The notes under the pieces were generated by a model. That model was given only the letters and a program-made list of their open reading frames with translations. It had not been told where the DNA came from and did no database searches. A stretch of DNA of 44,624 nucleotides from the NCBI GenBank assembly GCA_001464965.1, contig LNEJ01000064.1:1-44624 (forward strand), given 5' to 3'. Positions 1 to 44,624 of this stretch are shown here, in pieces. A program made the translations under genes and the position numbers. Each line of letters opens with the position of its first letter. Positions within the stretch are counted from its first letter, which is position 1. This stretch comes from Gammaproteobacteria bacterium Ga0074134. Its GTDB lineage: Bacteria; Pseudomonadota; Gammaproteobacteria; Ga0077554; Ga007554.

Positions 1-98
1 CGCCACCCGCTATGCGAAAAACCTGTCATCCTTCGTTGCCGCAGTGCAGATTCGCAGCCTTGCTCTTTGGTTGGCTGTCTCGTGACGACAGAATCTAA
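1..98 (+). mobile_element. IS5-like element end with transposase C-terminus
   Basis: An open frame at 2-85 encodes ATRYAKNLSSFVAAVQIRSL and a few more residues before TGA. This is the typical C-terminal tail of IS5-family transposases. The following bases to about 98 (ending GACGACAGAATCTAA) look like the insertion sequence end. The same 98 bases occur in inverted orientation at 44510-44607 with one difference (position 82). Only the last part of the element is inside the window, so its length and group cannot be read. Confidence 0.8.
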
Positions 99-117
99 AG
101 AATGGAATAATTTTGTA

Positions 118-1161
118 ATGCCGAGACAGCCGCCTTCGCTTCCACTGGAACGCTTGTTATACGACCAGTGCGGCAACCGTGAATTGTTTCCCGACAAGCT
201 GCATGACTATTGTGAGCGCTACCTGCAGATAAAGGAGTGGCTGGCCGCGAATGTTTACAGGGACATTGGGGCGGCCACATCTCGTGACGGAGGTATCTAT
301 ACTTGCCATGACATTAACCACTTTGAGGCTGTGATCCGGACAGCTGGGAAACTGATCGGATTGGACGCTGGCGGGAGCCAGAACTCACCTTTGCATCCCT
401 ATGAGGTGTATTTGCTGCTGATGGGAATACTCCTGCATGACGCAGGTAATGTTTATGGCCGGAAGGACCACGAAAAGCAGCCGTACAAAATTCTGTTAGA
501 GATGGGGGAGTTGGCTGGCGGCGACGATCTGGAAAAAAAGAGAATAGCCAACATCGCTCAAGCCCATGGCGGTAAAATTGCAGATGACAAAGACACGATT
601 GTACGTCTCTGTAAAGATATAAATTCTTACCTTTCAATCAGTTATCGAGAGAGGCTTATTGCCGCAATCGTGAGGTTCGCTGACGAAATATGCGAGGATC
701 GGTCGCGCGCAAGTCGGTTTCTGGCAGAAACCAGCGGACTTCCCGATGAAAGTGAGATCCACCACAAGTATGCTCTCAGCATATCCAGCGTAGATATCGA
801 GCGCTCCGCATGCGTAATACAAATCAAGTATTCAGTTTCGACAGAGGATCTGCGGAAACGATATATGCACCCTAATTGTCAAGATGGACTGTATTTAATC
901 GATTACATCATGCAGAGGCTCGCCAAAATGCATTTGGAGCACTTGTACTGCCTCCGGTTTATGAAAGAAGTTGTGCCTATTACGCGAATTGACATCAATA
1001 TCGAGATTTTGGATGCCAATAACGATAGTATCGAAGAAATTCACCTTCGACTGGAGGAGTCGGGATATCCGAAAATGGAAAAGAGGCTTGCAGAGCGGTA
1101 TCCCGAGGTAACCGGAGAAAAGATGATGCTCAAATACCAGGTGCGAGATGAACAATTATAG
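118..1161 (+). CDS. HD-domain phosphohydrolase (HD-CE-like), first gene of a candidate defence operon
   Basis: A 347-residue protein with the residue order of a metal-dependent HD phosphohydrolase: H64 and H68 in YTCHDINH, the HD doublet H107-D108 in LLHDAGN, H150 in AQAHGG and D189 in IVRFADEIC. The layout resembles the HD-CE group found with bacterial conflict systems; that assignment is from memory of the family. A longer frame begins at 67, but those residues lie in the insertion sequence, so ATG 118 is preferred. No strong Shine-Dalgarno is visible, and the native promoter may have been displaced by the IS. The 3' end overlaps the next gene by 14 bases, which suggests translational coupling. 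The substrate, possibly a nucleotide, is unknown. Confidence 0.75.
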   Translation: MPRQPPSLPLERLLYDQCGNRELFPDKLHDYCERYLQIKEWLAANVYRDIGAATSRDGGIYTCHDINHFEAVIRTAGKLIGLDAGGSQNSPLHPYEVYLLLMGILLHDAGNVYGRKDHEKQPYKILLEMGELAGGDDLEKKRIANIAQAHGGKIADDKDTIVRLCKDINSYLSISYRERLIAAIVRFADEICEDRSRASRFLAETSGLPDESEIHHKYALSISSVDIERSACVIQIKYSVSTEDLRKRYMHPNCQDGLYLIDYIMQRLAKMHLEHLYCLRFMKEVVPITRIDINIEILDANNDSIEEIHLRLEESGYPKMEKRLAERYPEVTGEKMMLKYQVRDEQL

Positions 1162-2971
1162 GGGCGCCAATCCTTTCTCTGTACAAACGCCGGAGGAGAT
1201 ATCGGCGGTCGATGTCAAGCAGCTTTTCGTCGATGTTTTTTCTGATTTTTTCAACATTGAGAAAGGTTCTCACACGTTTCTGCACGGCCATCGTGGTTCA
1301 GGCAAAAGCATGATGTTCCGAGCAATGGAGCCTGATTGCCAGATGCTTGCGCGCAATATGCCGCTGAGAGAATTGCCATACTATGCAGTTTATGTTCCCA
1401 TAAAGCTCACAGACCTGAATCTGGTTGAATTCAACCGCCTGGGTGAAAATGAGTTCGCGGATTTCGTTTTGAACGAGCACTCCATGACCATCTTCATGGC
1501 AGCCAAGGCTGTTTCCTCTCTGCTGAAAATCGTGAATGATAAGTATGACATGGACGAGGCTGTGAACGGTGCAGTATCGGCCTTCTACCATGACAGCTTT
1601 GTCAAATTGCTGAAAAGGGGTGGCTGGGTAGTCCCTGAGAATACTCCGGAAACCCCCTCAAAAACCTCAGATCACTTCAGGAAAATGCAGGAATCCTTGG
1701 ACGAAATATATGCGCAAACATCGGGCTACCTTAGAAGAGTATCTTTTTCCAAGGAGGCCGTTCCGTATGCGGGTGTCCTCGTCGGCTACCTGGATTTCCT
1801 TCTGCCGATGATCAAGGATTTAAAGAGGCTGCCGTTCATGCCAAGTGGGCCGGTGTTCCTGATGGTCGACGACGCCGACAACTTGAGTCCCAGCCAGACC
1901 CTTATTCTTAACTCTTGGGTATCCTACCGGACGACAGCCGATCTGAGCCTGAAGATCTCAACGCAGATGAACTACAAAACTTACCGCACTGCAAATGGGC
2001 AAAGAATAGATGCGCCGCATGATTACTCCGATGTAAACATTCAGGCAGTGTACACTTCGGACAAAGATAAATATCCGAAACGCGTGAAGGAAATCGTGAA
2101 AAGGCGTCTGGACATGCTCCAAATTTCCGCGACCCCGGAGCAATTTTTCCCGGAGGATGAGGAACAGGAAGCCAAAATCAGAAAAGTGTACGATGAGAAA
2201 AAAAGCCAGTGGCCTGACAGCGGCAAAGGTTATCGGGCCACTGACGATGCCTACAGGTATGCGCGCCCGGAATACATGAAAAGCCTGTTGGGTACAAGCA
2301 AAAATTTCTCGACTTACAGGTATGCCGGATTCGATCAACTTGTTCACATTTCATCGGGAGTCATTCGCTATTTTCTTGAAACTGCCTCACTGATGTATGG
2401 GGAGCAGCGCGCCAGCGGCACGGATCTGATCAAAGCCATTCCGCCAGCCATACAGAACAAAGTTATACGTGAATGGTCGGATGCCGCCATGTTCAGCGAA
2501 TTCGAAAAGATTGAGAGGGACGAGGAAAGTGAAACTGGTGGCACGGGTCCAGATGGAAATCTCGGAAAACTGCAGAAGCTGAGAAACCTGATAACTGCGC
2601 TGGGCGGACTTTTTCACGAGCTTTTGGTCTCAGACTTAGCTGAGCGCCGCGTTTTCTCTTTTGCGTTGTCAGATACGCCAAGTGACGAGCTGAAACAGAT
2701 TCTTGACCTTGGCATACGCTACGGCTACTTCCACGAGTCGACGATCGGAAACAAGGAGGGCACCGGAAGAACCAAGCTATACATCCTGAGCCGCCGCCTG
2801 GCTCCTCATTTCAAGCTGGATCCTACTGGGTTTTCCGGTTACAAGTTCATGACGAATATGGCGCTGATCGAAGCCATGCGCAAGCCAGGATCGCTTCTGC
2901 GGCGCGCCAAGAGAGCGGGGTTGGGGAATGATCTGTCCGATGCTCAGGGCGACCTCTTCACAGATGGATGA
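1148..2971 (+). CDS. ORC/CDC6-like AAA+ ATPase
   Basis: A 607-residue P-loop protein. Walker A is GHRGSGKS at residues 47-54 and Walker B is VFLMVDDADN near residue 236. The rest of the first half is alpha/beta rich, and the C-terminal third resembles a winged-helix region. This arrangement matches the ORC-CDC6-like AAA ATPases seen in bacterial conflict loci. In that role the ATPase would sense or load onto nucleic acid or a partner and control the effector, which is inference here. It overlaps both neighbours, by 14 bases upstream and through ATGA downstream, so the three genes are probably made in fixed proportion. It is not a housekeeping replication gene given the neighbourhood. Confidence 0.75.
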   Translation: MNNYRGANPFSVQTPEEISAVDVKQLFVDVFSDFFNIEKGSHTFLHGHRGSGKSMMFRAMEPDCQMLARNMPLRELPYYAVYVPIKLTDLNLVEFNRLGENEFADFVLNEHSMTIFMAAKAVSSLLKIVNDKYDMDEAVNGAVSAFYHDSFVKLLKRGGWVVPENTPETPSKTSDHFRKMQESLDEIYAQTSGYLRRVSFSKEAVPYAGVLVGYLDFLLPMIKDLKRLPFMPSGPVFLMVDDADNLSPSQTLILNSWVSYRTTADLSLKISTQMNYKTYRTANGQRIDAPHDYSDVNIQAVYTSDKDKYPKRVKEIVKRRLDMLQISATPEQFFPEDEEQEAKIRKVYDEKKSQWPDSGKGYRATDDAYRYARPEYMKSLLGTSKNFSTYRYAGFDQLVHISSGVIRYFLETASLMYGEQRASGTDLIKAIPPAIQNKVIREWSDAAMFSEFEKIERDEESETGGTGPDGNLGKLQKLRNLITALGGLFHELLVSDLAERRVFSFALSDTPSDELKQILDLGIRYGYFHESTIGNKEGTGRTKLYILSRRLAPHFKLDPTGFSGYKFMTNMALIEAMRKPGSLLRRAKRAGLGNDLSDAQGDLFTDG

Positions 2972-3966
2972 ATGCCATGAAAATCAGTTTGACTGATCTC
3001 CCCAACCATCTTGAGCTGCCGCTTGATGTTTTCATTTGCTCGGCAAGCTTCGAGGATAGATGCAAATCTGCCGCAGAGAAAATCGATCCTTCTCGGGTGA
3101 CCCGCGTATTGGTATGCGAATATCAGGACTTCGAAAGCGTAGCCACTGAGGCCGCCAATGCGGCTTGGTTGCGTTCGCGCTTCGCCAACAAGGTTCGGCG
3201 CGTCATTCTAAGCACCAACAAACCGCTCCTGACTGCGGACAACTTGAGCAATGCACTGGACGACCTACCCAAAGCTCAATGCCTGAACATGATGATCGAC
3301 ATCTCCACTTTCACGCACGAAGCCCTCTTGATCCTTCTGAAGCTGCTTAGGCAAAGTGGCTTGTCGGCGAAGATCAAGTTCGTTTACACCGGCGCGCGCG
3401 AATATTCCATCGGATTGCAGGGAAATGAAAAATGGCTGAGCAAAGGCATTGATGACGTCCGATCCGTACTGGGATACCCAGGGGAACTGGCTCCCTCGAA
3501 AAAACTCCATCTGATCATCTTGGCCGGGTTTGAAAGCGAAAGGGCGGAAAAGCTTATCGAAGCTTATGAGCCTGCGGTAGTATCGCTTGGCCTTGGCGAG
3601 CGGGAGGCGTCAATAAGCGAAGATCACCACGATTTGAATTCCGTATTCCACCAAAGAGTCGTTGACTTCTGCACCAGCATATCAGCTAGAAGCGCGGGCA
3701 TCCGGAATTTCGAATTCTCCTGCATAGACCCGATTGAGGCAAAGGTGGCCATTGAAAGGCAGATTGCAGAATATCCTGGTTACAATGTGATCATTGCGCC
3801 ATTGAATACGAAAATTTCAACAGTGGGAGCAGCCTTGGCGGCGCTGGAACGCCCAAGCATTCAACTCTGCTACTCGCACCCTCTCCAATACAACATTTCC
3901 GGATATTCCTCTCCTGATGAAAACTGTCGGCTATTTGATCTGCCGGATTTTCTGACCAAGGAATAG
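2968..3966 (+). CDS. unrecognised third component of the HD/AAA operon
   Basis: A 332-residue protein whose family I do not recognise. It begins with an alternating strand/helix pattern (DVFICSASFEDRCKSAAEKI) like a Rossmann-type fold. A second such segment follows near residue 175 (LHLIILAGFESERAEKLIEA). Near the C-terminus lie conserved-looking hydrophobic strands (YNVIIAPLNTKISTVGAALA). No signal peptide or membrane helix is seen. The ATG at 2968 overlaps the stop of the ATPase gene as ATGA, and an in-frame ATG at 2977 is an alternative start. The tight coupling makes it part of the same system, perhaps the effector or sensor, but the sequence alone does not tell which. Confidence 0.7.
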   Translation: MNAMKISLTDLPNHLELPLDVFICSASFEDRCKSAAEKIDPSRVTRVLVCEYQDFESVATEAANAAWLRSRFANKVRRVILSTNKPLLTADNLSNALDDLPKAQCLNMMIDISTFTHEALLILLKLLRQSGLSAKIKFVYTGAREYSIGLQGNEKWLSKGIDDVRSVLGYPGELAPSKKLHLIILAGFESERAEKLIEAYEPAVVSLGLGEREASISEDHHDLNSVFHQRVVDFCTSISARSAGIRNFEFSCIDPIEAKVAIERQIAEYPGYNVIIAPLNTKISTVGAALAALERPSIQLCYSHPLQYNISGYSSPDENCRLFDLPDFLTKE

Positions 3967-4005
3967 CGGCCAAGCTCATAGAGCAAGCCGGCGCCAGCAC
4001 TCTTA

Positions 4006-4419
4006 TCAGTCGCGCCCAAGAAAGGCGGTGAGCCTCTTTTTCAGCTTCCCGATGTCCTTAACCTCGCATTCCCATACGACCATTATGCGCCATCCCAAGG
4101 ATTCAAGGGCCTCTTTGTTCCGTCGATCCCGGTCTCGGTTCAGCAGCAGCTTGGACCTCCAATAAGAGCGGTTTGATTTTGGCATGCGGCATTTGCGGCA
4201 GCCTTCATGCATGTGCCAGAAGCAACCGTGCACAAATATGATTTTCCTGCGTCTCGGAAAGACCAAATCAGGGCATCCCAGCAAATCCCGTCTGTGCAGC
4301 CGGAAACGAAAACCAAGCGCGTGCGCAAGCTTGCGCACTAGCATCTCAGGCTTTGTATCGCGGCTGCGGATCCGTGACATGACACGGCTTCTCACTTCCT
4401 TGCTGAATACATCCGGCAT
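4006..4419 (-). CDS. vsr: very short patch repair endonuclease (Vsr)
   Basis: A 137-residue protein, the usual Vsr length. It opens with MPDVFSKEVRSRVMSRIRSR followed by DTKPE, the family hallmark. The nuclease core GCPDLVFPRRRKIIFVHGCF holds the metal-binding Asp, and Cys/His residues after it (WHMHEGCRKC) would bind the structural zinc. Vsr nicks at T:G mismatches formed when methylated cytosine deaminates. It therefore normally accompanies a DNA cytosine methyltransferase, but none is in the window. The gene converges on the HD/AAA operon with a 39-base gap. A Shine-Dalgarno-like AAGGAAAA precedes the ATG. Confidence 0.92.
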   Translation of the reverse strand: MPDVFSKEVRSRVMSRIRSRDTKPEMLVRKLAHALGFRFRLHRRDLLGCPDLVFPRRRKIIFVHGCFWHMHEGCRKCRMPKSNRSYWRSKLLLNRDRDRRNKEALESLGWRIMVVWECEVKDIGKLKKRLTAFLGRD

Positions 4420-4561
4420 GAAAGCTTTTCCTTTTTGACTTTTTTGCTAGTGGTTAATGATGCTGATTCCCTATATGACAACGATAACATGTTAAATCAA
4501 TGTCATTGGCTAGCCTCTTGAAAAGGGTGGATTTCAATAACTGAATTCAGATAGCGTAACC

Positions 4562-5248
4562 CTACGCCTGCGCCTCTGCGCGCCGATGAAGCGCCCACAC
4601 TCTCTTGACTTGGCTTTCGCAGCATCCGGCCAGCCTCGCCGTGGCCGTGATGCCATGCCCGCTCGTGCGTAGCGCAATGATGCGGCTGTGCATGGCGGTG
4701 TTCGGCTGGCGGCCAGCGTATTTGCCAGCACGTTTCGCCAGATCTACGCCTTGGCGCTGCCGTTCGCGTCGATCCTCATAGTCGTCGCGGGCGATCTGCA
4801 GGGCCAGACGCAACAGCATCGCCTGAACCGACTCCAGGACGATCCTGGTCACACCCTGGGCGTCGGCGGCCAGTTCGGAAAGGTCGACGACGCCAGGCAC
4901 GGCCAGCCGTGCGCCCTTGGCGCGGATGGATTCCACAAGCCGTTCGGCATCCGGCAGCGGTAGCCGGCTGATGCGGTCGATCTTCTCGGCAATGACGACT
5001 TCGCCCGGCTGCAAGTCCTCGATCATGCGCAGCAGCTCGGGACGGTCGGCGCGCGCGCCGGATGCCTTCTCGCGGTAGATGCCAGCCACGTAGTAGCCCG
5101 CCGCTCGTGCGCTATCCTTAATGCTTTCCTGGCGTTGCAGATCCTGTTCGTCGGTGCTGACGCGCAGGTAAATGCGTGCAACCTTGATTTCGGCGGCGCT
5201 TGTCTTGGACGTGAGGCCAAGGCTGTCGGGCGGTTTCTTCTTCGTCAT
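4562..5248 (-). CDS. serine resolvase/invertase family recombinase
   Basis: A 228-residue serine recombinase. The catalytic serine lies in ARIYLRVSTDEQDLQRQ. The downstream motifs GARADRPELLRMIEDLQPGE and EKIDRISRLP are typical of the small resolvase/invertase group. The C-terminus (GHGITATARLAGCCESQVKR) is a helix-turn-helix for site binding. It would resolve or invert DNA between short sites through a serine-DNA intermediate. The frame opens at GTG 5257, but ATG 5248 is preferred. No neighbouring transposase of a Tn3 element is present, so it may belong to a decayed transposon or to the mobile element. The upstream 5257-5475 interval may contain a recombination site; I could not define it. 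Confidence 0.85.
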   Translation of the reverse strand: MTKKKPPDSLGLTSKTSAAEIKVARIYLRVSTDEQDLQRQESIKDSARAAGYYVAGIYREKASGARADRPELLRMIEDLQPGEVVIAEKIDRISRLPLPDAERLVESIRAKGARLAVPGVVDLSELAADAQGVTRIVLESVQAMLLRLALQIARDDYEDRRERQRQGVDLAKRAGKYAGRQPNTAMHSRIIALRTSGHGITATARLAGCCESQVKRVWALHRRAEAQA

Positions 5249-5474
5249 GGTGGTCACTTTGGGTGTACCGTAATGCGCCTACCCTATCGAATGGGGCCAA
5301 GAATTGCAATGGCAATCCTAATTGGCCAGGTGCTTTTTGGCTACTTAATTTGGCTGGGCTTGAGTTGTCTTTTGAACTTTCCGGCCTCACAGGCTTCCTG
5401 TTTCTGAAAAAAACCACTGCTTGTCACCAGGATTCGCGCGATAGCGTGAATGAAAATAAACCCCCGGCCCCGTA

Positions 5475-5522
5475 TTTCATTACAGGGTAACGTTTATTAT
5501 AATTGCATTACCGGGTAACGTT
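5475..5522 (+). promoter_or_regulatory. promoter with two operator-like repeats
   Basis: A perfect TATAAT lies at 5498-5503 with a weak TTTCAT at 5475-5480, 17 bases upstream. The 16-mer ATTACAGGGTAACGTT (5479-5494) recurs as ATTACCGGGTAACGTT (5507-5522), differing at one base and spaced 28 bases apart. The core TTACCGGGTAA is nearly palindromic. One copy sits in the spacer and the other over the likely start of transcription. This suits repression by the ribbon-helix-helix protein encoded just downstream; autoregulation is inference. Confidence 0.6.
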
Positions 5523-5539
5523 AATAACGGGAGCTCACC

Positions 5540-5929
5540 ATGGCGGGCCGGCCTGCATACCGCATCACCAGGAACGACCTCGCTGCCGCGCGAAGGTATA
5601 TCGAAAACGCCATGGAGCGCGGAGATATCAGCAAGGCAGGGGGCTATATGGCCTTCCGCCGCGCCGATACACCCGAGCTACTGCAAACGTGGTGTGATGA
5701 CTATTTACAGGCGGACACGTTCAAGAAATTAAAAGGGGGCGTGCTTGCAGCGCGCAAGCGGTCCCGGGACTACAACACCCCCCGGGCCAAAGTGAGCGTC
5801 GATCTCGATCATTATGCTCACCTGCGCCTCGCCTCCTTGGCTGAAGAGCTGGGCAAGACGCTCTCTGATACCGTCGTGCTACTCGAAGAGGTCTACTGGA
5901 AGGCTCGTGACGCTGGTGTCTTAAAATGA
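5540..5929 (+). CDS. ribbon-helix-helix-like DNA-binding protein
   Basis: A 129-residue basic protein. The C-terminal part, RAKVSVDLDHYAHLRLASLA and then EELGKTLSDTVVLLEEVYW, has the strand-helix-helix pattern of CopG-type regulators. The N-terminal 60 residues (MAGRPAYRITRNDLAAARRY) are of unknown type. GGGAG precedes the ATG. The gene follows a promoter with two near-identical palindromic repeats, so it is probably an autorepressor. It overlaps the WGR gene by ATGA. Pairs like this are common in mobile DNA; the exact family is not recognised. Confidence 0.65.
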   Translation: MAGRPAYRITRNDLAAARRYIENAMERGDISKAGGYMAFRRADTPELLQTWCDDYLQADTFKKLKGGVLAARKRSRDYNTPRAKVSVDLDHYAHLRLASLAEELGKTLSDTVVLLEEVYWKARDAGVLK

Positions 5930-6168
5930 ACTCCTATACGACAGAGCAATGGCACGCATCGCGCTGGGAGACATCCTCTCGTTATTACGAGGTCCATGTA
6001 CAACAAGACCTATGGGGTGAATGGCAAGTCGTGCGCACTTGGGGAGGGAAAGGATCGCGGCGCGGCGGGATGAAGGCGGAAGTATATGCCTCCCGCGAAG
6101 AGGCGTGCGCGCGGGTCACTGAGGTCGCGCGGCACAGGCGGCAGCGTGGGTATGAGCGCGCCGCGTAA
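5926..6168 (+). CDS. small WGR-domain protein
   Basis: An 80-residue protein that is almost entirely one WGR domain: YYEVHVQQDLWGEWQVVRTW, then GGKGSRRGG. The signature WGR positions appear as the LWGEW and TWGGKGSRRG segments. WGR domains bind nucleic acid in PARP-type and bacterial proteins, often where a partner supplies the activity. It shares an ATGA overlap with the upstream ribbon-helix-helix gene and so belongs to the same transcript. The role of the pair is unknown. Confidence 0.75.
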   Translation: MNSYTTEQWHASRWETSSRYYEVHVQQDLWGEWQVVRTWGGKGSRRGGMKAEVYASREEACARVTEVARHRRQRGYERAA

Positions 6169-6204
6169 CATAGCATAGACAGACAGGCAGCGAGGAGGTG
6201 TGTG

Positions 6205-6447
6205 ATGGAATTTCATTATTTTTACGGTGACGACGGCGCGGCCTATATGGTAAAGGGTCATGTTGATTCAGGGGAGTTCCTGGCGTCTCTATGAAAAGAG
6301 GTTGATGCCGACGATCCTATCCTAAATTCGAAACCTGGGCACTGCTGGAAACGATACATGCGAGATTTCGAAGAAGAACGAACCGTAATCGGAGATGCAA
6401 AACCAAATGCGCGAGGTGCATTTCGTGCGACATGGATTGAGGCATAA
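6205..6447 (+). pseudogene. small ORF interrupted by in-frame TGA
   Basis: A strong Shine-Dalgarno (GAGGAGG at 6192-6198) precedes ATG 6205. The frame reads MEFHYFYGDDGAAYMVKGHV and then reaches TGA at 6292-6294 (codon 30). It continues open in the same frame for 50 more codons (KEVDADDPILNSKPGHCWKR onward) to TAA 6445. The composition on both sides is protein-like and acidic, so a nonsense change in an 80-codon gene is the simplest reading. No selenocysteine context is visible. It follows the WGR gene by 36 bases and may have been third in that operon. Confidence 0.55.
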
Positions 6448-6565
6448 CTGAAATCTCAAGATAAATGCGACCATACTCATACTATTTGCGACTCAGGCCA
6501 GCTATACTGTCTTTATGGAAGCGATCCGCACAGGGTTGGCCGAGTTCTTCGACTGGAGTTCGATC

Positions 6566-6800
6566 ATGCCCGCTAGACATATTCCGCCCCGACACCGTTA
6601 CCTGAGCGGTCGTGTGGCGTCGACTAAAGTCCCACATGCCCAGGCGTTTGAATCCTCGCTTGAGCAGGATTTCCTGCTGATTCTTGAATTTGATCGGGGG
6701 GTGAATCGCTTTGCCAGCCAACCCATCACCATTCGATGGAAAGTGGATAATCGACAGCGCCGGTATACGCCCGATGTGCTGGTTGAATACCTGGCGATCC
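6566..6800 (+). pseudogene. TnsA-like endonuclease, N-terminal fragment
   Basis: The reading frame encodes PPRHRYLSGRVASTKVPHAQ, then AFESSLEQDFLLILEFDRGV and RRYTPDVLVEY. This is the N-terminal nuclease region of TnsA-type proteins of Tn7-like transposons, with the conserved ESSLE, ILEFD and YTPDVLV patches. After VEY the similarity ends abruptly; the next bases fit, on the other strand, the start of a different transposase. The gene is therefore a truncated remnant of about 78 residues. No TnsB or TnsC is present. Confidence 0.65.
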
Positions 6801-6892
6801 GTCAACGTGAACGAGAGGGGTTCGCTGCCCGCCACGAAGGCGCGCACTTGGGCCAATGTGTGCAATCTTTGGGTATGTAAAGTCACGATCAT
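6800..6892 (-). pseudogene. transposase N-terminal fragment
   Basis: Read on the minus strand from ATG 6892, the frame gives MIVTLHTQRLHTLAQVRAFV, then AGSEPLSFTLTDRQ. This closely resembles the N-terminus of a family of DDE (integrase-core) transposases. The match stops where the TnsA-like remnant begins, so only about 31 residues survive. It marks a recombination joint. Confidence 0.5.
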
Positions 6893-7016
6893 GCCTCCAT
6901 GATCCCAACTTTCGCCCCGCCAGGCTCACCTTACGGTGGAAATACACCCCTTCGTTCAGGCTCATGTGTCATTGGACAAGGCTGAGTGTGGTGTTTCAGG
7001 CGGCAACCATATTATA

Positions 7017-7367
7017 ATGCCGATTATGGCGACATCGATCCGACGTATCGTTCAACTCCTGCTGATCACCCTGCTGGTCAATGCTGGCGGCTGGACGTTC
7101 AATGACGCGGCTGTGGCCGATGTGTTTCTCCAGGAAACACAACAGAATGACGCGGCCGCGGCGCAGGCGGGTGAACCGGAATCCTGCACCACCAAGGCCG
7201 TGTGCAACCACTGGTGTCATGCAGTGGGCCATTTCGTCGGATTATTCCCCCCGCCCCTGGGCATCATCCCGGCGGTCGCCACCGGCGACCGCTTTGCCGC
7301 CAAACGGCTCATCATCCTTCCCTTGCTTCCCGCAGGCCATTTCCGGCCACCACGACTCCTCTCCTGA
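7017..7367 (+). CDS. CzcI-like metal-efflux accessory protein
   Basis: A 116-residue protein with an N-terminal hydrophobic segment that looks like a signal peptide or anchor (RRIVQLLLITLLVNAGGWTF). It has a Cys/His-rich centre (CTTKAVCNHWCHAVGHFVG) and the proline-rich tail LLPAGHFRPPRLL typical of CzcI-like proteins found ahead of czcCBA genes. These are thought to act in the periplasm. A TATAAT at 7013-7018 overlaps the ATG at 7017, so translation may instead begin at ATG 7026. The gene lies 92 bases ahead of the outer-membrane channel gene. A family-level call only. Confidence 0.6.
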   Translation: MPIMATSIRRIVQLLLITLLVNAGGWTFNDAAVADVFLQETQQNDAAAAQAGEPESCTTKAVCNHWCHAVGHFVGLFPPPLGIIPAVATGDRFAAKRLIILPLLPAGHFRPPRLLS

Positions 7368-7459
7368 TCATCACCTGACGTATTCGTGATCGTTTCCTGA
7401 GCGCGCCCGCCGCCCTTGGTCGCGTTGGCGCGCTCGCAAAAACAAAAAAGGAGTTCATC

Positions 7460-8776
7460 GTGGAATTCTTACGACTGTGCCGCGGCGTTTTCGCCTGGCT
7501 ACGGCGCAGCGGGCGCGCGTCCGCTGTGGCGCTGCTGTTCACCGTCTGGCACACAGAGGCAGTCTCCATCCCACCCACCCCCATTATCACCCTGGAGCAG
7601 GCGTGGCAACTGGCCGAGCAGGCCAACCCGGCGCTACGCGCCGCCGAGGCGACCTTTGCCACCGCCGAGGGCGAACTGCGTGACGCCCGCGCCCTGCTCT
7701 GGAACAACCCCGAACTTTCCACGGGCTGGCGCAGCCGCAACGTCCCTCAAACCGGAAACCCCGCTCAGACGCAACGCGAGTGGACCGCCGGCATCGCCCA
7801 GAGATTCGAGATCGCAGGCCAGCAGGGGGCGCGGCGCACCGCGACGGAGCGGGCGCTGGCGGCAACCCGTGAACTGGTAGCAGACACGCGCCGCCAGGTG
7901 CGTGCCGAGGTGGAGCAGCGCTTCGTGCGGGTGTTGAGCCTCCAGCTTCGTATCGAGACAGAGGGGCAGACTCTGAAACTCATCGAGGAGGCCGCCGGCG
8001 CGGTGCGCAAGCGGGTCGCTACGGGCGAGGACAGCCGCCTGGACGGCAACCTGGCGAGCGTCGAGGCAGAGCGGGCGCGCAATCAGTTGGCCTCGCTACG
8101 CGAACAGCTTGTCCAGTCCCGGGCCGAGCTTGCCGCCGCGCTTCAGCTTCCCGACCAGGCGTTGCCCGAGGTGAGCGGCGCGCTCGATGTGAAGGCCGCC
8201 GCCTATGGCCTCGATGACCTGCTGGCAAGTACGGACGAACGTCCGCTGCTGCGCGCGCTGGATTACCAGGAAGAAGCGGCGCGGGCGCGGCTCGCACTGG
8301 AGCGTGCGGTGCGCTACCCGGACATCACCGTCGGATTGAACACCGGACGCGAAGGGTCCGCAGATCTGCGGGAAAGGGTGGCGGGCGTGAGCGTAATGCT
8401 GCCGTTGCCTCTTTTCCGCCGCAACGGTGGCGGTATCGGGCGGGCCGTGACCGATCTCACCCAGGCGGAAATCGAAAAACAGGCGGGGCGGCGCGACACG
8501 CGGGCACAGGTGCTCGCCTTGTGGGAACGGCTGCGCAATCTGCGGGAGCGGGTGGCGCGGCTGCAAGAATCGGTGCTGCCGGGCCTGGAGGAAAACCAGC
8601 GGCTCGTGACGAGCTCCTTCCGTGCCGGTGAGATCGGTCTCCTCCAACTGCTGCTGGTGAACCGTCAGGTTTTGGAAGGACGGCGGGATCTCCTGGAGGC
8701 TCGCACCGAGCTGCGCCGGGTGAGCGTTGCCCTGGAGGCGGCGGCGGGCTGGCATCAGGCGGATAGCAGCCGCTGA
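7460..8776 (+). CDS. czcC: CzcC-like outer membrane efflux channel (TolC family)
   Basis: A 438-residue protein starting at GTG 7460 behind AAGGAG. An N-terminal hydrophobic stretch (SAVALLFTVWHTEA) serves as signal sequence. ITLEQAWQLAEQANPALRAA opens the first long coiled helix of the TolC fold, and the repeat half begins near residue 250 (ALDYQEEAARARLALERAVR). As the outer-membrane partner it would form the exit duct of the tripartite pump encoded with the next two genes. The length is typical of CzcC-type channels. No regulator gene is found next to it. Confidence 0.88.
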   Translation: MEFLRLCRGVFAWLRRSGRASAVALLFTVWHTEAVSIPPTPIITLEQAWQLAEQANPALRAAEATFATAEGELRDARALLWNNPELSTGWRSRNVPQTGNPAQTQREWTAGIAQRFEIAGQQGARRTATERALAATRELVADTRRQVRAEVEQRFVRVLSLQLRIETEGQTLKLIEEAAGAVRKRVATGEDSRLDGNLASVEAERARNQLASLREQLVQSRAELAAALQLPDQALPEVSGALDVKAAAYGLDDLLASTDERPLLRALDYQEEAARARLALERAVRYPDITVGLNTGREGSADLRERVAGVSVMLPLPLFRRNGGGIGRAVTDLTQAEIEKQAGRRDTRAQVLALWERLRNLRERVARLQESVLPGLEENQRLVTSSFRAGEIGLLQLLLVNRQVLEGRRDLLEARTELRRVSVALEAAAGWHQADSSR

Positions 8777-8810
8777 GACTAAAGAACATTCGATACAAGG
8801 AAACCATGCA

Positions 8811-10016
8811 ATGAAGAAACTGTTCAATCTTGACAACAAGACCCGTAGCGCGCGGCTCGCCGCATTGAACCTGTTGTGCATCGCGCTGGCGGCGCCGTTG
8901 GGAGGCTGCGAAAAGGCGCCCGGGCCGCCAGCGCCCGGCAAGGCCGCCGAGCGCCCGGCGGAAACGGCCGGGGCGATGGAACACGGCGCCGAGTTGGGGA
9001 TCTCCCAGGAAGACGCTGCCAGGGCTGGCCTCAAGGTGCAACGGGTCGAATTCCGCGAATGGGGCGGGCAGATCACCGTCACCGCCACCATCCAGGCGAA
9101 CCAGGACAGGCTCGCCCACGTGATGCCGCGCGTGCCGGGCCGCCTCGTCGAGGTGCGTGCCCGGCTCGGTGACCGGGTGAAGGCGGGGCAGGCGCTGGCG
9201 CTGCTCGACAGTATCGATCTGGGTGCGGCGCGCTCCGCCTATCTTCAGGCGCAGAGCGAGGAGGCGGTGACCAGGGCCGGTTTTGAGCGCGCCCAGCGCC
9301 TGCAGGCCGAGAACATCATCCCGGAAAAGGAATTCCTGCGTGCCCGCGCCGAATACGAAAAGGCCAAGGCGAGCCTGCGCGCCGCCGCCGACAAGCTCCT
9401 TATGCTTGGCGTGGCGCCCGACCAGGGGAGCGGCTCGATATTTCCGCTGACGGCCCCGTTTGCCGGCGTCGTGATCGAAAAGAAGGCAGTGCTGGGAGAA
9501 CTCGCCCAGCCCGACATGAACCTGTTCACTGTCGCCGATCTGTCCACCCTCTGGATAGAAAGCGATCTGTTCGAGAAGGACCTTGCCAAGGTCAAGATCG
9601 GCACCCAGGCCACTGTCACGGTGTCCGCCTATCCGGGTGAAGTGTTCAAGGGGCGGCTCACCTACATCAGCAGCACGATGGACAAGGAAACCCGCACCGT
9701 CAAGGCGAGGGTGGAGGTGCCCAACCCGGACGGGCGGCTGAAACCGGAAATGTTCGCTACTGTGGTGATCGGAACCGGGGGAAACGCCAAGGCGCTCACC
9801 GTGCCGGAAGACGCCGTGTTGCTGTTGCAAGGGCAACCGACGGTATTTGTCGCCGAAAGAGGCGGGTTCGAGCCGCGCGCCGTGGAAGTGGGCGAACGTG
9901 CCCAGGGGTACGCTGTGCTTAAATCCGGCGTGGCGCCGGGGGAGATGGTCGTGGTGAGCGGCGCTTATGCCCTCAAGGCGCGGCTGCTCAAATCGCAGAT
10001 CGGCGAAGAGCACTGA
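8811..10016 (+). CDS. czcB: CzcB-like RND periplasmic adaptor, lipoprotein
   Basis: A 401-residue membrane-fusion protein. The N-terminus ends in the lipobox LGGC (AALNLLCIALAAPLGGC), so it is probably lipidated. The barrel-sandwich halves are visible as GRLVEVRARLGDRVKAGQAL near residue 115 and PFAGVVIEKKAVLGELAQP near residue 220, flanking an alpha-helical hairpin. A beta-barrel follows (GTQATVTVSAYPGEVFKGRL). It bridges channel and pump. The frame opens earlier, but ATG 8811 gives a clean signal sequence and lies 34 bases after the czcC-like gene. Confidence 0.88.
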   Translation: MKKLFNLDNKTRSARLAALNLLCIALAAPLGGCEKAPGPPAPGKAAERPAETAGAMEHGAELGISQEDAARAGLKVQRVEFREWGGQITVTATIQANQDRLAHVMPRVPGRLVEVRARLGDRVKAGQALALLDSIDLGAARSAYLQAQSEEAVTRAGFERAQRLQAENIIPEKEFLRARAEYEKAKASLRAAADKLLMLGVAPDQGSGSIFPLTAPFAGVVIEKKAVLGELAQPDMNLFTVADLSTLWIESDLFEKDLAKVKIGTQATVTVSAYPGEVFKGRLTYISSTMDKETRTVKARVEVPNPDGRLKPEMFATVVIGTGGNAKALTVPEDAVLLLQGQPTVFVAERGGFEPRAVEVGERAQGYAVLKSGVAPGEMVVVSGAYALKARLLKSQIGEEH

Positions 10017-10029
10017 CAGGAGAGCGGAC

Positions 10030-13000
10030 ATGTTGAACAAGATCGTCGATTTCTCTTTGCGTTATAAAGTGCTGGTGCTGGCGGCCTTCGCGCTGGTGAT
10101 TTTCCTGGGGGTGAGGGCTTGGCAGAAAGTGCCGCTGGATGCCTTTCCCGATGTCACACCGGTGCAGGTGAGCGTGTACACCGAATCGCCGGGCCTTGCC
10201 TCCGAGGACGTGGAAAAGCTGCTCACTTTCCCCATCGAGACCGCTGTGGCGGGGTTGCCCGGTGTGCAGGAAATCCGCTCAGTCTCGCTGTTCGGCCTTT
10301 CCTACGTCAGCGTGTATTTCAGGGATGACATGGACATCTATTTCGCCCGCCGCCTGGTGAGCGAAAAGCTGCTCGAAGCCAAGGCGCGCATTCCGCAAGG
10401 CTACGGCGAGCCGGTGCTGGGGCCGAACACCTCCGGCCTCGGCCAGGTGTTCTGGTACACCATCGAGGCGGCGGACAAAAAGCTTTCAGAGATGGATCTG
10501 CGCACCCTTCAGGACTGGAGCGTGCGCCTGGTGCTGAGGACGACGCCCGGCGTGGATGACGTAATCTCCTGGGGCGGCCACGAAAAACAGTACCAGGCGC
10601 TCATCGATCCGAACAAGCTGATCAAATACGGCCTGACCTTCAAGGAGGTGATGGTCGCCATCGACCTGAACAATCGCCAGGTGGGCGGCCAGTATGTGAA
10701 CCTCGGCCGGGAGCAATACCTGGTGCGCGGGCTGGGACTGGTTGCGGATACGCGCGATATTGGAAACATCGTCATCACCCAGCGCGAGAGCACGCCAGTG
10801 TTTGTGCGCGACGTGGCGGAGGTGAAGGAGGCACCCAGATTGCGTACCGGGGCCATCACCAGGGATGGCAAGGAGGTGGTGCTGGGCATGGCCCTCGCGC
10901 GCACTGGCGAGAACGCCCAGAACGTCGTGGAGGCGGTCAAGGAAAAGCTGGCGGTGGTCAAGGCGTCCTTGCCGGACGGCGTCAGCCTGCGACAGGTCTA
11001 CGACCGCACCGAGCTGATCGGCAAGGCCATCGCCATGGCCGACCGGGCGATGATCGAGGGCGCGCTGCTGGTGATTGCGGTGCTGTTCCTGTTCCTGGGG
11101 GAGGTGCGCTCCGCGCTGATCGTGGTGGTCGCCATCCCGATGGCGCGCCTGATCGCCTTCATTTTCATGGACGAATACGGCGTCTCCGCCAACCTGATGT
11201 CGCTGGGCGGTCTCATCGTAGGGCTGGGCATGACCATCGACGGCCCGGTGGTGCTGGTGGAGAATGCCTTTCGTATGCTCTCCCACCATGCCGGGAAGAC
11301 GGTCAACCGCAGCCAGGTGGTGCTGGAGGCGGCGCGCGAGGTGATGAATCCCATCGCCTTCGGCGTGCTGATCATCATCGTGGTATTCCTGCCCCTGTTC
11401 GCCCTGACCGGTCTGGAGGGCAAGCTGTTCAAGCCCCTGGCGTTGAACATGACCTTTGCCATGATCGGCTCGCTGATCCTCACCGTAACCCTGATCCCGG
11501 TATTGGCGGCGCTGGGGTTGCGGGCGAAACGGGAGCGCGAACCGTTCATCGTGGCATGGCTGCGGCAGCGCTATACACCCCTCTTGCAGTGGGTTCTCGA
11601 TCACAAACGGCCGGTAACGATCGGTTCCGCACTGCTGTTTGCCGGTTCGCTGTCTCTTTTTCCGTTCCTGGGCAAGGAATTCATGCCCACGCTGCAAGAG
11701 CAGGCGATCATGTTCCGGGTGACCAGCATCCCTTCCACCTCCCTCGAAGAATCGGTGCGCATTTCCGAGGGTATCGAACAGGCGCTGAAGGCCTTTCCCC
11801 AGGTCAAATACAGCCTGGCCCTGATCGGACGGCCCGAGAAGCTGGAGACGGTGGATGTGAATTACATGGAAATCCTGGTGGACCTCAAACCCCAGGAGCA
11901 GTGGCCCAAAAAAATCAGCTACCAGGCCCTCACCCGCAAAATGCAGGAGGCCGCTGAACAGGCTGCGCCCAATGCCGTCATCGCGGCCACCCAACCCATC
12001 CAGATGCGGGTGGAGGAGCTGATCTCCGGGGTGAGGGCGACGCTGGCGGCCAAGATCTATGGCGAGGACCTCGCCACGCTGGGCCGCCTTGCCGCCGAGG
12101 TCAAGGCGGCGATCGAAACGGTGCCGGGGGCAGCCGATCTGTCCCTGGAAGCCAACATCGGCAAGCCGCAGATGGTGGTACGGGTAAACCGGGAAGCAGC
12201 GGCGCGCCTGGGTCTCAACGCCGATGACATCCTCGAAGTGGTGCAGGCCGGCATCGGCGGCAAGGCGGTGAGCACCCTCATCGACGGGATGAAGCGCTTC
12301 GATATCCAGGTATGGCTTGCCCCCGGCTTCCGTAACAGCGTGGAAGCCATCAATAACATCCCGATCCGCACCCCGGGCGGCGCGCTGGTGCCATTGTCCC
12401 GCGTCGCATCGGTGGAACTGGGCGAAGGGTACTCCTTCGTGCGCCGCGAACAATTGCAGCGTTACGCCGTGGCCCAGATGGACGTGCAGGGCCGGGACGT
12501 GGACGGCTTCGTGAAGGAGGCGGAAGCCGCCATCAAGCAGAAGGTGAAACTGCCCGCCGGTTACTGGATCGAATGGGGCGGCGCCTTCGAGAATCAGCAG
12601 CGTGCCATGGCCAAGCTCGCAGTGATCGTGCCGCTCACCATCGGGCTGATTTTCATCCTGCTTTATACCGCGTTCAACTCAGTGAAGTACGCCACGCTGA
12701 TCATCGCCAACGTGCCCTTCGCCGCGATTGGCGGCATCCTGTCCCTGTTCGTGAGCGGCCAGTATCTCTCGGTGCCGGCCGCCGTTGGTTTCATCGCCGT
12801 GTTCGGCGTGGCAATGCTCAACGGCATCGTGCTGATCTCGTTCCTGAATGGCTTGCGCCAGCAGGGGATAGGCATCCGCGAGACGGTGGTGAGCGGTGCG
12901 ACACTGCGCCTGCGCCCGGTATTGATGACGGCGCTGGTGGAGATCCTCGGTCTCATCCCGTTTCTGCTCGCCACCGGCGTGGGTTCGGAGATCCTGCGCC

Positions 13001-13116
13001 CGCTGGCGACGGTGGTGGTGGGCGGACTGTTCACCTCCACCGCGCTGACGTTACTTTTGCTGCCGCTCATGTACGAATGGGTGGAGAACCGCGCAGAACG
13101 CAAGCAAGCGAAGTAG
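10030..13116 (+). CDS. czcA: CzcA-like heavy-metal RND efflux pump (HME family)
   Basis: A 1028-residue inner-membrane proton antiporter, full length for the family. It has TM1 near residues 13-28, a porter loop, TM2-6 (about 340-500), a second porter loop and TM8-12. The TM4 motif reads GLGMTIDGPVVLVEN. D404 and E411 align with CzcA D408 and E415, but the first acidic position (CzcA D402) is G398. The subtype is therefore unlike classical zinc CzcA and also differs from the CusA type. The metal cannot be named. The gene lies 13 bases after the adaptor behind AGGAGAG (10018-10024). Confidence 0.9.
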   Translation: MLNKIVDFSLRYKVLVLAAFALVIFLGVRAWQKVPLDAFPDVTPVQVSVYTESPGLASEDVEKLLTFPIETAVAGLPGVQEIRSVSLFGLSYVSVYFRDDMDIYFARRLVSEKLLEAKARIPQGYGEPVLGPNTSGLGQVFWYTIEAADKKLSEMDLRTLQDWSVRLVLRTTPGVDDVISWGGHEKQYQALIDPNKLIKYGLTFKEVMVAIDLNNRQVGGQYVNLGREQYLVRGLGLVADTRDIGNIVITQRESTPVFVRDVAEVKEAPRLRTGAITRDGKEVVLGMALARTGENAQNVVEAVKEKLAVVKASLPDGVSLRQVYDRTELIGKAIAMADRAMIEGALLVIAVLFLFLGEVRSALIVVVAIPMARLIAFIFMDEYGVSANLMSLGGLIVGLGMTIDGPVVLVENAFRMLSHHAGKTVNRSQVVLEAAREVMNPIAFGVLIIIVVFLPLFALTGLEGKLFKPLALNMTFAMIGSLILTVTLIPVLAALGLRAKREREPFIVAWLRQRYTPLLQWVLDHKRPVTIGSALLFAGSLSLFPFLGKEFMPTLQEQAIMFRVTSIPSTSLEESVRISEGIEQALKAFPQVKYSLALIGRPEKLETVDVNYMEILVDLKPQEQWPKKISYQALTRKMQEAAEQAAPNAVIAATQPIQMRVEELISGVRATLAAKIYGEDLATLGRLAAEVKAAIETVPGAADLSLEANIGKPQMVVRVNREAAARLGLNADDILEVVQAGIGGKAVSTLIDGMKRFDIQVWLAPGFRNSVEAINNIPIRTPGGALVPLSRVASVELGEGYSFVRREQLQRYAVAQMDVQGRDVDGFVKEAEAAIKQKVKLPAGYWIEWGGAFENQQRAMAKLAVIVPLTIGLIFILLYTAFNSVKYATLIIANVPFAAIGGILSLFVSGQYLSVPAAVGFIAVFGVAMLNGIVLISFLNGLRQQGIGIRETVVSGATLRLRPVLMTALVEILGLIPFLLATGVGSEILRPLATVVVGGLFTSTALTLLLLPLMYEWVENRAERKQAK

Positions 13117-13199
13117 ACCGGGGACGCCAGCCAGGGAAAGCGACGCGTAAGCGAGCGCGGGCTGGCAACCCCCGGATAGCCGCAGGGGCCGGGAGTTTT

Positions 13200-13457
13200 G
13201 TCGAAGTCTGGGCGCATAAAGGCTACACCACGATGCCTGAATTACTGCTGGGACTGACGGAATATTTTGTGTTTTATAACACAGAAAGAATACACCAATC
13301 GTTGAACTACATCACGCCCGATGAGGTTTACCGTACAGCGAGCGGAGGCGGTGCAAGCATTGTAGACAAATTCAGTAAGACAGAAAAAAGTCATTCAAAA
13401 ATAGAAGCAATAACGGGGCAGCGCCGCTCTGCTGCATGTGAAAGGTTACCCTCTTAA
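13200..13457 (+). pseudogene. IS3-family transposase, C-terminal fragment
   Basis: The frame reads VEVWAHKGYTTMPELLLGLT, then EYFVFYNTERIHQSLNYITP, DEVYRTASGG and a tail to TAA. The YNTERIHQSLNYITPDEVY segment is the end of the DDE domain in IS3-family transposases. No start or upstream part exists; the fragment begins just after the czcA-like gene. The bases to about 13495 (TGAGGGGTCCACTATA) look like the matching terminal repeat of the element. Confidence 0.75.
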
Positions 13458-13514
13458 ACTCAATGCATTATTGTATTGACTGAGGGGTCCACTATAGAGG
13501 AGGTAAACGAGGAG

Positions 13515-13955
13515 GTGGATATCGAAACTGAACTTCTTTATGCCTCGCGCATGATGGTCGCTGCGCTGATAGGAGGCTTGATCGGCTGGGAAAGAGAGCG
13601 CCATGCAAGCGACGCGGGCATTCGAACTTACATGGCGATCTCTATAGGTGCTTGCGCATTCAGCCTGATATCCGCTCACGTGGACAACGATCCGACCCGT
13701 ATCGCGGCGCAGGTCGTCACCGGCATAGGCTTTATCGGAGCGGGCGTCATTTTTCAGGGTAAGGGGGGTATTGCAGGACTAACGACCGCCGCAACCCTTT
13801 GGGCGACAGCGGCAGTCGGCATGGCCAGCGCTTTCGGGATGTATGTGTTGGCGATCCTCACGGGAGGGCTGATTTTTGCAACCCTTGCGCTCCACCACCT
13901 ACCCGGCTGGAGGCGACTTAGCCAAAAGCCAGGCAACCACGACCATCCCGAGTAA
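13515..13955 (+). CDS. MgtC/SapB-family membrane protein
   Basis: A 146-residue membrane protein. ASRMMVAALIGGLIGWERER and the downstream HASDAGIRTYMAISIGACAF are hallmarks of the MgtC N-terminal domain. They are followed by TGIGFIGAGVIFQGKGGIAG with further helices. The C-terminal ACT-like domain of MgtC is absent, so this is the short membrane-only form. The track frame opens at a TTG inside the IS end; GTG 13515, 10 bases after GAGGAGGT, is preferred. Related proteins act in magnesium-limited growth and acid tolerance, but transport has not been shown for them. Confidence 0.85.
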   Translation: MDIETELLYASRMMVAALIGGLIGWERERHASDAGIRTYMAISIGACAFSLISAHVDNDPTRIAAQVVTGIGFIGAGVIFQGKGGIAGLTTAATLWATAAVGMASAFGMYVLAILTGGLIFATLALHHLPGWRRLSQKPGNHDHPE

Positions 13956-14020
13956 GTAGATGTCGTCAATTAGCATGGACAACTTTTGGTATCTTTAAAT
14001 TAACTGCAAAGGAATAAATC

Positions 14021-14257
14021 ATGGGATTCTTTGAACGGATACTGGGTAATTTGATGGGCGGCAGATTCGGCGGACACCACGGCGGCTATCAAGGAGGTCA
14101 TCATGGTGGTTCTAAACATGGCGGCTATGGCGGTTATCCAAGCTATCCACAGGGCAACGGCCCAGGCGGCGGCAATCCCGGCAACCGCTGCCCCAAGTGC
14201 GGCAGCGCCAATGCGGGCGATGCGCGCTTCTGCCAGCAGTGCGGTGCTTCCCTGTAG
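14021..14257 (+). CDS. Gly/His-rich zinc-ribbon protein, truncated by amber codon
   Basis: A 78-residue protein with a Gly/His/Tyr-rich linker (HHGGYQGGHHGGSKHGGYGG) and one zinc ribbon of the form CPKCG-x11-CQQC. AAGGAAT precedes the ATG. The TAG at 14255 falls exactly between two zinc ribbons: the same frame continues with a second CxxC-CxxC unit to 14338. Relatives, as I recall, carry two ribbons. The metal cluster location and His-rich linker suggest metal binding, but the function is unknown. Confidence 0.65.
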   Translation: MGFFERILGNLMGGRFGGHHGGYQGGHHGGSKHGGYGGYPSYPQGNGPGGGNPGNRCPKCGSANAGDARFCQQCGASL

Positions 14258-14338
14258 GCCGGCAAATGTTCCGGCTGCGGCGCGGAGCTGTCGGCGGGCA
14301 CCCGGTTTTGCGGCCAGTGCGGCAAAGCCCAACAGTAA
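14258..14338 (+). other. second zinc ribbon after in-frame TAG
   Basis: In the same frame as the preceding gene, the bases after TAG encode AGKCSGCGAELSAGTRFCGQ then CGKAQQ and TAA. This is a complete CxxC...CxxC zinc ribbon with no start codon of its own. It is either dead sequence left by a nonsense mutation or reached by amber readthrough. Confidence 0.6.
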
Positions 14339-14386
14339 CGCAGCGCATACCCCGCTGTAGTCATTTGATTCTTGAGGAGCAGCATC

Positions 14387-16738
14387 ATGGCTGAAAAACT
14401 TAAACTGGACTTGTCTCTGGTCTTGCCGGATGTCGCCGATGAGCGCGACGCTTGCGTGGGGCGGCTGACTAGATTGCTGCAGGCCGAAGGCCTGGAAAAG
14501 GTACACCTGGTCCGCGAAGACGGCAGCGCCCGCCTGTGCCTGCACTATGACCCGCAGCGATTCAGCGTGAGTCGGGTGCGCGAGCTGGCGCAAGCGGCCG
14601 GCGCCAGGCTCGGCAACCACTATCGCCATGAGAGCCTGCGCATCGACGGCATGGACTGCCCCACCTGCGCCACGGTGATCGAACACGCGCTGTCGCGCAT
14701 GGACGGGGTGCTGGAAGCCTCCGTGAGCTACGCCGCAGAACGTTTGCGCCTGGAATACGACAGCGAGAAAATTGAGCGTCCGGCAATTGTCCGGCGCATC
14801 CAGGCGCTCGGTTATGCCGTACTGGAGGAAGGCCGCGAGGCCGGATGGTTCGCCGAACATCGCGAGCTTATTTTGAGCGGCGTTGCCGGCTTGCTGTTGC
14901 TGGCGGGGTGGCTCGCGGGTCTCGCCGGCGCGCCGCGCACGCTTTCGCTCGGGCTGTTGCTGGGCGCTTACGCGGCGGGCGGCTTCTTTACCCTGCGCGA
15001 CGCTTGGCAGAGTTTGCGCAGCCGCCGTTTCGACATCGACACCCTGATGATCGTCGCGGCGGCCGGGGCCGCGGCCCTGGGCGCCTGGGCGGAAGGCGCG
15101 CTGCTGCTGTTCCTGTTCAGCCTGGGTCATGCGCTGGAACACATGGCCATGGACCGGGCGCGCAAGGCGATCGAGGCGCTGGCGGAACTGGCACCCAAGA
15201 CCGCGATCGTGCAGCGCGACGGCGCGGAGATCGAGGTGCGGGTCGAAGAACTGCTGCGCGGCGACCGGGTGGTCGTCAAACCCGGTCAGCGTATCCCCGC
15301 TGACGGCCAGGTGGCGTCGGGCAACTCGGCGGTGGATCAGTCCCCGGTCACCGGCGAATCCATGCCGGTGGACAAACAGCCCGGCGACAAGGTATTCGCC
15401 GCTACAGTCAATGGAGAAGGTGCGCTGGTCGTCGAAGTCACCAAGCTGGCGCAGGAGAGCACGCTGGCGCGCATGGTGGTGATGGTGGCCGAGGCGCAGG
15501 TTCAGAAATCCCCCACCCAGCGCTTCACTGACCGCTTCGAGCGGATCTTCGTGCCCGTCGTGCTGGCGGGCGCCGTGCTGCTCATCGTACTGCCGCCGCT
15601 GTTCGGCTTCCCTTTCGCCGAATCCTTCTATCGCGCCATGGCGGTGCTGGTGGCGGCCTCCCCGTGCGCGCTCGCCATCGCCACCCCGTCGGCGGTGTTG
15701 TCCGGCATCGCGCGCGCCGCGCGCGGCGGCGTGCTGATCAAGGGCGGTGCACATCTGGAAAATCTGGGCGTGCTCACGGCCATCGCCTTTGACAAAACCG
15801 GCACCTTGACCGTCGGCAAGCCCCAAGTGACCGACGTCGTTGCAGTCAACGGAGACGAGGCAGGCCTGCTGACCATTGCCGCCGCCGTGGAAAGCCGCAG
15901 CGCCCACCCTCTGGCGCAGGCGGTGGTGACGGAGGCGAAGGGACGCGGTTTAAGTTGGGATGAAGCCGGGGAGGTCGAAGCCGTGACCGGAAAAGGAGTG
16001 CGAGCTGAATTTGGCGGGCAAAAAATAGCCATCGGTAACGCCAGGTTGTTTGACGGCGAATCCATCCCCGAAGTGATTCAGCAGCAGGTGGCGCGTCTCC
16101 AGACGGAAGGCAAAAGCATCATGCTGATCCAGATAGACGGAACGTTTTTGGGCGTCGTGGCCCTGGCCGACACGCCACGCGAGGGCGTGAAGCAGGTACT
16201 GGAACGCCTGCACCAAACCGGCATCCGCAAGACCATCATGCTTACCGGTGACAACGAACGCGTGGGCCGCGCCATCGCCGACGCGGTGGGCCTGAACGAA
16301 GTGAAAGCGGGCCTGTTGCCGGAAGACAAGGTCAAGGCCATGGAGGAACTCGGGCAGCGCTACGGCCAGGTGGCCATGGTCGGCGACGGCGTCAACGACG
16401 CCCCCGCCATGGCGCGCGCCACGGTGGGCATCGCCATGGGCGGCGCGGGCACCGATGTGGCGCTGGAAACCGCGGACGTGGCGCTGATGGCCGACGATCT
16501 CTCCAAGCTGCCCTTCGCCGTGGCTTTAAGCCGCGCATCGCGGCGCATCATCCGGCAGAATCTGTATGTGTCGCTGGGCGTGGTGACGCTGCTGATTCCC
16601 GCTACCCTGTTCGGCTGGGCCGGCATCGGTGTGGCAGTATTGATCCACGAAGGCTCGACGGTGGTCGTGGTGCTGAACGCACTGAGATTGCTGGCCTACC
16701 GTTCTCCGGCTGACGGGAAGCAGCCAATCCCAGATTAG
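14387..16738 (+). CDS. P1B-type heavy-metal ATPase with SPC and HEGST motifs
   Basis: A 783-residue metal-exporting ATPase. An N-terminal HMA domain carries GMDCPTC near residues 87-94. The channel motif is SPC (in AASPCALAIATPSAVL) in place of CPC. The phosphorylated Asp lies in FDKTGTLTVGKPQ near residue 468, and the hinge is VGDGVNDAPA. H754 opens HEGST in the last membrane part. SPC with HEG(G/S)T is the signature of the P1B-4 (CoaT/CtpD-like) group, associated with cobalt and related divalent ions. Most of that group lack the HMA domain seen here. Start ATG 14387 follows GAGGAG. Confidence 0.88.
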   Translation: MAEKLKLDLSLVLPDVADERDACVGRLTRLLQAEGLEKVHLVREDGSARLCLHYDPQRFSVSRVRELAQAAGARLGNHYRHESLRIDGMDCPTCATVIEHALSRMDGVLEASVSYAAERLRLEYDSEKIERPAIVRRIQALGYAVLEEGREAGWFAEHRELILSGVAGLLLLAGWLAGLAGAPRTLSLGLLLGAYAAGGFFTLRDAWQSLRSRRFDIDTLMIVAAAGAAALGAWAEGALLLFLFSLGHALEHMAMDRARKAIEALAELAPKTAIVQRDGAEIEVRVEELLRGDRVVVKPGQRIPADGQVASGNSAVDQSPVTGESMPVDKQPGDKVFAATVNGEGALVVEVTKLAQESTLARMVVMVAEAQVQKSPTQRFTDRFERIFVPVVLAGAVLLIVLPPLFGFPFAESFYRAMAVLVAASPCALAIATPSAVLSGIARAARGGVLIKGGAHLENLGVLTAIAFDKTGTLTVGKPQVTDVVAVNGDEAGLLTIAAAVESRSAHPLAQAVVTEAKGRGLSWDEAGEVEAVTGKGVRAEFGGQKIAIGNARLFDGESIPEVIQQQVARLQTEGKSIMLIQIDGTFLGVVALADTPREGVKQVLERLHQTGIRKTIMLTGDNERVGRAIADAVGLNEVKAGLLPEDKVKAMEELGQRYGQVAMVGDGVNDAPAMARATVGIAMGGAGTDVALETADVALMADDLSKLPFAVALSRASRRIIRQNLYVSLGVVTLLIPATLFGWAGIGVAVLIHEGSTVVVVLNALRLLAYRSPADGKQPIPD

Positions 16739-16761
16739 ACGGAAGAACCGAAGGGATTTTT

Positions 16762-17808
16762 ATGCAAACAGGCATCTACCAGGCGCTGCTCGCCGCCGTG
16801 CTGTTCGGGGCGAGCACGCCACTGGCAAAGTCGCTGACCGGCACAACCTCACCCCTGATTCTGGCGGGCCTGCTCTATCTCGGCAGCGGCCTGGGCTTGT
16901 CCGGGTGGCGGGCGTGGCGACGGCTGAGCGGCGCGCCTTTGACAGAGGCGCCGCTGACACGCCCGGACCTGCCCTGGCTGGCGGGGGCGGTCGTTGCCGG
17001 CGGGATGGCCGCGCCTGTCCTGCTCATGTGGGGCCTGAGTTCCGTACCCGGCGCCACCGCCTCGCTGTTGCTGAATCTCGAAGGGGTGTTCACGGCGCTC
17101 ATCGCCTGGTTCGTGTTCCGCGAGAACTTCGATGCGCGCATCGCGCTCGGCATGGGATTCATCGTGGTCGCGGGCGCGCTGCTCTCATGGGACCCGTCGA
17201 CCGGCTTCACGCTGCCCTTGGGCGCCCTGGCGGTGATCGGCGCGTGCCTGTGCTGGGCAATAGACAACAACCTGACCCGCAAGGTATCGGCGAGCGACGC
17301 GGCACAGATCGTCTCGATCAAGGGACTGGCCGCCGGCGGCAGCAATCTGGCGCTCGGCATCCTCATGGGGGGAACGCTGCCTGCGCCGCTCCATGCCGCA
17401 GGGGCGGCCGCGGTCGGGTTCATCGGCTATGGTGTCAGTCTGGTGCTCTTCGTGTTGGCGCTGCGCAATCTGGGCACGGCGCGGACCGGCGCCTATTTTT
17501 CCGTCGCGCCGTTCACCGGCGCGCTGATCGCCATGCTCTTCTTCGGGGAACGCCCCGGACCGTGGTTCTGGACGGCGGCGGGGCTGATGGCTGCCGGGAT
17601 CTGGCTTCATCTCACCGAACGCCATCGACACGAGCACACCCAGGAGCCGATCCGTCACGCCCACCGGCATGTCCATGACGAACACCACCGGCACGAGCAT
17701 GACTTCGAGTGGGACGGGAACGAGCCGCATGCACACGAGCACGTCCATGCGCCGATCACGCATTGGCATCCCCATTACCCCGATCTGCATCACCGGCATC
17801 GGCACTGA
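16762..17808 (+). CDS. EamA-family transporter with histidine-rich tail
   Basis: A 348-residue protein with ten predicted membrane helices in two EamA repeats, starting at QALLAAVLFGASTPLAKSLT and, for the second, at LPLGALAVIGACLCWAIDNN. It is followed by a cytoplasmic tail of about 60 residues very rich in His (HRHEHTQEPIRHAHRHVHDE and on to HHRHRH). It lies 23 bases after the P1B ATPase gene. The tail probably buffers or senses divalent metal, and export of metal or a metal complex is plausible. EamA substrates vary widely, so this is inference. Confidence 0.82.
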   Translation: MQTGIYQALLAAVLFGASTPLAKSLTGTTSPLILAGLLYLGSGLGLSGWRAWRRLSGAPLTEAPLTRPDLPWLAGAVVAGGMAAPVLLMWGLSSVPGATASLLLNLEGVFTALIAWFVFRENFDARIALGMGFIVVAGALLSWDPSTGFTLPLGALAVIGACLCWAIDNNLTRKVSASDAAQIVSIKGLAAGGSNLALGILMGGTLPAPLHAAGAAAVGFIGYGVSLVLFVLALRNLGTARTGAYFSVAPFTGALIAMLFFGERPGPWFWTAAGLMAAGIWLHLTERHRHEHTQEPIRHAHRHVHDEHHRHEHDFEWDGNEPHAHEHVHAPITHWHPHYPDLHHRHRH

Positions 17809-17894
17809 GTCCTGGATGAAGGCCGCTGATACAATGAGGATCGGTGTCTATCCTGAGTTCACTTCCTTGAATATAAACGCAGAGGAGAGATGAC

Positions 17895-18143
17895 ATGATG
17901 AGCGACTGGGACCACTTCGGCGGGTGGGGAATGGGCTTTGGCATCGTGTTCATGGTGCTGTTCTGGGGGCTGGTCATTCTCGGCATCGCCGCGCTGATCC
18001 GCTGGCTGCTGACGCCGTCACCGCCGGGCCGCAGCGCGCGCGACAAGACGCCATTGGAGATCCTGCAGGAACGCTACGCACGCGGTGAGATCGACCGGGA
18101 GGAATACGAACAGAAGAAGCGCGACCTGGAGCCGCGAGCATGA
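17895..18143 (+). CDS. SHOCT-domain small membrane protein
   Basis: An 82-residue protein. It has an N-terminal membrane helix (GFGIVFMVLFWGLVILGIAA) and a C-terminal SHOCT domain (PLEILQERYARGEIDREEYE), a short helical hairpin found at the ends of many bacterial proteins. GAGGAGA precedes ATGATG. Its stop overlaps the ATG of the following cysteine desulfurase fragment as ATGA. Small proteins of this kind are frequent in metal-resistance islands; the function is unknown. Confidence 0.8.
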   Translation: MMSDWDHFGGWGMGFGIVFMVLFWGLVILGIAALIRWLLTPSPPGRSARDKTPLEILQERYARGEIDREEYEQKKRDLEPRA

Positions 18144-18434
18144 AGGCGCCGGTTTACCTCGATTACAACGCCACCACGCCGGTCGCCCCGCAAGTGGCCG
18201 AGGCGATGCGGCCCTACCTGGTGGAGCACTTCGGCAATCCGTCTTCCTCGCATGTCTATGGCCAGCGGGCCGCCGGTGCGGTGCATGAAGCCCGTGTCTC
18301 CGTCGCGCGACTGATCGGCGCCGATTCGGAGGAGATCGTCTTCACCGGCTGCGCCACCGAAGCCAACAATCTGGCGCTCCTCGGCGTCGCCCGCGCGCTC
18401 GCGGGGAAGGCGCGGCATCTGGTGGTGAGCGCGG
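18140..18434 (+). pseudogene. cysteine desulfurase (NifS/IscS-like), N-terminal fragment
   Basis: The frame encodes MKAPVYLDYNATTPVAPQVA, FGNPSSSHVYGQRA and EIVFTGCATEANNLALLG, the N-terminal signatures of class V aminotransferase-fold cysteine desulfurases. Similarity ends after HLVVSA near residue 98 of a normal length of about 380. The catalytic lysine and cysteine are absent. The frame runs on to 18481 in unrelated sequence shared with the next gene. It is an inactive stump left by a deletion joint. Confidence 0.75.
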
Positions 18435-18464
18435 AAACCGGTGGGCCGGGCGACGGCCAAGAGT

Positions 18465-18650
18465 ATGGCCGCCGGGGATGAGTGCGGTGATGCCCCGCGT
18501 CGCGATCCCGCTTCCGCTGAAGAGCGGCAGCGGATGATCGCCACGGCAGCGTATCTCCGGGCCGAACGCCGGGGGTTCGCGCCCGGCCACGAGACCGAAG
18601 ACTGGCTGGAGGCCGAGGCGGAGATCGACCGGCAGCTTGCCTGCGGGTGA
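18465..18650 (+). CDS. DUF2934-like protein
   Basis: A 61-residue protein. EERQRMIATAAYLRAERRGF followed by ETEDWLEAEAEIDRQL is the compact helical DUF2934 domain. The ATG at 18465 is preferred to the GTG at 18441, but the gene overlaps the end of the cysteine desulfurase remnant, so its true 5' end and ribosome binding site may have been lost. Function unknown. Confidence 0.6.
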   Translation: MAAGDECGDAPRRDPASAEERQRMIATAAYLRAERRGFAPGHETEDWLEAEAEIDRQLACG

Positions 18651-18722
18651 GCCGTTTGACGCGCGGCTGGAGCGTCTTCGACAGTGGGGCAAAAGCGAGG
18701 GTCTTTTTAGAGGAGATGAAAT

Positions 18723-18905
18723 ATGGTAACTGATCCAGTGTGCAAAATGGACGTGGACCCGGCCAAGGCAGCAGCGAAGGTGGAATACGCCGGGCAGGCA
18801 TACCTGAATGAGCTGGTGGCAGTGGACGGCCGCCTCCTGCATCTCTTCGGTAACAACGATGACGAGGTGATTGTGGTGGGTGGCGGGCAGTTGACACTGC
18901 TTTGA
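18723..18905 (+). pseudogene. YHS-domain protein fragment fused to foreign sequence
   Basis: GAGGAGATG precedes ATG 18723. The first 28 residues, MVTDPVCKMDVDPAKAAAKV then EYAGQAY, are the start of a YHS metal-binding domain. The expected continuation with the second cysteine pair is missing. From about 18804 the frame reads unrelated sequence (LNELVAVDGRLLHLF). On the minus strand that sequence reads MAISKQCQLPATHHNHLVIV from 18914, possibly the start of a lost backbone gene. The joint at about 18804 separates metal cargo from element backbone. Confidence 0.6.
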
Positions 18906-18947
18906 GATTGCCATCTTGACGCAAAACGCCAAACAAATAATTCCCTG

Positions 18948-18980
18948 AAAAAAACCGGCGGGAAAAATTCTCGCCGGTTT
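18948..18980 (-). terminator. intrinsic terminator
   Basis: On the minus strand AAACCGGCG and CGCCGGTTT form a 9-bp stem around an 11-base loop, followed by seven T. It lies 15 bases after the stop of the 18995-19240 gene and closes the backbone operon. Confidence 0.85.
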
Positions 18981-18994
18981 GTGAGACCGGTTAT

Positions 18995-19240
18995 CTACTC
19001 TTTTTCGATGAGATTCACGAATGCTTCTCCCTCGACATAGGTGTCGTTGCAAATGCTGTCATTAATCTCTTCGCTGGTTTTTACGCAAGTACCGATCGAC
19101 CAATCGATGATCCACGAGGAATCATCTGTTTCCGGGTCAACCGGCGCCTGTGCTGCTCCCAACATCTCATTGATGCCGTCGTAAACTCGCGCCTCATCAG
19201 GTTCATCAACAAGAATACGCAGTGTGACTATGTGTGCCAT
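18995..19240 (-). CDS. small acidic hypothetical protein
   Basis: An 81-residue acidic protein beginning MAHIVTLRILVDEPDEARVY. I do not recognise the family. Two features resemble another backbone protein (24849-25103): an N-terminal strand with a polar start and an acidic C-terminus. The track frame opens at 19372 inside the leader; ATG 19240 follows AAGGAGCTCAC. It is the last gene of the minus-strand series, with its own stem A/stem B leader upstream and an intrinsic terminator just downstream. Confidence 0.7.
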   Translation of the reverse strand: MAHIVTLRILVDEPDEARVYDGINEMLGAAQAPVDPETDDSSWIIDWSIGTCVKTSEEINDSICNDTYVEGEAFVNLIEKE

Positions 19241-19320
19241 GTGAGCTCCTTGAAAAACGCGGAACCCGCCATCCCTGTACGGGATAGTGAGTATCCCGCG
19301 AGGGTATTGAGGTTGCCCGT
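19241..19320 (-). promoter_or_regulatory. attenuator-like leader L1
   Basis: Minus strand. Stem A: CGGGATA/TATCCCG closed by CCCT/AGGG. Stem B: CGCGGGA/TTCCGCG, which reuses the 5' arm of stem A and is followed by TTTTTC. AAGGAG and the ATG come next. Confidence 0.65.
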
Positions 19321-19381
19321 TGCCGGACATCGTTGAAAAACCCCGGCCCGCAAACGCGGAACCGGGGAACACTGCTTTACT

Positions 19382-20566
19382 TTATGCCACCAACTGCTTG
19401 GCCAGCGCCACCTCGATGCTGTCACCGTCCTGGTTCAGGACATCGAGGCCGGTGTCGGGCATGTCGCCCGACGTGGACTGGCTCACCGCGATCTTCTTGG
19501 CCATGAGCGTCAGGCACGCAATCTGCGCCGTCCTCTCATAGCCTAAGAAGTACACGTCCACCGGTTGCTTCTGTCCAATGCGCCAGGAGCGCCGGGCCGC
19601 CTGCTGCAGCGTGTACACGTTGTAGCCGCTCTGCATAAACACGATGGTCGGGAATTCCAGCAGATCCAGGCCAGTCTTGACGAGCTCGGGGTTGGTGATC
19701 AATACCTCGACCCCTCGATCCACCTGATCCATGATCCAGTCCTCCCGCTTGCTCGTGTCCACCGATGCCCGCAGCACCGCAGCCTTGAAGCCCGCCGCCT
19801 CCAGTATCGCCTTGAGGCGGCTGGTAGTGTCGCGGGTGCCGGTGTAGGTGGTGTATACCAGCACACGCCGCCCACGCGCCTTCTCCGCCAGGCAGATTGC
19901 CAGCAGCCGCTCCTCTTTCGGGCTGGCCTCGCCTTCCCCGAACACCGTGGGAACAAAGGCGAGCAACGCCCTGGAGCGCGGATGCTTAACGACTTCCTCG
20001 CGGAAACAGCAGTCGGGCCACGCCAGCAGCACGTTGAGCACCACACCCAGCAGGCTCTTGTCGCCACGGCGCAAGGCCTGCCGCAACTCCTCTTTCAGGC
20101 TCTGTTCCAGTCCCTCGTAACGACAGGCCTGGTCGGGCGCCATACCCACCTCCACGAAATGCTCCTCGTAGGGCGGCAGGATATTGCCGCCGATCTGCTT
20201 GAGCTTGAGGAACGCGGTATACGGCAGCACATGGCGGGCAATCCCCTTGGGTCCGAACCCCGGCCCCTTCTTGGTATGCACCGTCATGCGCGTGCCGCGC
20301 GCCGTCTTGTGGCTGCCCTCCTCCACTTCCTTGTAGATGTCGATGAGGATGCCATGCTCGCGCAGGAACCCCATCGCCGCCGTGCCCAGGCTATTGTTGC
20401 GGGTGCGGGTGTAGCCGTCCCCGATCATCTCCCGTGGCATGATGCGCCACAGGAGATAAAAGAGATCGTCGGCATAGCCACCCATCAAGGTGCCCGTCAG
20501 CAGCAGCACCTTGCGGCTCTTGGCGGCCAGCACGCCCATCGCCTGGCCCTGCGCCGATCCCTCGTT
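19382..20566 (-). CDS. SNF2-like helicase, 3' exon
   Basis: This is the downstream 394 codons of the helicase whose 5' exon is 22983-24149. It starts at AAC 20566 with NEGSAQGQAMGVLAAKSRKV and LLLTGTLMGG (motifs II/III region). It ends with the helicase C-terminal domain: RRVLVYTTYTGTRDTT, VEVLITNPELVKTGLDLLEF and QQAARRSWRIGQKQPVDVYF (motifs V and VI of the SNF2 type). The frame extends upstream to 20644 only because it reads through intron domains V and VI. The spliced protein would be 783 residues. A role in element replication or transfer is inferred from the context. Confidence 0.85.
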   Translation of the reverse strand, partial: NEGSAQGQAMGVLAAKSRKVLLLTGTLMGGYADDLFYLLWRIMPREMIGDGYTRTRNNSLGTAAMGFLREHGILIDIYKEVEEGSHKTARGTRMTVHTKKGPGFGPKGIARHVLPYTAFLKLKQIGGNILPPYEEHFVEVGMAPDQACRYEGLEQSLKEELRQALRRGDKSLLGVVLNVLLAWPDCCFREEVVKHPRSRALLAFVPTVFGEGEASPKEERLLAICLAEKARGRRVLVYTTYTGTRDTTSRLKAILEAAGFKAAVLRASVDTSKREDWIMDQVDRGVEVLITNPELVKTGLDLLEFPTIVFMQSGYNVYTLQQAARRSWRIGQKQPVDVYFLGYERTAQIACLTLMAKKIAVSQSTSGDMPDTGLDVLNQDGDSIEVALAKQLVA

Positions 20567-20608
20567 GTCGGGTAAGGAAGCTGCATTGCTGCAAGCTCCC
20601 TCCCCTAA

Positions 20609-20642
20609 GAACCGTACGTGAAAGTTTCCCGTCATACGGCTC
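20609..20642 (-). ncRNA. group II intron domain V
   Basis: A 34-base catalytic hairpin beginning GAGCCGTATGACGGG and ending CACGTACGGTTC, with the GAAA tetraloop-type centre and the two-base bulge. Its first bases overlap the stop codon of the intron-encoded protein (20641-20643). The sequence is of the kind seen in chloroplast-like (CL) bacterial introns. Confidence 0.9.
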
Positions 20643-22356
20643 AAGCCTCTCTAAGTTCCCTTGCGGGAACCGGCTTCACAACGTCCAATTTCCGGTTATG
20701 AACCTGCCTGTGACAATTTGGATGCAAAAGAACCAAGTTGGACATGATGTCTTTTCCACCATCAACACGACGAACCAGATGATGAACATTCCATCCTGAT
20801 TCTTTCGTGATGCGTTGTTGGCAGATCGGACAGAGTCCTTCCTGATCTAACCAGAGCTTTATCAGCTTCCTACGCCCTCGCAGGTTGTCTTCCATCTTGG
20901 CCCCGATTCGGGCCTCAAAGTAGGATTCCCAGCGTGGATCAAATGGATTGGCTTCCGCCCTGATCTTGCAATAGCGTCGGATTGGTGTTTCACCGGCATA
21001 GACCAGCTTCACCAATTTTGGCTTTCCATTCGGCAAAACATCGCCGGTTTCTGCCGCAAACACCCAAGTACGAGTCCCCACGTTCTTAAAGTACTTGTCT
21101 TTAATCCAGTAGTGGTTCTTCTTTGGATGCCGACGTTTCGCCCATTGCCACAAACAGCGCCAGATTTCTCGATCAACGGTTTGAAAGGTGTCTTTGGCTA
21201 CCACATGGCGATGATAATTGATCCACCCCCGAATGACTGGGTTGAGCTGGTTTATCACGTTCAGGTGCTTCGCCTGTTTGTTGCCTTTCACGATTCCCCG
21301 GACTTTGTCCAAGAACGTAGCTACGTTCTTTTTCGACGGCTTGATCAACAACTTCTTACCGTACTTGCGGACGTTTTGTCCGAGAAAATCGAACCCTTCT
21401 TCAATGTGCGTAATCTTGGTTTTCTCAGCAGAAAGGATCAAACCTCTTTCCGCCATGAATGCCTCAACAAGTGGCTTAACCTCATCTTCGAGTAGCTCTT
21501 TCGAGACGCCCGTTATGATAAAGTCATCCGCATAACGCACCAGATTGACTTTGACCTTTTGGCCCCTTCGGGTTGTCCAAGGATACGCTTTCTCAAGCGC
21601 AGCCTGTAGACCATCCAGAGCCATGTTTGCCAATGTCGGCGAGATGATTCCGCCTTGCGGCGTACCCGCATCTGTTGAATGAAGAAGCCCATCTTCCATG
21701 TATCCAGCCTTTAGCCATTTGCGAAGAATCTCCTTGTCCAATGGAATATTGGACAGAAGCCATTCATGACTGATGTTGTCAAAGCAGCCTTTGATGTCGC
21801 CTTCTAAAACCCATTGCGGAGAATTGCCACGTGCGAGCGCCTTGTAACAGTGCTCGATCGCATCCGCAGTGCATCTTTGAGGACGAAACCCATATGAGTT
21901 CGTATCCGCTTTGGTTTCCGAGACGGGTTCCAGTGCCAGCAGGTGTAAAGCCTGCATAGCCCGGTCCTTCATCGTCGGAATTCCTAACGGGCGCATCTTT
22001 CCATTGCTTTTCGGGATATAGACCCGGCGCAAGGGACGTGGTTGATAACCACGTCTGCTAAGCGATGACACGGCCAGAGTTTTGGATTCTGGTGTTGACC
22101 AAGTTGCCTTATCGACACCTGGCGTGTTCTTACCTTGATTTTCAGTCACCCGTTTCACGGCGATTGCTTTACCAGAAAACGAGTGGGTCAGCAGCCATTG
22201 CAAAGCTTTCACCTTGCCCCAGCGGCCTTCCTGTGTTGCCTTTACGATGCGCGCTTGGAGCCTCCTGACTTCCCTATGACACTCAGCCCAGCGGATGCTG
22301 TGCCATGATGTCGGGTCGCCGGAGAGCGCACCTGCGCGAACAGCTTGCGTAGTCAT
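20641..22356 (-). CDS. ltrA: group II intron reverse transcriptase/maturase with HNH domain
   Basis: A 571-residue intron-encoded protein. The reverse transcriptase motifs are present: YIPKSNGKMRPLGIPTMKDR, GTPQGGIISPTLANMALDG and the catalytic LVRYADDFII. Next comes the maturase (X) region around LNPVIRGWINYHRHVVAKDT. The C-terminal HNH endonuclease (CPICQQRI, HHLVRRVDGGKD, NLVLLHPNCHRQVH) is intact. It promotes intron splicing and retrohoming. ATG 22356 lies 9 bases after AGGAGG; ATG 22362 is a closer alternative. No frameshift is visible, so the intron may still be mobile. Confidence 0.92.
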   Translation of the reverse strand: MTTQAVRAGALSGDPTSWHSIRWAECHREVRRLQARIVKATQEGRWGKVKALQWLLTHSFSGKAIAVKRVTENQGKNTPGVDKATWSTPESKTLAVSSLSRRGYQPRPLRRVYIPKSNGKMRPLGIPTMKDRAMQALHLLALEPVSETKADTNSYGFRPQRCTADAIEHCYKALARGNSPQWVLEGDIKGCFDNISHEWLLSNIPLDKEILRKWLKAGYMEDGLLHSTDAGTPQGGIISPTLANMALDGLQAALEKAYPWTTRRGQKVKVNLVRYADDFIITGVSKELLEDEVKPLVEAFMAERGLILSAEKTKITHIEEGFDFLGQNVRKYGKKLLIKPSKKNVATFLDKVRGIVKGNKQAKHLNVINQLNPVIRGWINYHRHVVAKDTFQTVDREIWRCLWQWAKRRHPKKNHYWIKDKYFKNVGTRTWVFAAETGDVLPNGKPKLVKLVYAGETPIRRYCKIRAEANPFDPRWESYFEARIGAKMEDNLRGRRKLIKLWLDQEGLCPICQQRITKESGWNVHHLVRRVDGGKDIMSNLVLLHPNCHRQVHNRKLDVVKPVPARELREA

Positions 22357-22982
22357 CTGCATTCCCTCCTGTGAAGGTTGATCAAACAATCTCGTAAAGA
22401 AAGACCTTGCGGAAGTCTGCCCGCTTTCGCGTGGGATGATGTTGCCATGTCGGTGCAATCCCTATTCGACCCATTACAGGCCGACATTCGCTTTCTCCGC
22501 ATTCCTATACCCGCACTTCCAACAACGTTCCTTACGGTTCGCCTGCCCATCTCGGGCGAAAATACGGGCTTACCATGTTCCACTTAAACAACAAGAACGG
22601 GTTAGACCCTGCCTATCCACCGGTAGCGTTGAATGTCCGCGTGCCCTCATACAAAAGGAGGGCAACCCGCTACGTCGCCTTTTTGGCTCAAGCCTGTCAG
22701 CATCTTTGGCTTGTACACACGTGACGATGTTTATCAGCAGTTCACTTGCGTTGGTCATACCGTCCAGCCTAGCGCCCCCTCCGCATTGATGCTCGCAGAT
22801 GCAGATATCCCCTCACGGTTCAATCCTGGCTTTTCAGCCGAGCTACATTGTCATGGCAGCTTCACACATACCCGTTACCCGGTATGCATGTGCCACTAGG
22901 CTACTGTTGGCGGAGCAACAGGTTTCCTCGCTGGTTAAAAAACCCCAGTTGAAACGATTGTCTAAGCGACTTCATGTCGCAC

Positions 22983-24149
22983 TTTATACTCATGCCCCTC
23001 ATCCACTACCAACAGGTCGAAATAGCCATCCGGCAGATAGCGCTTGATGAACTCCGTGGGTTGATAGCCACCCTGACCGAAGGCGAACTCCGTCGTACCC
23101 AGTGCCCGTTCGATACGCTGGGCCTTGCGGTCGGAGAACACCAGATCGCCGTTCTCATCCATGAGATTGACGAACTCATAGACATTGTCGACGAGCATCC
23201 CCGACAGCATGTCGGCGCCGAAGCACTGCACCAGCCGCTGCGCCGTCTTGGGGCCAATGGTGGGGATCTGGCACAACGCCTCAACCACCTGAGCCGCCCG
23301 GTCCTTGACCTCGCCGGGGCGCATCAGGGTCCACAACCGCTCACCGCAATGCGGGCACGCGGTGCGGCTGTCGCCCGCATGGGCGTGATAGCCTTCTGGC
23401 GTCAGTGGATGACCCTCCGCATCGGTCAGTACCACACCACAACGTGGGCAGGCCGCCAGCTTCACGGTCTGCACGAACGACTGAGACGCCTCGTTACCCT
23501 CCTCGGTAGGTTGGCGGCGGTGGAACTTGCGTACTGTCACCGCCGGACGCCAGTGGAAGCCCATGCGCATCCGCACCCGCCCCAGCACGAAGAACTCCTG
23601 TCGCTGTTCTTCACACGGGCACGGGGTGGAGACATCGAGCATGGCACGCAGCTGCAACAGCTTGCGCAGCGTGTCGGGGCCGTTGAGCACCCACACCCTG
23701 GCCCCCGACACGGTTTCCAGGATCTCGCGCCGCCACTTGTAGACCAGGTGGGGCGGGGAGATCACCAGCGTGCGTTTGTAGCCCTCGGCATGCATGACGG
23801 CGGCGGTACAGATCGCCATCATGGTCTTGCCGGTGCCCATCTCGGCGTTGATGACTGCGGCGGGCGCGCCGTGGTCGATCAACAACCGCGTGACCGCCTG
23901 CACAACATCCTGCTGGGCCGGGAACGGCTTGCGTTTGATCCCCAGCATCACCGCCTCACGGCGGGAATCGGGGCACCCGTCGTAGACGGGCGGGTTTTGG
24001 CGGCTGACAGCCGCCAGCAGGCCCTCGCCGAAGTCGGCGACGAACTGCGACAGTGGAATAATGTTGGCATCTGGGGCGACGAGCTCGCCCTCGGTGACAA
24101 CATCGAGATGATTGATATCATCCAATACGGTTTCTGCAACAGCATTCAT
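22983..24149 (-). CDS. SNF2-like helicase, 5' exon
   Basis: The first 389 codons of a superfamily 2 helicase interrupted by a group II intron. An N-terminal arm leads to PFPAQQDVVQAVTRLLIDHG and then Walker A in NAEMGTGKTMMA (residues 101-112). LVISPPHLVYKWRREIL is motif Ia. A zinc-binding insertion with CPRCG and CPHCG follows. A helix-hairpin-helix-like patch (IPTIGPKTAQRLVQCFGADM) lies near residue 300. The exon ends in motif II, LLVVDEGHEYK, exactly at the splice site. ATG 24149 follows AAGAGGAG. Without splicing, the frame stops at 22962. Confidence 0.88.
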
Positions 24150-24226
24150 GGTGTGCTCCTCTTGTGGTTGAAAAAACAAGGGGCAAACCACGCCCCTTCA
24201 GGGGAATGAGTTGCCCCTGTAGGGTG
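24150..24226 (-). promoter_or_regulatory. attenuator-like leader L2
   Basis: Minus strand. Stem A: AGGGG/CCCCT closed by CCCT/AGGG. Stem B: GGGGCAA/TTGCCCC followed by TTGTTTTTTC. TTCAACC and AGAGGAG precede the helicase ATG. Confidence 0.7.
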
Positions 24227-24250
24227 GATGAAAGTTTGTGCTATATCACA

Positions 24251-24742
24251 TCAGCTTGCCTCGGCTGACTCTTCGGTGAGCGCCTTGATTTCTTCGATTT
24301 CCTGGTCGTCCAGCTCGAAGAAGATCGCATGCCGACCCTCTGTCACCGCATCGGTAACGGCTTTGACAAGACTGCTGAAACCGATTTCGGTGGTTTCCAC
24401 ATCGTAGCTGGCATGCTTGGGGTACGCCGAAAACCAAAAACTGTCATCCGTGATGACCAGTCGATTACAACGAATGCGATGCTCGTCTTCGTTGTCCCAC
24501 CCAGCGCCCGCCGCCACTTCGGCGAGAGCGAACTTGTTGTCTCGCACGAGGGTTGCAAACCTCTGCAAATCGGCAAGCCAGGCGTTGTTGATTGGGAAGG
24601 ACGCCCAACGCGGGCCGTCCCCCCAGTCATCCAGCACGTTAGCTTTTACGAATCCCGTTAACGATGTGTCTTCCGGTATGTGAATAGCCATCAGTGATGA
24701 CAGCGGATTGGTTTCTGTTACAGGTGTTGCGTTATCACTCAT
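24251..24742 (-). CDS. hypothetical backbone protein
   Basis: A 163-residue acidic protein that I do not recognise by family. After a polar start (MSDNATPVTETNPLSSLMAI) it has aromatic-rich mixed segments (DDWGDGPRWASFPINNAWLA, DDSFWFSAYPKHASYDVETT). It ends in an acidic helix (FFELDDQEIEEIKALTEESA). No signal or membrane segment is seen. ATG 24742 follows AAGGAG. It sits between two attenuator-like leaders, its own (L3) and that of the helicase gene. Confidence 0.75.
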   Translation of the reverse strand: MSDNATPVTETNPLSSLMAIHIPEDTSLTGFVKANVLDDWGDGPRWASFPINNAWLADLQRFATLVRDNKFALAEVAAGAGWDNEDEHRIRCNRLVITDDSFWFSAYPKHASYDVETTEIGFSSLVKAVTDAVTEGRHAIFFELDDQEIEEIKALTEESAEAS

Positions 24743-24820
24743 GGATCGGCTCCTTTTGTGGTTGAAAAAACAAAGGGGCAGTCCACGGCCCCGGAGGGGA
24801 ACGTGGATCGTCCCCTGCGG
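24743..24820 (-). promoter_or_regulatory. attenuator-like leader L3
   Basis: Minus strand. Stem A: GGGG/CCCC closed by CCCG/CGGG. Stem B: GGGGAC with TCCACG against CGTGGACT and GCCCC, followed by TTTGTTTTTTC. TTCAACC and AAGGAG precede the ATG. Confidence 0.7.
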
Positions 24821-24848
24821 GCAAATAGAAGGCAATAAAAAATGTTTC

Positions 24849-25103
24849 CTACTTCAGGCTGACTACTGCATCAGCATCCTCTTCGGCGGTGTCGACGCTA
24901 TATAGCCGCACAGGGCCGGTGCAATGACCCAATACCCTATCTGAATAGGCGCTGACATGTCCCTCTGGCGAATACACCACATAGAAATAGGTGGCTTCAC
25001 TGCCTTTGTCGCGTTGAATGCTTAAAGCCTCTTTCGCGGCCGCCAGCGGGGTGTCCGCGTCGATATCGATTTCCCATACGACACGATAGGTCGTCTTCAT
25101 CAT
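24849..25103 (-). CDS. small hypothetical protein
   Basis: An 84-residue acidic protein (MMKTTYRVVWEIDIDADTPL, AAAKEALSIQRDKGSEATYF). The first half looks like a strand-helix-strand unit in which a helix AAKEALSIQ follows IDIDADTP. The end is acidic (DTAEEDADAVVSL). The family is not named with confidence. ATG 25103, five bases after AGGAG, is preferred; ATG 25100 is possible. Its leader combines L4 with long structured element R1. Confidence 0.7.
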   Translation of the reverse strand: MMKTTYRVVWEIDIDADTPLAAAKEALSIQRDKGSEATYFYVVYSPEGHVSAYSDRVLGHCTGPVRLYSVDTAEEDADAVVSLK

Positions 25104-25171
25104 GCTTTCTCCTGTATACAATAAATCCAAGAAAAGCACGCTCCCCTGCCGGGAATGTGATTCCCCGGATG
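25104..25171 (-). promoter_or_regulatory. attenuator-like leader L4
   Basis: Minus strand. Stem A: CCGGGGAAT/ATTCCCGG. Stem B: CAC-TTCCC against GGGGA-GTG, followed by TTTTCTTGG. Nearly identical leaders stand before 30855 (L11) and 34465 (L16). It follows long element R1. Confidence 0.6.
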
Positions 25172-25392
25172 GGTGGTTGAAGAAACCGCATCGACATCGA
25201 TGCGGCAGGTTTGAAGATGGACCGGCAGCCTTGCGGCCGCTGTGCCCGTGGGTACGGTCCGGCACATCCGAGGATGTGCATGGGCACGGGGCGCTGATCA
25301 AGGATCAGCAAGAGCACGACTGAACCCGCAGTCGCCACGGTTACAACACATCGACAGCTTTCCCAAATCCACATTGCTTGCAGGCTTGGGAA
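25172..25392 (-). ncRNA. long structured leader element R1 (radC-motif-like)
   Basis: Minus strand, 5' to 3': closing stem TTTCCCAA/TTGGGAAA, hairpin GACTG/CAGTC, hairpin GCTGATC/GATCAGC, arm GTGCCC/GGGCAC enclosing CACATCC-TCGG-ATGTG, hairpin GCGGCC/GGCTGC, then CCGCATCG/CGATGCGG. Complete copy. It resembles the published radC RNA motif in place and neighbours. Confidence 0.7.
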
Positions 25393-25413
25393 AGCCCCCG
25401 CTTGTGCGGGGGC
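25385..25413 (-). terminator. intrinsic terminator before element R1
   Basis: Minus strand GCCCCCGC/GCGGGGGC, 8 bp with loop ACAA, followed by TTTCCC. The short T run doubles as the 5' arm of the first stem of R1. It lies 26 bases after the stop of the 25440-25679 gene. Confidence 0.7.
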
Positions 25414-25439
25414 GATTGTAGTTTAATTGACCCCACGGA

Positions 25440-25679
25440 TCATGGCCGTCGCAAGCCTGGAAACCAACGGTAAAGACCGAGGACGCTGGTGGCCGTGAAG
25501 CCCAATTGCATCACCACCAGCCCCCAGGATTCACCAAGCACACCGTAACCAATCCAGCACGTGTTGGAAACCAGAAATGCCACGAAGCCGTAACCCGAAT
25601 ATCGACTGTTGAGTGCCAGCAACAGGGCGCCCAACAGACCGGTTAGACAGCCCAGCCATTCAAGCAGCGTCTGTGTCAT
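25440..25679 (-). CDS. small three-helix membrane protein
   Basis: A 79-residue very hydrophobic protein with three predicted membrane helices: LLEWLGCLTGLLGALLLALN, GYGFVAFLVSNTCWIGYGVL and WGLVVMQLGFTATSVLGLYR. The NTCWIGYG segment in helix two recalls PnuC/SemiSWEET-like small transporters, but the evidence is weak. GGGAGGTCC precedes ATG 25679. It lies 20 bases after the stop of the next gene upstream with no leader of its own, so it is co-transcribed with 25700-26116. Confidence 0.75.
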   Translation of the reverse strand: MTQTLLEWLGCLTGLLGALLLALNSRYSGYGFVAFLVSNTCWIGYGVLGESWGLVVMQLGFTATSVLGLYRWFPGLRRP

Positions 25680-25699
25680 CGTGGACCTCCCCTGTGATC

Positions 25700-26116
25700 T
25701 TACCGTAGCGTTTCCGCCTCGTTCACGACCAAGGCCAGACTTCTGACCGACGCAGCCAGATCCCCGCCCTCCCAGTTGGCAACGACCGCCTTGGCGGCCT
25801 GTAGCAGGGTCCAGGCTACTTCATGCAGACGCAGCGTCTCGACGGTACGGTCTGGTACACAATCCGCCGCTGCCGCGCCCCTGACCTCAAAGCAAAGGAC
25901 GTTGTCGTCCTCTTCCTCGAAGTCGTCATAGACCACATAGCAGTCCGGGTTGCCTTTATCCCAGAGCGTCCCGTTATCGAGCGCGCGCTCGACTAAAGCC
26001 TCGGCTTGCTCGAAATTCTTCGCCCGGACGCAGATATTGACGCGATGCTGGTAGGCCAGCTCGTAGCTCACAATGTAATTTGCCGGCAGTTCTTTGTCCG
26101 TAATTACCATGCTCAT
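25700..26116 (-). CDS. hypothetical backbone protein
   Basis: A 138-residue acidic protein. An N-terminal strand/helix unit (YELAYQHRVNICVRAKNFEQ, AEALVERALDNG) resembles small plasmid proteins that handle a metal or nucleotide, but no motif is decisive. The middle is strongly acidic (VVYDDFEEEDDNVLCFEVRG). A helical C-terminus (TLLQAAKAVVANWEGGDLAA) resembles a segment near residue 60 of the protein at 40111-40500 (RVMANWPEGGFDGDELQDAA). AGGAG stands 8 bases before ATG 26116. Confidence 0.75.
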   Translation of the reverse strand: MSMVITDKELPANYIVSYELAYQHRVNICVRAKNFEQAEALVERALDNGTLWDKGNPDCYVVYDDFEEEDDNVLCFEVRGAAAADCVPDRTVETLRLHEVAWTLLQAAKAVVANWEGGDLAASVRSLALVVNEAETLR

Positions 26117-26195
26117 GTTTATGCTCCTATCGTTGGGTTAGAAAACCCATCGATGGAGGAACCCCATCGGAGGTGTCCTCCCCGATGGGATTGCA
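26117..26195 (-). promoter_or_regulatory. attenuator-like leader L5
   Basis: Minus strand. Stem A: CCCATCGG/CCGATGGG. Stem B: GGAGGA/TCCTCC, reusing bases in the loop and 3' arm of stem A. A CCATCGATGG palindrome and GTTTTC follow, then AGGAG. Confidence 0.6.
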
Positions 26196-26211
26196 ATTGA
26201 AAACAATCCGT

Positions 26212-27321
26212 TCAGCGTATCGTCACGACCCGCCCATAATCCGGCCCCGGTGTAAAATCCAAGGCCCGGATCACGGGCACGAACTTGTCGGTGTGGATAC
26301 GCACCTCGGAAAAGGTGCCACCCTCCCGCTCCTGCATCTCCGACCTCACGGATTTTTCCTTGAAGGTGTCCCCCTTGATGACAAACCTCCTGCCATCGCT
26401 GGAGGTCACCGCACCGGAGACCTGGCCGGCCGCAAGCAGCAAGGCCAGGTGCCAGTCCGACGGCGCCCGCAACGGGCGTCGATGCTGGATCGACATGCGG
26501 CCGAACTTCAGGCCGAATTGATCCCACAGGCACCGGTAGCGCTGGATCTCCTCCGCCAACTGCGCGGGATCCATCCGCGTGTAGGCGAAGACCGCATCGC
26601 CTTGCGGCGCGGCCGGGACGGCATACGGCGCATCGAGCCACTCCTCCGGCAATTCCTCCAGCACCGCGCCACCACTCACCGCGTCGAGATGCTTACGGGT
26701 CATGGCCTCTGTCGCATCGGCACCGTTGGCAGCGCCGACACGCTTACGCACACCCAGTACGACGATCTGCTTGAATTGCTGCTCCGGCGCCGCATACGCC
26801 CGCACACGGTCGAAATGCCGGGCAATCCACGCTGCCAGTTCGGCATCCAGGCTATAACGCGGGATGATGAACACCATCACCCCGCCGAACTGCAATGCGG
26901 GCATGGCAAGCTGATAGAACAGCTTCTCCAGCCGCTTGCGGCCCTTGCCACCGCGCTCGCCGGTATCCGCCTTATCGGACACCAGATCTCCGTATGGCGG
27001 GTTGAGCCACAACAGTCCGTATTGCCGTTTGCCGACGATGCAGTCCTGGAAATCGCCGTGGATACAGCGGTCCATGACTGACTTCGCATGCCAGGCCCGC
27101 TCGGCGTCATACTCCACGCCGAAGGCCTCTGACGCCAGCCCTAGATGATGTTTGCACTCGGCAAGCGCGATACCCTCGCCACAGCATGGATCGATGATAC
27201 GCATCCCTCCCGCCTTGGCTGGCGCCAAGGCGTTTAAGATGCGCTGGGTGGTTTCCGAGTCGGTCGGATAATACCCGTTTTTAATAAAATTGCGCGCAAG
27301 GCGCTGGAACATTAAAGCCAT
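26212..27321 (-). CDS. SAM-dependent DNA methyltransferase-like protein (DUF6094-like)
   Basis: A 369-residue protein. SAM-binding motif I is IDPCCGEG (residues 43-50). The catalytic motif LNPPYGD (106-112) is of the N6-adenine/N4-cytosine methyltransferase type. A Rossmann domain of about 190 residues is followed by a C-terminal domain of unknown type. No specificity domain or restriction enzyme is adjacent, so a solitary, element-borne modification or antirestriction role is likely. ATG 27321 lies 8 bases after GGAGG; an upstream ATG at 27336 overlaps that site. The next gene upstream is 101 bases away with leader L6 between. Confidence 0.85.
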   Translation of the reverse strand: MALMFQRLARNFIKNGYYPTDSETTQRILNALAPAKAGGMRIIDPCCGEGIALAECKHHLGLASEAFGVEYDAERAWHAKSVMDRCIHGDFQDCIVGKRQYGLLWLNPPYGDLVSDKADTGERGGKGRKRLEKLFYQLAMPALQFGGVMVFIIPRYSLDAELAAWIARHFDRVRAYAAPEQQFKQIVVLGVRKRVGAANGADATEAMTRKHLDAVSGGAVLEELPEEWLDAPYAVPAAPQGDAVFAYTRMDPAQLAEEIQRYRCLWDQFGLKFGRMSIQHRRPLRAPSDWHLALLLAAGQVSGAVTSSDGRRFVIKGDTFKEKSVRSEMQEREGGTFSEVRIHTDKFVPVIRALDFTPGPDYGRVVTIR

Positions 27322-27403
27322 GGTTATTGCCTCCATTGGTTGAAAGAAAAAATCAACGGGTAGGCAACCCCCTGCGGGGATTGCTCCCCATTGGGGTGAT
27401 TAA
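27322..27403 (-). promoter_or_regulatory. attenuator-like leader L6
   Basis: Minus strand. Stem A: CCCC-GGGG against CCCC-GGGG. Stem B: GGGG-GCAA-CCCC against GGGG-TTGC-CCC, followed by GATTTTTTC. TTCAACC and TGGAGG come before the ATG. Confidence 0.65.
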
Positions 27404-27421
27404 TGTTTGACGGTTGAACGG

Positions 27422-27748
27422 CTAGGCGCGGATGAGTACCAAGGTGCGTGCGTCACCCAGCAACACTGATTGACCGGACGGAAATGCGGCCTCGAATATA
27501 TGGCCAACAGTCCCATCACGATTCTCCTGCCAGGCCGCCAAGGATTCTTCGTACAAACGAAGAATGCCACTGACGGCATCCACCATCCAAGCCTGAGTGA
27601 CATCGACATCCGCCGCCAACGCCTCGTCACGCAAAATACGACGGAGCGTTTGGAGGTTATCGCCGAAATCACAATCGACCATCGCGCCGATCGAGCTTCC
27701 TCGAAGCCGGTTCTTTCCGATGACTACCGGTATCTTGATACGTTGCAT
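27422..27748 (-). CDS. small hypothetical protein
   Basis: A 108-residue protein (MQRIKIPVVIGKNRLRGSSI onward). Alternating hydrophobic strands suggest a small beta/alpha fold; QAWMVDAVSGILRLYEESLA is probably a helix. No catalytic motif is seen and the family is unknown. AAGGAG precedes ATG 27748. The upstream frame to 27796 reads the leader and is not part of the protein. Confidence 0.7.
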   Translation of the reverse strand: MQRIKIPVVIGKNRLRGSSIGAMVDCDFGDNLQTLRRILRDEALAADVDVTQAWMVDAVSGILRLYEESLAAWQENRDGTVGHIFEAAFPSGQSVLLGDARTLVLIRA

Positions 27749-27829
27749 AAATTGGTCTCCTTGTGGTTGATATAAGAAACCAACAGGGAGACACACCCCC
27801 AGCGGGGATTGCTCCCCGTTGAGGTTGGT
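27749..27829 (-). promoter_or_regulatory. attenuator-like leader L7
   Basis: Minus strand. Stem A: CAACGGGG/CCCCGCTG. Stem B: GGGGAG/CTCCC. The T-rich part is weak here (GTTTCTTAT). TCAACCAC and AAGGAG follow. Confidence 0.6.
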
Positions 27830-27844
27830 TGTTGCGTTACGCCG

Positions 27845-28429
27845 TCAGGCAGCCATTTCGCACGCCGCGATTATCTCCCTCGTCAGACGATATCGACCGC
27901 CGTCCGGCCCGGTAACGACCGTTGAGCGCGGATCAAGCACCACGAACTCATGCAGCGTCAGTCCATTGCCGAAACGAATGCCGGCGGCATGTTTCAACCG
28001 CACGCCTTTCTTGAGCGGCGGGCGCTGCTTGCGGGTATGAATCCGCGCCCAGCATGCCTCACGCCATTGAACGGCGTAGTCCTTGCTCGCCGGTGATCCG
28101 GGAAAGGCCGGGTCGTCGAGCGGTGTCAGCCGCCGTAATATTCGTTCCGGGCATTCCGTGGCGTACGGCCCCATCCCTTCATCCATCTCCTTCCAACAGA
28201 AGTTGTGGTAGGACCGGCGGTCGTACTGCAACAAAACGACCAGACCGAAAACGTAAGGTACACCGCTTTCCTTGGGAGTCTTTTCAACCGCAAGATACGC
28301 CGTGTGAAACTTAACGATGGCGCAATCGAGTACTTTCCATTGCGCCGAATCGTTGTCGCAATCAAACCGCTCGCGCAGAAAGTCCACGACGGATTGATCA
28401 GACAATTTGTGAGAACAGGTCCAGCCCAT
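27845..28429 (-). CDS. hypothetical backbone protein
   Basis: A 194-residue protein. The first 130 residues (MGWTCSHKLSDQSVVDFLRE, YVFGLVVLLQYDRRSYHNFC) look like a mixed alpha/beta domain. The end (LKHAAGIRFGNGLTLHEFVV, RYRLTREIIAACEMAA) is a compact strand-rich unit. Proteins with this MGWTC start occur in integrative elements, from memory; I cannot assign a function. AGAGGAGAC precedes ATG 28429. Its leader carries both L8 and the long element R2. Confidence 0.75.
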   Translation of the reverse strand: MGWTCSHKLSDQSVVDFLRERFDCDNDSAQWKVLDCAIVKFHTAYLAVEKTPKESGVPYVFGLVVLLQYDRRSYHNFCWKEMDEGMGPYATECPERILRRLTPLDDPAFPGSPASKDYAVQWREACWARIHTRKQRPPLKKGVRLKHAAGIRFGNGLTLHEFVVLDPRSTVVTGPDGGRYRLTREIIAACEMAA

Positions 28430-28506
28430 GTGATGTCTCCTCTTTAGTTTGAGAACCGACACGCGGAAGGAACCCGTTGCCGGGAATGCCTTCCCCGGCG
28501 GGGATT
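28430..28506 (-). promoter_or_regulatory. attenuator-like leader L8
   Basis: Minus strand. Stem A: GCCGGGGAA/TTCCCGGC closed by CCC/GGG. Stem B: CG-GGAAGG/CCTTCC-CG. The T-rich tract is poor. AGAGGAG follows. It is preceded by long element R2. Confidence 0.6.
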
Positions 28507-28716
28507 GAAATAGCTGCTCCGAGAAACAGCGACGTTGAAGATGAACCGGCGATCTCGCGATCGCTGTGCCCGTGGGTACGGTCCGGCACACCCGAAGGTG
28601 CGCATGGGCACGGGGCGCTGACGTGAGTCAGCAATGGCGCGACTGAATCCGCAGTCGCCACGGTTACAACACCTGAACTTTTCTGAAGGCCTAGACTCGA
28701 TTAGACCCTCAGAAAA
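28507..28716 (-). ncRNA. long structured leader element R2 (radC-motif-like)
   Basis: Minus strand. Closing stem TTTTCTGA/TCAGAAAA, hairpin GACTG/CAGTC, hairpin GCTGAC/GTCAGC, arm GTGCCC/GGGCAC enclosing CGCACC-TTCG-GGTGTG, hairpin GCGATC/GATCGC. Relative to R1 the closing stem, second hairpin, arm tip and last hairpin all differ by paired changes. Confidence 0.72.
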
Positions 28717-28735
28717 GGCCCCTCGTAAGAGGGGC
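28712..28735 (-). terminator. intrinsic terminator before element R2
   Basis: Minus strand GCCCCTC/GAGGGGC, 7 bp with loop TTAC, followed by CTTTTC. It lies 15 bases after the stop of the 28750-29775 gene. Confidence 0.75.
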
Positions 28736-28749
28736 ATAACATCATTGGT

Positions 28750-29775
28750 TTAGTCTTCGTGCGGCAGCATGATAGTAATCACCAGCTCGCCGTTGTCCCC
28801 CGGCCCGGCATGTGCGTGCAGGGTGGTCAACACCGGCGTATGGCTCTTTCCGTCACGTGGGACACAGTGCAATTGATACGGTGTCCGTGACTCGCCGGAT
28901 GCTCCACGTCTCGCCGCATCCGCCGCCATCCAGAGCACGTCCCACAACCGGCCCGCCTCGTCCTGGTGCGTCTGTCGCCGACTGTCTTCCCCGTCCCAGG
29001 CTACACACTCGGCATATACGCCTTGCGTGATCGCCACCGGACAACGGAATCCGGCCTCCCTCGCGGTCTCGGTCACATCCACCAATACGCCGTCGGTAAT
29101 CGCCTGGGCACGGGTGTACATCGAGATGATCTGCGCGCCGGTGAACGGGGCTTCGGCCTCGGGTGGCGTAACGGGATGGCCGTCCAACGTCATCCGACCT
29201 TCCCGTATCCACCCCGTCACCACCGCCTCGACCTCCTGCTCGGGTAAGGTGACTTCAATGGCAACGATACCTATGCCTTCGAGCCGTCTCAGGAAGCCGT
29301 ACTCGGTGAAGCCTCTGAGCACCATATCCCGCCAGCGCGGCAGGAGAGGCAGGTGGCAGGTCTCGCGTACCATGCTCCACAGCCGATCATTCAAGGATTC
29401 GCGGTTTTCCGGCGTGTCCTCTGCCGGCCGGAAGAGAAACAGCGCCCGGCGTCCCGCATAATCCGGTTCCACCGCAGTACGGTCGTAGAGCCACAGGTGC
29501 GTGACTTCGCCGAAGAGGTTGCCCTTCGGCATCCGCCCCGACAACTTCTCGAAACGTCCGATGTCACCGATCTGCACATATTTCGGTGGATCCGTGTTGA
29601 CCCAGAATGCCTGCAGCCCGCCGTCCTTGGAGGAAAGTGAAAGCCTGGCCAGGAACTCCTGCATCTCGGTGTCCCGCCCCAAAACGGACAGGAAACGAAG
29701 ATAAGATTGATCCGTCAGAAAGGCATCGGCATGGATCCCGGGTGCCTCGTCGACACTGAAAAAATTAAGTTGCAT
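28750..29775 (-). CDS. DUF6573-like backbone protein
   Basis: A 341-residue protein. The N-terminal 200 residues are not recognised (MQLNFFSVDEAPGIHADAFL, FWVNTDPPKYVQIGDIGRFE). The C-terminal 120 residues start IISMYTRAQAITDGVLVDVT and continue ETAREAGFRCPVAITQGVYA, the pattern of the DUF6573 domain of plasmid and integrative-element proteins. No enzyme motif stands out. ATG 29775 follows AAGGAG. A terminator lies just downstream and leader L9 upstream. Confidence 0.75.
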   Translation of the reverse strand: MQLNFFSVDEAPGIHADAFLTDQSYLRFLSVLGRDTEMQEFLARLSLSSKDGGLQAFWVNTDPPKYVQIGDIGRFEKLSGRMPKGNLFGEVTHLWLYDRTAVEPDYAGRRALFLFRPAEDTPENRESLNDRLWSMVRETCHLPLLPRWRDMVLRGFTEYGFLRRLEGIGIVAIEVTLPEQEVEAVVTGWIREGRMTLDGHPVTPPEAEAPFTGAQIISMYTRAQAITDGVLVDVTETAREAGFRCPVAITQGVYAECVAWDGEDSRRQTHQDEAGRLWDVLWMAADAARRGASGESRTPYQLHCVPRDGKSHTPVLTTLHAHAGPGDNGELVITIMLPHED

Positions 29776-29865
29776 GATCCGCTCCTTTGTTTGGTTTGCT
29801 TGGTTGAACAAAACCATGGGCGGACCACCCCATGGGCAGTGGTCGCCCATGATGGGTTTGAGATT
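29776..29865 (-). promoter_or_regulatory. attenuator-like leader L9
   Basis: Minus strand. Stem A: ATGGGC/GCCCAT closed by CCC/GGG. Stem B: CATGGGC-GACCAC against GTGGTC-GCCCATG, followed by GTTTTGTTC. Stem B reuses the 5' arm of stem A. This is one of the clearest mutually exclusive pairs. Confidence 0.7.
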
Positions 29866-29908
29866 GAAAACTTCGCTTATGTTGAAAAATGCCTTGCCAT
29901 ATAAACTT

Positions 29909-30499
29909 TCACGCAGTGCCAGCCGCCCTCTTGACCCATATCTGGCCGACTGCCTGGAAGCGGTAACCCAAAGCCCTCAGACGATCGTGCTGTGAGCGGA
30001 ACAACGCCCGGTCCACGGTGGGATCGAGCTTGACTTCGTCACCCAGTGGCCACAAGGCGCCGAACAAATCCACGTCCGGATTACTCGTACCGCCGATGCT
30101 CCCGCCATTTTTACCCTGAAGGGCACAAGTAGCGGAATCATCCTGAGACGTTCCGGCCCCTGCGCTTGCCTGCCTGGCTTCCGCAGGCGCCTCATCGAGG
30201 GGATCAGGCTCAGCTGCCGTCATCCTCTCCTCTTCTGGCGTGAGCCGTTCGATGCCGGCCAGGGCGATGCTTTCCACGCACGCCCTGATCTCGACCCTGA
30301 CCCCGCCATTGGCAAAGTAGGAATAGGGATAGATGCGGGAAATCCCGAAATCCCCCTCGTACTTGCCAGGATCATATTGCTCCAGCAAGGTATCCTTGAC
30401 GGTAAATTCGCCAAGGCCGGTGACCAGACGGCCAACGCAGAAACGGCCATTACGACCGTCGATGGATTTGATGGTCAATACACCACTCAGTTTGATCAT
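29909..30499 (-). CDS. DUF3275-family integrative element protein
   Basis: A 196-residue protein. The start MIKLSGVLTIKSIDGRNGRF, then CVGRLVTGLGEFTVKD and FGISRIYPYSYFANGGVRVE, matches the DUF3275 family carried by PFGI-1-type integrative elements. A low-complexity acidic/Ala linker (about residues 90-135) leads to a C-terminal helical part (LFRSQHDRLRALGYRFQAVG). GGAGGTG precedes ATG 30499. The function of the family is unknown; it travels with element maintenance genes. Confidence 0.82.
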   Translation of the reverse strand: MIKLSGVLTIKSIDGRNGRFCVGRLVTGLGEFTVKDTLLEQYDPGKYEGDFGISRIYPYSYFANGGVRVEIRACVESIALAGIERLTPEEERMTAAEPDPLDEAPAEARQASAGAGTSQDDSATCALQGKNGGSIGGTSNPDVDLFGALWPLGDEVKLDPTVDRALFRSQHDRLRALGYRFQAVGQIWVKRAAGTA

Positions 30500-30570
30500 A
30501 AACACCTCCTCCAGCGTTGAAAATGCCGGGGAGGCGCCCCGTTCAGGGAGCGGACTCCCCGGCGGGGTTG
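30500..30570 (-). promoter_or_regulatory. attenuator-like leader L10
   Basis: Minus strand. Stem A: GGGGAG/CTCCC closed by CCCCG/CGGGG. Stem B: GCCGGGGAG/CTCCCCGGC, 9 bp, followed by ATTTTC. The GGGGAG block is common to both stems. GGAGGAGG follows. Confidence 0.72.
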
Positions 30571-30624
30571 ATGGAACTTCACATGCAATCTTGTTTGAGC
30601 CTCGCGTAATCCACGAAGCCTCCG

Positions 30625-30855
30625 TCATCGGCCATCTTGAAATGCCGCGTCAATGGCATGCGGTCCACGCCGGGCGTTTATAACAAAATCAGGATTGATC
30701 GCCCGCACACTGCATGTCCTGTCACTGAATTCAGACACGACATCGTGCATACGGATTTCCTTCCTGATTTCACGAAGCACAATGATGGTAGAGATGCTCG
30801 CTACCAACGCCGCTGTGCCGCCGATCAAAATGACAGAATTGATAAATTTTTCCAT
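30625..30855 (-). CDS. small membrane-anchored protein
   Basis: A 76-residue protein with an N-terminal membrane helix (INSVILIGGTAALVASISTI) and a short soluble tail. The tail may have been changed by recombination, because it ends in an unusual run (DFVINARRGPHAIDAAFQDG). AGGAG precedes ATG 30855. Its leader is L11 plus a truncated long element (R3), and it follows the radC gene. Family unknown. Confidence 0.65.
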   Translation of the reverse strand: MEKFINSVILIGGTAALVASISTIIVLREIRKEIRMHDVVSEFSDRTCSVRAINPDFVINARRGPHAIDAAFQDGR

Positions 30856-30930
30856 GGCTTTCTCCTCAGTTGATAGCCGGAGAAAGCACGCTCCCGACCC
30901 CGGGAGTGTGATTCCCCGGATGGGTGGTTG
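30856..30930 (-). promoter_or_regulatory. attenuator-like leader L11
   Basis: Minus strand. Stem A: CCGGGGA/CTCCCGG. Stem B: CTCCCG/CGGGAG, closed by CAC/GTG. TTTCTCC follows, then AGGAG. It is nearly identical to L4 and L16. Confidence 0.6.
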
Positions 30931-31001
30931 AAGAAACCGCATCGATGTCGATGCGGCAGGTTTGAAGATGGACCGGCAGCCTTGCGGCCGCTGTGCCCGT
31001 G
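30931..31001 (-). ncRNA. truncated long structured element R3
   Basis: Minus strand. Only the 3' part is present: CACGGGCAC, hairpin GCGGCC/GGCTGC and CCGCATCG/CGATGCGG. The 5' closing stem, the next two hairpins and half of the arm are missing. The break is at 31001, six bases after the radC stop. Confidence 0.7.
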
Positions 31002-31007
31002 TAATGG

Positions 31008-31523
31008 TTAAAGCAGTCCACGCTCGGCAAACGAGACCGTACCTTCGCCACCCACGACCAGGTGGTCGAGTACGCGGACATCGATCAACGACAACGCATT
31101 CTTCAAACGCTGCGTGAGGGCTTCATCCGCCCGAGATGGCTCTGCATTGCCGCTCGGATGGTTATGGGCGAAGATGACCGCTGCTGCGTTAAGCGCCAGC
31201 GTCCGCTGCACGACCACCCTGGGATGGACGCTGCATCCGTCGATAGTGCCGGAGAAAAGCTCTTCGAACGCCAGCACCCGGCCGCGGTTATCGAGAAAGA
31301 TGACCCCGAAAACCTCGTTCTTGTAGCCTTCGAACACAAACCGCAGGTACTGCGCGGTTTCGTTTGGACCTGACAGGGGCTGGCCAGGTGCGTGACGGCT
31401 GGCCAGAACCTCAAGGGCCAACCTGAGCACCGATGTTCGCTCCTCATCGGTCAGATGGTTGTGTTGAATACCCGAAAACCGATCTTCCGGTTGTGCGTCA
31501 ATGAGCCGCAGGGCAAGTGTCAT
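31008..31523 (-). CDS. radC: RadC-family JAB/MPN protein
   Basis: A 171-residue RadC-like protein with the JAMM metal site: [16 protein letters not shown] supplies the HxH and later Asp, and the upstream acidic residue is in [26 protein letters not shown] is diagnostic. Plasmid-type RadC proteins lack the N-terminal helix-hairpin-helix region of chromosomal ones, as here. The function is uncertain and involvement in DNA repair is disputed. ATG 31523 lies 4 bases after GAGGAGG. Its leader is L12 plus the complete element R4, the arrangement for which the radC RNA motif was named. Confidence 0.92.
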
Positions 31524-31592
31524 AGTGACCTCCTCATTATTGAAAAAGCGGGAGGCCACCCCTCGGGGAGTGATCTCCCCGCAGGGTTGCGG
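31524..31592 (-). promoter_or_regulatory. attenuator-like leader L12
   Basis: Minus strand. Stem A: CGGGGAG/CTCCCCG closed by CCCT/AGGG. Stem B: GCGGGGAG/CTCCCGC followed by TTTTTC. The same GGGGAG pairs in either stem. GAGGAGG and the radC ATG follow. Confidence 0.72.
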
Positions 31593-31819
31593 ATGATTGT
31601 CGGCTTTTAGTGTGGCCGGCGATTTTTGAAGATGGACCGGCGGCCTTTGACGGCCGCTGTGCCCGTGGGTACGGTCCGGCACATCCGGGGATATGCATGG
31701 GCACATGGGCGCTGATCAAGGATCAGCAATGGCGCGACTGAATCCGCAGTCACCACGGTTAAAACACATCAAGGCACAGCCTTTTCCCAACAAGCGGTTG
31801 ACCGCCCCCTCGGAAAAAG
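31593..31819 (-). ncRNA. long structured leader element R4 before radC
   Basis: Minus strand. Closing stem TTTTTCC/GGGAAAA, hairpin GACTG/CAGTC, hairpin GCTGATC/GATCAGC, arm GTGCCC/GGGCAC with CATATCC-CCGG-ATGTG, hairpin GCGGCC-GTCAAA-GGCCGC. Complete copy. The following small hairpin has a different sequence (GCCGGCC region). Confidence 0.75.
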
Positions 31820-32084
31820 CCCCTTGCGGAGCGAAGTTGAATAATATTTTGAATGCGTCCGGCTGGGCGATTCGCCAGCATTGAGACGGTTTGACAGCCT
31901 TGCGGCCGGATACCCACTGCGACACGAAGGACGCTGCTCGCCCGTACAAGCACGCGCTTATTCCGATGATCGCCAGATCCACGTAGAGGTATTGGATCCG
32001 AAACGTTACAGGGCACGGTGGTATTCCGCACAAAGGGCACTGCTCTTTCCCGACAGCAGCCGGCCGGCGCATTTGAATGAAGAC
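31820..32084. other. stretch without a convincing gene
   Basis: Open frames exist on both strands (plus 31881-32159, minus 31759-32087) but neither has a good ribosome binding site, recognisable family or leader. It may hold the remains of a lost gene between the long element before radC and the terminator after 32183-32548. Confidence 0.4.
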
Positions 32085-32154
32085 CAAAAGGCCTTCCCTC
32101 AGCGCCCCCTCAGGGCAATGAGGGAAGGCCTTGCAGCCTGCGCCGGCCTTCCCT
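32085..32154 (-). terminator. terminator with competing hairpins
   Basis: Minus strand. GGCCTTCCCTCA and TGAGGGAAGGCC form a 12-bp stem followed by TTTTGG. An extra upstream copy AGGGAAGGCC (32145-32154) can instead pair with GGCCTTCCCT (32121-32130), which would prevent the terminator stem. It lies 29 bases downstream of the 32183-32548 gene. Confidence 0.65.
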
Positions 32155-32182
32155 TATAAATGAAAATACCACCCATGTTGCA

Positions 32183-32548
32183 TCATGCGCTCGTATGGGC
32201 TTTATGTGCTCTTTCCGGGTCATTAAATCTGACTCCGGCTTGCCATTGGCTATCCCGCATGGCTTGTTCAAGGCGCCCGTGGCTGACTGTGACAAATCCC
32301 TCCAGCACCGCTTCCTCCACGGCATCCACTTTCGATGGATGCTGTGAATCGCCATAGAACCCGCAGGCATCGAAAAACGATAACTGCCACCCGCCCAACC
32401 GCTTGGCGCTGGGTGCGATGACGACACCCCGCCATGTTGTGCTGCGTGCGTGCTTGCATCGCACCAGCTCGATCGGTGTATCTGTGCCATGTTCCCGCTC
32501 ATGCCGTAACACGATGGCTTTCGCCAGTTTGAATGTAAGTGCGTCCAT
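32183..32548 (-). CDS. hypothetical backbone protein
   Basis: A 121-residue protein (MDALTFKLAKAIVLRHEREH). A likely helix with a basic face starts the chain. ARSTTWRGVVIAPSAKRLGG and WQLSFFDACGFYGDSQHPSK look like beta strands, and the C-terminus is helical. The family is unknown. Two ATG codons (32551 and 32548) follow AGGAGG; the second has the better spacing. It is the first gene after the plus-strand ORF at 32676 and has leader L13. Confidence 0.7.
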   Translation of the reverse strand: MDALTFKLAKAIVLRHEREHGTDTPIELVRCKHARSTTWRGVVIAPSAKRLGGWQLSFFDACGFYGDSQHPSKVDAVEEAVLEGFVTVSHGRLEQAMRDSQWQAGVRFNDPERAHKAHTSA

Positions 32549-32622
32549 CATTGACCTCCTGCAAGGAAAACCAACAGGACGCACCATCCCCCAACAGGGG
32601 ATGATGCCCCGCTGGGGTTGAT
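32549..32622 (-). promoter_or_regulatory. attenuator-like leader L13
   Basis: Minus strand. Stem A: CCCCA/TGGGG with inner GGGG/CCCC. Stem B: GCATCATCC/GGATGGTGC, which uses the loop and 3' part of stem A. GGTTTTCC and AGGAGG follow. Confidence 0.6.
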
Positions 32623-32642
32623 AAAAAGGATGTGCTACAATT

Positions 32643-32675
32643 GGCTATCATCTCCCTAAATTAGAGATAATAGCC
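32643..32675 (+). promoter_or_regulatory. palindrome ending at a start codon
   Basis: GGCTATcATCTC at 32643-32654 and GAGATaATAGCC at 32664-32675 form an interrupted inverted repeat (11 of 12 positions pair) with a 9-base centre CCTAAATTA. The right arm ends just before ATG 32676. It could be a repressor operator or an RNA hairpin that hides the ribosome binding site; no Shine-Dalgarno is visible outside it. Confidence 0.55.
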
Positions 32676-32948
32676 ATGGCAATTTCACTCAACGGCCGCA
32701 CGAAACCCACCAGTGACGCTGAACGCGCATTCATTGAATTGGGCGGCGCGGATCCGCACTCCACGTTGACGGAAGGCGAATTGAGTGAAGCACTCGTCAA
32801 CGCTATCAATCAATTGGTGGAGGTCAAGTCACCGATACTCGAGAAACTCTACATGAGCATCTCGTCCCAAGATGCAACTCTCCCATCCTTGGAAGAGTTG
32901 CGGCGGGAATCGTCACAGGATGTTTCTGATTCTCAGCAAATCCTGTGA
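32676..32948 (+). CDS. small plus-strand protein, possibly regulatory
   Basis: A 90-residue acidic protein starting MAISLNGRTKPTSDAERAFI and followed by ELGGADPHSTLTEGELSEAL. It is the only plus-strand gene in the backbone block. The family is not recognised; its size and the palindrome at its start suit a small regulator or antitoxin-like protein, but no DNA-binding motif is clear. The 3' end overlaps the convergent 32913-33113 gene by 36 bases. If the palindrome is an operator it may be autoregulated. Confidence 0.65.
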   Translation: MAISLNGRTKPTSDAERAFIELGGADPHSTLTEGELSEALVNAINQLVEVKSPILEKLYMSISSQDATLPSLEELRRESSQDVSDSQQIL

Positions 32949-33113
32949 CTCGTCATAACCTGGCGCACGCCGGGCGATTTCCACCAACCACTTGATCTCC
33001 TGTAGGTCATCTCCGGACATGCCGGAGTAATAGACCTCCCGGAGAAAACGATTGGGGTCCTCCTTGGCCATCCCCATCAGAATGGCTTGTAGTTTCTTCC
33101 AATAACGATCCAT
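32913..33113 (-). CDS. small hypothetical protein
   Basis: A 66-residue protein beginning MDRYWKKLQAILMGMAKEDP, almost entirely helical by composition and amphipathic (EIKWLVEIARRAPGYDESQD). ATG 33113 is 10 or so bases after GGAGCAGACC and has leader L14 upstream, which supports it as a real gene. The family is unknown. It converges on and overlaps the plus-strand gene at 32676. Confidence 0.6.
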   Translation of the reverse strand: MDRYWKKLQAILMGMAKEDPNRFLREVYYSGMSGDDLQEIKWLVEIARRAPGYDESQDLLRIRNIL

Positions 33114-33192
33114 GGTCTGCTCCTTCTGCGTTTGAAATAAACGGGGGGCAGGCCACTCCCGGAAGGGCGATTTGCCCCTCGCGGGTGAGTTG
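33114..33192 (-). promoter_or_regulatory. attenuator-like leader L14
   Basis: Minus strand. Stem A: CCCG/CGGG with inner AGGGGC/GCCCT. Stem B: GGGGCA/TGCCCC followed by GTTTATTTC. The Shine-Dalgarno is AAGGAGC. Confidence 0.6.
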
Positions 33193-33208
33193 AAGATGTT
33201 TGACCTGA

Positions 33209-33430
33209 TTACCGTGGCGCAAAACCCACAGATGAAAGACCTGCTCGGATTTCCTCGCCGGCGGACACCATCTGGTATGCCTCATCCTTATCCGCTGCGC
33301 GCCCCATGTAATCCGAGAAGCAGACTCGCTTGAGGAACTGCGCATAAGCCAGGGCCTGATCTTCGGTCAGTTCTACCGTGAATCTCACAGGCTTTGTGGC
33401 AGATGGTAGCTTCGTTACTGTATCGCTCAT
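33209..33430 (-). CDS. small hypothetical protein
   Basis: A 73-residue protein (MSDTVTKLPSATKPVRFTVE). RFTVELTEDQALAYAQFLKR could be a strand followed by a helix, as in small ribbon-helix-helix proteins, but the residue pattern is not decisive. It has a Gly/Ala rich end. AAGGAGGC precedes ATG 33430. Its leader is the longest in the window, combining R5, a terminator-like hairpin and L15. Confidence 0.65.
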   Translation of the reverse strand: MSDTVTKLPSATKPVRFTVELTEDQALAYAQFLKRVCFSDYMGRAADKDEAYQMVSAGEEIRAGLSSVGFAPR

Positions 33431-33500
33431 GATGCCTCCTTACAAAAAAGCAAGGCGCGGACAATCCCCACAGTGGGGATCCGCCCCGTGCGGGTTGATG
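33431..33500 (-). promoter_or_regulatory. attenuator-like leader L15
   Basis: Minus strand. Hairpin GGATCCCCAC/GTGGGGATTGTCC around a short loop, with competing GGGG/CCCC and GGCGGA/TCCGCGCC pairings. GCTTTTTTG and AAGGAGG follow. Confidence 0.6.
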
Positions 33501-33520
33501 TTGATGACATTGATAGTGAT

Positions 33521-33553
33521 GAAAGAAAAACTGGGAACCCGAAGATTCCCAGT
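33521..33553 (-). terminator. terminator-like hairpin within a leader
   Basis: Minus strand. ACTGGGAATC/GGTTCCCAGT with one mismatch and loop TTCG region, then TTTTTCTTTC. It lies about 90 bases upstream of ATG 33430 and downstream of R5, so it would stop transcription before the gene unless prevented. Confidence 0.7.
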
Positions 33554-33888
33554 GAGGTTGAAGATACTGCGGTATCACATCCGCAGCGGGAGTAGAAGCC
33601 TCCGGGTCCCTGCCTGTGGGAGCAGTTCGAGGGGTTGACCGGAAACATTAGGACCGGCAGCCTTGCGGCCGCTGTGCCCGTGGGTACGGTCCGGCACATC
33701 CGAGGATGTGCATGGGCACGGGGCGCTGATCAAAGATCAGCAGGGCGTCACTTTTTACCGAAGTGACAAACGGGTGAAAACTTGCGATGCACACGGATGT
33801 GCGAGTGCCGCTGCAACGGCTCTCAGGCTACGAAAAAAGTTGAGTCTTTTTTCAGGGCTCTGCCAAACAACAGAGCGCTGGAAAAATC
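33554..33888 (-). ncRNA. long structured leader element R5 (extended copy)
   Basis: Minus strand. Closing stem TTTTTCCAG/CTGAAAAAAG with inner GCTCTG/CAGAGC, an expanded spacer, hairpin GTCACTT/AAGTGAC in the place of GACTG/CAGTC, hairpin GCTGATC/GATCAGC, arm GTGCCC/GGGCAC, hairpin GCGGCC/GGCTGC, then CTGCGG/CCGCAG. The most divergent complete copy. Confidence 0.65.
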
Positions 33889-33903
33889 CCTCCACGATTG
33901 CTT

Positions 33904-33934
33904 AAAGAAAGCTGGGAATCCGAAGATTCCCAGC
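33904..33934 (-). terminator. intrinsic terminator
   Basis: Minus strand GCTGGGAATC/GATTCCCAGC, a 10-bp stem with loop TTCG, then TTTCTTT. It lies 13 bases after the stop of the STY4534-like gene. Confidence 0.82.
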
Positions 33935-33946
33935 GTAGCGAACACA

Positions 33947-34465
33947 CTAATAAACCAGTTCGTCAAGACTGCTTCTCCCGGCGTGTTGCTTCGCCGGTGC
34001 GGCAGGAAGGATGTCGCCCGTAAGAGGCTCGTCCGTTGCCGCATCTTGAGCATCTGATGCGTGAGCATCGGATGCTACTGGCAACACATGCTTGCCGTCG
34101 ACCTTGGCCCAGTGGATTATCAGCAACCGGGCCTTGAGGCTGAAGCCGGTCTGACCTGCCTTTTCGCCCTTGTCATAGACAAAGGTATCGGTGTAAAGAT
34201 CACCGAGCTTGAAGGACACCAGCACCTTCTTCTTGGCCTGGATTTCCGGCAGCAGAAGCTGGATGACCTCCTGCGCTTCCGATCCAGAGACCCGGCAGTC
34301 AAAGCGGGTGTACTGAACATCCTCGGCATCACCATGCAATGCCGAGACATCCACGGCAAGAAACGGTTGACCGCGTTTTACCTGTACTTCACGGACGCGG
34401 TTGAGATAACCGATGCCCGAGATATGCAGGTCGAAATACTTCTGATCTTGATTTGCTTGAGACAT
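33947..34465 (-). CDS. STY4534/DUF3577-family ICE replication protein
   Basis: A 172-residue protein. KYFDLHISGIGYLNRVREVQ, then RGQPFLAVDVSALHGDAEDV and YTRFDCRVSGSEAQEVIQLL, match the DUF3577 (STY4534) family linked to single-strand DNA handling in PFGI-1/SPI-7-like elements. The second half has strands followed by a disordered Ala/Asp-rich tail. GGAAGTGCC precedes ATG 34465. Upstream lie L16 and a trace of a long element, then two tiny membrane ORFs. Confidence 0.85.
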   Translation of the reverse strand: MSQANQDQKYFDLHISGIGYLNRVREVQVKRGQPFLAVDVSALHGDAEDVQYTRFDCRVSGSEAQEVIQLLLPEIQAKKKVLVSFKLGDLYTDTFVYDKGEKAGQTGFSLKARLLIIHWAKVDGKHVLPVASDAHASDAQDAATDEPLTGDILPAAPAKQHAGRSSLDELVY

Positions 34466-34543
34466 GGCACTTCCTCCAATGGTTAAAAAAACCGGAGAAA
34501 GCACGCTCCCGACCCCGGGAATGTGATTCCCCGGATGGGTGGT
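34466..34543 (-). promoter_or_regulatory. attenuator-like leader L16
   Basis: Minus strand. Stem A: CCGGGGAAT/ATTCCCGG. Stem B: TTCCCG/CGGGAG closed by CAC/GTG. TTTCTCC follows. Almost the same as L4 and L11. Confidence 0.6.
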
Positions 34544-34582
34544 TGAAGAAACCGCATCGTCATCGATACGGCGGGTTTGAAA
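34544..34582 (-). ncRNA. remnant of long structured element R6
   Basis: Only the last hairpin, CCGTATCG/CGATGCGG with a G-T pair, and the CCGCC/TTTCAAA flank of the long element are present. The 5' part is replaced by the end of the tiny ORF at 34587-34682. Confidence 0.55.
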
Positions 34583-34586
34583 AGGG

Positions 34587-34682
34587 TCAGTTTAACCCTT
34601 TGGTTTTGTCGCGCTTGTGGCCCTGATGGTTCAGGTAAGCAATCACGCTAAGGATCAGCGCGAACACAAGGACTACGGACAT
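34587..34682 (-). CDS. tiny membrane protein
   Basis: A 31-codon frame, MSVVLVFALILSVIAYLNHQ then GHKRDKTKGLN, with one membrane helix and a basic tail. It lies in the same frame as the preceding tiny ORF, downstream of its TAG. No strong Shine-Dalgarno is visible, so readthrough or coupling is possible. Its architecture resembles the upstream ORF. Confidence 0.45.
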   Translation of the reverse strand: MSVVLVFALILSVIAYLNHQGHKRDKTKGLN

Positions 34683-34709
34683 CAAAAATATTCGAATGCA
34701 TTTCTTGTC

Positions 34710-34811
34710 CTAGCCCTTGGGCTTGGAATTATCGCTGTGTGTGTAAGCATACCACCCAGCAAAAATGCCGACGGCAAGAAACACTATTAAGAGAATGGTG
34801 TAGTCAGTCAT
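34710..34811 (-). CDS. tiny membrane protein
   Basis: A 33-residue protein, MTDYTILLIVFLAVGIFAGW then YAYTHSDNSKPKG and TAG. It has one membrane helix and a polar tail. GGGAGG lies 5 bases before ATG 34811, and the ATG overlaps the stop of the gene before it (ATGACTGA), indicating translational coupling. Confidence 0.6.
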   Translation of the reverse strand: MTDYTILLIVFLAVGIFAGWYAYTHSDNSKPKG

Positions 34812-34998
34812 TTTCGCCTCCCTTGAGAATCACGGAAATTACGAGAAAGATCACGGCTATCAAAAGCAACAGTGCCGCGTTGATAAAAGCGATCTTTGCC
34901 TCGACGAACACGCCGACGATAAATCCTATCGCCGCCGCGACACCGATCTTCTCAAACGAATCAGCAATACCGTCTTTCTGACGGCGGCTTAACTTCAT
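34804..34998 (-). CDS. small two-helix membrane protein
   Basis: A 64-residue protein with a basic amphipathic start (MKLSRRQKDGIADSFEKIGV) and two membrane helices (AAAIGFIVGVFVEAKIAF and ALLLLIAVIFLVISVIL). GAGGAGGC precedes ATG 34998. It is the first of three overlapping or adjacent small membrane genes, with leader L17 and long element R7 upstream. Function unknown. Confidence 0.7.
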   Translation of the reverse strand: MKLSRRQKDGIADSFEKIGVAAAIGFIVGVFVEAKIAFINAALLLLIAVIFLVISVILKGGEND

Positions 34999-35063
34999 AA
35001 TGCCTCCTCTGAAATGAAAGGGGAAGCATTCCCGATGAGGGATTACGCTCCCCATCGGGTTGA
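34999..35063 (-). promoter_or_regulatory. attenuator-like leader L17
   Basis: Minus strand. Stem A: CCCGATG/CATCGGG. Stem B: GGGGAGC/GCTTCCCC with inner ATCCC/GGGAA, followed by TTTCATTTC. The two stems cannot coexist. GAGGAGG follows. Confidence 0.7.
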
Positions 35064-35222
35064 AGATAACGCACACTTGCGTGTGGGCAAAATTGAAGAT
35101 GGACCGGCGGCCTTGCGGTCGCTGTACCCGTGGATACGGTCCGGCACATCCGGGGATGTGCATGGGCACATGGGCGCTGATCAAGGATCAGCAAGGGCGC
35201 GACTTTAACGAAGTCGTCACGT
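35064..35222 (-). ncRNA. long structured leader element R7
   Basis: Minus strand. Hairpin GACTT/AAGTC (paired change from GACTG/CAGTC), hairpin GCTGATC/GATCAGC, arm GTGCCC/GGGTAC with CACATCC-CCGG-ATGTG, hairpin GCGACC/GGCCGC, then CACAC/GTGTG. No 5' closing stem is obvious; 35223-35310 holds nothing I can name. Confidence 0.68.
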
Positions 35223-35310
35223 AGTAATGCACTCTCAACTTATACCATATCGAACCGGCTGTCAAATACTTTATCGGGAACTGTAGCGAGCAAGTAAACT
35301 GTCCTGCCCT

Positions 35311-36663
35311 TTAACCCGCCAGCTGCACCCCCTTGAACCGCGCATTCACTTCGCCCTTGCGGTCCATGTGAATGGCGGCGGTCTTCTGCGGTGTAATGAA
35401 GCGCAACACGCTTTCCTCGATGTTGAGCTTGCGGCAACTGGACTGCCAGTAATAGCTGTCGATGCCGAGCAGGATCTTCGTTCCCACGGTCGTGAGGAAA
35501 TCCTCGGAAAAATGGGTGGGCGCCTGGGAGGCACACCACAGACCCAACCCGAACTTCCGCGCTTCCTTGGCGATGACGTTGTAGATGTTGTCCGGCTCGT
35601 CACCGAAGAACCGGGATGCCTCGTCGGACACAATGATTTCCCTGACTTCGCCCTGCACTCCCTGAGCCAGTCGGCGCCGGAAGATATCCTGCATCCTGAA
35701 ATGGACGAACAGCGCCTGCTCGTCCTCCGGCAGGTGTTTGATGTCATAAACCCACACCGCCGCACGCTCATCGAACGGCGGCCGTGTGGGCCGAAAGATG
35801 CCCAGGGCATTGAGGTTTTTGAGCCGATCCACGATGGATTTGAGCACCTCGCGCGAGTCGTACTTGATCACCTCGTCGATCTCCCGCCCATTCTCGATGC
35901 TGCCCAGATATTCCTCGAACGCCGTCAGCGCCCGCGCCTTGGCGGCGCTGATCCTGGTTTCCAGGCCTTGCGCTTCCTCATCGCCCGCCCTGGCGGATTT
36001 GCCGGTCAGGCGCTTCAAGGATGCAGTCAGCCGGTTGGTCTCCTCCAGCGCCGTCACGCAGCGGTTGCCGACCCCGTTACCCTCCGGCCCCAGATACATC
36101 GCCTTGAGCTTGCGCTCGGCGAAACCCACCAGGTCATCGAGCGTAGGATAATATTCCTTCAGTTCCGGGTAACGGCGCGCGTCGATCAGTGTCTTGCGCA
36201 CCGCCTCATCGATCTCTTTCTTGCACCAGGATTTCGGGTTATCGTCGTAACAGGCATTCAGGAAATACACATCCTGCAACAGCGCCCGCAGTACCGCCTC
36301 CTGCCGATCACCCAGCTTGCGCGATGTGCGGTTCAAGGTGCGCACCAGCCGGTTGATGGTGCGCCGCACACCGCCGGTATGGTGGTCCGTGTCGAGCACC
36401 AGCGGGTTATACCCGTAGCGGGTGGCCTCGGAAAATACCACGCGCGACTCGCCCGCAATGCGGATATCGCTATGCACATCGAACACATGAAAGCGCACGC
36501 CCCCAGCGGCGGACGCGATCATTCTGCGCAGCAGGTGGGTTTTCCCCGTCCCGGACTTGCCGCATATCAGGATATGCGGATTGATGAGCTTGTCCGCCTC
36601 CCACACGACGGGCACATCCCGCCCCTGGCGGGCGCGTGAGTAATCGTCGTAACCGAAGTGCAT
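35311..36663 (-). CDS. HerA/FtsK-type ATPase
   Basis: A 450-residue P-loop ATPase. Walker A is GKSGTGKT (35-42) in HILICGKSGTGKTHLLRRMI. Walker B is REIIVSDEASRFF near residue 355. The C-terminal segment FGLGLWCASQAPTHFSEDFL contains the sensor glutamine of HerA/VirD4-like proteins. A helical insertion lies between about residues 110 and 260. It may pump DNA or act with the topoisomerase, which is inference. The frame can also start at GTG 36669, which overlaps the preceding stop (GTGA); ATG 36663 is taken here. Confidence 0.85.
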   Translation of the reverse strand: MHFGYDDYSRARQGRDVPVVWEADKLINPHILICGKSGTGKTHLLRRMIASAAGGVRFHVFDVHSDIRIAGESRVVFSEATRYGYNPLVLDTDHHTGGVRRTINRLVRTLNRTSRKLGDRQEAVLRALLQDVYFLNACYDDNPKSWCKKEIDEAVRKTLIDARRYPELKEYYPTLDDLVGFAERKLKAMYLGPEGNGVGNRCVTALEETNRLTASLKRLTGKSARAGDEEAQGLETRISAAKARALTAFEEYLGSIENGREIDEVIKYDSREVLKSIVDRLKNLNALGIFRPTRPPFDERAAVWVYDIKHLPEDEQALFVHFRMQDIFRRRLAQGVQGEVREIIVSDEASRFFGDEPDNIYNVIAKEARKFGLGLWCASQAPTHFSEDFLTTVGTKILLGIDSYYWQSSCRKLNIEESVLRFITPQKTAAIHMDRKGEVNARFKGVQLAG

Positions 36664-36665
36664 TT

Positions 36666-36872
36666 TCACGCAGTGGGTTCTCTGTGCATGATTCTTGACA
36701 ATGCTCGCAGGCGTTTTAGTTGATCCGCGCCAAGATCTTCTGGAAAAATACGGCCTGCTTCTAAATCATCGAGAAGTTGCGCGAACTCGTCCTTCTTCTT
36801 GCGCACTCTGCGACGCTCATCTTCCGTCATGTCGCGGGTGACAATATTCATGCGCTTTCTTTCATCAATCAT
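36666..36872 (-). CDS. small charged protein between topB and HerA-like gene
   Basis: A 68-residue highly charged helical protein (MIDERKRMNIVTRDMTEDER, RRVRKKKDEFAQLLDDLEAG). The start ATG 36872 overlaps the topoisomerase stop as ATGA, and its stop overlaps the possible GTG start of the HerA-like gene. This supports a coupled operon. A longer frame to 36992 lies inside topB and is not used. Function unknown. Confidence 0.7.
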   Translation of the reverse strand: MIDERKRMNIVTRDMTEDERRRVRKKKDEFAQLLDDLEAGRIFPEDLGADQLKRLRALSRIMHREPTA

Positions 36873-39139
36873 GTCGCCCACCCGAAATGCTTGCATAGGG
36901 GAAACGCGGTGCAGCCCAAAAACGCCTTGCCTGCATTCTTGCCGCTTTTTGCGGTACGCCGTACCAAGCGCCCGTTGCCGCATGTCGGGCACGGGATACC
37001 CGCGCCGCCCGCAGACCTCTCGCCTGACTTGGCCGCTCCTTGATCTTTGCCGGATGACGGCGGAGTATTCTTCTTGATCCCAGCGTCCCGAGTCCCTCGC
37101 TGCGCTCTCCCCGGTCTGCCATCCACATCAGGCAGTGTGATCCGGCAATCAGGATAGCCAGTGCATCCCCAGAACCATCCGCGCTGGCCGGACCGTCTCC
37201 TGAGCGGCTTGCCGCATTCAGCGCAGGAATAGGCATCACTGTCCTGTCCCTGCGCTTCCAGGGCGTCTCCAGGGGCGTCAATCGCGGTCTCTTTTACCAA
37301 GACTTCCAGCCATTGCGCCTGCGCGCTCAGGAAGGCGCCCAGATCGCCCTTGCCCTGGGCAATCTCATCGAGGGCCTGCTCCCAGCGCGCGGTGGTCGCC
37401 GGATCCTTTACGTCATCCGGCACGGCGTCGATCAATGCCCGTCCGGGGGGCGTCGATACCAGATGCTTGCGCCCCTCGCGCATGATGAAGCCGCGCTTGA
37501 GCAGGGTCTCGATGATCGCCGCGCGCGTCGCCTCGGTGCCGATGCCGGAGGTTTCCTTGAGCACGGCCTTGAGCCTGGCATCCCGCACCAGCCTGCCCAC
37601 CGACTTCATGGCGGCAATCAGCGTGCCCTCGGTATAGCGCGCAGGCGGCTTGGTGTGCCGGTTCACCACCTCCGCCTCCACCGCCTTCGCGGCATCGCCT
37701 TGTGTGACTGGCGGCAGCGTCTGGTTCGCTGCGTCCTCCGCACCGTCCTCTGGCGCAACCGCCGCTTCGCTGATGACGGCTTTCCAGCCCGTCACCCGCG
37801 GCATCCGTCCCGAGGCACGAAACGTCTCGCCGGCGGCCTGGGCGGTAATGGTGGTCTGGTCAACTTCATGATCGGGGTAGAACTGGGCCAGATAGCGGCG
37901 GCGGATCAGGTCATAGACACGGCGTTCGGCCTCCGACAGCCTGCCCATGTCCACCGGGGCGGCCGTCGGGATGATCGCATGGTGGGCCGTGATCTTGCCA
38001 TCGTCCCAGGCCCGCGACCTGCGCCGGGTGTCGGCTCCGTCGGCGAGAGCGGCCAGTGCGCCGTCCGTCTGCTTCAGGGCGCGAATCACCGCAGCGGCAT
38101 CGGCGAACTGGCTCTCCGGCAGCCAGGCGCAGTCCGTCCGCGGATAGGACGTGGCCTTGTGCGTCTCGTAAAGTGCCTGCGCGGCATCCAGCACCTGCTG
38201 GGCGCCCATCCCCCAGCGCCGCGAGGCCTCCTGCTGCAATCCCGACAGATCATAGGGCAGCGGCGGCGCCTCCTTGACATGCCTGGTCAAGGCCTCCGTG
38301 ATACGTCCCTCCTGGCCCTGAACCTTCTGCGCCACCTGGAGGGCCGCCGGTCTACTGATACAGCGGCCCTCGGCATCGGACTGATCCCTGCCGGTCTGCC
38401 ATTTGGCGCGGAATGTCCCGGCAGCGGCGGCGAAGGTGGCCATTACCTCGAAATACGGCGCGGACGTGAACCCCTCGATCTCCCGGTCGCGGTCCACGAC
38501 CAGCTTCAAGGTGGGCGTCTGCACCCGGCCGACGGACAACACGCCCTGCGACCCGCGCCGCCGTCCCTGGAGGGTATAGAGCCGCGACAGGTTCATGCCC
38601 ACCAGCCAGTCCGCCCGTGCCCGGCCCAGGCCTGCCTGGTAAAGCGGTTCGGTTTTCTCGCCGGGCAGCAGATTCGCCACGGCCTTGCGGATGCTGGCCT
38701 CGTCCAGGGCCGACAGCCACAGCCGGTGGATCGGCCCGCGCCAACCACAGCGTTCCAGCACCTCCCGCCCGATTGTCTCGCCCTCGCGGTCGGCGTCCGT
38801 GGCGATCACCACCTCCGTAGCCTGCGCAAGACTGGCCTTCACCGCATTGAATTGCGCTTTGCCACGCTTCGTCACCTCCAGCTTCCACCGCGCGGGCATG
38901 ATCGGCAACTGTGCCAGATCCCAGTGCTTATATGCCGGATCGTAGGCCTCCGGCGGGACCATTTCCAGCAGGTGCCCAATGCACCAGGTCACGGCAACAC
39001 CGTCACCCTTGAAACAACCCTCACCCTTCACGCGCGCCCCCAGCACTGCTGCGATGTCACGGGCCTGGGAGGGTTTCTCGCAGAGGAAGAGACGGGTCAC
39101 TGGTTCATAGTCCTGTGCACTGGCCGCGCTGAAATACAT
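36869..39139 (-). CDS. topB: DNA topoisomerase III
   Basis: A 756-residue type IA topoisomerase. The toprim domain contains LFLCEKPSQA and ATDADREGE (114-121). The catalytic tyrosine is Y332 in SYPRTD. C-terminal zinc ribbons follow: CAECGKPLRRRSGQRGWFWG with CTGYPDC, and CPTCGNGRLVRR with CTAFPLC. It relaxes and decatenates DNA; element-borne copies assist replication or transfer. The frame could start at TTG 39169, but ATG 39139 is preferred. The bases just upstream (GAAAATGGTCAGAT) repeat the start of the 40500 gene. Confidence 0.93.
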   Translation of the reverse strand: MYFSAASAQDYEPVTRLFLCEKPSQARDIAAVLGARVKGEGCFKGDGVAVTWCIGHLLEMVPPEAYDPAYKHWDLAQLPIMPARWKLEVTKRGKAQFNAVKASLAQATEVVIATDADREGETIGREVLERCGWRGPIHRLWLSALDEASIRKAVANLLPGEKTEPLYQAGLGRARADWLVGMNLSRLYTLQGRRRGSQGVLSVGRVQTPTLKLVVDRDREIEGFTSAPYFEVMATFAAAAGTFRAKWQTGRDQSDAEGRCISRPAALQVAQKVQGQEGRITEALTRHVKEAPPLPYDLSGLQQEASRRWGMGAQQVLDAAQALYETHKATSYPRTDCAWLPESQFADAAAVIRALKQTDGALAALADGADTRRRSRAWDDGKITAHHAIIPTAAPVDMGRLSEAERRVYDLIRRRYLAQFYPDHEVDQTTITAQAAGETFRASGRMPRVTGWKAVISEAAVAPEDGAEDAANQTLPPVTQGDAAKAVEAEVVNRHTKPPARYTEGTLIAAMKSVGRLVRDARLKAVLKETSGIGTEATRAAIIETLLKRGFIMREGRKHLVSTPPGRALIDAVPDDVKDPATTARWEQALDEIAQGKGDLGAFLSAQAQWLEVLVKETAIDAPGDALEAQGQDSDAYSCAECGKPLRRRSGQRGWFWGCTGYPDCRITLPDVDGRPGRAQRGTRDAGIKKNTPPSSGKDQGAAKSGERSAGGAGIPCPTCGNGRLVRRTAKSGKNAGKAFLGCTAFPLCKHFGWAT

Positions 39140-39187
39140 CTGACCATTTTCTTCCTTTTCCTCGATCAATAATCAATAAAGTTGTGG

Positions 39188-40111
39188 CTAGCCGGTCGCC
39201 TGACGCGCCGCGACTCCCGCCATCACCCACTCACGCACCCGCGCCAAAACCACGCACTCGATGTCCGAGAACGACCGGCCGTCAACGTTATGCGGGATCA
39301 TCTCGTGGACCGGCACGCCGGGATGCCTCGCGGCGAGTATCCGACCCAGCACCGCTGCACTTTCGTGCGACGCCAACGGGAGTTCGAATTCAATATCGAA
39401 CCGCCGCCGCACGGCACGGTCTAGCATTTCCGGGTGATTGGTCGCGCCAACCACCACAACCCGGTGATCGAGGCGATCTAGCGCCAGAAGCAGGGCGGAA
39501 ACGATACGCGATTGCTCGCCAACGTCGGTACGATCAGATCTCCCGCTCCGTTCGGATAGCAGAGTTTCCAGTTCGTCGATCAGCAATACGCAGCGTTGAC
39601 CAGCAATGCCGTCTATCAGTTTTGTCAGCTTGGCGCCCGTCTCGCCCAGGTACGACGTGATCAGGGTACTGTAGTCGATCACGAGCAAGGGCCGCTGGAG
39701 CCGCCGCGCAAGCGCGCCGGCCAAAGTGGTTTTGCCCGACCCCGGCGCACCGGTAAGCAGGAATCGATTTCGCGGCGTCAGGTTATGCGCCGCCAGGGCA
39801 TCCACTGCGGCGTACTCGTGCGCGAGCGCTTCGATGGTCTGTCTGGCTTCGGTCGACAGCACAACAGAGTCGAGGTCGCGGCCCACGTCAACCACCCGGA
39901 CCAGCGTCTCCAGGCCCTTATCCAGACGGATCCCGTCACCGGCAGTCGGATGCAGGCCGCCATGGGCCTGGAGCAATTTACGAAGCCGCTCACTCAGCGA
40001 CGAACGCTCTGGCTCATTCGCGATCATCATTCCCACCACGGCGCGTACATGCTCCCGATCGCCGGTCAGCGCGCTCCTGGCCAACGCAAACACTTCATCC
40101 GAACGCGCCAT
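39188..40111 (-). CDS. AAA+ ATPase (FIGNL/katanin-like clade appearance)
   Basis: A 307-residue AAA protein. A helical N-terminal region of about 100 residues precedes the ATPase core. Walker A is GAPGSGKT (121-128), Walker B is VLLIDE (175-180), sensor 1 is in VVVVGATNHPEMLDRAVRRR and arginine-finger candidates follow. This is the classic remodelling type. ATG 40111 overlaps the previous stop by one base (TGATG). Substrate unknown; it may disassemble a protein complex of the element. Confidence 0.82.
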   Translation of the reverse strand: MARSDEVFALARSALTGDREHVRAVVGMMIANEPERSSLSERLRKLLQAHGGLHPTAGDGIRLDKGLETLVRVVDVGRDLDSVVLSTEARQTIEALAHEYAAVDALAAHNLTPRNRFLLTGAPGSGKTTLAGALARRLQRPLLVIDYSTLITSYLGETGAKLTKLIDGIAGQRCVLLIDELETLLSERSGRSDRTDVGEQSRIVSALLLALDRLDHRVVVVGATNHPEMLDRAVRRRFDIEFELPLASHESAAVLGRILAARHPGVPVHEMIPHNVDGRSFSDIECVVLARVREWVMAGVAARQATG

Positions 40112-40500
40112 CACGGCAACTCCTGTTTGTCGGTACGTGGTACTGCCGTCTCGGGCGATAACAATGCTGTGGGTCGATAACACGTCAAGGGAAAACCACC
40201 GTACTCGGAGCAACGGCAGCCTTCGCCACAGGATTCTTCGACTTCAAATGGTTTAAGCAGCCCGCAATCGACGGCTGCGTCTTGTAGCTCATCGCCGTCA
40301 AAGCCACCCTCAGGCCAGTTGGCCATGACGCGTTGCGCAAACCTGCGCAGTGCTGTCAGTTCGTCCATTACAGCAGGCCAATACAAATCACCCTCGTTTG
40401 CCCAAACGAGAACCATATCCCCATAAGAATATAGCTCACTGTCTAGCGCCTGCTTGCGCTGAGCTTCCGTCACCTCGCATGCTGAAATATATCTGACCAT
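40111..40500 (-). CDS. hypothetical protein with Cys-rich C-terminus
   Basis: A 129-residue protein (MVRYISACEVTEAQRKQALD). The middle is helical (FAQRVMANWPEGGFDGDELQ). A Cys-rich patch, ESCGEGCRCSEYGGFPLTC, near residue 90 may bind metal. The start region shares a 24-base stretch with the DNA around the topB start. AACGGAGAAA precedes ATG 40500. Its stop is joined to the AAA gene by TGATG. Confidence 0.65.
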   Translation of the reverse strand: MVRYISACEVTEAQRKQALDSELYSYGDMVLVWANEGDLYWPAVMDELTALRRFAQRVMANWPEGGFDGDELQDAAVDCGLLKPFEVEESCGEGCRCSEYGGFPLTCYRPTALLSPETAVPRTDKQELP

Positions 40501-40515
40501 TTTCTCCGTTTTCCT

Positions 40516-41064
40516 CTAGGCCGATTCCGCGCCGGATGCTTGCTGAAGCACATCCGCCATCGCTTTCAGGTACGCTTCCGGCCTTCCGTAATAAAGGCAA
40601 TAGACACCCACAAAGAACGCGACGATATCACCGTGGGTGGTAAACACGGTCCTTGGTAGGTGGTAGGTAAAATCCTGGACATAGTCGAATCGTATCTCTT
40701 CGCCCGTCACATAGAAACGCAACAGCACTCGCATGAGAGTGCGCGACTTATCCGCACAACAGGCCGCCCCTTCACGTTTCTCAATCAGGTAGCGAAAGTG
40801 CGATTCGACGAAGTGCGAATGCTTGAGAAGAAAACGGGCCTCATGGCTGCGCGTCACGTCCGCCAGGAGGCCGTCTACCACCTGCTCCAGGGGATGACAG
40901 AGACCAAAATGGAACATCTGGTAGTCACCCTTCTTGGCGGCTTCCACAGCATTCGCCACAGTTTCATTCGATGCCACGGCCTGATAGGCGGCAAGGCTCT
41001 GCTGGGCGAATGCTCCAAGCATGGACTCAAGAACCTGCTTGATGTCGTCTGGCGTTACGCTCAT
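40516..41064 (-). CDS. hypothetical backbone protein
   Basis: A 182-residue protein, probably all-helical (DDIKQVLESMLGAFAQQSLA, YLIEKREGAACCADKSRTLM). Two adjacent cysteines lie near residue 106. The C-terminus (FFVGVYCLYYGRPEAYLKAM) is moderately hydrophobic but not clearly a membrane helix. ATG 41064 lies after GGGGGAG; GTG 41070 is an alternative. The family is not recognised. It stands 15 bases ahead of the 40500 gene. Confidence 0.7.
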   Translation of the reverse strand: MSVTPDDIKQVLESMLGAFAQQSLAAYQAVASNETVANAVEAAKKGDYQMFHFGLCHPLEQVVDGLLADVTRSHEARFLLKHSHFVESHFRYLIEKREGAACCADKSRTLMRVLLRFYVTGEEIRFDYVQDFTYHLPRTVFTTHGDIVAFFVGVYCLYYGRPEAYLKAMADVLQQASGAESA

Positions 41065-41121
41065 CCGCACTCCCCCGTCAGCATTGTCCCCTCATTGTCA
41101 CCTTCACGGTGATTACGGTGA

Positions 41122-42015
41122 TTACGATATTAAATCGAACATATCCAGCGCCTCGGCGAACTGTACATCGGCGCTTTCGATGACCTCTTCCAGCCGCATG
41201 ATTATTGGCAGACCCGCCATCGCCCAAGCCTCGTGGCAGGGTTGAGAAACAAGCCCTGTTCCTGTTTCTGATTGTCCGGTGATGCTGGCAATCGCATCCG
41301 CCAAATGCACAATGGCGGCCTCCTTGCAGCGCCGCCGGGGACGTATGTCATCCAGCCGATGGTGATACTCCATCGCCTCTTCCAGCCGCGGCGACAACTG
41401 CCAGGCCCGAGCGAGATCCCCGCCGACGTTCCCGTGATCGAACCCCATGATCTCGGTCTCCGCCATGTACAGAGGCAGGTTCGCCCGCTGGCTGCGTTGC
41501 AGCGCCTCCCTGGCCAGATCCGGCACGCCATGGCAAATGATCAGAATGCCGATATCGTGCAGAATGCCCGCCGTGAAGAGCAGTTCCGGATCATCGATCC
41601 CTGCACGCTTGGCAAGAATCCTGGCGACCACGCCCACATAAATGCTGTGCCGCCAATAGGCATCCATATCGATCAGCCTACTCGATATTCCCGCGAACGC
41701 CTTTACCACACTGGTGGCCAATGTCAGCTGGACGAGCTGCAGCATCCCGATGACGGTGACAGCCCGTGATACGGTCTCAATCGGCGCCGGAAAGCGGTAA
41801 AAGGAACTGTTGACCAGCTTGAGCAGGCGCGCGGTCAACGCGGGATCGGTGCCGATGACCCGTGCCATATCCTCCGAGGTGGCACACGGGTCATTCAGAA
41901 GCTCACATAGCCGAAGATAGACCTCGGGCGGCGACGCCAGCGCCCCGGTAATCAACTCTTTGGACATGACTGCAGAGCGCCGCCCGGTCCCGGCACCGCC
42001 TTCAATCTGGCTCAT
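41122..42015 (-). CDS. HDOD-domain protein
   Basis: A 297-residue protein. The HDOD pattern is clear from residue 30 on: PPEVYLRLCELLNDPCATSE, ARVIGTDPALTARLLKLVNS and the HD-like core FTAGILHDIGILIICHGVPD followed by MEYHHRLDD. HDOD proteins act in signalling and often lack full HD catalysis. ATG 42015 overlaps the stop of the upstream gene as ATGA. Its place in a transfer-element operon suggests control of activation in response to damage or stress, which is inference. Confidence 0.88.
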   Translation of the reverse strand: MSQIEGGAGTGRRSAVMSKELITGALASPPEVYLRLCELLNDPCATSEDMARVIGTDPALTARLLKLVNSSFYRFPAPIETVSRAVTVIGMLQLVQLTLATSVVKAFAGISSRLIDMDAYWRHSIYVGVVARILAKRAGIDDPELLFTAGILHDIGILIICHGVPDLAREALQRSQRANLPLYMAETEIMGFDHGNVGGDLARAWQLSPRLEEAMEYHHRLDDIRPRRRCKEAAIVHLADAIASITGQSETGTGLVSQPCHEAWAMAGLPIIMRLEEVIESADVQFAEALDMFDLIS

Positions 42016-43085
42016 CTGCCCGCCCTCAATTCCTGGCTGGCCTGCAGCAGGTCCGGCCAGTCATTGAAGCTGGCGGATACCGTCGCGCCGGCCATCTCGG
42101 CCATCTGCTCAAGCGCGGTCGCCAGCACCTTGGCGCGCGGATCGGCGATGTTCTGCATCACCTCCTCAAAACTTTCTCCACCAAATGACGGAAAAGACCA
42201 TGACCCCTTCCATGGACTGGTGGCCGCCGTGAGCGGGCCGACACTGCCGGCGCGCAACTCCTGTCCGGTGCCGACATCATAGATCTTGTAGTCGGCGCGC
42301 CAGGTCAGCTTGGCGGTGCCTTCGAACGTCATCGGCTTCACATTACCAGTCATGCTGCGCGCAAAATTGCCCGTCGCCTCAAAAATCGCCCCAAAACCGC
42401 CGAGTCCGTCGTTTTGTATAGGGATGAAAGGCTGGGGATTGACAAGGCTCCCTTCATAGATCGTAGATAGCGAGGATCGCGTGAACACGACGGCCACGGG
42501 CACGCCCCGTTTCTGCATATAGGGCAGCTGTGCAAGCCGCTTGCCCATGTCTGCCGTAACGGGAGCGGTCGCGGCGGCACCAGGCAGGCCCACCGCCGAC
42601 AGCTTGAAAGGCAGGACGGTTGGGCCTGGATTTGCAGCCCCCACATCCTGCGATTGCGCCTTGCTCTCCTTCAGGGGATCGGGGATGTGCGACACAACAC
42701 CCGCCAATCCCGCCGTACTCATGCTCTTTTGCAGGCCTTCACGCGCCGCCGCGAGAAGCTTCTGTACGCTTGGCCGCAGATCCGATGCGACGTACTGTTC
42801 CAGCCTGGCGACAATCGGTCGATTGCTGCGAACCACAGTCGCAGGCTCGTACTGGTTCAGCGGATAAAATTTGAACTCGGCGTCCGTCGTGACGCCATCA
42901 TCCACGGCTCCGCCGTTGACCGTCATGACGTAGATCTTTACAGCCGCGGCTTGACCTTGAACAACAGATGTAGCGGCAGGCGGATCATCCGGTTCCAGCG
43001 GAACACGGTCTGTTCCACCCAGCGCATTATTTACCCCTACTCCCATCACCACCATAGCAGCTGCGACACTTCTGATTCCCGGCAC
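42012..43085 (-). CDS. exported element protein (possible conjugation component)
   Basis: A 357-residue protein with an N-terminal signal-like segment (VPGIRSVAAAMVVMGVGVNN then ALGG). The mature part includes VARLEQYVASDLRPSVQKLL and IYEGSLVNPQPFIPIQNDGL. Start GTG 43085 lies 7 bases after GGAGGG. The frame is open up to 43706 only because it runs across the lipoprotein gene. I do not recognise the family, but an envelope-targeted protein here fits an integrative-element transfer region. Confidence 0.65.
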   Translation of the reverse strand: MPGIRSVAAAMVVMGVGVNNALGGTDRVPLEPDDPPAATSVVQGQAAAVKIYVMTVNGGAVDDGVTTDAEFKFYPLNQYEPATVVRSNRPIVARLEQYVASDLRPSVQKLLAAAREGLQKSMSTAGLAGVVSHIPDPLKESKAQSQDVGAANPGPTVLPFKLSAVGLPGAAATAPVTADMGKRLAQLPYMQKRGVPVAVVFTRSSLSTIYEGSLVNPQPFIPIQNDGLGGFGAIFEATGNFARSMTGNVKPMTFEGTAKLTWRADYKIYDVGTGQELRAGSVGPLTAATSPWKGSWSFPSFGGESFEEVMQNIADPRAKVLATALEQMAEMAGATVSASFNDWPDLLQASQELRAGR

Positions 43086-43099
43086 GGCACAACCCTCCT

Positions 43100-43654
43100 T
43101 TACTGACACACCCTGTCTGTTTTCTGCTCCACCAGCATCCCACCCCACGTCACCGTGGTCTGCACCTGTGCGCACCCGTCCGCTCGAAGCGGCCCGATCA
43201 TCCGCGCTTCGATCCGGTATCCCTGCCATACATTCTCTGCCCGTCCGTTGGCCCACGCTGCCCTGGTCACGCCGCCACGCACGGCCTGTGCATCCGTGCC
43301 TGGCGGAAAGACCGGCGCCACGTCCGCAATGGGCGCCACCTGTTCTCCACACACCCGGTAATTGGTCGTGCGATTCAGGCTCAGGTTGCTCACCGCCACC
43401 GTGCGGCACCCATTCTCTTCGCCGGTATAAATCCCACGCATCCGCCAGTTGCCGATAGTAGTGTCCAGCGGACCCGCCAGCCCCGAGGCGGCTATTTGCT
43501 GCGCGAAAGCCGCCTCGGGGCTTTGTGTGCCGGCTGCGCCGGCACGGATGGGCGCATACCCGTCGCCGATGTGTTGTACCGCCGCCGGCCCGGCACACCC
43601 GCCCACCGCCAGCGCCATTATCATCACCGCCAAATATCCCGTAGCTCGTATCAT
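43100..43654 (-). CDS. lipoprotein
   Basis: A 184-residue protein with a lipobox: GYLAVMIMALAVGGCAGPAA, with C about residue 20, so it is probably attached to the outer membrane. The mature part has four further cysteines (GCRTVAV, YRVCGEQ, DGCAQVQ, DRVCQ), likely paired in disulfides. The start ATG 43654 overlaps the previous stop (TGATG). The family is unknown. It lies 14 bases ahead of the exported protein, so the two may act together in the envelope. Confidence 0.75.
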   Translation of the reverse strand: MIRATGYLAVMIMALAVGGCAGPAAVQHIGDGYAPIRAGAAGTQSPEAAFAQQIAASGLAGPLDTTIGNWRMRGIYTGEENGCRTVAVSNLSLNRTTNYRVCGEQVAPIADVAPVFPPGTDAQAVRGGVTRAAWANGRAENVWQGYRIEARMIGPLRADGCAQVQTTVTWGGMLVEQKTDRVCQ

Positions 43655-43866
43655 CACTCCGTCTCCCTGTTCGGATCGTGCGGTTGCTCCGCCCACTTAA
43701 ATCCAATCGCCATCAGCGGCAGGACCGCCACTAACCCTGCCAACCGCCACACCGGATCGACCATGTGCGCGTAGTTATTCCAGGACAGAAATAGCCCGCT
43801 TGCGGCCACCACAAATGTTCTTATCGATCTTGAAAGGAGCGCTACGAAGTCGGCCTTGAGTTTCAT
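43654..43866 (-). CDS. small membrane protein
   Basis: A 70-residue protein with two membrane helices (RTFVVAASGLFLSWNNYAHM and WRLAGLVAVLPLMAIGFKWA). ATG 43866 follows GGAGGC by about 10 bases and overlaps the stop of the gene before it as ATGA; its own stop overlaps the lipoprotein start. The tight series of overlaps suggests a single translation-coupled operon. Function unknown. Confidence 0.7.
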   Translation of the reverse strand: MKLKADFVALLSRSIRTFVVAASGLFLSWNNYAHMVDPVWRLAGLVAVLPLMAIGFKWAEQPHDPNRETE

Positions 43867-44033
43867 GCGCACAGCGCCTCCAAGTACCTGCCCGCCACCA
43901 GATACACCTGTGGTGGCGAGGCGGGAACAATGTCTATCAGGTCTCGGGGAATTTTTGCCACAAAATATCCTGTTTGTACGGAGCGGTCTTCAAGATACGC
44001 AAGGCTTACGGCAAGCGCCCAACAATACGCCAC
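43863..44033 (-). CDS. small hypothetical protein
   Basis: About 56 residues ending LIDIVPASPPQVYLVAGRYL then EALCA. The true start is uncertain. GTG 44033 is taken here; the frame is open up to GTG 44090 but overlaps the upstream membrane gene. AYLEDRSVQTGYFVAKIPRD looks like a folded strand-rich part. Linked to the next gene by ATGA. Confidence 0.5.
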   Translation of the reverse strand: MAYCWALAVSLAYLEDRSVQTGYFVAKIPRDLIDIVPASPPQVYLVAGRYLEALCA

Positions 44034-44191
44034 ATCACCGGCAGCACGAGGAAAAACAGCGTAACAGGCGCGGCCATCATCAGTAGCCACAGTGGACCTA
44101 CTGCATATCTCACAACAACATCAGTGCCGGTTAAATACATCATTGCATAGAAGCTACCGCCAATCGCATAAACCCAAAGCGCGATTTTCAT
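44006..44191 (-). CDS. small membrane protein
   Basis: A 61-residue protein with two membrane helices: IALWVYAIGGSFYAMMYLTG and AVGPLWLLMMAAPVTLFFLV. GGGAG lies 7 or so bases before ATG 44191. It is probably the first intact gene of the block, since the one upstream is cut by the insertion sequence. Function unknown. Confidence 0.65.
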   Translation of the reverse strand: MKIALWVYAIGGSFYAMMYLTGTDVVVRYAVGPLWLLMMAAPVTLFFLVLPVMWRIVGRLP

Positions 44192-44205
44192 TTCGATTTC
44201 TCCCT

Positions 44206-44509
44206 CTATGTTTGAATCGAAATGCCGGTTAAGGCATCACGCGCGGCATAAGCCTGTTCTACCCTCTGAGCTTTTTCACTCCGCGACACTGCCCCTTCCA
44301 TCCACCGTTTTATCACGGCATATTCTCCGGCCACGGGTAGGCGTTTCTGCTCGGCCCAACCCTTCTGATATGCTGCCAGCACGGCATCCTGCGCACACCA
44401 CTGCGCAAGCGAAATATATTTACCCGGTTCTGCTGTCACTTCCAGTGGGTCAAGATTAGGCAGCGCCTCGATCGTATCCTGCCGTTTTTTTAAAAAATGA
44501 CTAAGACAC
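44206..44509 (-). pseudogene. backbone gene truncated by insertion sequence
   Basis: The frame reads LSHFLKKRQDTIEALPNLDP and on to RDALTGISIQT with a stop at 44206. Upstream it runs straight into the IS end at 44510, and the residues before LSHF (MTTESK) are IS-encoded. The 5' part of the gene is therefore lost or lies beyond the IS. The remaining 98 or so codons, including KYISLAQWCAQDAVLAAYQK, are not recognised. Confidence 0.65.
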
Positions 44510-44624
44510 TTAGATTCTGTCGTCATGAGACAGCCAACCAAAGAGCAAGGCTGCGAATCTGCACTGCGGCAACGAAGGATGACAGGTTTTTCGCATAGCG
44601 GGTGGCGATCCCGCGCCAGCGCTT
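44510..44624 (-). mobile_element. IS5-like element end with transposase C-terminus (inverted copy)
   Basis: On the minus strand this repeats the first 98 bases of the window with one change (TCA instead of TCG before the stop) and extends a further 17 bases into the transposase gene. It encodes ATRYAKNLSSFVAAVQIRSL and the same tail. Together with the first copy it frames the window as an inverted pair. Confidence 0.82.

Follow-up and report, generated by a model that had tools for sequence, protein, structure and literature searches.

On its sequence, the minus-strand interval at 33431-33946, 5' of a small gene in a module of genes of an integrative conjugative element (ICE), is a structured RNA and very probably a regulatory one; our favoured reading, which we consider probable, takes it for a cis-regulatory RNA leader of several parts that belongs to an ICE gene unit. 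The window (the whole stretch of DNA analysed) is a complete contig, C64, of 44,624 bp from a 2.9-Mb genome. The gene itself (33209..33430, minus strand) is an ATG ORF of 73 codons, as an earlier sequence-only reading had proposed, and encodes a member of the Pfam family DUF7706 (PF24806, E 3.5e-23). Its minus-strand neighbours include a topoisomerase, a RadC-like protein, DUF3275 and an ICE protein of the DUF3577/STY4534 family (33947-34465, minus strand), and the gene set around it is a module of ICEs of the DUF3577/RadC/DUF3275 type. Elsewhere on the contig, two group II intron domain matches on the minus strand (RF02012 at 22773-22922 and RF00029 at 20567-20644, spanning 20567-22922) flank a 605-codon ORF at 20641-22458. 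A 98-nt inverted repeat at the contig ends (1-98/44510-44607, 99% complementary) represents either a mobile-element end or an effect of assembly.

The interval folds better than its shuffles (z -8.0), in agreement with the earlier description of it as structured and regulatory. Read on the minus strand, the putative leader would begin with a terminator-like hairpin (33911..33934) closing the DUF3577 unit and continue with a copy of a conserved pseudoknot RNA, named c5, in which the hairpins P0 and P1 are followed by a pseudoknot of P2 and P4 whose last loop contains P5. The 5' part of c5 (33743..33782) contains P0 (GTCACTT/AAGTGAC) and a TTTTCACCCG stretch, and the remainder (33647..33751), with P1, P2, P3, P4 and P5, scores 120.6 bits with the covariance model R1 and 73.0 bits with R2. 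Between c5 and the leader hairpins stands a strong UUCG-loop hairpin of the intrinsic-terminator type (33530..33553; ACTGGGAATC-TTCG-GGTTCCCAGT then TTTTTCTTTC; 10 pairs, -15.6 kcal/mol, z -4.5), which confirms the strong terminator-like hairpin reported 5' of the gene. Both the MFE and the centroid structure of the interval fold contain it; over 26 nt it matches the hairpin at the end of the DUF3577 unit to 92%, and it has the make-up of an intrinsic attenuator, namely a GC-rich hairpin and a T run between unit head and gene. The last part would be the module's standard two-hairpin switch, here the leader of the DUF7706 gene (33431..33500, the L15 of the sequence-only reading): a GC-rich SL1 followed by a weak SL2, in which an upstream segment (U run/CCUUGC) would pair with the gene's own SD GUAAGGAGGC. 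The GC-rich hairpin adjoining the SD (33497-33436) is thus present as described.

Other parts of the earlier description need amendment. The long element reported upstream of the gene is real, but the term "divergent" misleads: over a core of 92 nt it matches the copy at 25219-25310 with 99% identity, and it is the flanks that differ. The interval called a 450-base leader is also real, but 450 is an intergenic distance and not the length of a mapped transcript, and the upstream terminator-like site at 33934-33911 closes the preceding unit. A promoter in 33431-33520 that bypasses the upstream structures had been named beforehand as what would refute the proposal; a consensus scan found no sigma-70 promoter on the minus strand in 33431-33525. 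A second promoter scan gave no minus-strand entry here, and no good sigma-70 promoter was found in the interval, the sole candidate being an 8-of-12 site (33780-33752) inside the RNA element. An extra stretch of about 110 nt with the UUCG terminator before the RBS hairpins is peculiar to c5, whose distance from RNA end to ATG (216 nt) is the third longest of 52; this stretch either adds a step of attenuation or was left behind when a gene was lost.

The two-hairpin leader recurs throughout the module: one design is common to 16 of the 18 minus-strand starts aligned between 24 and 35 kb, the starts without it being 25679 and 34811. From 5' to 3' it consists of a CAACC-like start, a GGGG..CCCC hairpin (SL1), a G run, an SD-complementary segment, often a T-rich loop, the SD and the start, and SL2 of each leader pairs the upstream segment with that gene's own SD region. 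Besides that of the DUF7706 gene, leader alignment and the SD-pairing test place such leaders on the minus strand at 24150..24235 (gene start 24149), 24743..24825 (24742), 25104..25180 (25103), 26117..26195 (26116), 27322..27402 (27321), 27749..27830 (27748), 28430..28510 (28429), 29776..29860 (29775), 30500..30573 (30499, DUF3275), 30856..30935 (30855; GCTTTCTCC/GGAGAAAGC), 31524..31600 (RadC-like gene; GGTGGCCTCC/GGAGGTCACT), 32552..32625 (32551), 33114..33195 (33113), 34466..34550 (DUF3577, STY4534 family; GTGCTTTCTCCGGT/ATTGGAGGAAGTGC) and 34999..35066 (34998; AATGCTTCC/GGAGGCATT). MFE folds of six leaders (gene starts 27748, 30499 and 34998, the RadC-like gene, DUF3577 and DUF7706) contain SL1 and an SL2 over the SD, and in several leaders a hairpin and T run end just 5' of the SD. 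A full pseudoknot RNA copy is absent in front of 11 of the 16 window leaders, so the RNA is dispensable for the leader hairpins as such.

The specificity of the SD pairing was assessed by a swap test, in which each SD zone was paired with its own upstream stretch or with the stretches of other genes, and by permutations. In the 16 window leaders, own pairing gave -16.64 kcal/mol versus -13.31 when swapped (sd 0.67), a difference matched in 0 of 5000 permutations (18 of 5000 with a run-length measure). Among 52 leaders behind the pseudoknot RNA, five of them from the window, the values were -17.7 and -14.05 (sd 0.37; 0/5000), although a leader's own stretch was the best of the 52 partners for only 8 and among the top three for 19. 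Seventeen leaders behind radC RNAs likewise gave 0/5000, whereas 23 control ORFs gave no signal (2832/5000). Thirteen pY89 genes chosen irrespective of leader type were not significant (500/2000). On these sequence comparisons, the SD pairing is gene-specific over the set of leaders. A crude measure of RBS accessibility did not separate the 16 leaders from nine control genes: the means were 0.35 for leaders (0.43 with the upstream part shuffled) and 0.38 for controls (0.43 shuffled). Locus L088, having no start, was left out of the first leader test, and six of 58 RNA members for which no start was found were left out of both the distance count and the 52-leader test; some of the starts assigned automatically are wrong (for example, L047:9630, L085:9818).

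A second stem-loop pairing with the gene's own SD or start is thus found for the leader set but is weak in the DUF7706 gene itself, where it amounts to 6 bp by the run-length measure or to a wobble-rich pairing of the U run. The DUF7706 leader has a z of -1.97, compared with -3.1 to -4.7 in the five other folded leaders, and its centroid fold is without SL2. The idea that the length of the leader betokens unusually tight control of the 73-residue protein therefore finds no backing, since the same SD-pairing hairpins occur at 16 of 18 starts and the gene's own pairing is among the weaker ones. Nor does anything mark the protein as a master regulator, although it had been proposed as a key regulator of the element: its leader is generic and DUF7706 is rare, occurring in 5 of 369 class genomes (the neighbouring DUF3577 occurs in 20 of 369). 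No match to the 73-aa protein was confirmed in the genome-contig collection. The structure check suggested earlier yielded two predicted helices (pLDDT 67, pTM 0.37), at low confidence from a two-row alignment, and is silent on regulation.

A repeat search of the window identified five full copies and one fragment of the minus-strand pseudoknot RNA. In addition to c5, the full copies are c1 (25215..25320) and c4 (31630..31738, 5' of the RadC-like gene), both matched by R1 and R2; c2 (28539..28643), matched by R1 and bearing compensatory changes and UUCG and GNRA loops; and c6 (35097..35203), matched by both models, which heads the unit ending with DUF3577. The fragment c3 (30966..31001), 36 nt from the 3' part, lies directly behind the RadC-like gene and ahead of the next leader. 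Folding and inspection define the helices P0, P1, P2, P3, P4 and P5, of which P2 and P4 cross and P5 forms a hairpin in the last loop of the resulting pseudoknot; P3 is plain in the window and in L037, and absent or unclear elsewhere. The strand is indicated by one-sided changes in P1-P5 of the window copies, all eight of which give G-U on the minus strand (A-C on the plus strand), with one cell of the opposite kind. A longer subtype with a GGCCGGGAAGGAGGUGC core occurs at L047 11367, L081 11538 and L077 3482, about 155 nt before the start codon.

Model R1 was built from the five full window copies and R2 from 28 rows, both without the P4 pairs. In 28 aligned R1 hits, 97.0% of cells are paired, and both sides change in 25 of 33 pairs (0/500 shuffles); in the 59-row R2 alignment, which comprises 58 members and the window fragment and includes the 28 rows also used in training, 95.7% of cells are paired, with double changes in 23 of 25 pairs. 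P4 alone is paired in 150 of 150 cells with 10 double-change cells in the 28 hits, and in 98.9% of 348 cells with 28 double-change cells in the 59 rows (0/500 shuffles on the cell measures, 1/500 on pairs changed). Because the letters of the P4 columns are part of both models although the pairs are not, the double changes are what counts. A measure of further pair types showed no excess over shuffles for P4 (96/500 in the 28 hits; 59/500 in the 59 rows). Cells in these alignments are not independent events, as the window copies are paralogous and several relatives are close. The fragment (window:30966) was kept in alignments A5 and A7 and left out of the start-distance count. Taken at the level of sequence, these data establish the strand, structure and conservation of the RNA.

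The covariance models recovered the 58 members and the fragment from about 17 genomes or contigs. R1 matches lie near DUF3577 in other ICEs, at loci that include Sedimenticola hydrogenitrophicus (L081), a Lamellibrachia symbiont (L082), a Chromatiaceae MAG (L088) and a MAG labelled Gemmatimonadetes (L077), and R2 adds Thioalkalivibrio (L086, L141), Aquisalimonas (L090), L085 and L051. At E <= 0.01, R2 has hits in 17 of the 369 class genomes, the weakest of which may be chance matches. The contigs titled Streptomyces (L098) and Gemmatimonadetes (L077) bear ICE genes of proteobacterial type, and contamination or misbinning is likely. The core pattern of the RNA had no match in viral contigs, its DNA had none in plasmids, and a BLAST search with the core in 95 genomes returned, outside the window, only matches of 26-34 nt (on another contig of the same genome and in two congeners), which by eye are apparently coding DNA.

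The RNA stands 5' of ICE genes (DUF3577, RadC, DUF3275) and in many relatives adjoins SL1 directly on its 5' side; by sequence position it lies about 85 nt before starts in relatives, the median distance from RNA end to ATG among the 52 of 58 members with a start found being 85 nt. The placement of the RNA at unit heads is established partly by inspection, as for the five full window copies at the heads of gene runs. A sigma-70-like promoter, TTGACA-15-(TG)TATAAG (35239..35265, minus strand), lies just 5' of c6, and similar promoters precede L037:9778 (TTGACA-17-TATAAG), L037:7712 and L081:9830; other copies, by eye, follow an upstream terminator and then a second hairpin (for example, L047:17555, L081:17756). 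At L047 17555, L081 17756, L077 5838 and window 28543, the 5' arm of this second hairpin is the terminator's own U tract, and another T run often follows. Regular-expression patterns recognised a promoter before 9 of 58 copies and a simple terminator before 12 of 58, compared with a terminator at 73 of 1160 random positions. With overlapping sites counted separately, the 24-36 kb stretch has 36 terminator-like sites versus 11.8 (sd 3.0) in shuffles; the minus strand carries 29 of the 36, of which 15 fall inside 11 leaders. The comparison stretch, window 1-19000, has 23 versus 17.7 (sd 4.1).

At gathering thresholds, Rfam 15 recognised no family at the RNA, either in the window or in 15 loci that carry it; in the window the only matches were the two to group II introns, and in one scan covering 11 loci the sole hit was a cobalamin riboswitch in L077. 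Permissive scans (24-36 kb at E <= 1, the interval at E <= 10, and L085:9500-14500 at E <= 5) returned chance matches or nothing, and sub-gathering matches such as those to an lncRNA and a snoRNA family were dismissed as chance. Searches of open-access PMC text returned nothing on the pseudoknot RNA itself, while the radC motif (RF01754) appeared in two papers and DUF3577 in five. An HDV-like ribozyme was considered and rejected: two helices are laid out in a similar way, but in the position of P3 of the HDV fold there are only about 6 nt. A boxA-like reading of a TTTTWACCGT stretch was judged too weak.

The closest counterpart of the new RNA is the radC RNA (RF01754), which occupies the same place in related ICEs, including pY89, beside DUF3577 and other module genes. 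Between it and the starts found there are 28-198 nt, and the leaders that follow it pair with the SD; it shares with the new RNA a 5' GCUGAC-GUCAGC-like hairpin and a 3' layout of P2', P4', P2', hairpin and P4' that ends at the last base of the match. This crossing layout was found in 12 of 17 radC sequences by script, several of them near-identical, and in a thirteenth (L145:6263) by eye; it is our own reading, and the nested structure given by cmscan does not include it. For single radC sequences shuffled versions often reach equal scores, and the support comes from a constant layout with changing letters. The radC RNAs of pY89 (L013 15484-15634, 16742-16889, 13326-13463 and 18111-18259, minus strand), for example, have P2' x P4' helices such as GATCGC/GCGATC crossing GCTTCC/GGAAGC. 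The sequence CGGTAGCG in some Pseudomonas aeruginosa radC RNAs, which we take to be ops-like, was dropped as a candidate, not being seen in the new RNA. A 58-codon ICE ORF at L013 15841-16017 is labelled an OXA-573 beta-lactamase in PLSDB, apparently a mislabel.

The two RNAs nevertheless differ. The central hairpins of radC RNA (GcAGCC/GGCUgC and gCGcGG/CCgCGc) are, by inspection, absent from the 59 pseudoknot RNA sequences, and neither model finds the other RNA: R2 found no radC RNA at E <= 0.1, and RF01754 did not reach its gathering score (40 bits) on the window copies, giving no row at E <= 10 for the interval or at E <= 1 for the other copies. The best RF01754 score in the same genome is 15.5 bits, on another contig. 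Among 25 loci scanned with Rfam, six have radC RNA, and the new RNA was found in none of those six (E <= 0.1). The new RNA is therefore not a member of RF01754 as curated; the two probably do the same job, their structures being either related or converged. The radC RNA is listed in a table of PMC2864571.

The downstream leaders resemble the parA and traH switches of the gonococcal genetic island, where, as described in PMC8716806 (which cites Ramsey 2015), two stem-loops stand 5' of the gene and the second hides the SD and start codon. When the inner legs of the parA leader were removed, reporter output is described there as rising >10-fold in E. coli and, in gonococci, about 400-fold (p = 0.14 in the legend for the latter), and ParA and ParB as becoming readily visible on blots. 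That island also carries a DUF3577 gene, according to PMC3334931. The switches there concern two transcripts of one island, whereas the present leaders, known from sequence alone, stand at 16 of 18 module starts and in other genera, and often have a pseudoknot RNA upstream. STAXI (RF01728), for its part, is described in PMC2864571 as a pseudoknot with UUCG loops near DNA-handling genes, but with two to three pseudoknot repeats and a listing for Enterobacteriales, compared with one pseudoknot per site here; the Rfam scans of the window and loci gave no row for it.

On the favoured reading, the leaders, which look like the gonococcal parA switch, may also act like it: the two-hairpin part would, by analogy, keep translation low until SL2 is opened. 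The pseudoknot RNA would serve as a sensing or loading part at unit heads; it may be a sensor, a protein site or an antiterminator. At c5 only, the extra terminator may add transcription attenuation before the RBS. A different account of this stretch, tentative at best, is that c5 has lost its own first gene, so that the RNA, a remnant and a terminator are left before the leader of the next gene. Such a scar would fit the unusual distance to the ATG and the full terminator in between, which is nearly the same as that at the end of the DUF3577 unit, but no remnant ORF was identified, and in genome G131 the RNA likewise heads a unit with DUF7706, the gene there standing behind a small ORF.

The put and EAR (epsC) RNAs are antiterminators that lie on the sense strand at unit heads, ahead of terminators. 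By analogy with this placement, the pseudoknot RNA may be put- or EAR/epsC-like, altering RNA polymerase at unit heads and so causing read-through of the terminator-like hairpins. Processive antitermination of this kind, a possible though doubtful explanation, would accommodate the copies found after a promoter and those found after a terminator and second hairpin, the excess of terminator-like sites and their preference for the coding strand, and the leaders that end in a hairpin and T run just before the SD. However, no Rfam family matched the RNA at the thresholds applied, SD pairing specific to each gene suggests an action on translation, and the T run can be the SL2 loop or a pairing partner. 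It is unlikely that the pseudoknot is a ligand-binding riboswitch that binds a small molecule or ion and passes the signal to the adjoining SL1 and SL2: the compact fold with a hairpin in its last loop, the conserved unpaired letters and the position directly 5' of SL1 in many relatives would fit, but there are several copies per element with varied downstream genes, and most window leaders have no full copy in front. The motifs lie near DNA-handling genes of a conjugative element, and action as folded single-stranded DNA during transfer (a promoter or protein site) was considered for STAXI in PMC2864571; for the present element such action, in place of action as RNA, is very improbable, given that the one-sided changes favour G-U on the sense strand (8 versus 1), that UUCG and GNRA loops occur on that strand in some copies, and that the leader lying downstream is fitted to an mRNA's SD.

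The cis-regulatory leader is the preferred reading, and its pseudoknot RNA is, by sequence, a family beyond the recognition of Rfam 15, placed where other ICEs carry radC RNA. A broader proposal, which we regard as rather doubtful, is that the two RNAs are interchangeable versions of one master signal of the ICE superfamily: a single trans-acting factor would read the unit-head pseudoknots and open the RBS-hiding hairpins (or license read-through) module-wide, so that the silent state and the switch to transfer would be set largely by RNA and not by promoters. DUF3577 relatives were found in 323 stretches of bacterial genomes, and the 80 kept include many Pseudomonas and several Betaproteobacteria; thus, this type of ICE is common. 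To our knowledge, little is understood of how such ICEs hold down the expression of their module genes. With the pseudoknot RNA and the module-wide SD-pairing leader, it could be tested cheaply whether the silent state of these ICEs is under post-transcriptional control; the two would also link both gonococcal-island switches to a general design.
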